A stretch of 39,266 bases of DNA from Blastocatellia bacterium (GCA_025054955.1 JANWZE010000007.1:1-39266); one strand, 5' to 3'. Counted from the first letter of the stretch, positions 1 through 39,266 are shown. Notes: a model not told the origin generated them from the letters alone. Program-made: numbers and translations.

Positions 1-367
1 TGAGCCTTGAGCGCCATCAACCGCGCTTTATCTTACTGGGATTCTTCGGCAGAAGCAAGAATTTTGTGAGGCATCGCTGTGCAGTGTTACCTGCAAGCAT
101 TCAGCTTACAACCTCACCTGAAGAGAGCGGGCATACGGCAAATGAACGCGGATCAGCGGGTCGCTTGCCTGCCGGCCGATCAGCGGCAGTGGCCGCGTTC
201 CATCAGGATCGGCGCGCGCTGGCTTGGTTCACTGAGGCAGTAGTTCGGCAAATCATCGTCCACTTAACACGTCCGTCGCTGTGAAATTGATAACGAACAG
301 GACCGCGCCCATGGGGCTTATGAAGCGCACCCTGGACGATGCGCGATGCAATTCGTCAGGAATCGCT
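1..367. other. No convincing gene
   Basis: No reading frame here has a recognisable product, a ribosome binding site or a family motif. A short direct repeat of about 9 bases (gatcagcgg at 151 and 178) is the only structure noticed. The last bases (361 onward) belong to a dispersed repeat that recurs at 21686. The stretch lies downstream of the minus-strand operon that ends at 526. Confidence 0.5.
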
Positions 368-403
368 CATGGGCTCACGCTCGCTCCGAAGGATGAAAAT
401 GGA

Positions 404-425
404 GCACGGGCGTTCCCGCCTGTGC
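404..425 (-). terminator. Second hairpin, possible back-up terminator
   Basis: The arms gcacgggcg (404-412) and cgcctgtgc (417-425) pair with one mismatch around a 4-base loop. On the minus strand a short T run follows at 395-399. It lies in the second unit of the 80-bp repeat, about 80 bases beyond the stronger hairpin, so it could catch read-through. The T run is weak. Confidence 0.35.
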
Positions 426-478
426 CACTTTTTCTGAGGAGTTGTTCATGTCGTGCGGGACGACGCCCAGAAACGATG

Positions 479-506
479 AAAAACGCCACAGGCAAGAATG
501 CCTGTG
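479..506 (-). terminator. Probable intrinsic terminator of the DUF1800/DUF1501 operon
   Basis: The arms cacaggca (487-494) and tgcctgtg (499-506) form a perfect 8-bp stem with a 4-base loop. Read on the minus strand, the stem is followed within four bases by five T residues (479-483). It starts 20 bases after the last stop codon of the operon, where a rho-independent terminator is expected. The same hairpin type is part of a repeated unit, so it may be a mobile palindrome used as a terminator. Confidence 0.65.
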
Positions 507-525
507 CCACTTTTTCTGAGGAGCG

Positions 526-1776
526 TTAATGAGCTGGGGAGAGTCGTGTCCAATAGAATTTCGGTTGAAAATCTGGTAGCAGTTCAAAAGCGCTCATCGC
601 CGTTGGATTGTTAATGACAATGTCAGCGTCATTTTCATCGGCCAGCAGATTATTATCCGTCTGCACCAGAACCAGCACGCGCGCCATGTGCGTTTGCACC
701 GTCGCGGGAACAGTCCAGTTAAAGCTGCGCGCCGTTGTGGAAAATCGCGCGGTGGTCAGTACCTGCGGATAGGTTTTTCCGCCATCCAGCGACAGGCGAA
801 CTTGTTGACGTGTGACTCTCAGCTCACTGGCCACATTCCATGTAATCCGCAAGGTGTCGCCGGCTCTGACAGTGCGCGGCGTGTTAGGCTCAGTCACCTG
901 GACTTGAGGCGATCTATTCACGATCAAAACCGACGTTTCGCTCAGCCCGAAGCCGACATCATTGAAAGCCAGCACGGCGATACGAGCGGCGTCTGACACC
1001 AACGGCGGCACAGTCCATTCATAGCTGCGCGTGTCGGCGGGCAAGCCAAAGACGATTGTTTCCGGCAATCCACCTGCAAAGGGGAAGAACAAAATGTCAA
1101 ACGATTGCGCATTGGCTGTGGCGTCCCACCGAAGCGTCAGCGTCTGGCCCGGTGTCACCACCTGATGGTTGGCCGGCTCTAGCACAGTTGCTGCCGGATA
1201 TGATGGCGGCGAAATGGATGAAAGCGTTGTGTAAATTCGGTCACCGAGCCGGCTGCCGTCATTATTGGCTGCGTTTCCCGAAACATAAAACGCGACCGTG
1301 CCGACATCAGTCTCAGGGGCAATCCATTCAAGCATCCAGCGGGCGCTTGTTCGACCGGCGAATGAGCCGGCGGCAGTGTGTTGGACATACCAGCGCCCGT
1401 TGTCGCCCTGAAGCAATTGCGTATGCTCTGGGTCTGTTATGACAAACTGACCGGCCGGTTGTGGATTATTACCGGTCGTCAGCGCCGTCAGTTGAAAGCC
1501 CCACCGGCGCGCGCCAGCTTGGGTCAGTTCAACAATGATCGGAATGCGCTGCCCGACCTCATAACGCGATGGATGGGTGAGCGAGAGCGAACCAGGACCC
1601 GTGTTCGTTTGTTCACCAAATGAATCATGACATTCAGTGCAGTTGCCTTCACCGGGCGCATCGGTGAAGCCCGGCAACGGCCCGGTGGAATAAGCATAGG
1701 TCAGGCCAACGACGCCGAAAAAGCAGATACACGCGATCAATTTGCTGAGGTGATTGATGCGTCCGGTCTGTTTCAT
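526..1776 (-). CDS. Secreted protein with one CxxCH motif and Ig-like modules
   Basis: This 416-residue protein has an N-terminal hydrophobic segment (about residues 11-28) that looks like a signal peptide. A single CTECH motif at 46-50 could bind c-type heme. The following region (TGPGSLSL and on) resembles proteins named choice-of-anchor V or Reeler-like. Residues from about 190 to the end hold two beta-sandwich repeats, each ending in a W-T-V-P motif near an SF/SYEW strand. A longer GTG start at 1851 is possible, but it would put 25 polar residues before the signal peptide, so the ATG at 1776 is preferred although no clear ribosome binding site precedes it. It is the last gene of the minus-strand operon, 93 bases after the DUF1501 gene. 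Its role is unknown; it is probably periplasmic or on the surface with its secreted neighbours. Confidence 0.75.
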   Translation of the reverse strand: MKQTGRINHLSKLIACICFFGVVGLTYAYSTGPLPGFTDAPGEGNCTECHDSFGEQTNTGPGSLSLTHPSRYEVGQRIPIIVELTQAGARRWGFQLTALTTGNNPQPAGQFVITDPEHTQLLQGDNGRWYVQHTAAGSFAGRTSARWMLEWIAPETDVGTVAFYVSGNAANNDGSRLGDRIYTTLSSISPPSYPAATVLEPANHQVVTPGQTLTLRWDATANAQSFDILFFPFAGGLPETIVFGLPADTRSYEWTVPPLVSDAARIAVLAFNDVGFGLSETSVLIVNRSPQVQVTEPNTPRTVRAGDTLRITWNVASELRVTRQQVRLSLDGGKTYPQVLTTARFSTTARSFNWTVPATVQTHMARVLVLVQTDNNLLADENDADIVINNPTAMSAFELLPDFQPKFYWTRLSPAH

Positions 1777-1789
1777 GCGTTTAATGTCA

Positions 1790-1858
1790 GTCGTCGGTGG
1801 TTGGTCTATAGTTGTGCGTTGCTGGCAACAACCACCACGATGACCAACCACAGACGAC
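1790..1858. other. 17-bp inverted repeat between operon genes
   Basis: The arms at 1790-1806 and 1842-1858 are inverted copies with one mismatch. A smaller hairpin (gttgctggcaac) lies in the loop. It fills the gap between the DUF1501 gene and the CxxCH gene. There is no T run, so it may be an RNA processing or stabilising structure, or a relic of a mobile palindrome. Confidence 0.6.
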
Positions 1859-1869
1859 AGACGGGGAGA

Positions 1870-3207
1870 TTACACAAATGGCAGTTTTTCAAACCTGCCG
1901 CCGAGCACTTCGCGGGAGTCAGTTTCTAGCCAGTTTTCCAGGATCGTGGCGTAGATCTGCCGGAAGTCAATGGAGAACTTGGTGTCATACGTGTTGCCTG
2001 GGTTCAAGTCGGTCAGGCTGGGATATTCTCCGATGATACCGCCTTTGACCGGTGTGCCAAAGACGAACTGCGCGGCAGAAGCGCCGTGATCAGTTCCCGC
2101 ATTGCCGTTTTGCGGAACCTTCCGCCCGAATTCCGACCAGGTCATGATCAGCACCTTGTCATCTTTGCCCAGTCGTTGCAGATCACGATAGAACACGTCC
2201 ACGGCGTCATTCAGATATTGCAACAGCAGTGGATGTCCACCCTGCGCTGGCGCCTGATTCTGGTGCGTGTCGAAGCCGCCGAGTGTGACGTATAGGATTT
2301 TGGTATCCAGTTCAGCGGCGATGATCTGAGCCACCTGAGCCAGACCGCGCGCCAACGGGTTGTTAGCCGGATAAACGATGTTTGGATCAGCCGTGTACTT
2401 CTTGATCCCCGTTTGGACGCGGACGGCGCTGTTGTAGGCATCCAGGGCGCTACGGCCAAGAATATCCCAATAGGTGCGTTCTGGGGCCAATTCGCGGTTG
2501 AGTGCCAGATAGGTTTGCACACGGTTGTTATATTCGCCGTTCAGTTGCGGCGTGGCCGGATTGGAGCTGGCAAACCGCGTGTCAAACTGCAATTGGTAGG
2601 ACTCCAAGCTGCTGATAGCCGGCACCGGCGTGGTTTCGGCCTTTAATCCCAGCGGCAATGTCCCGCCCATATAGACCGCGATGAGCGGATTGGCACTGGA
2701 TGGATATGCGACATCGAGGTAACCGCCGAGCCAGCCAGTTGTTTCAATGCGGTCGGGCGCGGCCGTATGCCAGATGTCCATTGAGCGGAAATGCGATCGG
2801 TTTTGATTCGGATAGCCGACTGCATTGATGACAGCCGCCTTTCTCTGTTGGATGAGCGCCTGCAGCTTGGGCAGGTTTGGATGAAAGCCCAGTTGATTGC
2901 CCGCTGCGTCTTGGCCAATCGGGAGGATTTGCGCCGCCGGCACGGCCAGCGTTGAGCGGGCCTGCCGATAGGCCGCCTCCAAGGCGCCACCGATCGGAAT
3001 CACGGTGTTGATGCTGTCGTTGCCGCCGGCCAGTTGAATCACCACCAGCATGCGATCGTTGGCGCTGAGGGCCGCCGCTTTGGTCAGCGCGCTGTTGGCG
3101 GCCAGATTCAAGTTGCGGAAGAATGCCCGCTCGGTCAGGCCTACCGTCAACAACGTGAAACCACTCTTTTTGATAAATTCGCGTCGTGTCGTTTTTGTCT
3201 CACTCAT
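1870..3207 (-). CDS. DUF1501 family Tat-exported protein (copy 1)
   Basis: The 445-residue protein begins with a twin-arginine signal (TTRREFIKKSGF, about residues 6-17). The family is related in fold to the alkaline phosphatase/sulfatase group. The motifs GGNDSINTVIP (about 59-69), GGFDTHQNQ, TWSEFGRK and TDHGASA fit DUF1501. The start ATG follows a strong ribosome binding site (gggagg). It sits 11 bases after the DUF1800 gene, a pairing seen widely in acidobacteria, planctomycetes and bacteroidetes, so both are probably co-translated and act together outside the cytoplasm. The substrate is unknown. It is a paralogue of the gene at 5155-6486, with near-identical N-termini. Confidence 0.9.
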   Translation of the reverse strand: MSETKTTRREFIKKSGFTLLTVGLTERAFFRNLNLAANSALTKAAALSANDRMLVVIQLAGGNDSINTVIPIGGALEAAYRQARSTLAVPAAQILPIGQDAAGNQLGFHPNLPKLQALIQQRKAAVINAVGYPNQNRSHFRSMDIWHTAAPDRIETTGWLGGYLDVAYPSSANPLIAVYMGGTLPLGLKAETTPVPAISSLESYQLQFDTRFASSNPATPQLNGEYNNRVQTYLALNRELAPERTYWDILGRSALDAYNSAVRVQTGIKKYTADPNIVYPANNPLARGLAQVAQIIAAELDTKILYVTLGGFDTHQNQAPAQGGHPLLLQYLNDAVDVFYRDLQRLGKDDKVLIMTWSEFGRKVPQNGNAGTDHGASAAQFVFGTPVKGGIIGEYPSLTDLNPGNTYDTKFSIDFRQIYATILENWLETDSREVLGGRFEKLPFV

Positions 3208-3218
3208 AGCATCCTCCC

Positions 3219-4916
3219 TTAACTGAACTGGTACTCCGGCGAAGTCATCATCAGATGGAGCAGGCCGCGGACTTTGTTGTCAATGGTGACATTATTGTTG
3301 ATGTTGAACGGAAATGTGCCGGGCGTTCCATCTGTGCCGGCCCGCAAGTAATTGATCAGCGCTGTCCGAGCCGCGTTGGAAAGAGGAACCTGGTAGAGCA
3401 ACCTTGCCAGGAAATCAACGACCCGTTCAGGAGTTTGCGCGTTGTTGGCCACCAGTAGCGTCCGCACTGCCTCGGTGGTTAGCTCGCCAGGCACTCTTTG
3501 TTCAACCGGTGGTTCGTTCCGGCTCTGTTGAAAGACGGAGAATTCAGACACGAATCCTTTGGCCCAGTTGAATCGGGCCAGATCAAAGGTCGTATTGATC
3601 CAGTTGAGGCCTTCTTTCCAGCCGCTAACGTCAAACGGTCGCCAGAGCAACTGACCCATCTGATTGGCAAAGGTCAGCGTCAAGTTGAGCGACACCGGGC
3701 TATTGAGCCGCGTCAAACCGTCATTGCTGGTGACCAACTCATAGTTGAGTGTGTATCCAGTCGGTTTCAACAGCCGATAGGTGCCGATGATGTATTCGGT
3801 CGGACTCTTGATGTGCGCGCGAAATGCTTTCTCTGAGTAGAACGCTTCGGAAGCGATGCCTGAGCCAGGGATGAATATCGCTCGCAACATGTTCTTGATG
3901 GTGAACTGTGGCGTTCCTTTATCGAACACATCGGCCAGCGCATTGATCACTTCTGGCTCTGGATCATCATATCCGAAGAATTGGAAGAGGCGGTAACCGA
4001 GGAATCGGCCACAAGCGCTTTGCTGTTGGCCTGGATTCTTGTGATTGACAATGATGTCAAACATGCGTCGGCCTTGCGTGTCTGCGCCGGTGCTGCTGAA
4101 TGTCACGCCCAGAACTGTGTAAGGCCCAAAATCATGGGTGATCTGTAGGCGTCCGTAGGTCGGCTGGAAGGCAAACCAACGGGGGAAATTGTTGGGCTGC
4201 CCTTCAACAGGCGGGTAATTATTTCGGACATCAACCGGCAGCACGGACCATCCGGTCAGCACACGTGAAAGCTGCCGCACGTCGGTTTCCGTGTAATTGG
4301 GCACATGGGCGACCACGTCTTCCACGCCCATGGAGAATAGCTCCAACAGCTCACGTGCGTAATTTTCGTTCGTGCCAACCTCATTGTCTTTGCGACGATT
4401 TTGATAATTGTCCAGCCAATATCCCATGGCCGGGTCGCGTGACAACCACATGAGGATATTGCGGAAGTTGCCGACCGGGAACGGACTGGTCGTATCTTCG
4501 GGAGTCCGCCGCTGTGAAGGCAGAAGCGGGTTGAAGTAACCACGGAACAGTTGGTTTTGGAGATACATCTGCCGTGGATCTATCACGCCCAATGTTGAGG
4601 TCGCAAACAAGTGGTGCCAGAAAAGCACCATCTTCTCTTGCAACGGGCGCGTCGTTTTGATCATGGCATTCATCCACCAGCCCAGAGCGAAATTTTCAAA
4701 GCCGCGTGGTGGACCGGCCTGATTGTTTTGTTGGTAATTCTGATTCAGTCCAGGAGGCTCAGGGTCCAGATTGTCAGGAGTTGTTTCAAAGTTGAGCAGC
4801 GAATGAGCAGTGGCCTCCAACCCACGAGCCACACCGGCTTCGATTTCTTCCGGGCGGGCGGCAAAGCCAGCGCGCCGCAATAAATGAGCTACCTTATCGC
4901 GTTCATCTAATGGCAT
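3219..4916 (-). CDS. DUF1800 family protein (copy 1)
   Basis: The 565-residue protein opens with a conserved segment (KVAHLLRRAGFAARPEEIE) shared with its paralogue at 6497-8059. Other family motifs are PLQEKMVLFWHHLFATS (about 91-107), NENYARELLELFSMGV and FKAHIKSPTEYI-like text late in the protein. No signal peptide is visible, which is common in DUF1800 annotations; export may depend on the Tat-bearing DUF1501 partner, but that is inference. The start ATG follows gggagg. The molecular function of the family is not known. It is 45 residues longer than copy 2, mainly in the region around 225-260 and near 470-490. Confidence 0.9.
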   Translation of the reverse strand: MPLDERDKVAHLLRRAGFAARPEEIEAGVARGLEATAHSLLNFETTPDNLDPEPPGLNQNYQQNNQAGPPRGFENFALGWWMNAMIKTTRPLQEKMVLFWHHLFATSTLGVIDPRQMYLQNQLFRGYFNPLLPSQRRTPEDTTSPFPVGNFRNILMWLSRDPAMGYWLDNYQNRRKDNEVGTNENYARELLELFSMGVEDVVAHVPNYTETDVRQLSRVLTGWSVLPVDVRNNYPPVEGQPNNFPRWFAFQPTYGRLQITHDFGPYTVLGVTFSSTGADTQGRRMFDIIVNHKNPGQQQSACGRFLGYRLFQFFGYDDPEPEVINALADVFDKGTPQFTIKNMLRAIFIPGSGIASEAFYSEKAFRAHIKSPTEYIIGTYRLLKPTGYTLNYELVTSNDGLTRLNSPVSLNLTLTFANQMGQLLWRPFDVSGWKEGLNWINTTFDLARFNWAKGFVSEFSVFQQSRNEPPVEQRVPGELTTEAVRTLLVANNAQTPERVVDFLARLLYQVPLSNAARTALINYLRAGTDGTPGTFPFNINNNVTIDNKVRGLLHLMMTSPEYQFS

Positions 4917-5008
4917 TGTATAACCTCCCTTGGTTACTGAAGCTGGTCATCCAGCTCGTTGGTTGAGAGACGCGCATGGCCACAAAAGTCGGAAAAAAAT
5001 TTCAGATC

Positions 5009-5128
5009 GCTAGCCCTGCGACCGAGCCCAACTAACACTGAAGGGCCACACGCTCGTTGAATGATCAACATATCGGTCCAGCTACCTGCCACCGACCTCA
5101 ATTAGCACCGAGAAATACCATGCGCTCG
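5009..5128. repeat. Degenerate tandem repeat, 72-bp offset, between the two gene pairs
   Basis: The stretch 5009-5056 (gctagccctgcgaccgag to cgctcg) recurs at 5081-5128 with substitutions and balanced small indels. Both ends are offset by 72 bases. It lies in the 238-base gap (4917-5154) between the two DUF1800-DUF1501 pairs. No clear promoter was found in this gap, so the downstream pair may depend on the promoter at 8189-8217 or on a weak internal one. Confidence 0.6.
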
Positions 5129-5154
5129 CGTGGTCCGGTTATGAGCCTCCATGT

Positions 5155-6486
5155 CTACAGAAACGGAATCAATTCAAAGCGCCGGCCGAGCACCTCGGCT
5201 GAATCCACAGCGAGCCATTTTTCCAGGATCGTCGCGTAAACCTGGCGGAAGTCAATCGTGTGTTTCATCGCGTCGGTATCAGGATACAAATCGCTCTTTC
5301 GCAAGCTTGGATGCTCGCCAAACACACCTCCCTTAACGCTGTTGCCGATCACAAACAACGGCGCTGCGGCGCCATGATCCGTGCCATAGTTGCCATTTTC
5401 TGGAGCTTTGCGACCAAATTCCGACCAGGTCATCAACAACACTTTGTCATCTTTGCCCATCCGTTTCATGTCTTGCAAAAACGTATGAATGGCCTCTGAG
5501 ACCCAGCCGAGCAACAGTGCGTGGAAGCCTTCCAGTGGCTTGTTGGCGGTGGCCTGACCTTCGTGCGTATCGAATCCGCCCAGCATCACATGTAAGATTT
5601 TCGTCCCTAGATTGCCAGCAATGATCTGAGCAGCTTGCTGCATGGCGCGGGCCAGTGGATTGGCTTGATTGTACGTGGGCGGCGGCTGTGGATATGTGCC
5701 GTCGTCGTAGCGCGCGCGTCCCGCTTGGAGCGTTTCCTGACTGGCAAAGGCGTCCAGGTTCGTGCGGCGAATCTGCTCCACCAGCACGCGCAACGGCGCG
5801 CCTTCCTGATTCAATGCGATGAAGGCATTGATTCGATTCTGAGCGTCAGCCGGATACCGGGTATCTGTCTGGAACCGGTAGGTAGCAATGTTTCCGATAG
5901 CCGGAACGGTCGTTTCACGAGCCACAAAACTCAACGGCAGGCTGCCACCAATGGCCGCCGCAATCAGTGGATTGGTGTTGGACGGCTCGGCCAGGTCCAA
6001 CGTGTCACCAAGCCACCCCGTTGTGTCATAACCAACAGGATTCGCCGTATGCCAAATGTCCATCGAACGAAAGTGCGAGTAATTCGGATTGGGGTAACCG
6101 ACCGATTGGATGACCCCGACTTTGCGCTGGTCATACAGGCTCTTGATGTGCGTCCATTGTGGATGGAACCCTAGTTGATTATTGGCCGCGTCATTGTTAA
6201 TCGGCAGCAGATCAGCTACAGGAATCCTCAATGTCGGTTTGCGATATTGTTCGTAAAGGCTGCGCAATGAGCCACCGCGCGGGACCACCGTATTCAAACC
6301 ATCATTGCCGCCTTCCAGTTGCACCACAACGAAGATGCGGTCATTGGCGCTAAGCGCAGCCGCTTGCGTCAGCGCCCCGCTGGCCGCCATGTTCATGGAG
6401 CGGAAGAATGCTTGCTGGCTCAGCCCCACCGTCAACATGGTAAATCCACTCTTTTTGATGAATTCGCGTCGTGTCGTCTTGTTCAT
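5155..6486 (-). CDS. DUF1501 family Tat-exported protein (copy 2)
   Basis: This 443-residue paralogue of the 1870-3207 product has the same Tat signal (TTRREFIKKSGF) and the same opening of the mature protein (AAALSANDR). The motifs GGNDGLNTVVP, GGFDTHEGQ, TWSEFGRKAPE and TDHGAAAP match DUF1501. It lies 10 bases after the DUF1800 gene. A probable ribosome binding site (gggaggcc) precedes the ATG. The two DUF1501 copies differ most in the middle (about 190-290), as expected if the two pairs handle different substrates. Confidence 0.9.
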   Translation of the reverse strand: MNKTTRREFIKKSGFTMLTVGLSQQAFFRSMNMAASGALTQAAALSANDRIFVVVQLEGGNDGLNTVVPRGGSLRSLYEQYRKPTLRIPVADLLPINNDAANNQLGFHPQWTHIKSLYDQRKVGVIQSVGYPNPNYSHFRSMDIWHTANPVGYDTTGWLGDTLDLAEPSNTNPLIAAAIGGSLPLSFVARETTVPAIGNIATYRFQTDTRYPADAQNRINAFIALNQEGAPLRVLVEQIRRTNLDAFASQETLQAGRARYDDGTYPQPPPTYNQANPLARAMQQAAQIIAGNLGTKILHVMLGGFDTHEGQATANKPLEGFHALLLGWVSEAIHTFLQDMKRMGKDDKVLLMTWSEFGRKAPENGNYGTDHGAAAPLFVIGNSVKGGVFGEHPSLRKSDLYPDTDAMKHTIDFRQVYATILEKWLAVDSAEVLGRRFELIPFL

Positions 6487-6496
6487 GGTGGCCTCC

Positions 6497-8059
6497 CTAA
6501 CTCAGTTGGAATTCCGGCATGGTCATGATCAAATGAAGTAATCCGCGAACCTTCATGTTAATCATGTCGGTTGACCCGCCCGGGGCATTCATGTAGTTGA
6601 TCAACGTCTGTCGGGTTTGAGCAGACACCGGCGCTTGCAGCAGCAGCGTAGTGAAGAAGTCAACGACTCGTTCAGCGGGGGCTAGTTGACCATTCGTCAA
6701 CAGTCCGTTGGCCTGCAAAAGGCTATGCACATCAATGCCACCCTGGGCTGGCTGCACCAGCGTCGCCATTGTGTTGGCAAAGTTGCACCGAGCCAGATTA
6801 AATGACGTGTTGATCCAATCCAGCCCTTCTTTCCATCCTGCGACATTAGGCGGGAAGAACAGATATTGTCCCATCTGAATCATCCCACTGAATGTTCGCA
6901 GACCGAGCACAACCTGCGTGACCAGTTGCGAGTTGGCCAATCCTGTCGGTCGAAGCAAGCGGAATGTGCTAACGATATATTCAGTGGGGCTTTTGATATG
7001 CGCCTTGAAGGCCTTGTCCGAATAGAACGCCTCCGATGTTGGATTGCCCGGCGTGAAGATTCGCCGGAGCATGGCGCGAATGTTATATCTGTCTCCGCCA
7101 TGCACGCCATCGAACGTGTCAGCTAGATCATTGATGACCTCCGGTTCCGGGTCATCATAGCCAAAGAACTTGAACAACCGATATCCGAGAAATCGGCCGC
7201 AGGCGCTCTGTTGCTGGCCCGGATTTCGGTGGTTCACGATGATGTCAAAGAGTTGGCGACCATCGCCACTGAACGAACGGTTCAGCACGCGATACGGCCC
7301 GAAATCATGCGCGCTGCTATTGAAGAAGAATTGTCGAATCAGCCGATCATCGCGCTCGAACAGCACCGTCCAGCCGGTCAGCGCGCGGGATGCCTGACGA
7401 ACGTCCACTTCAGTGTAGTTAGGTTCGCCGGTGATCGGGTCATTCACACCTAAGGAGAATAGCTCCAGAAGTTCGCGCGCATAATTTTCGTTGCTCCCAA
7501 CGTCGGCATTGAGTTTGACATTAAGGAAATTGTCCAGGTAAAACAGCATGGCAATATCCTTACTCAGGTTCTCAAGGATATTGCGAAAATTGCCGACGGG
7601 AAACGGATGAGTGGCTGCGAGCCGACCGAGCCGACCTGTATTGGGATCGAAGTTGCCGCGAAAATGTTCGTTTTGCAGATACATGTGCCGCAGGTCTAAG
7701 TCAGCCCCGGAGGTGGCAAACAGTCCATGCCAGAACAGAACCATCTTTTCTTGTAACGGGCGCGTCGTGGTGATCATGGCGTTAAGCCACAACCGTTGCA
7801 TGTCGTTTAGCAATGAGCCGTATACAGAAAAATACTGCTGAGTGGTCAGATCAAGGTATGACGTATTGGGCGGGATGCCATTTTGAGCCGGGGCATTGGG
7901 CAATGGTCCCAGGTTGTCAGGGAACTTTTCAAAGTTGACCAGATCGTCAACAAGAGCAGGCAAACCTTTGGCAACACCCTGCTCGATTTCTTCAGGCCGG
8001 GCGGCGAAACCGGCGCGGCGCAGCAGATGAGCGACTTTATCTTTGGTGTCCAGTGGCAT
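6497..8059 (-). CDS. DUF1800 family protein (copy 2)
   Basis: The 520-residue protein is the first gene of the operon. It shares KVAHLLRRAGFAARPEEIE, PLQEKMVLFWHGLFATS and NENYARELLELFSLGV with copy 1. Where copy 1 has HH in FWHHLF, this copy has HG, so one of the two histidines is not conserved. A strong ribosome binding site (aaggagga) lies 7 bases before the ATG, and a near-consensus promoter lies about 130 bases upstream. It probably works with the DUF1501 protein that follows. No function is known for the family. Confidence 0.9.
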   Translation of the reverse strand: MPLDTKDKVAHLLRRAGFAARPEEIEQGVAKGLPALVDDLVNFEKFPDNLGPLPNAPAQNGIPPNTSYLDLTTQQYFSVYGSLLNDMQRLWLNAMITTTRPLQEKMVLFWHGLFATSGADLDLRHMYLQNEHFRGNFDPNTGRLGRLAATHPFPVGNFRNILENLSKDIAMLFYLDNFLNVKLNADVGSNENYARELLELFSLGVNDPITGEPNYTEVDVRQASRALTGWTVLFERDDRLIRQFFFNSSAHDFGPYRVLNRSFSGDGRQLFDIIVNHRNPGQQQSACGRFLGYRLFKFFGYDDPEPEVINDLADTFDGVHGGDRYNIRAMLRRIFTPGNPTSEAFYSDKAFKAHIKSPTEYIVSTFRLLRPTGLANSQLVTQVVLGLRTFSGMIQMGQYLFFPPNVAGWKEGLDWINTSFNLARCNFANTMATLVQPAQGGIDVHSLLQANGLLTNGQLAPAERVVDFFTTLLLQAPVSAQTRQTLINYMNAPGGSTDMINMKVRGLLHLIMTMPEFQLS

Positions 8060-8188
8060 ACGCAGTCCTCCTTAGGTTCAAGCAGCCAAATCCGGCAAGT
8101 TAGTTAACTCAAAGACAGATGAAGAAGCGCCACCGCAGGCACTCTTATAAACCGGGCTCTTCATGACCTGGGTGCAGTGACGAGCGGT

Positions 8189-8217
8189 ATTCTACGGGAT
8201 TGCTCTGGCTTCGTCAA
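8189..8217 (-). promoter_or_regulatory. Sigma-70 type promoter for the DUF1800/DUF1501 operon
   Basis: On the minus strand TTGACG (8217-8212) and TAGAAT (8194-8189) are separated by exactly 17 bases. This is one base off consensus at the -35 and one at the -10. Transcription would start near 8182 and reach the first ATG at 8059. Confidence 0.7.
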
Positions 8218-8289
8218 TCAATTTCTTATTTAGCCGGCGAGGCTATTGGCGCTCAACCGAAACAGCCCGATCGTGTACTCCCGCTCATG

Positions 8290-8402
8290 TTGTCTCGACG
8301 ATGGGATCACCGCCACCAACGAGACTGCTAAAAATTTGTATTGTCGTGACGGCCAGATCAAACACCCTCGCGATACTGCTAAAAAGTTTGTGTTGTCATG
8401 AC
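8290..8402. repeat. 51-bp tandem repeat upstream of a divergent gene
   Basis: The box ttgtcNYgacg recurs at 8290-8300, 8341-8351 and 8392-8402, exactly 51 bases apart. The last two boxes are also preceded by similar stretches (actgctaaaaa then tttgt). The array ends 32 bases before the start of the next gene, in the region between divergent transcripts. This spacing would place boxes on the same face of the helix after about five turns, so an operator role is possible but unproven. Confidence 0.6.
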
Positions 8403-8434
8403 GAAATGATGTGAGTTTGTTACCATAATAAGCG

Positions 8435-9436
8435 ATGTTCATCGTGGTACAACAACAAACAGAAATCTCCATTGGCGGTGGTGAGTTGCCTCTGCTTTGG
8501 AGGTTGGTCTTAATCCTGCTGGCCATGCTTGTGCTTGGCCTCATCGTGTGGCTATTTCGTCGCCTCCGCAGGAGTATCCAAGCAGAGGATGAATGGTACA
8601 CGGGGGAATACTCCCTGCTAAAGCCTGAGGCGCCGGCGTCAAGCCCTGGAGTTGATACGGCTGCTCGCTCCCCTGTGTCACCTTCGACAGAGCTGCCGGC
8701 AGCCGCGACTGTTACATTGAAAGAACCATCCCCTTTGCTCCAACAACCTGACTCAATCCCATCAGCGCCGCTCATAGAGGAACGCACGCCGGTTCTGTCT
8801 CCATCGTTGTTTAAGGAGCCATCGCCAGAGGCGCGCCCACCAGCGCCGGCAACCGAGTCAGCCGGGGCGTCCTCATCATTAACCCCACCCACTGCCGCTG
8901 AGCCAGAGTATCCTGCTGCCGAAAGAATGGATTCAGACATGGGCCAGCGGCCTCTCTCTGCGGATGCGGCCAGGCCAACGGCTTCAGAGGTTACACCACC
9001 ACAGCAGCCGGACGCAGCCGTGCTGCCGCCGGCCAGTCAGCCGACACCTTCGCCGCGCGTTCTCGGAATCCCATCAGGCCAGGCCGAGCTACCTCATCCG
9101 ACGGCAACGCTCGACGTGGTGCAGGAGATAACTTGGCATCCTCCATCTCTCGTCATCAACATGCGCGTGCGAAATGCGTCAACTTATACCCTGAGCAATC
9201 TATTCGCTGAGTTTGCGCTTGTGCCCATCGGCGTTGATTTGGTGGAAACGCGCTTGGAGCCAATTGAACCAAATGTGATTGGGCCTGGTCAGCAAGGGAA
9301 GCTCTTGCTGGAGCTCAAAGCCAACCGATATTCCCTGTGCAAGTTGACTCGGATTATTACGGCCGATAAAAAAGAGGTCTCGTTCAGTTGTTGGTTGGCG
9401 CTGCCGCCTCAACCAACAGAGCCGCCATCACGATGA
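8435..9436 (+). CDS. Membrane-anchored protein with Pro-rich linker
   Basis: The 333-residue protein has a transmembrane helix at about residues 22-41 followed by a basic RRLRRS stop-transfer segment. A long Pro/Ala/Ser/Glu-rich, probably disordered linker runs from about 55 to 215. A compact C-terminal domain (about 225-325) of alternating strands contains NMRVRNAS and GPGQQGKLLLEL, which look like a beta-sandwich of the kind that binds partner proteins. The basic side after the helix suggests that the linker and C-terminal domain are cytoplasmic. No ribosome binding site is obvious before the ATG. I do not recognise a family. It stands alone between the minus-strand operon and the lipid cluster. 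Confidence 0.65.
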   Translation: MFIVVQQQTEISIGGGELPLLWRLVLILLAMLVLGLIVWLFRRLRRSIQAEDEWYTGEYSLLKPEAPASSPGVDTAARSPVSPSTELPAAATVTLKEPSPLLQQPDSIPSAPLIEERTPVLSPSLFKEPSPEARPPAPATESAGASSSLTPPTAAEPEYPAAERMDSDMGQRPLSADAARPTASEVTPPQQPDAAVLPPASQPTPSPRVLGIPSGQAELPHPTATLDVVQEITWHPPSLVINMRVRNASTYTLSNLFAEFALVPIGVDLVETRLEPIEPNVIGPGQQGKLLLELKANRYSLCKLTRIITADKKEVSFSCWLALPPQPTEPPSR

Positions 9437-9760
9437 AACAATCAATTGAGCGCGGCAGTCGGACCATAAACGTATCGCTGTGGGCAGTGGCGGTGGGAAG
9501 CGCCGATGGTTGGAATTTGGTGCTGTGGTGGTAGGGTTATATCGTTTGTTTTTCGTAGTTTTTGGATCATCCAAGGCGGTGCGCCAACCATAATTTCTTC
9601 TTGACACTCATAGCGATAATATGTACACTGTCGCTTCACTTTTGCATGAGGGTTGTAGGTACGGGTCGCTGCCCTCTAACAATGTATTCGTTGAGTGGTT
9701 GGCCGTAATAGAATTATGTTAAGTCTTGTGCGCCCAGACGTGTCTATCGGCGGGTGCCCA
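9437..9760. other. Intergenic region with a possible distal promoter
   Basis: No gene is supported. TTGACA (9601-9606) and TACACT (9624-9629), 17 bases apart, form a possible distal plus-strand promoter for the cluster that begins at 9812. A shorter-range promoter lies at 9761-9788. Confidence 0.45.
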
Positions 9761-9788
9761 TTGCCCGGCTTTAAGCGTGACCTACAAT
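9761..9788 (+). promoter_or_regulatory. Proximal promoter of the biosynthetic cluster
   Basis: TTGCCC (9761-9766) and TACAAT (9783-9788) are 16 bases apart. The expected start point near 9795 is just ahead of the gggagg ribosome binding site at 9801-9806, giving a short leader. The -10 box is the same as at 24706-24711. Confidence 0.5.
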
Positions 9789-9811
9789 ACACAACTATGC
9801 GGGAGGCATAG

Positions 9812-10804
9812 ATGCCATATTCGTATGCAAATATTCGCGCGCGGATAGTTGCCACCGGTTCACATTTACCCAGTCGTGTCATCACCAATTCAGAGATTCT
9901 TGGACTTGAAGGTTCGGATAGCTCGATTCGTAGGCTGCTTGGCGCTGTTGAGCGGCGAGGTGTAGAAGAGCACGAAGCGTGCTCGGATATTATCACAGCA
10001 GCAGCCACCCGGGTACTAGAGACGGCTGAGATTTCACCGCTGGAAATAGATCGAATTATCGTCAGCACAACGCCGGGCGATTTTGTCGAGCCCTGCACGG
10101 CCAGTGTGGTTCAGTATAAGCTGCGGGCTCGGTGCGCAGCCACAGACGTAGGCATGTCCTGTGTAGGTTGGGTTGCTGGCGTTGACTATGCGCTCCGATG
10201 TTTGGCCACAGGCGAGAAGCGTATCCTGGTGCTGGCTGGGACGATTGTGTCCAAAGGAACGGTCTTTCGTAATCCAATGCATCGAGCCATTTTTGGTGAT
10301 GGCGCTGGCGGCGTATTGCTAGAAGCCACAGACAATCCCGGCCCGAGTCAATTCTTGGCTGGGGGCTTGTGGACCGATGGACAATACTTTGATGTCATCA
10401 CGATGCCAAATCTGACGTCGGTTCATTCGCCGCGCATCCCGATGGAGTACAAGGGTAGCTTCTACATGGGACGGCGCGAAGTCATCAACGAAGCGTTGAG
10501 GAATAACCTCTCACGCTGCGTGGATGAGGTTCTGCAAACGGCAGGTGTAACCAAAGATGAGATTGATGTGGCCTTCATTCACCAACCAAGCAAGCCGCTG
10601 TTTGAAGAAGCGTTGAAAGCTGTTGGTGTGCCGCGCAGCAAGGTGATTGAAGATTACGAATTATACGGCAACACCATTTCGGCGGAACTGCCAATCTCTC
10701 TCGACGAGAATGTGCGCAACGGACGCATCAAACGTGGCGATACAATTTTGATGGTGACTTTTGGAGCTGGGTTCAGCGCCGGCATTCTGCTGTTTCGGTA
10801 TTGA
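9812..10804 (+). CDS. 3-oxoacyl-ACP synthase III-like (KASIII/thiolase fold) enzyme
   Basis: The 330-residue length and the full Cys-His-Asn triad identify a KASIII-type condensing enzyme: Cys117 in GMSCVGW, His257 in FIHQPSKP and Asn287 in YGNTISAEL. The glycine-rich FGDGAGGVLLE (161-171) and the closing FGAGFSAG are also typical. Such enzymes join an acyl-CoA to malonyl-ACP, or join two acyl chains head to head as in OleA. The cysteine context SCVGW differs from the ACSGF of housekeeping FabH, so a dedicated secondary or lipid pathway is more likely than general fatty acid synthesis. It is the first gene of a colinear cluster with glycosyltransferase, SDRs and acyltransferases. The start has a good ribosome binding site (gggagg). 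Confidence 0.85.
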   Translation: MPYSYANIRARIVATGSHLPSRVITNSEILGLEGSDSSIRRLLGAVERRGVEEHEACSDIITAAATRVLETAEISPLEIDRIIVSTTPGDFVEPCTASVVQYKLRARCAATDVGMSCVGWVAGVDYALRCLATGEKRILVLAGTIVSKGTVFRNPMHRAIFGDGAGGVLLEATDNPGPSQFLAGGLWTDGQYFDVITMPNLTSVHSPRIPMEYKGSFYMGRREVINEALRNNLSRCVDEVLQTAGVTKDEIDVAFIHQPSKPLFEEALKAVGVPRSKVIEDYELYGNTISAELPISLDENVRNGRIKRGDTILMVTFGAGFSAGILLFRY

Positions 10805-10913
10805 GATTCTGGCAAACCCGGCGGTTGGTCAGTTCAGGCGCCAGGAATTGAGAACTAGAGACGAGGCTCAGGCGCGTCGGTTTCTGGTGTTCAATTCGTG
10901 GCGTTGTTTCTTT

Positions 10914-12239
10914 ATGGGGCAGGAGCAATCATTCTCCCCTCACTTTGCGTCGTCGGCATCGAGAGTCGCCGGCGCTCTGTCGTCGCCATCTGCCCATATC
11001 CTGTTTACGCCCGCTTCAAACGTCTTGGCTCACGTGGGGCGCTGTGTTGTGTTGGCCAGGGAGCTGAAACGCCGGGGTTACAGAGTCACGCTCGCCGGCA
11101 CGCCCAAATTCCTTCAGGACCCAGCCGTGATGGCGCCGAATGAATTCGCTACCTATGGTCTCCCCGATTACGATGTTGAGGCCGGGTTAGAAGTGTTACG
11201 CAAGGTTCGTAAGCTGCCCTCTGAACGCGAGCTCAACCAACATATTCAGGCTGAATTACAGATGCTTGACCAGTTGCGACCGAACGTCGTGGTCAACGAT
11301 TTCCGTCTGACCACCTATATCTCAGCGCGACGATGTGGCATACCGGTGGTTTCGTTGGTTGGTGGGCGTTACTTGTATCAGTATGCCTCCAAGCCCTTCA
11401 AAGCGCCCCGTACACATCCATCCTATCCCTTTCTTCGATGGATCATAGGAGAAAGAGGCACAGATGCGTTGGTGCCAAATCTCCAGCGTTGGGCGCTGCG
11501 GTATAAGATGCGCCCGTTTTATCATCTCAGCAAGCGTTATGGTGTCGAGCCGAAGAAAGACCTCTGGGATTTGCTAATTGGCGAGTATAACCTCATTTTG
11601 GATACAGAGCTGCTTGGCCCGACCAAGCCATTGCCTGAGAATTTTCGTCGCGTTGGCCCGATCAATTGGACGCCACAGATACCGCTGCCTGCATGGATTC
11701 ATTCGGTTGACCGAACCAAGCCGGTGTTATATGTGACAATGGGCAGCACTGGGCATCCAGACTTGTTCCGGCATCTGATCGCCACGTTGGGGGGAGCGCC
11801 GTACACCGTGATTATGAGCACCGGTGGACAGTTTCAGGTGAGCAACCACTCGTTACCGAGTAATTTCCGTGTCGCCAAATTTGTTCCCGGTGATCAAGTG
11901 ATGGAGTTGGCCGACCTGGTTATTTTTCACGGTGGGGCTGGCACGGGCTATCAAGCGATGGTGGCAGGAAAGCCGGCTATTGTCATTGCCACGCACTTAG
12001 AACAGGAATTTGTTGGCCAAGTCTTGGAGGAGCACGGCGCGGGACTCTTCTGGACGATGAATCAAGTGACGAGAACGCCGTCGCTGATTCGCTCCTCTGT
12101 CGAGACGATATTGAACAATTTGCCTTGGTACCGCGGCAATATGGAGCGGCTGCGTCAGGATGTCCTCCAGTACAATCCAGTAGAAGTGGCGGCTGATTGT
12201 ATCGAACGCTTTGTGCTGGATCGCCAGCAGCGGAGTTAG
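10914..12239 (+). CDS. UGT/MGT-like glycosyltransferase (GT-B fold)
   Basis: The roughly 441-residue protein has the N-terminal start of a GT-B enzyme (HILFTPASNVLAHVGRCVVL) and the sugar-nucleotide signature HGGAGTGYQAMVAGKP (His339 onward). LYVTMGSTGHPDL precedes it as in macrolide and glycolipid transferases. Such enzymes move a sugar from UDP- or dTDP-sugar to a hydrophobic acceptor. The ATG at 10914 is chosen because the protein upstream of it is unlike the family, but a GTG at 10887 is possible and neither has a strong ribosome binding site. The open frame extends back to 10761, overlapping the KASIII gene. Position 110 bases after the KASIII gene suggests that the cluster's product is glycosylated. 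Confidence 0.85.
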   Translation: MGQEQSFSPHFASSASRVAGALSSPSAHILFTPASNVLAHVGRCVVLARELKRRGYRVTLAGTPKFLQDPAVMAPNEFATYGLPDYDVEAGLEVLRKVRKLPSERELNQHIQAELQMLDQLRPNVVVNDFRLTTYISARRCGIPVVSLVGGRYLYQYASKPFKAPRTHPSYPFLRWIIGERGTDALVPNLQRWALRYKMRPFYHLSKRYGVEPKKDLWDLLIGEYNLILDTELLGPTKPLPENFRRVGPINWTPQIPLPAWIHSVDRTKPVLYVTMGSTGHPDLFRHLIATLGGAPYTVIMSTGGQFQVSNHSLPSNFRVAKFVPGDQVMELADLVIFHGGAGTGYQAMVAGKPAIVIATHLEQEFVGQVLEEHGAGLFWTMNQVTRTPSLIRSSVETILNNLPWYRGNMERLRQDVLQYNPVEVAADCIERFVLDRQQRS

Positions 12240-12248
12240 GTTTTTGCT

Positions 12249-13229
12249 ATGGCGATATTGATCACTGGTGGGACGGGGCTGGTCGGCAGCCATCTAATCG
12301 AAGACCTCATCACCGGCGGCATTCCTGCCCACTCACTTCGCGCGCTCGTTCGGCCACAGCGGGATACGGCGTTTTTACGCGCCCAGGGCGTTGAACTTTG
12401 TTACGGCGACGTGACAGACCCTGACTCGCTGAAGGCCGCGCTCAGCGGTATCCAGACCGTCTTTCATTGTGCTGCTGCCGTTGATGAGAAGCGTCGTGAG
12501 CTGTTTTGGCAGGTCAACTATCAGGGCACAGTCAATCTCCTGCAAGAGGCGCAGCGCGCCGGCGTTCAGCGATTCGTCCATGTTTCAACGATTGGCGTTT
12601 ATGGTTTATTGCAAACGTCGCCGGCAACTGAAGAGCACCCCAAAAATCCACTGCGACCCTATGCCGCTGCCAAACTCGCCGCTGAAGAGAAACTCTGGCA
12701 ATACCATCAGTCCGGTCTGAACGTTGTTGTGCTGCGGCCTACTGCCATCGTTGGTGAGCGAGACCGAACCATCACTAAGCGACTGGTGCAACTGGCGCGT
12801 CGAAGAGTTGTGCCGCTGATTGGCGATGGCCGGTCGCATGTCTCATTCGTCTACGTCAAAGACTTGACCCGCGCTATGATCCTGGCCAGTCAATCGGAGC
12901 GTGCCGTAGGGCATGCCTACAATGTACAAGGGTTCACAGCGCCGATTCGCCAGGTACTGGAGTTTTTCATTGATGCTGTTGGCAGCCGGGCTAAGCTGAT
13001 TCCGATTCCTTACGCCGCAGCGTATGCTGGCGCGCTGTTGCTTGACGCTGTGTTGACGCTGACCCGCCCCAATGATCATCCCCTTCGCGCGCGGAAAGGG
13101 ATTCAGCAGTTGACCCGCGATCTGACATTCGATACAACCAAGATCAAAACCGACTTAAATTTCGAACCGCGCTACGACATGGCTCAGTCATTCGGCCCGG
13201 CCATCCGGTGGCAGTTGGAGCATGGATGA
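12249..13229 (+). CDS. NAD(P)-dependent SDR, 3-beta-HSD/epimerase-like (1)
   Basis: The 326-residue extended short-chain dehydrogenase has the nucleotide-binding motif TGGTGLVG (6-13) and the catalytic set Ser113 or Thr114, Tyr138 and Lys142 (YAAAK). VFHCAA and HVSTIGVYG are typical of the 3-beta-hydroxysteroid dehydrogenase/OleD branch. It probably reduces a keto group or oxidises a hydroxyl on the lipid or ketide product. It starts 9 bases after the glycosyltransferase and overlaps the next SDR by ATGA, so translation is probably coupled. Confidence 0.85.
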   Translation: MAILITGGTGLVGSHLIEDLITGGIPAHSLRALVRPQRDTAFLRAQGVELCYGDVTDPDSLKAALSGIQTVFHCAAAVDEKRRELFWQVNYQGTVNLLQEAQRAGVQRFVHVSTIGVYGLLQTSPATEEHPKNPLRPYAAAKLAAEEKLWQYHQSGLNVVVLRPTAIVGERDRTITKRLVQLARRRVVPLIGDGRSHVSFVYVKDLTRAMILASQSERAVGHAYNVQGFTAPIRQVLEFFIDAVGSRAKLIPIPYAAAYAGALLLDAVLTLTRPNDHPLRARKGIQQLTRDLTFDTTKIKTDLNFEPRYDMAQSFGPAIRWQLEHG

Positions 13230-14200
13230 ACATCGTTGTGACCGGCGCAAATGGCTTCATCGGCAGTTTTCTGGTTGAGGCGTTGGTCGGCCAAGGCTAT
13301 CGCGTTCGATGCTTCGTGTTACGTGGTGAACCGGTGGATGCGCTGCATGGATTGCCGGTGGAAATTGTCTACGGCGATGTGTGCTCTCGGGAGACGCTCG
13401 GCGATGCGGTGAAGGATGTTGATTACGTCTATCATCTGGCCGGGATCAAAACAGTTTGGGACGAACAGACCTATTTCCGGGTGAATTTTCAAGGGACGCG
13501 CAACGTCTTGGAGGCCGCGCGGCAAGCCAGTGCTCGGTTGAAACGGTTTGTTTATGTGAGCAGTCAGGCGGCGGCAGGTCCAAGTTGGGACGGCCATCCC
13601 CTGACGGAAGAAGAAGCCTGCCATCCGGTGACGGCCTATGGGCGGAGTAAACGCGCTGCCGAAACTTACTTGCTCAGTCAGGCTCAGCAGGTTCCCATCA
13701 CCATTGTGCGGCCCACGCTGGTCTATGGGCCACGCAATCTGGAGACGGCGATGCTTTATACGATGGTGCGATGGCGCCTGTTGCCGCTGATCCGGCGTGA
13801 ACAGTATCTGAATTTAATTCATGTTCGCGACGCAGTTCGTGGCATTCTGTTGGCTGCTCAGCATGAGCAAGCGTGTGGACAGATTTATTTCATCACCAGT
13901 GAGCAGGCCTATACGTGGCGAGAGATTGGTCAACGAGCCTTTCATCTGAGTCGCACTAGAGGGATTGTGCTGCCGGTTCCCTGGGTTGGTGTCAAAGTGG
14001 CAGCCGGTGTGATAAAGTCATACCGCCGGTTCAGAGGCCAGCCGGTCCATTTGATTGATGATAAGGTCAGAGAGCTCAGTCAACGCTACTGGGTTTGCAG
14101 TGGCCAGAAGGCTCGGCGAGAGCTGGGATTTGAGCCTCAGATTTCGCTGGACGACGGCATTCGGGAGACGCTGCAATGGTTTGAGGAACGAAGACGATGA
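13226..14200 (+). CDS. NAD(P)-dependent SDR, 3-beta-HSD/epimerase-like (2)
   Basis: The 324-residue paralogue of the preceding enzyme has TGANGFIG (6-13), VYHLAG, VSSQAAAGPS (111-120) and YGRSK (138-142). The frame could begin at 13208, but the ATG at 13226 gives the usual four-base ATGA overlap with the gene before and begins right at the first beta strand. Two consecutive SDRs suggest two redox steps on one scaffold, or one reductase and one epimerase. Its stop codon lies inside the first unit of a 71-bp duplication. Confidence 0.85.
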   Translation: MNIVVTGANGFIGSFLVEALVGQGYRVRCFVLRGEPVDALHGLPVEIVYGDVCSRETLGDAVKDVDYVYHLAGIKTVWDEQTYFRVNFQGTRNVLEAARQASARLKRFVYVSSQAAAGPSWDGHPLTEEEACHPVTAYGRSKRAAETYLLSQAQQVPITIVRPTLVYGPRNLETAMLYTMVRWRLLPLIRREQYLNLIHVRDAVRGILLAAQHEQACGQIYFITSEQAYTWREIGQRAFHLSRTRGIVLPVPWVGVKVAAGVIKSYRRFRGQPVHLIDDKVRELSQRYWVCSGQKARRELGFEPQISLDDGIRETLQWFEERRR

Positions 14201-14288
14201 AAGCGAGTTCATTGCAACTCGGCGTTCCGTTACCAAGCAGCGGCTTCTTGCGTGAGGAACGAAGACGATGAAAGTGAGTTCATTGCAA
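14182..14288. repeat. 71-bp tandem duplication at a gene junction
   Basis: The 36 bases 14182-14217 recur at 14253-14288 with a single C/T difference. The unit contains the last codons of the SDR gene and the ATG and first codons of the methyltransferase. Beyond the 36 bases the first copy still resembles the methyltransferase start (LQLGVPLPSSGFL against LQLLCCPACGGSL), so it is a decaying duplicate of a gene start. Confidence 0.85.
14197..14271 (+). CDS. 24-codon mini-ORF from a duplicated gene start
   Basis: The frame MKASSLQLGVPLPSSGFLRE plus four more residues starts in an ATGA overlap with the SDR stop (14197-14200). It ends in an ATGA overlap with the methyltransferase ATG (14268-14271). 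It copies the first eight residues of the methyltransferase except for one. It may be translated as a link that hands ribosomes from one gene to the next. It is too short and degenerate to be a zinc ribbon. Whether it is made as a peptide is unknown. Confidence 0.45.
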   Translation: MKASSLQLGVPLPSSGFLREERRR

Positions 14289-15071
14289 TTGTTATGTTGC
14301 CCAGCTTGTGGCGGCTCGTTGTCGCTCGGTGCGTCGGCGGCTCACGACCCGGTCCACAGTGGGCAGCTTGCGTGCGCCAAATGTGGGAAAAACTTTGCCA
14401 TTAAAGACGGCATCGCGCGGTTCATCAAACCGGACGAATTGGTCGGGTCCAACAAGAAGCATGAAAAACTGAACAACCTGTTTTCCTATATCTGCACGCC
14501 TGCCACACGGCTCATGTTTGCGCTGTGTGGCGGCGAGGACCGCGCGCGGGCTGAATGTCTCGACCGGCTCGATCTTCGTCCTGGCGGGCGGGTGTTGGAG
14601 ATTGGCCTTGGCACGGGCGATAACTTACCCTATCTGATCAAGCGGGTGGGCAACGCCGAGATTTTCGGGATTGATATTTCTCACAGCATGTTGGAGCACT
14701 GCGTGCGAAACCTCAGGAAGTGGCATCTGGCGGCAGAGCTTTTCCTGGCCGAAGCGGAGCACTTGCCGTTTCGCGATCATTCATTCGATTGCGTCTACCA
14801 TCTTGGCGCGATCAATTTTTTCACTGATCAGCAGCGAGCCATTGCTGAGATGATTCGCGTGGCCAAACCGGGCACCAAGGTGGTCATTGTGGACGAAAAC
14901 GAAAGAGCGCTAAGGGTGCTCGATAAATTTGCTCTCCAACTGATGATTGGCAAACGAAAAGAGGTTGTGCCGCCGATTGACTATGTGCCCAAGACAATGC
15001 AAGACATCCGGCTCGATGAGATTTGGAAAGGGTACGGCTATCTGATCGAGTTTCGCACGCCGCTCGGTTAA
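14268..15071 (+). CDS. SAM-dependent methyltransferase with N-terminal zinc ribbon
   Basis: The 267-residue protein has two CxxC pairs (Cys11/Cys14 and Cys36/Cys39) forming a Trm112-like zinc ribbon. A class I methyltransferase core follows, with motif I VLEIGLGTG (109-117), the acidic end of strand 2 in GIDIS (about 135-139) and LPFRDHSFDCVYHLG (166-180). This architecture is common in small-molecule methyltransferases of the UbiE/type 11 group. The start ATG lies in the second copy of a 71-bp duplication. It is followed after 6 bases by the acyltransferase-fold gene. It probably methylates the product of the cluster. Confidence 0.85.
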   Translation: MKVSSLQLLCCPACGGSLSLGASAAHDPVHSGQLACAKCGKNFAIKDGIARFIKPDELVGSNKKHEKLNNLFSYICTPATRLMFALCGGEDRARAECLDRLDLRPGGRVLEIGLGTGDNLPYLIKRVGNAEIFGIDISHSMLEHCVRNLRKWHLAAELFLAEAEHLPFRDHSFDCVYHLGAINFFTDQQRAIAEMIRVAKPGTKVVIVDENERALRVLDKFALQLMIGKRKEVVPPIDYVPKTMQDIRLDEIWKGYGYLIEFRTPLG

Positions 15072-15077
15072 CATCTC

Positions 15078-15965
15078 ATGATGAGAGAAAAAGGTGACCA
15101 AATCATCCGCGCTGAGTATAGCCAACGGGTGTTGATGGACGTGTTGGAGGCCGCGCGCCGACCCGATAGCCACGCTGTGGTCATGGTTGACCTGTCGGCA
15201 GCCGAAGCGTTCCGACGACGGTATAAGGAGGCCCACGGCATTTCGTTGACGACTGTTCATCTTTTGATCAAGGCATTGGCGTTGATGATTGAAGAAAATC
15301 CCTGGATGAATTACATGGTGGATGGCTACAAAATCATCAAGCCGTCCACGATTGATATTGGCGTGTCAGCGGCAGCCGAAGAAGGCGTCACGCCGGTCGT
15401 GGTGATCCGCGAAGCCAATAGGAAATCGCTTCGAGAGATTAGCGAGGAACTGAAGGCCAAAGCCGCCGAGGCTGTTCAATTAGAGAAGCAAAATCTGGAA
15501 AGGTTGAATCGTCTGGGCCGGCTGATTCCAGTTGGATGTCTGCGTCGGCCATTGATCCGATTTGTGGCGCGACGGTATTGGGTGCGCCGCCGACTGATTG
15601 GCACGGCGCAAATCACAAGTCTGGGATTCAAAGACCTCGCCTTTCATCTGCCCACTCACATGGGCACAACCATGTTGTTGAGTGTGGGCGGTGTGACGCG
15701 CCGGCCTGTGGTCGTCGGTGATAAGATCGAGATTCGTCCGACCGCCTATCTGGCATTTCAGGTAGACACGCGCGTGTTGAACGCGAAGAAGGCGCTGCGC
15801 GCGTTTCGTCGCTTCCGCCAGTGGCTTGAATCGCCGGAAGCGTTGGACGTTGCTGAGCGAGCGGTGAACCAGCAGGCCGCGACCACAGCGCGATGCGCTC
15901 AGACCGAAGATGAAACGGCAGTGGGGCTAGAACACGACATGGAACATTCGTCGTCAACCTCCTGA
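15078..15965 (+). CDS. Stand-alone E2-type acyltransferase fold with altered active site
   Basis: The 295-residue protein matches the catalytic domain of 2-oxo acid dehydrogenase E2 chains (CAT fold): SLTTVHLLIKALALMIEENP (56-75), DIGVSAAAEEGVTPVVV (93-109), LIGTAQITSLG (173-183) and the closing strand-helix. It has no lipoyl or peripheral-subunit-binding domain. The usual active-site text D-H-R-x-x-D-G is D-T-R-V-L-N-A here (230-236), so the catalytic histidine and the aspartate are both missing. It may bind an acyl-thioester without classical transfer, act as a scaffold, or use other residues. A basic insert lies at about 141-172. It is 6 bases after the methyltransferase gene and probably cotranscribed. 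Confidence 0.8.
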   Translation: MMREKGDQIIRAEYSQRVLMDVLEAARRPDSHAVVMVDLSAAEAFRRRYKEAHGISLTTVHLLIKALALMIEENPWMNYMVDGYKIIKPSTIDIGVSAAAEEGVTPVVVIREANRKSLREISEELKAKAAEAVQLEKQNLERLNRLGRLIPVGCLRRPLIRFVARRYWVRRRLIGTAQITSLGFKDLAFHLPTHMGTTMLLSVGGVTRRPVVVGDKIEIRPTAYLAFQVDTRVLNAKKALRAFRRFRQWLESPEALDVAERAVNQQAATTARCAQTEDETAVGLEHDMEHSSSTS

Positions 15966-16097
15966 GGCAGGGCCGAAAGCGCCTCTGCTTCGTTCGCACG
16001 GCTGGCGCGTGAGACCGGCTCGATCGGGGTCAATCAATAGCAGCGTTGTTTGATGTTCCTGCTGATAAAGTCATAACAGCTCGCTGAGCAGAGAGAC
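15966..16097. other. Gap inside the biosynthetic cluster
   Basis: The 132-base gap holds a small hairpin (gaggc and gcctc arms near 15963-15984) without a T run. A weak promoter before the acyltransferase pair is possible but not convincing. Confidence 0.3.
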
Positions 16098-17474
16098 ATG
16101 CATCAGACATCATCCGTCAAGCGATTCCCGTTTGTTATCACCGACAAAGTCGTTTATGCCGTTGATGGCGTATCCAAATTCATGCTTCACGTGGTGATGG
16201 ACCTTGAAGGTTCGTTGCAACCGACGTTGCTGGCGCAAGCGGTCGAGTTGACGCTACGCCAAACGCCGATTTTGCGCAGTGTAGCTCGGCTGCGCGTGTT
16301 TGCCTCCTATTGGGAGGCGCAAGATGGCATAGCGCGTGAGTCACAGTTGCAGGTGGTTGATGTCTCTCACGAGCCTGAGCCTGAACAGGCCGCACACTCG
16401 GTGATGGAATCGTACATCAATGATTATATTGACATCACCCGGACGCTGCCCATGCGATTCCTGCTCATTCAGCTCGGCCCGCAGCGGTGGTGGTTCGTTG
16501 CCAAAGTGCACCATGCGTTGATGGACCCGCTGGCCATCACGTATGTCGTCCAGGACATTCAAATGTTTTACCAACGACTCCTCAATGGAGAATCTGTTGT
16601 TGTATCGCCTGAGCCGCTGGCGGATCGAGGCCGCTGGCCAGTGCTGAAAAGCGTGCCAGTGTCGCTCTGGCTACGCGTGATGGGCGTTGGATGGTCGCGC
16701 CTGCGTCGCCACCGGCGTGAGGGGAGAAAGGGGCGGCGGTTGCACGTCAATTTCTCGGCGCCCGCGCTCCACTCGGACACGATTGCCTATCGCACGCTGC
16801 GATGGAGCGGCCCAGCATATCTGACCGCGCGGGCACGCGCCAAATCTCTCGGCGTGACATTCAATGATCTGGTGATCGCCGCTCTGTTGCAGGCTGTTCA
16901 TAAATGGAATGGCGGCGGCTCCAATGCAAATGATTTTTACACGATCGTCATGCCGGTTGACATGAGGCGATACGTGCGCGCGCAAGGGCGTATGCCGCGC
17001 ATTCTGTCCAATTATGTAGGCGGCACGCTGATCACCGTCTCGGTCGGACAGCTCACCACGTTCGAGGAAACAGCGCGACACATTGCGCGGGAAACGGAAT
17101 TCATTCGTCAGCATCATGTCGGATTGCGGCACAACCTGCTACTGCCGTTCTTGCTGATTGCGCCGCCACAATGGCTGCGACGCACCGTGCAGCGGATTCA
17201 TGCTCGTCATCCAGAGCGGCTGGCGCCGACCGCCATCGTAGCCTATATGGGCAAACTAGAACGGCTGTTTGCGCCGTTCCCAGGTTGTCAGATCAGAGGC
17301 ATTGAAGGCATAGGGACAGGATTCTATCCGGTCGGCTTTGATGTCTCGGTGTTCGCCTACGGCAAGGAATATGTGGCGACGCTGACCTATCGCAAAGGCG
17401 CGTGCACTGAGCAAGAGATGGACCGATTCATCAGCCTATTTTGGCAAGAAGTCATCAGCGAGGAACGCGGATGA
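16098..17474 (+). CDS. Condensation/wax-synthase-like acyltransferase (1)
   Basis: The 458-residue protein has the acyltransferase motif HHxxxD at 138-143 (HHALMD) in the setting VAKVHHALMDPL. This motif is used by NRPS condensation domains, PapA5-type enzymes and WS/DGAT enzymes. The glycine that usually follows Asp is Pro144. The C-terminal half has TIVMPVDMRRY and LSNYVGGTLI, a region like the D-F-G-W floor loop and solvent channel of the family. It probably esterifies a hydroxyl or sugar of the cluster's product using an acyl thioester. It overlaps its paralogue by ATGA. Confidence 0.75.
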   Translation: MHQTSSVKRFPFVITDKVVYAVDGVSKFMLHVVMDLEGSLQPTLLAQAVELTLRQTPILRSVARLRVFASYWEAQDGIARESQLQVVDVSHEPEPEQAAHSVMESYINDYIDITRTLPMRFLLIQLGPQRWWFVAKVHHALMDPLAITYVVQDIQMFYQRLLNGESVVVSPEPLADRGRWPVLKSVPVSLWLRVMGVGWSRLRRHRREGRKGRRLHVNFSAPALHSDTIAYRTLRWSGPAYLTARARAKSLGVTFNDLVIAALLQAVHKWNGGGSNANDFYTIVMPVDMRRYVRAQGRMPRILSNYVGGTLITVSVGQLTTFEETARHIARETEFIRQHHVGLRHNLLLPFLLIAPPQWLRRTVQRIHARHPERLAPTAIVAYMGKLERLFAPFPGCQIRGIEGIGTGFYPVGFDVSVFAYGKEYVATLTYRKGACTEQEMDRFISLFWQEVISEERG

Positions 17475-18943
17475 GCGCACAGCTTCGGTTGCCGTTTATC
17501 ACCAGCGACAAGATCATCTATGCGATGGATGGCGTGTTCACGTACATGCTCCATGCCGTTTTGGAGTTGACCGGTCGGTTGGATGAATCGTTGCTTGAGC
17601 GCGCCATTGAGTACGCACTGGTCAAGTCGCCGATTCTGAAAAGCGTTGCGCGACTCAAACCGCTGGGGTCCTATTGGGAGGTGGTAGATGATCTGACACC
17701 GTATGCGATATTGACGGTCAACGACCTCTCGTCCGATCCTGAAGCTGACACGAGTGTGGCGGCCTTATTGCAGGCTTACATCAACGAAGCAATTGACATC
17801 ACAGCGTCGCCGCCAACGCGATTCTTACTCATCCAGTTGCCGGACAACCGATGCGTGTTTGTGATGAAAGTTCATCATTGCGCCGTTGATCCGGCAGGCA
17901 TGTTGCATTGTCTGGATGACATTCAGACAGCCTACCGGCACTTGCTCAACGGGGAGGCGTTGCCGCCCGTGAGTCCAATGCCGTCGCGCAGTCGGCGCCA
18001 ATTGTTCCGCCATGTCTCTCCACTGTTGTGGCTGCGGGTGATTGGGCGTGCGGCAATCAGCCTCGTTCGGCGGCAAAAGTCGCAGCCGCGCGGGTTTGTT
18101 CAGTTTGACGACGCAGCAAAAAGCTATCGTCAAAGCAATCACTGCCGGACATCACAGCCGCATGGATTTGCTCAGTTTGACGGCGGGCGTTCGAGCTGCA
18201 CTGTTGCTTATCGCACGGTTCAGTTCAAAGGGCGCGATTACACGAAGTTTCGCGCTCGCTGCAAATCGTTTGGTGTGACGGCGAACGAACTGGTCATGGC
18301 GGCGCTCTGTTGTGCGATCCGTCGTTGGAATGGCCAGCGGGAGCGCCCTGACGCTGTTTATTCGATTGTCATGCCGGTTGATTTGCGGTGGTATCTTCGC
18401 CAGGGAGGACAGGTGCCGCGGATCATGGCCAACTTCATTGGCGGAAGCTGGATTTCGGTTCCGGCAGCCTACGTGACCACATTTGAGGAGACCATTCAAT
18501 ACATCGCTCGTCAGACGCGATTCATCAAGGACGGTCACATGGGCTTGCTGGCCAATTTAGGCATGCCGGTGGTGAAACTGCTGCCGCCACGCTGGTTGCG
18601 ACGAGCGGCTCAGCGGATGTATCAACGGCATCCGCAACGGATGGTGCCGACAGCCGTGTTCGCCTACCTGGGCAAAGTTGAGCGGATCATGACGACGTTT
18701 CCAGGTTGTCAGCTCACGGGCATTGCCGGCGTTGGCGCTGGTTTTGATCCGGTTGGACTGGATGTGGTCGTCGTCAATTTTGATCACGTTTTTTCTGTCA
18801 CCGTGACATACTTGAGAGATGTCTGCCCCGATGCTCAAATGGACCGGTTCATGATGCTCTTGACCGACCAGATTCTGGGTAATGAAGAGCAGCAGCACGC
18901 CGGAGCGCCTCATGACGAGCGAACAATTAGCACTTCCCGGTAA
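17471..18943 (+). CDS. Condensation/wax-synthase-like acyltransferase (2)
   Basis: The 490-residue paralogue of the preceding enzyme has HHCAVDP at 135-141 and shares YSIVMPVDLRWYL, the PTAVFAYLGKVER stretch and FPGCQLTGIAGVGAGFDPVG. The ATG at 17471 gives a four-base overlap with the gene before; a longer frame from 17441 is not needed. It carries a 24-residue in-frame tandem duplication (SQPRGFVQFD from residue 204, SQPHGFAQFD from 228), missing in the paralogue, in the linker between the two halves. Two acyltransferases suggest two acyl chains added to one scaffold. It is the last gene of the cluster. Confidence 0.75.
   Translation: MSAQLRLPFITSDKIIYAMDGVFTYMLHAVLELTGRLDESLLERAIEYALVKSPILKSVARLKPLGSYWEVVDDLTPYAILTVNDLSSDPEADTSVAALLQAYINEAIDITASPPTRFLLIQLPDNRCVFVMKVHHCAVDPAGMLHCLDDIQTAYRHLLNGEALPPVSPMPSRSRRQLFRHVSPLLWLRVIGRAAISLVRRQKSQPRGFVQFDDAAKSYRQSNHCRTSQPHGFAQFDGGRSSCTVAYRTVQFKGRDYTKFRARCKSFGVTANELVMAALCCAIRRWNGQRERPDAVYSIVMPVDLRWYLRQGGQVPRIMANFIGGSWISVPAAYVTTFEETIQYIARQTRFIKDGHMGLLANLGMPVVKLLPPRWLRRAAQRMYQRHPQRMVPTAVFAYLGKVERIMTTFPGCQLTGIAGVGAGFDPVGLDVVVVNFDHVFSVTVTYLRDVCPDAQMDRFMMLLTDQILGNEEQQHAGAPHDERTISTSR
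18080..18185. repeat. 72-bp in-frame duplication inside an acyltransferase gene
   Basis: The stretch from cagccg at 18083 recurs from 18155. About 27 of the first 31 bases match, with differences mostly at synonymous or conservative positions. The result is a 24-residue insertion compared with the paralogous gene upstream. Confidence 0.75.
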
Positions 18944-19000
18944 ACCCTCGGCTTGGCTTTGACACTATTACCGGTGATGATGAATAAGCGTGGGTGTGTG

Positions 19001-20029
19001 ATGAGCGGCAAACGGGTGTTAGGAGTGGTATGGTTAGCCATATTATTGTTGACTCTGCCTGGGTTTCTCGGCGCACCAGGCTTGCTCAGCTCACCGTTGG
19101 GATCATCATCTCTTCAACGCTCGCCTATCTCACCAACCATGCCGGACGATGATGAGCCGGTCAAGTTGGAAAGCAATTTGGTCAATATCATCTTCGCCGT
19201 CCGAGATAGCCAGAATCAGCCCGTCAAAGACCTCAGCAAGCATGATGTGCTTGTCACACACGATGGCGTGCCACAGCCGATTGCATTTTTCGCCCGCCGA
19301 GATGAATTGCCGTTGGTGCTGGCTATCGCTATTGACTTCAGCGGCAGTCAGCAATGGATTTGGCCTGAGAGCCGCGCGGCTGTCGAGCAATTTCTTAGTC
19401 ACGTCTTCCGGCCCGGTCACGATTATGTGGCGCTGGCCAGCTTTCGCGGCACGGTTCACCTTCATGCAGCGCTGACCAACCAACGGCAACGAATTGACCG
19501 GCTGATGCCCGCGCTGGCGCGAACCGATACCGGCTACGCGCGTCAGGGCACCGCTCTGTATGACGCCATCTTCGTGCTGACCGATGAAGTGCTGGACGGG
19601 CCGACGGCATGGCGCATCGCCAGAAACCATCACGACATGATTCAACGGGCATTGTTGGTGCTGACAGATGGGCACGATACAGCCAGTGTTCACAACGCCA
19701 CGAACGCTATCGCGCGCGCGCAACGCGCCGGTGTCGCCGTGTACGCGGTCGGCATCGGTGATGCCTTCGGGCGGGCTGCCGTAGATCATAAGGCGCTGGA
19801 TCATATATGTCGTGAGACAGGCGGTCGCGCTTACTATCCCAAGCGGTTTGATGATTTGAGATGGGCGTTTCGTCAGATTGCTGAGGAACTGACCACGCAG
19901 TATATGTTGGCATTTTACTGGCCAACCATACGACCAGATGATGGGCTGATTCGTGTCCAGATAGTCGGACGACCGAATCTCAGCATTCGGTGGCGACGCG
20001 GCTATGAGATAAGTTCGGTTCCTCTCTAA
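19001..20029 (+). CDS. Secreted VWA-domain protein (acidobacterial VWFA-related type)
   Basis: The 342-residue protein begins with a signal peptide (VLGVVWLAILLLTLPGFLG, about 6-24). A short segment (VNIIFAVRDSQNQPVKDL) is typical of this acidobacterial group. The VWA domain has the metal-binding MIDAS set: DFSGS (112-116), a later Thr in RQGTALYD and LTDGHDT. Such domains bind partner proteins through a divalent ion and act outside the cytoplasm. The frame can start at 18953, but the ATG at 19001 directly precedes the signal peptide. It precedes an OmpA-like protein by about 40 bases. Confidence 0.85.
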   Translation: MSGKRVLGVVWLAILLLTLPGFLGAPGLLSSPLGSSSLQRSPISPTMPDDDEPVKLESNLVNIIFAVRDSQNQPVKDLSKHDVLVTHDGVPQPIAFFARRDELPLVLAIAIDFSGSQQWIWPESRAAVEQFLSHVFRPGHDYVALASFRGTVHLHAALTNQRQRIDRLMPALARTDTGYARQGTALYDAIFVLTDEVLDGPTAWRIARNHHDMIQRALLVLTDGHDTASVHNATNAIARAQRAGVAVYAVGIGDAFGRAAVDHKALDHICRETGGRAYYPKRFDDLRWAFRQIAEELTTQYMLAFYWPTIRPDDGLIRVQIVGRPNLSIRWRRGYEISSVPL

Positions 20030-20066
20030 CCGTGTGTGAGGAAACGGAGCCGTGTGTGGAGAATCT

Positions 20067-21623
20067 ATGAGAAAAGTGAGGGCAAAAGGATTTTGTTTGC
20101 TGTCGGCGGCGTTCCTATGGTTCACCGTGTTCATGCCTACGGCTGCGCAGCAGACCAGCGATCATCAGTTTCACATGGTCGCGGTGAATTTCCCGCGCGA
20201 CGTGGCAGTCAAGCTGAAACTGCGCGGCACGACGCGCTACGCGCAGGTCAACGGTTCGGCTGAGATCAAGCACAAGGGCGGGTACACGGAGGTTCGGCTG
20301 AGTTTGAAAGATGTCGTCACGCCGGGAGAGAAACAATACACGACGTATGTTGTGTGGGCCGTAACCCCGGAAGGACTGACGGACAATCTGGGTGAGTTAC
20401 GTCCCCAGAAAAATCCCTATGTCAATCTCTGGTTGCTCGATAAGATTCCTCAGCCGCGCCGTTGGGAGGGAATGCTGGAGACGGCGACGCGATTTCGCAC
20501 ATTTGGCCTGGTGGTCACCGCTGAGCCTCACTTCCTCGTGCAATCGCCAAGTCGTCAGGTGATTGCCGCTAACATGGCGCCGGAGGAAAAATTCGCCGGG
20601 TTAGAGACTGAGAGCTTCAAGCTTGATTTTCGTGGCGATGTCGGATTGGAGAGCGTCCCATGGCGCGAGGACCGCGTGGTAGCCCCCCATGATATTCCCA
20701 TGCCGATGGAATTGATTCAGGCGCGGCGGGCGCTGGACATGGCGTTGTTCTGGCAAGTGGGTACGATGGCGCCGCAAGAGTTGAAGCAAGCTGAGCAGAA
20801 GCTCTCGGAGGCTGAGCAGGAATATCAACGTGGGCAAACGGAACGCGCCGCATTGTTGGCCCGCGCCGCGATCAGACAGGCGGAGCGAGCGCGACAACTC
20901 AATCAAGAACGACTCGATGCCCAAATCCGACGGCGATACGAATTGGATTTGGCTGATGCGCTGGACAAACTGGATCAAGCTGAACGGGGAAATGAGTCGG
21001 TCAAGAAGCAAATGCGAGAGCTACAAAAGCAACTCACCACCAGAGAGCGTGAATGGCAACATCTAAAGACCTTTTATGATGATGAAGTGGATCGCCTGCA
21101 ACGTCAGCTCGAACGAGCGCGACAAGAAGTCGAGCAAATGCGCGCGCGCTCTATTCCCATTGAAGCGCACAATTTCATGATGAATTTGGCTCGCCTGGGC
21201 GAGTGTCGCTACGAGGGCGCGGCGTTCGTGCTGACACTGGCGCAAGAAGATTTATTCGCCGCGCAGATTGATGAGCGGGTCGCCGTGCTCAGCGACGCAG
21301 GTCAAGCCAAGCTCAATCGCGTCGCGCAAGCGATGATGGAATACCCCGAGGTCGTGTGCCGCATTCAGTCACGAGTTGGCGATCAGGGGCGCGGAAGCAG
21401 TCTTCACCGGCAGGCTGAGCTGTGGACGACAACGGTGACAGCTTATCTGATGAGCAAAGGAATCGCCACAGACCGATTGGCCACGTCGAGCGTCACCGCG
21501 CAGAGGCCGCCAGATCGAGTCGCAGCGGGCCTGGGACGGATCGAGCTGGTTTTCTCGCGTAAGGCCTCCGGCACAGCCTCAACAGGCTCAACTGTTGAGA
21601 CAACGAGGCAGACTCAACGGTGA
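20067..21623 (+). CDS. Periplasmic coiled-coil protein with OmpA-like C-terminus
   Basis: The 518-residue protein has a signal peptide (GFCLLSAAFLWFTVFMPTAA, about 8-27). A beta-rich N-terminal domain follows to about residue 215, with repeated KLRGTTRYAQVNG and KHKGGYTEVRLSL strands. A long coiled coil spans about 225-375 (Glu, Gln, Arg and Leu rich, with repeated LEAQ-like heptads). The last 100 residues look like an OmpA/MotB peptidoglycan-binding domain (AKLNRVAQAMMEYPEV, ATSSVTAQRPPDRVA, RIELVF). It may tether the outer layers to peptidoglycan. The ATG at 20067 follows a gtggag ribosome binding site. The leader contains a 20-base repeat (cgtgtgtgag, cgtgtgtgga). Confidence 0.75.
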   Translation: MRKVRAKGFCLLSAAFLWFTVFMPTAAQQTSDHQFHMVAVNFPRDVAVKLKLRGTTRYAQVNGSAEIKHKGGYTEVRLSLKDVVTPGEKQYTTYVVWAVTPEGLTDNLGELRPQKNPYVNLWLLDKIPQPRRWEGMLETATRFRTFGLVVTAEPHFLVQSPSRQVIAANMAPEEKFAGLETESFKLDFRGDVGLESVPWREDRVVAPHDIPMPMELIQARRALDMALFWQVGTMAPQELKQAEQKLSEAEQEYQRGQTERAALLARAAIRQAERARQLNQERLDAQIRRRYELDLADALDKLDQAERGNESVKKQMRELQKQLTTREREWQHLKTFYDDEVDRLQRQLERARQEVEQMRARSIPIEAHNFMMNLARLGECRYEGAAFVLTLAQEDLFAAQIDERVAVLSDAGQAKLNRVAQAMMEYPEVVCRIQSRVGDQGRGSSLHRQAELWTTTVTAYLMSKGIATDRLATSSVTAQRPPDRVAAGLGRIELVFSRKASGTASTGSTVETTRQTQR

Positions 21624-21685
21624 ACGTTGTGGAACAAATCGGCGGGTAGATTCGTGCGGAAACGGTGAAATAATCAATTCAGGCG

Positions 21686-21726
21686 AATCGCTCATGAGCC
21701 CAAGCTCGCCACAAACGATGGAAATG
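21686..21726. repeat. Dispersed 41-base repeat, copy of 361-401
   Basis: The 41 bases from aatcgctcat to gaaatg match positions 361-401 at 33 of 41 sites in the same orientation. One copy lies behind the first operon, near its terminator hairpins; this one lies 22 bases upstream of the sigma factor start. The role is unknown. Confidence 0.55.
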
Positions 21727-21748
21727 TTCTTTTCGGGAGAATCCTCTT

Positions 21749-22504
21749 ATGAATGTCATCGGCCAATCAAACCAGTTATGGCTCTTGCTGGAGTTGGGGT
21801 TTGACTCTCTTGCTGAATGGAAACAGTGGGTGGCCTCGCTGACACCTGAGAGCGTTGAGCGCGCGCTGAACGAACTTGTTGCTGATCGCTCGCGGCGACG
21901 GATCATCCGCGACTGGATCGCTGGCGAAATCGTATCCGAGTTGCAGGTAATGTGCCGAACTGATGCCCGGCTTCCTGACGCCGGGATGGCGCGCGCTGCG
22001 ATCCTTTACAAACTCTATCTGCAGGAGACGTTCAGCTACTTCGCCGCGAAACTGCGCGACCGCGAATTGGCCAGGGAAGCCACCCAAGAACTTTGGGTTC
22101 GCATCTTCGAGAAGATTGCCCACGCTCAAATCACCTCGCCGTACAGCTTCCCGTCATTCCTCATCGAGGCGGCTAAGAATCTCTATCGGGAAAACGTCCG
22201 CCGGTTGATTCGGCTGCACAAAGAGGCGATGTTGGAAGAAATCATGAACGATGCGGCTGCCGACATGACCCAACAGACGGTGACCGACAACCTGATTGAG
22301 TATCTGTACAAAGCCATCGAGGCATTGCCTCCGCGACAAAGAGATGTGTTTCGGCGGTATTACTTCCGCGAGCAATCATGCACGGAGATCGCCGAGATTT
22401 TAGGGATTGACCACGACACAGTGAAAGTGCATCTGGCCAAATCACGACGGGCACTGCGGCGCGTGCTCGAAGATTTGGGATTTGATGGCTCGGAGTTTCA
22501 CTGA
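21749..22504 (+). CDS. Sigma-70 family RNA polymerase sigma factor (ECF-like)
   Basis: The 251-residue protein has a sigma region 2-like stretch (about 80-150, with LAREATQELWVRIFEKI and FPSFLIEAAKNLYRENVRR). A clear region 4 helix-turn-helix follows near 190-240 (ALPPRQRDVFRRYYFREQS, then EIAEILGIDHDTVKVHLAKS). About 70 extra N-terminal residues precede region 2, which is longer than usual for ECF factors. A ggag ribosome binding site precedes the ATG. It is followed after 5 bases by a small membrane protein that is the likely anti-sigma factor, then a TPR protein. It probably directs transcription in response to an envelope signal. Confidence 0.85.
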   Translation: MNVIGQSNQLWLLLELGFDSLAEWKQWVASLTPESVERALNELVADRSRRRIIRDWIAGEIVSELQVMCRTDARLPDAGMARAAILYKLYLQETFSYFAAKLRDRELAREATQELWVRIFEKIAHAQITSPYSFPSFLIEAAKNLYRENVRRLIRLHKEAMLEEIMNDAAADMTQQTVTDNLIEYLYKAIEALPPRQRDVFRRYYFREQSCTEIAEILGIDHDTVKVHLAKSRRALRRVLEDLGFDGSEFH

Positions 22505-22509
22505 AGGAG

Positions 22510-23325
22510 ATGGCTATGCTGAACGAGAGCAAACAAACCTGGAGAATGGTGTTCAAAGATATTTTCGCTTCCTCCGATGAGGTTCCTCCTGCGGGTGATT
22601 CGTCGGTCAGCTCTGTATGGGACGATGATTCATCTGATCCTGTTGTGGTTGATTCATTCGTTAGCTCTGCATGGGATGACGGCTCATTTGAATTTCATCT
22701 GAATGACATGAGCGCCGACCTGCCTGCTGCCAATGAAGCAGGTGAGCGTGTAGGGGGTGTGTCGCCGTGGATGGAAATGGCGAGCGCCGACCTGCCTGCA
22801 GCCGATCAAGCGGATGAAGAGTGGCAAGCAGCGTGCGCCATCGGCGCTGACCATCACGCAGTCGCCCTCACTGAGGCTGAGGCGGTGACTCTCTGGCAAT
22901 CTATCTGCCAGCGCATCGCCCAGCGCGGCACAGCAACGGAAGTAACCCATGCCGTTCGTCAAAATCGGTTCAAGCCGGCCTCTTGGCCGTTGGCGCTGGC
23001 TGCGACGTTGTTGGTTGGCATGGCGCTGCCGACGTTTGGCTGGTTCTCCTATCGTCAGATAGTTGGTTCGGTTGGGATGCCGTCGGCATTGAACCACCAC
23101 GCCAGTGGCGCTGGACCTCCGGCTGCCGCGCCTGTTGAGCCGATTGCCACAGGCGAGCCGCCGGCGCGTGCGGTGGTTGTTCGTCGCGCGTCGAAGGCGC
23201 CATCAGCGATGGAGAAAAATGAGCCTCTCGGATTGCTCATGGCAACCTACAAATCGGATAGTCACCGATCGTCCGTCTCGGCTGAACTGGTGACGGCCCG
23301 CTACCAAGGGAGTGGATGGCGATGA
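22510..23325 (+). CDS. Single-pass membrane protein, probable anti-sigma partner
   Basis: The 271-residue protein has an acidic cytoplasmic-type N-terminal part (about 1-115), a helix region (VTLWQSICQRIAQRG) and one transmembrane segment (LALAATLLVGMALPTFGWF, about 157-175). A low-complexity outer part follows. It holds two in-frame tandem duplications: 18 codons (SSVWDDD and SSAWDDG) and 24 codons (SADLPAANEA and SADLPAADQA). No zinc-binding anti-sigma motif (HxxxCxxC) is visible. Anti-sigma function is inferred from position between a sigma factor and a TPR gene, and from the single membrane helix. Confidence 0.55.
   Translation: MAMLNESKQTWRMVFKDIFASSDEVPPAGDSSVSSVWDDDSSDPVVVDSFVSSAWDDGSFEFHLNDMSADLPAANEAGERVGGVSPWMEMASADLPAADQADEEWQAACAIGADHHAVALTEAEAVTLWQSICQRIAQRGTATEVTHAVRQNRFKPASWPLALAATLLVGMALPTFGWFSYRQIVGSVGMPSALNHHASGAGPPAAAPVEPIATGEPPARAVVVRRASKAPSAMEKNEPLGLLMATYKSDSHRSSVSAELVTARYQGSGWR
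22606..22810. repeat. Two in-frame tandem duplications (54 bp and 72 bp)
   Basis: The stretch gtcagctctgtatggga at 22606 recurs at 22660 (54-base offset). The stretch agcgccgacctgcctgc at 22711 recurs at 22783 (72-base offset). Both offsets keep the frame and expand the acidic N-terminal part of the membrane protein. Confidence 0.75.
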
Positions 23326-24275
23326 AGCGAATAAGCGTAATCCTATGCCTGTGGATCATCCTGCTGTTGCCCGTCGCCGTCGGCGCGCAGGAATCGTTAT
23401 GGGATGTGTTCACGGCCAGAGCCCGTGACGCTTACGAGAAGAAATCCTACGATGAGGCCGCGCTGTTCTATCAGGAAGCTATGAAAGCAGCGGAAGCGCT
23501 GGGACCGGATGATCCACGGTTGGCCTCCACGTGCAACAATCTAGCCGAAGTCTTTCGCATTCAGAAGAAGTATGCTGAAGCGGAAGGGTTGTATCGTCGC
23601 GCGCTGGTGATCCGCGAAAAGCATCTCGGTAAAGAGCATGAAGATGTCGCGTTGATCATCAATAATCTGGCCGTGCTCTACGCCGAGCAAGGCCACCATG
23701 ACGTGGCCGAGTTGCTCTACAAACGGGCGATTGAAATTGCCGAGAAAAAACTCAAAGGTCAATTGGCCGCCGCCATGCATGTCAATTTGGCCGAATTGTA
23801 TCGCGAGCGAAAGAACTATGCGGAAGCCAAGCGACACTACAACGAGGCGCTCAGCATTCGAGTGGCGATCAAAGACGCGGGAGCCATTGAGGCGCTGGTT
23901 GAGTTGATCAAGATTGATGAGGCGCTTGATGATGCTGGCGAGCTGCCGCAACGATGGCGGCAGGTCTCTTTGCTGCCTTTGAAAGCGCGGCTGCCAGCTC
24001 AATTGATAGAAGCATATCGCCGCATGAACGGTCTGTGGATGAAACACCGGCAAACGCTGACCGACGAGCAGAACGCTGCTATGGTCGAAGGCTTCGCTGC
24101 GGCGTTGCAGGAATTAGAGACAGAGCTTGGCGCGCGCCGTGCTGAAGTTACGCAACTGCGACAGATGAGCCTGGAGGCGCGTCAGTGGCTCCAACAGCAA
24201 CGCCGTGAAGCAGCCAACTCCGAGCCGATGACGACTGAGCAGAACAACCAACGCCCTCCTCATCTGTCAGGATAA
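23322..24275 (+). CDS. Exported TPR-repeat protein
   Basis: The roughly 317-residue protein has a signal peptide (ISVILCLWIILLLPVAVG, about 4-21). Three to four kinesin-light-chain-type tetratricopeptide repeats of 42 residues follow (about 30-200): AEVFRIQKKYAEAEGLYRRA, LAVLYAEQGHHDVAELLYKR and LAELYRERKNYAEAKRHYNE. The C-terminal part is helical with a coiled coil. The ATG at 23322 overlaps the upstream stop by ATGA and is 9 bases after gggag; another ATG at 23316 is too close to that site. It probably scaffolds a periplasmic complex that feeds the sigma/anti-sigma pair. Confidence 0.8.
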   Translation: MKRISVILCLWIILLLPVAVGAQESLWDVFTARARDAYEKKSYDEAALFYQEAMKAAEALGPDDPRLASTCNNLAEVFRIQKKYAEAEGLYRRALVIREKHLGKEHEDVALIINNLAVLYAEQGHHDVAELLYKRAIEIAEKKLKGQLAAAMHVNLAELYRERKNYAEAKRHYNEALSIRVAIKDAGAIEALVELIKIDEALDDAGELPQRWRQVSLLPLKARLPAQLIEAYRRMNGLWMKHRQTLTDEQNAAMVEGFAAALQELETELGARRAEVTQLRQMSLEARQWLQQQRREAANSEPMTTEQNNQRPPHLSG

Positions 24276-24349
24276 GAATTTGCCTGAACCGTTCCGAGCG
24301 GCCTTCTGCCGGTGAAGCGACCGAGTCGGAGCGGCTTGCGAATGGGTTT

Positions 24350-24403
24350 ATACTGGGGGCGCACACTTGCAGCGTGCATCAGCCCGCAAGAGGCGGGGCT
24401 CTC
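24350..24403 (-). repeat. Cruciform dispersed repeat, diverged copy
   Basis: Read on the minus strand, this 54-base stretch aligns with the core of the element at 27835-27896 (shared text ctcttgcgggct against tcttgcgggctcc, then gcacg, then gtgcgc). It keeps both hairpin arms: agcccgc/gcggggct and gcac/gtgc. The two copies are in opposite orientation and well diverged. Confidence 0.55.
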
Positions 24404-24450
24404 AAGCCAAAGGCAAGTGAAAATTGATCCGGTTCACCGATCAGTTTGGA

Positions 24451-24557
24451 GAACTCATCGCCTGACGCCCACGATGAGTTCATCCATGTTTGGGGCTCTG
24501 CTGACGCCCACGGATGAAGCCCACAGCCATTCAACACTGCCAGCCAGAGCCCCAAAC
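24451..24557. repeat. Two adjacent perfect inverted repeats
   Basis: The first hairpin has 9-base arms (gaactcatc at 24451-24459, gatgagttc at 24473-24481). The second has 13-base arms (gtttggggctctg at 24488-24500, cagagccccaaac at 24545-24557). The loop of each contains ctgacgcccac. Without a T run they do not look like intrinsic terminators. Confidence 0.65.
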
Positions 24558-24682
24558 TATCCAGCCTGCCAGTGAACACTGATGAACGCGCCGCGCAGAG
24601 TAACTCCGTCGCTCATATCTGTTTCGGCGGGTCCCTGCGGTAAATCGTTCGTGGTGGTCCGTCTCAGCGCTTGGCGTTGTGC

Positions 24683-24711
24683 TTGACCCTCGTGGGTTGA
24701 ATGGCTACAAT
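24683..24711 (+). promoter_or_regulatory. Sigma-70 type promoter before the AP-superfamily locus
   Basis: TTGACC (24683-24688) and TACAAT (24706-24711) are separated by exactly 17 bases. The expected start is near 24718, some 65 bases before the ATG at 24783. This is one of the two clearest promoters in the window. Confidence 0.7.
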
Positions 24712-24782
24712 CCGGCTCGCCTGTAACGCGGAGTCACCGGCATGGGTAAGCAAAACCATTGCGGCAGCGAGGACGTGGACTC

Positions 24783-26489
24783 ATGACGGGAAAAGTGTAC
24801 GTCATTGGCCTGGATGGTGGAACGTTTGATTTGCTCAGGCCCTGGATCGAGGCTGGCACGCTCCCTGCATTGAACGCTCTGATGCGCGATGGTGTCAGCG
24901 GCGAGTTGACATCCGTGGTTCCACCGGTCACAGGTCCGGCCTGGACTTCGTTCATCACCGGCAAGAATCCGGGCAAGCACGGCGTCTATGAGTTCAAACT
25001 GATGGATCGCAGCACCTATCAGTATCACGTCATTGATCCGCAGTCACGACGTGGGCCAAGCATCTGGGACATCCTCGGCCAACATGGCGGACGCAGCGTC
25101 GTGCTGAATCTGCCGATCACGTATCCGCCAGAGAAAATCAACGGTGTTATGGTCAGTGGATTCATGACGCCGTCAGGACGGCGCGACTATGTTCATCCGC
25201 TGGAGATGCTCGATGAGCTTGAAAACGCCTTCGGCCCTTACGCCCTGTATCCGCCGTTGCCGGTGTTTGCCCTGACTGGAGCCGAAGCCGATGTTGAGCA
25301 ATTCCTGAAAGGGCTGATTGAGCAGTTGGACTATCATTTTCAAGTGGCCGCCTATTTGGCTGAGAAGATTGATCCTCAGTTCCTGTTGCTGCACGTGCAT
25401 GGCGCTGACTTGATCGGCCACTGGTTATGGCATCTGGTGGATGAAGCGAATCCCCGGTACGATCGGGCGCTGGCTGAGAAATACAGCGGGACCGTCTTGG
25501 CCTACTTTCGGCGCTTTGATGAACATGTTGGCCAATTGATCAAGCGCGCGGGACCGGAAGCCAATCTCTTCATCATCTCCGATCACGGCAGTGGATCGGT
25601 TCATACGGCCATTGATCTGAATAACTGGCTGCTGGAACAGGGCTACTTGAAGTTAAAAGAGACCGCCGCCACTAAGCTCAAATACCAGATGTGGAAGATG
25701 GGATTTTCCATTGAGGCTTTGTTAAACAGGAAATGGCTACTGGCCAGAGTGGGAAAGATGGCCAAAAAGATGTTGCAAGCGAGCAACGGCAGTCCGCTTG
25801 ATCCGATGAGAAAAGGCGCAGGCCGCGTGGCGCGATTGCGCCTGACCTATCATGATGTAGATTGGTCGCGCACGAAAGCATTTTGCTATGCCAACATCTT
25901 TGGCCAGATGATCATCAATGTCAAAGGTCTCTGGTCGCAAGGTTGCGTCGCGCCCGGCCAAGAGTATTATGCCGTTCGTGATGAGATTGCCCGCAAGCTG
26001 GCCGACATGCGTGATCCTATGAGCGGGCAGTCCATCAGGGGACAGGTCTTTCTCAAAGAGGACGTCTACAAGGGCGCGTATATGGATGATGCGCCAGACA
26101 TCACGTTTGTGCCGCTGCAACAGGGCTACTTGGCAGGCGGGTATCGCTTCATCTCCAACAGGGTGTGCTTCCCGGTGCCGTTGATGAGCGGGTTTCACCG
26201 AATGAATGGCATGCTGCTCGGCGCAGGACCGGCGCTGCGCGTCGGCGCCTCTGTCAGCGGCGCGCGGCTCATTGATCTGTGCCCGACGATGTTGTATCTG
26301 ATGGGGCTGCCGATTCCCGATGATGTTGATGGCGAAGTCCTATCAGAAATCGTGGCCGAATCGTTCCTCAAACAGAACGCCGTGAGATTTGCCGACAGCG
26401 CCAAGACGGGCGCCGCTGCCAAGACACACTTAACGGCGGAAGAAGAAGCCGACATTATCAGCCGACTCCAAGGATTGGGCTACTTGTAA
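24783..26489 (+). CDS. AP-superfamily hydrolase or transferase, COG3379 type (1)
   Basis: The 568-residue protein has no signal peptide. The alkaline-phosphatase-fold motifs are VYVIGLDGGTFD (metal ligand Asp11), PPVTGPAWTSFITGKNPGKH (Thr50 is the likely nucleophile by analogy with nucleotide pyrophosphatases), HGADLIGHWLWH (second metal-site Asp and His), SDHGSG and GFHRMNGM. The ATG at 24783 follows gagga at 9 bases; an upstream TTG at 24759 is less likely. It ends in LQGLGYL, a tail shared with two paralogues downstream. Members of this group are predicted phosphohydrolases or phosphomutases; the true substrate here is unknown, but nearby glycosyltransferases suggest a phosphorylated lipid or sugar. 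Confidence 0.85.
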   Translation: MTGKVYVIGLDGGTFDLLRPWIEAGTLPALNALMRDGVSGELTSVVPPVTGPAWTSFITGKNPGKHGVYEFKLMDRSTYQYHVIDPQSRRGPSIWDILGQHGGRSVVLNLPITYPPEKINGVMVSGFMTPSGRRDYVHPLEMLDELENAFGPYALYPPLPVFALTGAEADVEQFLKGLIEQLDYHFQVAAYLAEKIDPQFLLLHVHGADLIGHWLWHLVDEANPRYDRALAEKYSGTVLAYFRRFDEHVGQLIKRAGPEANLFIISDHGSGSVHTAIDLNNWLLEQGYLKLKETAATKLKYQMWKMGFSIEALLNRKWLLARVGKMAKKMLQASNGSPLDPMRKGAGRVARLRLTYHDVDWSRTKAFCYANIFGQMIINVKGLWSQGCVAPGQEYYAVRDEIARKLADMRDPMSGQSIRGQVFLKEDVYKGAYMDDAPDITFVPLQQGYLAGGYRFISNRVCFPVPLMSGFHRMNGMLLGAGPALRVGASVSGARLIDLCPTMLYLMGLPIPDDVDGEVLSEIVAESFLKQNAVRFADSAKTGAAAKTHLTAEEEADIISRLQGLGYL

Positions 26490-26640
26490 TCCGGCCAGTT
26501 GTGCGCCAGAGATTGGAACCTTCCAGCAAGGTAATACCACGCGCGGGGGAACAACTACGGTTGTGGAGCCAACGAGTACGACGAGACCTGAACTGACTGA
26601 GCGGCAATGTGCAGTCTTCACACGACATTTGCGTATCACC
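26490..26640. other. Gap between convergent genes
   Basis: No gene or convincing terminator was found. A weak hairpin (acctt and aaggt around 26519-26533) lies here without a T run. Confidence 0.4.
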
Positions 26641-27090
26641 TCAGCAATGTTCTGATGCCAGGCACCCTCTCGTCGCTTTTGAACCAGCCTCATCGCACTC
26701 CTCACAAAGGTTCGGCTCCTCTGCTTCTGCCCCGCTTATCACTTCTCGTGCTTCGGCCAGGACTTGTTGGATGAACATATTTCCCTCGCTGAGCATGTGT
26801 TCCAACTCCTCCCGCGTATAGGGAAACACGTCCACGCTCACCGGAAAGCTCGATGGGGTATACCGAGGGATTCTTTCCAGAAAAGGCACGATTGACTCGC
26901 GCAGCACCACCAGCAGGTCCACGTCACTGCCGGGGACACAGTCGCCTCGCACCAACGATCCGAAGACAAGCACTTTCTCGATCTCCGGATGCTGCTCTCG
27001 CAACTGGGTGACCAACACTCGAAGTTCTTCCCAGACCTGTCGGTTAGGGAAATATTCGATCTCGACAGAATCCGACGATCTCCTGAGCAT
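26641..27090 (-). CDS. MNT-type nucleotidyltransferase, antitoxin of a HEPN-MNT pair
   Basis: The roughly 149-residue protein has the minimal nucleotidyltransferase signature GSLVRGDCVPGSDVDLL (44-60): G-S, then two Asp metal ligands in SDVD. In HEPN-MNT pairs this protein usually blocks its HEPN partner, in some cases by adding nucleotides to it. The frame is open back to 27207, but the ATG at 27090 gives a protein of usual length and overlaps the HEPN gene by 47 bases. The C-terminal tail has three Cys residues (CEECDEA and GCLASEHC), which is unusual for the family. It lies within an otherwise plus-strand locus, which suggests insertion. Confidence 0.75.
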   Translation of the reverse strand: MLRRSSDSVEIEYFPNRQVWEELRVLVTQLREQHPEIEKVLVFGSLVRGDCVPGSDVDLLVVLRESIVPFLERIPRYTPSSFPVSVDVFPYTREELEHMLSEGNMFIQQVLAEAREVISGAEAEEPNLCEECDEAGSKATRGCLASEHC

Positions 27091-27451
27091 ATTCAATCGC
27101 CCGCCTCGCTTCCTGCTGAGTGTAATACTCAAAGGGCGCGCCACTGGGATAGGCGTTGGGATACCGCGGCGGAATATAATGTTTGTCCAGCTCTTTGGCT
27201 TTATCAATCAGCGCCTGATCCACGGGCACGTCTGATGGAAGCCGTGACAGCAGCAGAGCAACCGAATGGCCCCGGGGGCTGGCTCCGAGTTTCTGATACA
27301 GGGCCTTCACCGCCTTATCCGCCGCCTGCTGCGCGGCAAAGCACGCCCAGTTTAGGTCTGTATCCTCCAACGAATGTCGGGCATGCTCCAGGTCTTTCTC
27401 CGCCTGCCGCAACCAATCCTGATGCCGGCTCGCCATTGCGTCTCGAAGCAT
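27044..27451 (-). CDS. HEPN-domain protein (COG2250-like) of a HEPN-MNT pair
   Basis: The 135-residue all-helical protein has the features of COG2250 HEPN proteins: WLRQAEKDLEHARHSLE near the N-terminus, CFAAQQAADKAVKAL in the second helix and HYIPPRYPNAYPSGAPFEYY before the last helix (about 90-110). HEPN partners are often RNases with an R-x4-6-H motif; no clear copy is seen here (the nearest is PRGHS), so nuclease activity is uncertain. The first ATG (27451) is taken, though one at 27436 is possible. It is the first gene of the pair and overlaps the MNT gene. Confidence 0.75.
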   Translation of the reverse strand: MLRDAMASRHQDWLRQAEKDLEHARHSLEDTDLNWACFAAQQAADKAVKALYQKLGASPRGHSVALLLSRLPSDVPVDQALIDKAKELDKHYIPPRYPNAYPSGAPFEYYTQQEARRAIEYAQEIVGFCRDRIFP

Positions 27452-27462
27452 AGTCTATCCCA

Positions 27463-27802
27463 TCACCCTAAGCAAGCGAGCAAGTTTCCCTCTGTTTGAA
27501 CGATCACAAAGCCGAAGTTTGGATTGCCGTCCTTCCACTGTCGGTCTACGCTGCCGCGCCCAGGTTCGCGCAGGTTCGTAGGCTGAGGTTGGGTCAGGAA
27601 GATCACAACGAGTTCAATTGGTGAGGTTTGATAGTCGTACACGAGGTGTGCATTGGTTGAGCCTCGCCAGGCAGGTCGCGATGGCACATCTTAAGAAATG
27701 GGTTATGGCAACTCTCAAGAAATGGGTTGCCAATCGTGGAGAGAAAGACCTTGTCTGGCATGAGCGCCATGAACGTGGTCTTTCCCTCCGCAATTGGTAC
27801 AA
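27463..27802 (-). pseudogene. Possible remnant of a beta-lactamase-type serine hydrolase 3' end
   Basis: On the minus strand the frame 27687-27463 reads AWRGSTNAHLVYDYQTSP and then IELVVIFLTQPQPTN. This resembles the C-terminal strands of class C beta-lactamase-like hydrolases (W-G-G...T, then L-V-V-x-L-T-Q). Upstream the match stops and the frame is broken, and the DNA there contains a 24-bp tandem duplication. No active-site segment remains. This call rests on a short stretch and could be wrong. Confidence 0.3.
27681..27728. repeat. 24-bp tandem duplication
   Basis: Positions 27681-27704 (atggcacatcttaagaaatg then ggtt) recur directly at 27705-27728 with three differences. It lies in degenerate DNA beside the HEPN-MNT pair. 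Confidence 0.8.
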
Positions 27803-27811
27803 TCCTGACGC

Positions 27812-27919
27812 CTAGAGCAATTTTTAATTACCTGTACCCTGGGAGCGCCCGCATCTTGCGGGCTCCGGCACGTTGGAGGCGTGCGCTCCTAGGGTAAACT
27901 GATTTGCAAACCGCTCTAG
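27812..27919. mobile_element. 108-bp MITE-like cruciform element
   Basis: The ends 27812-27848 and 27883-27919 are 37-base inverted repeats matching at 27 of 37 positions. They begin ctagagc and end in taccctNggagcgc. Between them lie two further hairpins: gcccgca/tgcgggc (27847-27863) and gcacg/cgtgc (27868-27884). The whole would fold as a three-arm junction. A diverged inverse copy lies at 24350-24403. It carries no gene, so any movement would need a transposase elsewhere. Confidence 0.7.
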
Positions 27920-28018
27920 AGATCATCTGAATTGGCGGCATAATCGCCTCACCTGATATTTCACGTGACAAGGCTGAAAAAGCGCGGTGGATATGCTAGG
28001 CTTGCTCGGCCAACAGAC

Positions 28019-29206
28019 ATGCTGTCGGTCATCGTCGTCAATTTGAGCATCATATTGGCGTTCCGGCTCTGGTTTCTCTTCTTGAGCTGGTTCACGGTCA
28101 GAGCCTTTTCGCACACCGACCGGCTGCGTGGGGAGCCGGACTCGCCACACACCGTGACGGTGCTGATTCCTGCTCGCAATGAACAGGAGAACATCCGTGC
28201 CTGCCTTGAGGCAGTCTTGCAACAGGATTATCCCATCCTGGAGATCATCGTCATTGACGACGCTTCAACTGATCAAACCGGCGCTATTGTCGAGCAGATG
28301 CAGCAGCGCCACCAGCTCATTCAACTGGTGAAAAACAACGGACCGCTGCCAGGATGGTTGGGCAAAAACTATGCGCTCTATCGTGGCGCGCAGCAGGCTC
28401 GTGGAGACTACCTGCTATTTCTCGATGCTGACGTGCGCCTCTCGCCTGATTGTCTGCGCACGGCCATGCATTATGCGCTGAAGTATGATGCCGATATGCT
28501 GACGATCTTCCCCGTCGTCATCTGTGTCGGCTTCTGGGAAAAGGTCATCATGCCGATTTATGGTGAGATTTTCTTGTGGTCGCTCATTCCGTTGGTTCAG
28601 CCGTTCAAGCGATTGCGCGCGCATCATCCGAGCAAGCCGGTGGCATTCGGCGGATTTCTCTTATTCAAAAAGCAGACCTACGATTGCATCGGCGGCCATG
28701 AGCGAGTGAAAAGCTCAATTATCGAGGACGTAGAGTTGGCGCGGGTCGTCAAACGCAGTGGATACCGATTGAACACACTGTTGGGTGGGCCGCGCTTGCT
28801 CACAGCGCGGATGTACCAACATCTCGGTCACCTGTGGGAAGGTATCAGCAAGTCCATCAGCGGCCTGACAGTGTGGCAATTGTTATTAGGCATCTACGTA
28901 TGTTTCAGCGTCTTTGTATTGCCATGGCTGGCGCTGCCGCTTGTGCTGTTTGATGGATTCCTCAGCGAATGGTCTACCATGAGCGTATGGGCGCTGGCGC
29001 TCAGCGCATTAACCTGCTTGGTTGCGCTCGTGAGTCGGTGGCACCTGGCCAAAGCCGCCAGCATGGATGGTTCGTATGCTTATTTGCAACCATTGGGTGG
29101 GCTTGTGTTGATGGCCATGTTCCTGGAGACGACATGGCGTGTGCTCTCCGGCAAAGGGGCGACGTGGAAAGGCCGGCGCGTTTCATTGGACGCGCCCAGC
29201 GGTTGA
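28019..29206 (+). CDS. Membrane GT2 glycosyltransferase (CrtQ/HpnB-like)
   Basis: The roughly 395-residue protein begins with a membrane helix (LSVIVVNLSIILAFRLWFLF). The GT2 core has VTVLIPARNEQENI, VIDDAST, the metal-binding LFLDADVRL and the IIEDVELARVVKRSGYRL acceptor-loop region. A segment TARMYQHLGHLWEGISKS and three C-terminal membrane helices (near 290-310, 325-345 and 360-380) match the branch that glycosylates carotenoid or hopanoid-type lipids. A GTG start at 27965 is possible. Neither start has a clear ribosome binding site. It probably transfers a sugar to a membrane lipid. Confidence 0.8.
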   Translation: MLSVIVVNLSIILAFRLWFLFLSWFTVRAFSHTDRLRGEPDSPHTVTVLIPARNEQENIRACLEAVLQQDYPILEIIVIDDASTDQTGAIVEQMQQRHQLIQLVKNNGPLPGWLGKNYALYRGAQQARGDYLLFLDADVRLSPDCLRTAMHYALKYDADMLTIFPVVICVGFWEKVIMPIYGEIFLWSLIPLVQPFKRLRAHHPSKPVAFGGFLLFKKQTYDCIGGHERVKSSIIEDVELARVVKRSGYRLNTLLGGPRLLTARMYQHLGHLWEGISKSISGLTVWQLLLGIYVCFSVFVLPWLALPLVLFDGFLSEWSTMSVWALALSALTCLVALVSRWHLAKAASMDGSYAYLQPLGGLVLMAMFLETTWRVLSGKGATWKGRRVSLDAPSG

Positions 29207-29365
29207 CAACCTCGGAAGTGGCTTGTAGAGTAGGCTGCCGAAAGGAGGTGCCATAGCGTTCGATGACACGTTATAAGGTCGTCGCCGATGAACTCTCGTC
29301 CATTGCCCAGGCTGAAGAGAGTGTTCGTGTGGCGGCGTTTCATGAACTGCTTGGGGGGTATGATG

Positions 29366-30604
29366 ATGAAAAATAGATTTGAGAGGCGATTCAACACGAC
29401 CGCACAGGTGATCTGTTTCATCAGTGTGATGCTTGTTATGGTGGGGGCGGGAACGGCTTCGCAGAACACCAACATCTGCCTGCAAGTGCTCGGCAGCTAT
29501 GATGCGGTCAACACGGCGCACAGTGTGACGGCTGGAGATTTCAACGAAGACGGTCACACGGATGTTGCTGTCGTGGCGCATCGCCCGAAGGTGCCCAGCC
29601 AAGGGTTGGTGGTGATGCTCGGCAATGGAACAGGCGCGTTCACGCCATTTCAAAGATTGCCGGTGGGCGATCACAATCATGGCGTGATTACTGCTGATCT
29701 GGATGGCGACGGCCATCTGGATATTGTCACCAATGCTGATCAAGCAACCAATCCTACAACGGTGACCAATGCTGAGCATGTGTTTTTCGGCGATGGCACG
29801 GGTCGGTTTCCGCGACATGACGTTTATAAGATTGACGTGAACTTTGGCCCGCTCGATGCGCAGGCGGCTGATGTGAACAAGGATGGGTTCCTCGATTTGA
29901 TTTTGGCCGGCGCTGCGCAGTATTCACTCGGGGTGATGCTCAATGACGGCATGGGGAAATTTAGCGCGCCGACGTTTTGGGGCCAAGGCACGTTCAGTTC
30001 GAGGAGCTCGGCCATCGCTGATTTCAACCGGGATGGCCATCTGGATGTGGCTGTGACCAAAGAGTACCGTGGCCGGGTGGAGGTCTACTATGGTGACGGG
30101 CGTGGCCGATTTCCGACCAGCAAAACGTTCAGCACGGATGTCGGGCCGCGTACGGTGATCACGGCGGACCTGGATCGGGATGGCAACATGGATTTGGCCG
30201 TGACCAATCGTTTGTCCAGCACCGTGTCAATTTTGTTTGGCGATGGCAGAGGGAACTTCGCCCGCGCCATCAGTATCAAGGTGGGATTGGACCCGCGCAC
30301 GATTCAAGCGGGCGATTTCAATCGAGATGGTCACCTTGATCTGGCTGCTGTCGGGAGCCTGTCGCAAACAGTTTCGTTCCTGTATGGGAACGGGCAACGA
30401 GTCTTTTCTACACCCCATGATATGCGGGTTGGCGACGCGCCCGTTCGCGGCCGGAAATTCCGACCGAACAAAGATTCGGAGCAGGCCGGCGATGGGCTGG
30501 TCGGGCTGGTTGCTTGTGATGTAGATGCTAATGGTGACATGGACCTGGTTGTCTCCAGTACTTACGATGGCAAGGTTTATACGCTGATGAATCATTGCCC
30601 ATAG
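29366..30604 (+). CDS. Secreted FG-GAP/VCBS beta-propeller protein (1)
   Basis: The roughly 412-residue protein has a signal peptide (VICFISVMLVMVGAGTAS, about 15-32). Seven FG-GAP repeats follow, each with a calcium-type loop: DFNEDGHTD, DLDGDGHLD, DVNKDGFLD, DFNRDGHLD, DLDRDGNMD, DFNRDGHLD and DVDANGDMD. Seven repeats fit a seven-bladed propeller. One Cys lies just after the signal (NICLQV) and one at the very end (NHCP), so a disulfide could close the ring. The ATG at 29366 lies 7 bases after a G-rich ribosome binding site. It probably binds a ligand or protein outside the cell membrane. It is followed by a small secreted AP-superfamily protein. Confidence 0.85.
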   Translation: MKNRFERRFNTTAQVICFISVMLVMVGAGTASQNTNICLQVLGSYDAVNTAHSVTAGDFNEDGHTDVAVVAHRPKVPSQGLVVMLGNGTGAFTPFQRLPVGDHNHGVITADLDGDGHLDIVTNADQATNPTTVTNAEHVFFGDGTGRFPRHDVYKIDVNFGPLDAQAADVNKDGFLDLILAGAAQYSLGVMLNDGMGKFSAPTFWGQGTFSSRSSAIADFNRDGHLDVAVTKEYRGRVEVYYGDGRGRFPTSKTFSTDVGPRTVITADLDRDGNMDLAVTNRLSSTVSILFGDGRGNFARAISIKVGLDPRTIQAGDFNRDGHLDLAAVGSLSQTVSFLYGNGQRVFSTPHDMRVGDAPVRGRKFRPNKDSEQAGDGLVGLVACDVDANGDMDLVVSSTYDGKVYTLMNHCP

Positions 30605-30677
30605 CGATTCACGCAATAGGCGAAGAAGCTAAAAGTGCAAAGCAGCTCCAGAAGCTGTGGTGCGTGGGAGAATAGTC

Positions 30678-31541
30678 ATGAAAAAAATGGTGAGCATAGT
30701 GATACTGATGACGGCGTTTGTGTGGGCGTCAGTTGCCGCGCTGCAATCGGCGCCCAAAGTGTTGCTGATTGTGTGGGACGGTTCTGAATATTCGGTCGTT
30801 GAGCCGATGTTCCGAAATGGTCAGTTACCCAACCTGGGGCGGATCGCGCCGACTGTGCATCGGTTGCTGGCGGATAAAACGTGCGAGACGGGCCCGCAAG
30901 AGTGCGAGTGCATTACGACTGAGACTAAACCGCAGTTTGCCATCATGCTAACCGGCTTGTTGGCTGACGCCACCGGTGTGGTGACCAATCGTTGCTTCCG
31001 GACGATTCCTGCTGGCATGACCGTGCCAGAAAAACTGGAAGCGCGCGACGCAACCATTCGCACGGCTCACATCAGCGGCAAATCGGAGAATCCGGGCACC
31101 AAAGTGTTTCAAAATTTGTCCCGGACTGTGGATTATTACCTGGCTGAGCCGTTGGACTCGGAGCAAACGGCTGATCAGGCCATCGGCCGAATCACACAGT
31201 GGGCTGGCAACAGTTTCTTCATTATGCTCCATTTTCGTGAGCCTGACAGGACCGGTCACCTCAGAGGCGTCAACAGTATTGACTATCAGATGCGGTTGCT
31301 GGAAGTAGACCGCCAAACAGGGCGCATTTTGGATGCGCTCGCGGCTCGCGGGATTTTGAATCAGACAATCATCTATGTAATCTCTGATCATGGCTTCGGC
31401 GTGCCTGGCGGGCCGGTGGCGACCCGACCATTCCTGCACACCAACAGTCCCAATGCCATTTTTGCCTCGAATGATCCCGCTGGCGGCGAGGGCGTGCGCA
31501 TGCGCGACATTGCTTCCCTGGTGTTGGCCCACTGGCAGTAG
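30678..31541 (+). CDS. Small exported AP-superfamily (phosphodiesterase-like) protein
   Basis: The 287-residue protein starts with a signal peptide (MVSIVILMTAFVWASVAA, about 4-21). The motifs VLLIVWDGSEY (metal Asp), TETKPQFAIMLTG (likely nucleophile Thr), HFREPDRTGH (Asp and His ligands), VISDHGFG and FLHTNSP are those of type I phosphodiesterases. It is half the size of its cytoplasmic relatives at 24783, 33117 and 36183, and it is the only exported one. A ggag site precedes the ATG by 7 bases. A signal peptide and closeness to the propeller gene suggest that both work in the periplasm. Confidence 0.85.
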   Translation: MKKMVSIVILMTAFVWASVAALQSAPKVLLIVWDGSEYSVVEPMFRNGQLPNLGRIAPTVHRLLADKTCETGPQECECITTETKPQFAIMLTGLLADATGVVTNRCFRTIPAGMTVPEKLEARDATIRTAHISGKSENPGTKVFQNLSRTVDYYLAEPLDSEQTADQAIGRITQWAGNSFFIMLHFREPDRTGHLRGVNSIDYQMRLLEVDRQTGRILDALAARGILNQTIIYVISDHGFGVPGGPVATRPFLHTNSPNAIFASNDPAGGEGVRMRDIASLVLAHWQ

Positions 31542-31563
31542 CGCGACGGTGATAGGATTTCGC

Positions 31564-32289
31564 ATGACAGACAAGAGCGAGCCGCCGGCCGAGGAACATC
31601 CGTATACCCTCATCGCCGTGCAACTGGCGCTCATCATGCTCGCCGTGCCGACCGTGCGCTACGTGTTTCGTCACGGCTACATCACCCAGGCAGACATTGA
31701 GCATTTCATCGCTCAGTTTGGCTCATGGGCAGCGCCCGGTTTCGTCATGCTGCTGGCAGCCGGTTTGTTGGTGTTTGTGCCGCCGGCGATTTTGGTCGGC
31801 ACCGGTTCGCTCATCTTTGGCAGCGAGCGGGGCGCAGTTTACTCACTGCTCGGTGTGAGCCTCGGTGTCTGCGCCGCCTTTTTGCTGGGGCGGCATCTGT
31901 TGGCCGATTTTGCTCGCCGGCGCAAACAGGGACGACTCAAACAGATCAATCAATGGCTCACGATGAACGGGACGGCATTCACGTTCGTCTCGCGGCTGAT
32001 GTTTTTTGCCAATCCCACCTTCAACTATGCCTCCAGTTTAACGGCGATTCGATTTCGCGATTATGCTATCGGCAGCGTCTTGGGCGTTATTCCCGGCGTG
32101 TTGATCTTTTCTCATCTGTTTCGCGTCATCATCTTCACGCGGTCGCCCTTGGATATTTTGCGACATCCGGCCTTCCTTTCCATGTTGGGTTTGCGACTAT
32201 GCGGCGTAGCGCTGTTCAAGGGGCTGACCATCTGGTATGGCCGCCGAAAGCTGAATGAAACCACTGCGAGCGAAGAGGTGTTGTTATGA
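31564..32289 (+). CDS. TVP38/TMEM64 (VTT/DedA-like) membrane protein
   Basis: The 241-residue protein has about five hydrophobic segments (for example LIAVQLALIMLAVPTVRYVF, FVMLLAAGLLVFVPPAILVG, YSLLGVSLGVCAAFLLG). The family core (PPAILVGTGSLIFG, LLGRHLL, FANPTFNYASSLTAIRFRDY) is present. VTT proteins are linked to moving lipids between membrane leaflets. The ATG at 31564 is used because the upstream frame overlaps the previous gene and is unlike the family. It overlaps the next glycosyltransferase gene by ATGA. Its place beside a glycosyltransferase suggests that it flips or supports a lipid carrier. Confidence 0.85.
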   Translation: MTDKSEPPAEEHPYTLIAVQLALIMLAVPTVRYVFRHGYITQADIEHFIAQFGSWAAPGFVMLLAAGLLVFVPPAILVGTGSLIFGSERGAVYSLLGVSLGVCAAFLLGRHLLADFARRRKQGRLKQINQWLTMNGTAFTFVSRLMFFANPTFNYASSLTAIRFRDYAIGSVLGVIPGVLIFSHLFRVIIFTRSPLDILRHPAFLSMLGLRLCGVALFKGLTIWYGRRKLNETTASEEVLL

Positions 32290-33050
32290 CGGATGTTGAA
32301 ACGGCCGGTCAGCCGCCCACGATCACTGTGGTGATACCGGCGTATAACGAAGAGAAATATATCGGAGCGACGATTGAAAACGTCAAAGCCGCTATCCGCG
32401 AGTATCACCGCGTCTATCCTGACGAGGTAGAAATTTTGGTAGTCAACAATAACTCCACCGACCGCACTGAAGAAGTCGCGCGGGCGCATGGCGCGCGCGT
32501 CGTGTTTGAAGGCAAGAATCAGATTGCGGCGTCGCGCAATGCTGGTGGCCGCGCCGCGCGTGGCCGGATTGTCGCCTTTCTGGATGCGGATGATCACATC
32601 TCGCCGAACATGCTCATCCTGGTTCACCAAGCGATGATGTCAGGCGAGTATATCGGCGGCGGTGTCGCGCGCATCTACCGGGACAAGCCGATCAAGATGG
32701 CCGAGTGGTTAGAAAAAATCAACAACCTCGGACGGCGCATCACCGGCGTCAGCACTGGCTTGATTTACACAACCAAAGAGGCCTTCCAGCAAGTCGGCGG
32801 CTACGACGAACGCTACTATGCTGCCGAAGAAGGCCGCTTCATTCTGGATTTGAAAAAGCTCGGCAAACAGCAGGGTAAAAAATTCCGCAACATCACCGAA
32901 GGGTATGTGATCAAGTCAGCGCGTAAGTTCGAGAAGCTCACGCCTCTGGAACTGATCTGGACGGGATTGAAGTTTGTGCTCTTTCCCTGGAAGTTGAAGG
33001 ATCGAAAGGAATGCTCGTTTTGGTACGATCAGGTGGACCAGAAAAAGTGA
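32286..33050 (+). CDS. GT2 family glycosyltransferase
   Basis: The 254-residue soluble enzyme has ITVVIPAYNEEKYIGATIEN, VVNNNSTD, the DxD-type motif AFLDADDHIS and the acceptor region VGGYDERYYAAEEGRFILDL. It belongs to the broad A-fold GT2 group that uses nucleotide sugars. It overlaps the VTT gene by ATGA, so both are probably made together and supply the same membrane substrate. The C-terminal part (ELIWTGLKFVLFPWKLK) may lie on the membrane. Confidence 0.85.
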   Translation: MTDVETAGQPPTITVVIPAYNEEKYIGATIENVKAAIREYHRVYPDEVEILVVNNNSTDRTEEVARAHGARVVFEGKNQIAASRNAGGRAARGRIVAFLDADDHISPNMLILVHQAMMSGEYIGGGVARIYRDKPIKMAEWLEKINNLGRRITGVSTGLIYTTKEAFQQVGGYDERYYAAEEGRFILDLKKLGKQQGKKFRNITEGYVIKSARKFEKLTPLELIWTGLKFVLFPWKLKDRKECSFWYDQVDQKK

Positions 33051-33116
33051 GAGCAGGAATTTACCGGCTGATTGTGAAGGCCGGCTGCGTGTCGGTCGCC
33101 TCAAGGTGAAAAAACC

Positions 33117-34889
33117 ATGACAATGAGCACGGCAGGAGGGCATCCAACGGACGTGCTGGAATCGGCCAACGGCCAACAACCAGTAACAACGGGCAAGGTG
33201 TTGGTCATCTGTCTAGATGGCGCGACGTTGGACCTGTTGCAGCCGTGGATGGAAGCCGGACGATTGCCGACGCTCGCCCGATTCAAGCGCGACGGCGTCA
33301 GTGGCCCGTTGCAGTCGGTCATTCCGCCGATCACGGCGCCGGCCTGGGCTTCATTCATGACCGGCAAGAATCCGGGCAAGCATGGTGTCTATCACTTCAT
33401 CAATCGCGGGCCGCAAAGCAGCCAACAGGCATTCGTCACTGCTGGCTCGCGCGCCGGCCAAACACTGTGGGACCTGCTCGGCCAACAAGGCAAGCGCGTG
33501 CTTGTGCTGAACGTACCCACGACCTATCCGCCAACGCCGGTCAATGGCGCGCTGATCGCCGATTTTCTGACGCCGCCGGGCCGACGCGATTTCACCTATC
33601 CGCCTTCGCTGTTAGAAGAGATTGAAGCTCGGTTTGGCAAATATCCGCTGCACCTGAAAACGCTGATGTTTTCTGCCAACCTGAGCGGGCCTAATACCGA
33701 GCGGTTGCTGCGTGAAGTGCGTCATGAACTGAAGTACAAATTCGATGTCGCTCACTACTTGCTTGATCGCTACGAGAGCGACTTTACCATTCTGCACATT
33801 CTAGGAACTGATCGCGTTCAGCACGAGCTTTGGAATTTGCTTGATCCACGCCACCCGCGATATGACCCAAAGCTCGCGACGCGCTACGGCGAAGCGATCC
33901 TCGATTATTTTGCTCAGGTTGATCAAGAGATTGCCCGATTGGAGGCGCGGTTCAACGACGACGCAACCACGTTCATTATTTCCGATCATGGGTTCGGGCC
34001 GGTTCATCGCGCGATTGATTTGAACGTCTGGTTGCTGGAAAAAGGCTATATTCAGATTAAGCCGGCTGCTGCCTCACGTTTCAAGCATTGGTTGTGGCGA
34101 ATAGGCCTGACCAATGAAGTGGTTGTGCGAGTGCTGCTGAAGACGTTCTTCAAGTATGGTGCCGGTCTGGTTGAGCAGATGTCCGACGAAACGCTGTTCA
34201 AGTCGGTTCGCTTCTTCGCCCAGCGTGGGCAAAACAATCCGCTCTTCTCGCTTCAGGACGTGGATTGGACACGCACAAAAGCCTATGCGCTCGTTGGCAT
34301 GGGTGCGATCAACATCAACCTGAAAGGTCGTGAGCCAACCGGCTCGGTTGAGCCGGCTGATTACCAATCGGTCAAACAGGAAATCGCCACCGAGTTGAAG
34401 CAGTTGTATGATACGGCGGCAGCGCGGCCAGTCCGGGGGCAAGTGTTTCTGCGTGAGGAAATCTACGATGGCCCGTATACCGAGCAAGCCCCGGACATCA
34501 TGTACCTGCCCAATGAAGCCGGCTACGTGGCCGGCAGCATGATGGGATTCACGGCGAATCGGGCGATTATTGACGCGCCGGCCTGGCCTGGCCACCATCG
34601 CATGAACGGGCTGTTGTTGGCCAAAGGCAGATGCCTGAAGCAAGGAGAGTCGGTCAACGGGGCAGCCCTCATTGACGTGGCTCCGACCATCCTCTATTTG
34701 ATGGGCTGCTCGATTCCCCGTGATATGGACGGGCGCGTGTTGGTAGAGATGATTGAAGAGAGCGTGGTGGCAGCGCGCGCGCCGGCCTATCAGGAACCTG
34801 CTCGTGTGACGGAGTCGGCTCCGCCACTGGCTTCGGACGAAGATCAGCAGGTGGTTGAACGGTTACGCGAGTTAGGCTATTTGTTGTGA
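33117..34889 (+). CDS. AP-superfamily hydrolase or transferase, COG3379 type (2)
   Basis: The 590-residue paralogue of the 24783 product has VLVICLDGATLD, PPITAPAWASFMTGKNPGKH, LGTDRVQHELWN, SDHGFGPVHRAIDLNVWLL and GHHRMNGLL. A short low-complexity N-terminal extension (about 24 residues) precedes the first strand. The tail is LRELGYLL. An aagg ribosome binding site lies 9 bases before the ATG. It is followed after 9 bases by an FG-GAP propeller gene, and then by a third AP-superfamily gene. The protein has no signal peptide, so it should act in the cytoplasm. Confidence 0.85.
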   Translation: MTMSTAGGHPTDVLESANGQQPVTTGKVLVICLDGATLDLLQPWMEAGRLPTLARFKRDGVSGPLQSVIPPITAPAWASFMTGKNPGKHGVYHFINRGPQSSQQAFVTAGSRAGQTLWDLLGQQGKRVLVLNVPTTYPPTPVNGALIADFLTPPGRRDFTYPPSLLEEIEARFGKYPLHLKTLMFSANLSGPNTERLLREVRHELKYKFDVAHYLLDRYESDFTILHILGTDRVQHELWNLLDPRHPRYDPKLATRYGEAILDYFAQVDQEIARLEARFNDDATTFIISDHGFGPVHRAIDLNVWLLEKGYIQIKPAAASRFKHWLWRIGLTNEVVVRVLLKTFFKYGAGLVEQMSDETLFKSVRFFAQRGQNNPLFSLQDVDWTRTKAYALVGMGAININLKGREPTGSVEPADYQSVKQEIATELKQLYDTAAARPVRGQVFLREEIYDGPYTEQAPDIMYLPNEAGYVAGSMMGFTANRAIIDAPAWPGHHRMNGLLLAKGRCLKQGESVNGAALIDVAPTILYLMGCSIPRDMDGRVLVEMIEESVVAARAPAYQEPARVTESAPPLASDEDQQVVERLRELGYLL

Positions 34890-34898
34890 GGAGGCTCA

Positions 34899-36107
34899 GT
34901 GAGGCGCTCTTTGGTTTCAATTCTGCTCGGCAGCTTGCTGGCGTGGGGCAGTCCGGCCAGTTGGGGGTCTCAGCCACCTGAAGCTTGCATGCCAGTCGAA
35001 GGCGAATTCCTATCGGTTGAGACAGCTCATAGTGTCGCCGCCGCCGACCTGAACGAAGATGGTCATCTAGATGTGGCTGTGGTGGCGCACTATCCGAGGA
35101 GGTACACTGAAGCTGGCGCGGTTTTTCTCGGCGATGGGCGTGGTCAGTTCAGGTTTCTCGCGCACCTGGCTATCGGCGATCACAATCACGGTGTGGTGCT
35201 AACCGATCTGAATCATGATGGTCATCTGGATTTGGTCACCTCTACGGCTGACGCGCAAGGGCGGGAGACTGTCTTCGACGTCGTTCACACCTTTCTGGGA
35301 GATGGCACAGGCCGGTTTCCCCAGCATGCAACGTGGCCGGCCAAGTACTTCCGCTTGGGTCCGCTCGACGTGCAGGTCGGCGATTTGAATCACGATGGTC
35401 ATCCTGATCTGATCGCTGCCGGTTCAGGCACAGGCCATGTGGCCGTGTTGTTGGGCGACGGCACTGGCCAGTTCAGCCGCCGCAAATACTACGCCAACAT
35501 CCCAACGCGCACGCGCTCGACGGCGCTGGCCGATTTCAATGGCGATGGCCATCTGGATGTCATCGCAGCCAATCGCTATGGTCGGTCGGTGAGCCTGTTT
35601 CTCGGTGATGGCACAGGACAGTTGAAATTTCAGAGGGATTTCGCTACAGGCTTTGGCCCACGCTCGGTTATTGCTGCCGATTTCAATCAGGATGGTCGCA
35701 CTGATGTGGCCGTCACCTGCCGCGAACCTGATCAGGTAGCAGTGCTCTTGAACGTCGGCGCCGGGGGATTCGCTCAGGCAAAAACCTATGCGGTCGGCGA
35801 TGACCCGCGCAGCATCGTGACGGCTGATTTCAATGGCGACGGATGGCTTGATCTGGCTGTCACCAACACCAAGTCGCAGACCGTCTCGCTCTGGTTCGGC
35901 GATGGCCGTGGCCAATTTTCTGGACGACAAGACATCCGGGTCGGCGACGGTCCAATTGGCGGCAATGATCCGCCCGGTGAAGGCGAAGGCAACGGATTGG
36001 TCGGACTAGCCGCCGCCGATGTCAATGAGGATGGCCGACCTGATTTGCTTGTCACCAGCAGCTTCGACGATCACGTGTATGTGTTGATCAATCGGTGCTC
36101 CCCATAG
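34899..36107 (+). CDS. Secreted FG-GAP/VCBS beta-propeller protein (2)
   Basis: The 402-residue paralogue of the 29366 product starts at a GTG behind a strong gaggag-type ribosome binding site. It has a signal peptide (SLVSILLGSLLAWGSPASWG, about 4-23). Seven calcium-loop repeats follow: DLNEDGHLD, DLNHDGHLD, DLNHDGHPD, DFNGDGHLD, DFNQDGRTD, DFNGDGWLD and DVNEDGRPD. As in copy 1, a Cys lies at the start of the mature chain (EACMPVE) and at the end (NRCSP). Blade 2 of both copies begins GDHNHGV, so that surface may be functional. Confidence 0.85.
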   Translation: MRRSLVSILLGSLLAWGSPASWGSQPPEACMPVEGEFLSVETAHSVAAADLNEDGHLDVAVVAHYPRRYTEAGAVFLGDGRGQFRFLAHLAIGDHNHGVVLTDLNHDGHLDLVTSTADAQGRETVFDVVHTFLGDGTGRFPQHATWPAKYFRLGPLDVQVGDLNHDGHPDLIAAGSGTGHVAVLLGDGTGQFSRRKYYANIPTRTRSTALADFNGDGHLDVIAANRYGRSVSLFLGDGTGQLKFQRDFATGFGPRSVIAADFNQDGRTDVAVTCREPDQVAVLLNVGAGGFAQAKTYAVGDDPRSIVTADFNGDGWLDLAVTNTKSQTVSLWFGDGRGQFSGRQDIRVGDGPIGGNDPPGEGEGNGLVGLAAADVNEDGRPDLLVTSSFDDHVYVLINRCSP

Positions 36108-36109
36108 CC

Positions 36110-36217
36110 TTATGAACCAGAAAGTCATCCTCACTGGATTGGATGGCATACGCAAATCACAGCCTCCTGCGCAAAACGTCTCATGAACCAGAAAGTCATC
36201 ATCATTGGATTGGACGG
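36110..36217. repeat. 71-bp-offset duplication of a gene start
   Basis: Positions 36112-36146 recur at 36183-36217 with about four differences, starting exactly at the ATG. The remaining part of the first unit does not match, so only the first 35 or so bases of the gene start are duplicated, or the rest has decayed. Confidence 0.8.
36112..36186 (+). CDS. 24-codon mini-ORF from a duplicated gene start
   Basis: The frame begins MNQKVILTGLDG and ends after 24 codons in TGA at 36184-36186, overlapping the true ATG (36183) as ATGA. Its first residues copy those of the following AP-superfamily gene (MNQKVIIIGLDG). Length and geometry equal those of the mini-ORF at 14197-14271. It may couple translation to the next gene or be a harmless scar. 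Confidence 0.45.
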   Translation: MNQKVILTGLDGIRKSQPPAQNVS

Positions 36218-37895
36218 AGCGACCTTCGAGGTGCTGGAGCCATGGATGGCTGCTGGTCACTTGCCGCATTTGCAGGCCATGCGCGCCGCAGGCGTAAGCG
36301 GCCCACTGCGTTCGTGTGTGCCGCCGGTGACGGCGCCGGCCTGGACCTCGTTCATGACCGGCAAAAATCCAGGCAAACACGGCGTGTTCGATTTCGTCAT
36401 TCAAGAACCAACGAGCTACCGATTTCATCCAGTCAATTCGCGGCATCGGCATAGCAAAGTCCTATGGGAACTCATTGGCGAACAGGGCGGTCACGTCGCT
36501 GTGCTGAACGTGCCGATGACGCATCCGCCATATCCGGTCAACGGCGTGTTGGTCAGCGACTTTCTGTTAGCCACTGGCAAGGGCGGTCAAAGTTACCCAC
36601 CTGAATTGATTGACGAGCTGCAACGCCGGTTCGGCCCGTATCCGTCCGATGCTGTGTTGCCGTATTTCGTAGTCACTCAAGATGACGCTGACATCCGGCG
36701 GTTCATCGGGGAATATCGCGATGCATTGGAGTATAAATTTGGCGTGGTCGAACACCTGCTGGAGCAAACAGAGCCTGACTTTCTCATGCTCCACTTGTAC
36801 GGCAACGATCAAATCTGTCACTGGCTATGGCACGTGATTGATCGCACGCATCCGGAACATCAGCCGGCACAAGCGGCGCGCGTCATGAATGATATTTTGG
36901 GATACTACTGCGCCTTTGACGCCCGTATTGGCCGGTTGCGTCAACGGCTGGATGAGCAGACATCGCTCTGGGTGATTTCTGATCACGGCTTCGGCCCTGT
37001 CTACAAGGCGATTGATTTGAATACGTGGTTGTATCAAGAAGGCTATTTGGCGTTGAAGCAAACGCCGATGACACGGCTGCGGCGCGCGTTGTGGCAGATG
37101 GGATTGACGCCTAATTCGTTCAGCTTTATTACCCGCCACTGGTTGGCGCGGCAACTGGGCAAACTGGCTCGCTACGTGGTCAAAGATTCATCCTATGGCG
37201 GTGTGGATCGTGTGATGCAAGGTCATCGTGCGGCCCAATGGTTGCTCTCGTTTGACGATATTGACTGGTCGCGCACCGTGGCATACTCGCCATTCGGCTT
37301 CGGGCAAATTCGCATCAACGTACAAGGAACGTGGGCGCACGGCTCGGTGCCGCCGGGTCCGGAATATGAGCGACTCAAACAGGAAATCGCCAGTAAACTG
37401 CGCGCCTACTGCGACCCAGAAACGGGCAAGCCGCTTGAAGCTGACGTGTTCACCAAAGATGAAATCTATCATGGTGAGTTTTTCGACGTCGCTCCCGATA
37501 TTTTGTTTGTACCGGTCAACGGTCGGTATCGCCCTAAGAGTGCCGGCTTCACGTCCAATGCGGTGATTTCCCACTTCCTCGGCATGACCGGTATTCACAA
37601 GATGAATGGCATTCTGATCGCTGAAGGGACGCCGTTTCGTCACGGCACGATCATCGAAGACGCGAGCATTGTTGATGTGTTGCCCACGGTGCTCTACCTG
37701 CTCGGCGTGCCCATTCCCAATGACGTGGATGGAATGGTATTGCAGCCGATGTTCACAAGCGAATTCCTACAGCAGCATCCGATCCGATTGAGCCAACACG
37801 CTGCGACGGCGTTAACCGCCGCAGGCCACGCCGCCGACGCTCAAGACGAAGAGGAAGTGATTGAGCGGTTACGCAATCTCGGCTACCTGGATTAG
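36183..37895 (+). CDS. AP-superfamily hydrolase or transferase, COG3379 type (3)
   Basis: The 570-residue paralogue starts right at the first strand (VIIIGLDGATFE). PPVTAPAWTSFMTGKNPGKH, HLYGNDQICHWLWH, SDHGFGPVYKAIDLNTWLY and GIHKMNGIL carry the metal and nucleophile residues. The tail is LRNLGYLD. No signal peptide is present. It is the last gene of the locus; its closest relative in the window is the 24783 product by length and motif wording. It follows an FG-GAP propeller gene by 76 bases, the gap being a duplicated copy of its own start. Confidence 0.85.
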   Translation: MNQKVIIIGLDGATFEVLEPWMAAGHLPHLQAMRAAGVSGPLRSCVPPVTAPAWTSFMTGKNPGKHGVFDFVIQEPTSYRFHPVNSRHRHSKVLWELIGEQGGHVAVLNVPMTHPPYPVNGVLVSDFLLATGKGGQSYPPELIDELQRRFGPYPSDAVLPYFVVTQDDADIRRFIGEYRDALEYKFGVVEHLLEQTEPDFLMLHLYGNDQICHWLWHVIDRTHPEHQPAQAARVMNDILGYYCAFDARIGRLRQRLDEQTSLWVISDHGFGPVYKAIDLNTWLYQEGYLALKQTPMTRLRRALWQMGLTPNSFSFITRHWLARQLGKLARYVVKDSSYGGVDRVMQGHRAAQWLLSFDDIDWSRTVAYSPFGFGQIRINVQGTWAHGSVPPGPEYERLKQEIASKLRAYCDPETGKPLEADVFTKDEIYHGEFFDVAPDILFVPVNGRYRPKSAGFTSNAVISHFLGMTGIHKMNGILIAEGTPFRHGTIIEDASIVDVLPTVLYLLGVPIPNDVDGMVLQPMFTSEFLQQHPIRLSQHAATALTAAGHAADAQDEEEVIERLRNLGYLD

Positions 37896-38126
37896 CGTGG
37901 TAGAGTTGCTCGTTCATTGGTAGTCACAGGTAGTCACAACAGGCGGAGGTCGGCGCTCACACTGGCACGGCTTCATCATCGAGTCGCCAACATCCGCCGG
38001 AATTGGTGTCACAAGCTCACCACGGGACTCACAGGAAGGCATTCCATCATTATGCTGGAAGACTTGAATTCAGATCTTACGCCAGTGAGGTAAGTGAAGG
38101 TATGATCAGGGTTTTTATGCCAAAGT
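37896..38126. other. Intergenic region, no gene
   Basis: A 10-base direct repeat (ggtagtcaca twice near 37919-37939) is the only structure seen. It separates the AP-superfamily locus from transposase remains, so it may include an insertion-sequence end that could not be located. Confidence 0.4.
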
Positions 38127-38988
38127 GTGAGGAAAATAGTGATAGAAACCCTGATGACCCGTTACATCATCGCCTTGATCTATCGCGATACGAGAGCCAA
38201 TTGTGTGGAGGTAGCCGAATGCTTTGAGGGCCTCAGTCACGATCCGTTCAGTCGAATGCTGGGAGAAGTTCGCTGCTGGCCAACACGCCTGTGGCAGGAC
38301 TTCGCTCGGCGACTGATCGGGGAAGGAGGCTACTTGCTGCTGGACGACACGGTCAGAAATGGGGGGCAAGCCATGTTTGGGGTTCATGGGGTCTCTTCTT
38401 CACGATTGGGCAAGGTGGTGCGAAGGATCAACCTGGTACTGCCCCTTCTGGAGCGATGGGCAGCGGCGGGTTTCCCATTGGGATGAAGGTTGGCGCAAAG
38501 GCGGATCGAGCAAAGTGGTGTTGGCGGCCAAGCTGCTGCGCTCTGGCGTGTCGGCTAAGTAACGTGACAAAAGTTCGTGGCGTTTTTGGAGTGCTGCAAC
38601 GTGTCGCAGCTTTGGCCGGAAAGCGGTGACACGTCACCGCACGCCAAAACGTCCCGTCCCTCCAACCCGTCACCCTCAAATGTCCCGGAACTTTTGTCCA
38701 CTTAGCAGTGACCTGTCCCTGAGCGTGCCCCACGTCAAAGCCCGCTATCGAATCAAACAACGGCTCCAGCAAACCATCAAGGTGCTCAAGGATCAACTAC
38801 GCTGGGGCAAAAATCCGGCTCGCAGCCAACCACTGGCTCATCTTCATCTGTGCCTGATGGCCTTCTGCATGTTACAACAGCAAGCCGCCGACCAGCGCAC
38901 TACGATTCATGGCCTCCGCTGCGCTTTATTCCGTCAAGCTATCCTGCTTCATTCACCGTTGCTACAACCATGTATGGATGCAGCGTAA
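38127..38988 (+). pseudogene. Decayed DDE transposase (IS4/IS701-like)
   Basis: The N-terminal part keeps IALIYRDTRANCVEVAECFE and GEGGYLLLDDTV with the first catalytic Asp region. The frame then shifts several times (near 38400-38500): MFGVHGVSSSRLGKVVR, FWSDGQRR, FPIGMKV and WRKGGSSKVVLAAKLLR lie in different frames. The middle, with the second catalytic Asp, is missing and replaced by a structured insert at 38564-38701. The C-terminal part resumes at KQRLQQTIKVLKDQLRWGKN and LMAFCMLQQQAADQ. It cannot make an active enzyme. Confidence 0.75.
38564..38701. mobile_element. 138-bp MITE-like element inside the transposase remnant
   Basis: The ends gtgacaaaagttc (38564-38576) and gaacttttgtccac (38688-38701) are inverted repeats. 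Inside, cgtttttgg (38581) pairs with ccaaaacg (38644-38651), and between them lie two hairpins, ctgc/gcag and gcggtgac/gtcaccgc. It has no coding capacity. Paired hairpins inside inverted ends recall non-autonomous elements seen in several bacterial phyla, but the family is not named here. Confidence 0.6.
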
Positions 38989-38995
38989 CTTCTGC

Positions 38996-39266
38996 TTAGC
39001 TTACAAAACCAAGGCACGTTGAGATCTTTCTGGCCGTTTCTTTGACCAGTCGCCCGAGTTCGGGGATGTTGTCGTAAGTAATTTGGCTGGTTGTGCCGGC
39101 GATGCTAATAGCAGCTATGACCTCGCCTTGATGATTGAAGACGGGCGCGCCAATGCATCTCACTCCCAGCTCATCCTCTTCATCATCGAGCGAGTAACCG
39201 CGAGCACGAACTTTTTGGAGGTCCTGGATGAGTTTATCTGGAGAGGTGATGGTCTTATGGTTGTGG
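38996..39266 (-). CDS. IclR-family transcriptional regulator, 3' part (runs off window)
   Basis: The last 90 residues of the protein are present, ending at the TAA at 38996-38998. They match the IclR effector-binding domain: TITSPDKLIQDLQKVRARG, YSLDDEEDELGVRCIGAPVF, then GEVIAAISIAGTTSQI and the C-terminal helix ELGRLVKETARKIS. The DNA-binding N-terminal part lies beyond 39266. IclR regulators sense small acids or aromatic compounds; the target is not visible here. Confidence 0.9.
   Translation of the reverse strand, partial: HNHKTITSPDKLIQDLQKVRARGYSLDDEEDELGVRCIGAPVFNHQGEVIAAISIAGTTSQITYDNIPELGRLVKETARKISTCLGFVS

Follow-up and report, generated by a model that had tools for sequence, protein, structure and literature searches.

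A colinear eight-gene locus in a Blastocatellia bacterium as a candidate pathway for a glycosylated lipid or short ketide-lipid

Gene content of the locus

The window, by which we mean the whole stretch of DNA analysed here, comprises 39,266 nucleotides of a Blastocatellia bacterium (GCA_025054955.1, JANWZE010000007.1:1-39266). The two closest relatives of its genome are recorded under Acidobacteria and Blastocatellia respectively, which assigns it to the Acidobacteria. Between positions 9812 and 18943 it carries eight genes on the plus strand, in the order KAS3, GT, SDR1, SDR2, MT, E2-like, AT1 and AT2 (Table 1). A sequence-only reading had proposed these eight families at these positions, and all of them were matched by Pfam and NCBIfam. 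KAS3 matches ACP_syn_III_C at 1e-25 and GT matches EryCIII-like_C at 4e-18, while MT combines Methyltransf_25 (6e-22) with an N-terminal Trm112p zinc ribbon (1.5e-5). As also proposed, none of the window genes tested with Pfam and NCBIfam looked like a PKS or NRPS megasynthase, and the window yielded no ACP, AMP ligase or thioesterase.

Table 1. Features of the window, with positions counted from its first nucleotide
Feature	Description	Position	Strand	Evidence
Promoter match	sigma-70-like, TTGACA-17-TACACT, 183 bp upstream of KAS3	9601..9629	+	consensus scan; weak
KAS3	KASIII-like ketosynthase, 330 aa	9812..10804	+	Pfam PF08541/PF08545; Cys117-His257-Asn287
GT	GT-B glycosyltransferase, macrolide/EryCIII type	10914..12239	+	Pfam PF06722; PDB relatives YjiC, CalG
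SDR1	extended SDR	12249..13229	+	PF01370 (Epimerase) 1e-48; Gly-rich motif and YxxxK in alignment
SDR2	extended SDR	13226..14200	+	PF01370 (Epimerase) 1e-40; GTG 13208 is an alternative start
MT	Trm112-like zinc ribbon fused to class I methyltransferase	14268..15071	+	PF13649, PF03966
E2-like	E2 catalytic-domain fold without lipoyl domain	15078..15965	+	PF00198 (2-oxoacid_dh) 1e-23; motif alignment
AT1	HHxxxD acyltransferase (Condensation / PapA / WS-DGAT superfamily)	16098..17474	+	PF00668 3e-17; HHALMD
AT2	second HHxxxD acyltransferase	17471..18943	+	PF00668 2e-18; TIGR02946 3e-17; HHCAVD
PDE1	phosphodiesterase, alkaline phosphatase superfamily	24783..26489	+	PF01663 4e-44; ORF from TTG 24759
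GT2a	membrane-type family 2 glycosyltransferase	27965..29206	+	HpnB-like, below cut-off
PDE2	short phosphodiesterase-like protein	30657..31541	+	PF01663 1e-16; likely signal peptide (by eye)
VTT	VTT (DedA-type) membrane protein	31390..32289	+	PF09335 8e-15
GT2b	family 2 glycosyltransferase	32286..33050	+	73% identity to L007, 67% to L096
PDE3	phosphodiesterase	33117..34889	+	PF01663 1e-43; 67-68% identity to L006/L007
PDE4	phosphodiesterase	36183..37895	+	PF01663 3e-41; 61-62% identity to L006/L007

The genes had been described as separated mostly by overlaps or very short gaps. This holds for SDR1/SDR2 and AT1/AT2, where the internal ATGs at 13226 and 17471 give ATGA overlaps, and for GT/SDR1 and MT/E2-like, with gaps of less than 10 bp, but larger gaps separate KAS3 from GT (about 110 bp, taking ATG 10914 as the GT start), SDR2 from MT (67 bp) and the E2-like gene from AT1 (132 bp). 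The GT reading frame is open from TTG 10761; based on an alignment of starts, ATG 10914 appears the more likely start. The promoter match upstream of KAS3 is rated weak, since promoter-like and terminator-like sites are no commoner in the region than in shuffled sequence.

Downstream of AT2, the gene that follows next matches an NCBIfam acidobacterial VWA model and belongs to a block of VWA, OmpA-like, sigma and TPR genes that precedes PDE1. In an alignment of ten proteins including PDE1, PDE3 and PDE4, residues D34, T73, D232, H236, D290, H291 and H494 are invariant, and these seven positions agree with the metal ligands and nucleophile expected in the alkaline phosphatase superfamily. By fold comparison, the PDE3 model matches NPP/ENPP-type phosphodiesterases. 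No signal peptide was seen by eye in PDE1, PDE3 or PDE4.

Conservation in relatives and distant variants

Two genomes of the window's own family (G298 and G297, with loci L006 and L007) retain the order KAS3-GT-SDR1-SDR2-MT-E2-AT, with protein identities of 57-79% for GT to E2-like and 43-45% for the acyltransferase. The first bases of both contigs already lie in the 3' end of the KAS3 orthologue (L007 contig start LPISLDENVRNGRIRRGQTILMVTFGAGFSGGILAFRY, against LPISLDENVRNGRIKRGDTILMVTFGAGFSAGILLFRY in the window), and the remainder of that gene is missing from both assemblies. Absence of KAS3 from these relatives is therefore ruled out, and with its 3' end at both contig starts we take the entire order to be retained. 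Synteny loss in all relatives, which had been named as a refuting test, was not seen. As the order recurs in both genomes it goes beyond chance, and the eight genes are a conserved colinear unit. Between L006 and L007, dN/dS values of 0.09-0.23 for eight genes indicate purifying selection. The gene content, order and conservation of the locus, and the catalytic motifs kept or lost, are thus established.

Two parts of the sequence-only reading do not carry over to these relatives. Each has one HHxxxD acyltransferase, with its motif retained, against two in the window, so that a product "acylated twice" is not a conserved feature. The proposed boundary of 9812-18943 also proved too narrow, as the set runs on in the relatives into GT2, phosphodiesterase and VTT genes: after the acyltransferase, both carry PDE3-like, PDE4-like, VTT and a further PDE gene, and L007 also has GT2b. 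The VWA/OmpA/sigma/TPR block is absent from both, and its presence in the window argues against taking joint regulation with the downstream part for granted.

Beyond the family, the spread of the set is patchy, in keeping with an accessory pathway that is mobile or frequently lost. At a threshold of E 1e-60, a search of 297 genomes of the phylum for KAS3 orthologues returned only the window itself. Outside the window, this KAS3 type was found in f82, another family of the same order, and as the fragment in the window's own family, and nowhere else. In five f82 genomes KAS3 (74-76%) adjoins GT (48-51%) and a GT2, followed in the one with Pfam annotation by a methyltransferase, a sulfotransferase and a GT4; the E2-like protein had no match in these five genomes. 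KAS3 adjoins GT in every cluster that contains it. The E2-like protein has orthologues in three of 162 genomes of the class, all from one family, plus one further weak match, and strong matches in three of the 395 genomes around L008, a Lac Pavin MAG. Loci L009-L016, which were also drawn in by the E2 query, were set aside as ordinary dehydrogenase E2 subunits: they are longer and lie partly beside E1- and E3-like genes.

These distant versions exchange parts but retain the kit. L008 itself has GT-PDE-PDE-E2 followed by an Rv2949c-like chorismate lyase and an AMP ligase. In L096, whose genome was found by the search around this MAG, a row of GT2b (67%), PDE (60%), PDE (55%), VTT and PDE stands beside an E2-like protein and a GT. 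L096 and L105 share this PDE-VTT-PDE-PDE-GT2b run near E2-like, GT, KASIII, AMP ligase, SDR and MT genes, with two KASIII-type proteins and a hexapeptide protein among their content. L095 has two FabF-type ketosynthases, an ACP, an AcpS and a thioester-reductase-type SDR, together with two E2-like proteins, one PDE and two GTs.

The KASIII-like and E2-like proteins

KAS3 shares the Cys-His-Asn triad of FabH, and C117, H257 and N287 are invariant in an alignment of six orthologues, but it scores under the NCBIfam FabH cut-offs (202 bits against 249, and 178 against 292). Elsewhere in the window's genome there is a further KASIII, whose surroundings resemble a fab operon as judged by gene sizes.

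For the E2-like protein, the fold proposed from sequence holds: in addition to the Pfam match, the top Foldseek matches of its model are E2 domains. The model is of low confidence (mean pLDDT 53), and supports the fold but not an active site. The likeness to the E2 catalytic domains of PDH and OGDH is thus one of fold and family, from which the protein differs in the missing lipoyl domain, an extra Arg-rich insertion and the replaced catalytic residues. In the window, L006 and L007, DTRVLNA stands in place of DHRxxDG, with the loss of both the catalytic His and Asp; distant versions keep the motif intact (DHRVLDG in L096, DHRMVDG in L095). Based on this loss, the E2-like protein is probably a non-catalytic partner, and classical acyl transfer seems unlikely. 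Its dN/dS between L006 and L007 (0.106) is one of the lowest in the set, which argues that it has a function.

Proposed pathway and alternative readings

We consider the chances somewhat better than even that the locus is devoted to making a glycosylated lipid of the envelope type or a short ketide-lipid, possibly phospho-modified in addition to being glycosylated and acylated. Each reaction, the reaction order and the product are here inferred from knowledge of the families. KAS3 would carry out one decarboxylative Claisen condensation between an acyl primer and malonyl-ACP from primary metabolism. SDR1 and SDR2 would then reduce or epimerise the KAS3 product or its sugar, and nucleotide sugars may equally be their substrates. 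MT would methylate the product, the GT-B enzyme would transfer a sugar from a nucleotide sugar, and AT1 and AT2 may place acyl groups onto free hydroxyls as esters. The E2-like protein would act as a non-catalytic or re-purposed partner, descended from an acyltransferase whose motif stays intact in distant relatives. The downstream GT2, phosphodiesterase and VTT genes could contribute head-group extension, phospho-modification and aid in crossing the membrane. This retains much of the assembly line first proposed, in that the families are able to condense, reduce, methylate, glycosylate and acylate, the KAS3 triad is present and the kit recurs in relatives. That proposal was nevertheless too simple, given the lost E2 motif, the single acyltransferase of the relatives and a unit that passes 18943.

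A different reading, which we regard as rather unlikely, is that the main product of the locus is a surface polysaccharide or a glycan linked to polyprenyl, which KAS3, the acyltransferases and the E2-like protein would decorate with acyl groups instead of making a lipid aglycone. The two GT2 enzymes, phosphodiesterases and VTT protein downstream would suit such a glycan, as would L035, where the E2-like gene adjoins a GT, two GT2 genes and one for a hexapeptide-type protein, and L129, where GT homologues lie near exosortase and PEP-CTERM genes. However, none of the window genes tested was identified as a polymerase, flippase or chain-length regulator, and the variants repeatedly carry genes for ketosynthases, ACP, AcpS and AMP ligases; the repeated presence of the ketosynthases, the ACP and the AMP ligases forms our main argument for a lipid or ketide chain. 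Mycobacterial phthiocerol and phenolic glycolipid loci, with PapA5, Rv2952, Rv2962c and Rv2949c, resemble the window in their HHxxxD acyltransferase, methyltransferase, GT-B glycosyltransferase and reductase, and the L008 variant extends the likeness with its Rv2949c-like lyase and AMP ligase after GT-PDE-PDE-E2. A phenolic-glycolipid-type pathway with a 4-hydroxybenzoate primer, as in mycobacteria, is still very improbable for the window: the Rv2949c-like gene (PF01947), present in L008, was searched for and is absent from its own genome (99.5% complete), which speaks against that starter there, and no type I PKS occurs among the window genes scanned. The window further differs in its single KASIII and in its extra E2-like protein, phosphodiesterases of the alkaline phosphatase superfamily and VTT protein. 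Hopanoid decoration was dropped as scarcely credible. HpnA and HpnB are the best NCBIfam matches of SDR1, SDR2 and GT2a, but all of these scores fall far under the cut-offs, and the absence of squalene-hopene cyclase (TIGR01507) from the window's own genome comes close to a refutation.

Other known systems share individual elements with the locus. OleABCD likewise combines a thiolase-superfamily condensing enzyme with an OleD-like SDR, but SDR1 reaches 127 bits against an NCBIfam OleD cut-off of 580, and neither OleB nor OleC was identified among the window genes tested. The constant neighbourhood of KAS3 and GT would also suit a CerJ-type role for KAS3, in which it acts as an O-acyltransferase on a sugar hydroxyl to form an ester and the cluster is confined to tailoring. 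CerJ and ChlB3 do resemble KAS3 in their KASIII fold and the company of glycosyltransferase genes, but they use a Cys-His-Asp triad (PMC9573744), while KAS3 and its orthologues retain Cys-His-Asn; we therefore rate this chemistry as improbable. The cyanobacterial heterocyte glycolipid (hgl) island is alike in making an aglycone and then glycosylating it, but it uses PKS genes (PMC11804610), of which the window has none.

Returning to the glycosylated lipid or ketide-lipid pathway, each enzyme comes from a familiar family, but the putative lipid would have a structure new to the literature. Our literature search, which covered few subscription papers, gave no description of, or characterised match to, this gene set. 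More tentatively, and in our view doubtfully, the locus and its variants could represent an undescribed glycolipid class present in several lineages, in which interchangeable ketosynthase modules surround GT1, E2-fold, phosphodiesterase and GT2b genes, and an E2-type acyltransferase was recruited and became non-catalytic in the acidobacterial branch.

The envelope chemistry of this phylum is poorly described, and if the proposed pathway is true, it would add a lipid class to it. It would also represent a glycolipid route in which one KASIII, and not a PKS, does the priming. An E2 fold that was recruited into such a route and later lost its catalytic residues would then offer a clear case for study. 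The core genes (E2-like, GT, PDE and GT2b) give a genomic marker for locating cultivable producers.

Dispersed repeat-spacer-repeat structures

The window and related DNA carry dispersed single structures in which a direct repeat of 30-39 nt flanks a unique spacer of 27-42 nt, the sequence of the repeat differing from site to site. Within 625 kb of the window's own genome, the start-to-start spacing of repeats peaks at 70-79 bases with 19 pairs, two of which come from a true CRISPR array, and the remaining 10-base bins between 60 and 400 hold 0-5 pairs each. Such structures are almost absent from the loci of f82, another family of the same order, and from most other loci.

Positions of repeat-spacer-repeat structures (L, locus)
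Source	Position
Window	14182-14288
Window	22710-22811
Window	36112-36214
Own genome	L140:2159
Own genome	L141:3278
Own genome	L145:4662
Own genome	L156:5691
Own genome	L166:3801
Own genome	L166:12260
G297 (family relative)	L104:461
G297 (family relative)	L104:18285

Several of the structures share a repeat length of 37 nt with the CRISPR array on contig C92, which adjoins cas1, and it is possible that they represent ectopic spacer integration by Cas1-Cas2 ('neo-CRISPR'). They may instead be templated short duplications, or may have arisen as artefacts of assembly.

The junction of SDR2 and MT

The structure at 14182-14288 duplicates the stop of SDR2 (an extended SDR) and the start of MT (a zinc-ribbon methyltransferase); its spacer (14218-14252) occurs once in the genome. 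As the first copy has an ATGA overlap, the two genes were probably joined by this overlap before the insertion, and the insertion would account for the present 67-bp gap between them.

Other gene neighbourhoods

Elsewhere in the window, two adjoining DUF1800-DUF1501 gene pairs lie beside an Ig-like domain protein (529-8059, minus strand), and a nucleotidyltransferase-domain protein (26641-27207, minus strand) lies within the gap between PDE1 (a phosphodiesterase) and GT2a (a family 2 glycosyltransferase), on the strand opposite to both.

A second ketosynthase locus is found on contig C50 of genome G000 (L067:6784-10370), where two proteins of ~245 aa come after a tandem pair of KASIII-like genes. 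G310 and G311 (L074-L077) likewise have the KASIII pair, together with one or more of the ~245-aa proteins.

Homologues of GT, the GT-B glycosyltransferase, accompany nitroreductase-like, ThiF and FeeM-type N-acyl amino acid synthase genes in L126, L127, L129 and L131 (neighbours called by Pfam in L126 and L129). L126 and L127 also encode an E2-fold protein nearby, and L129 encodes an exosortase and a PEP-CTERM protein. Such neighbourhoods place the E2-GT pair in a further lipid-related context.
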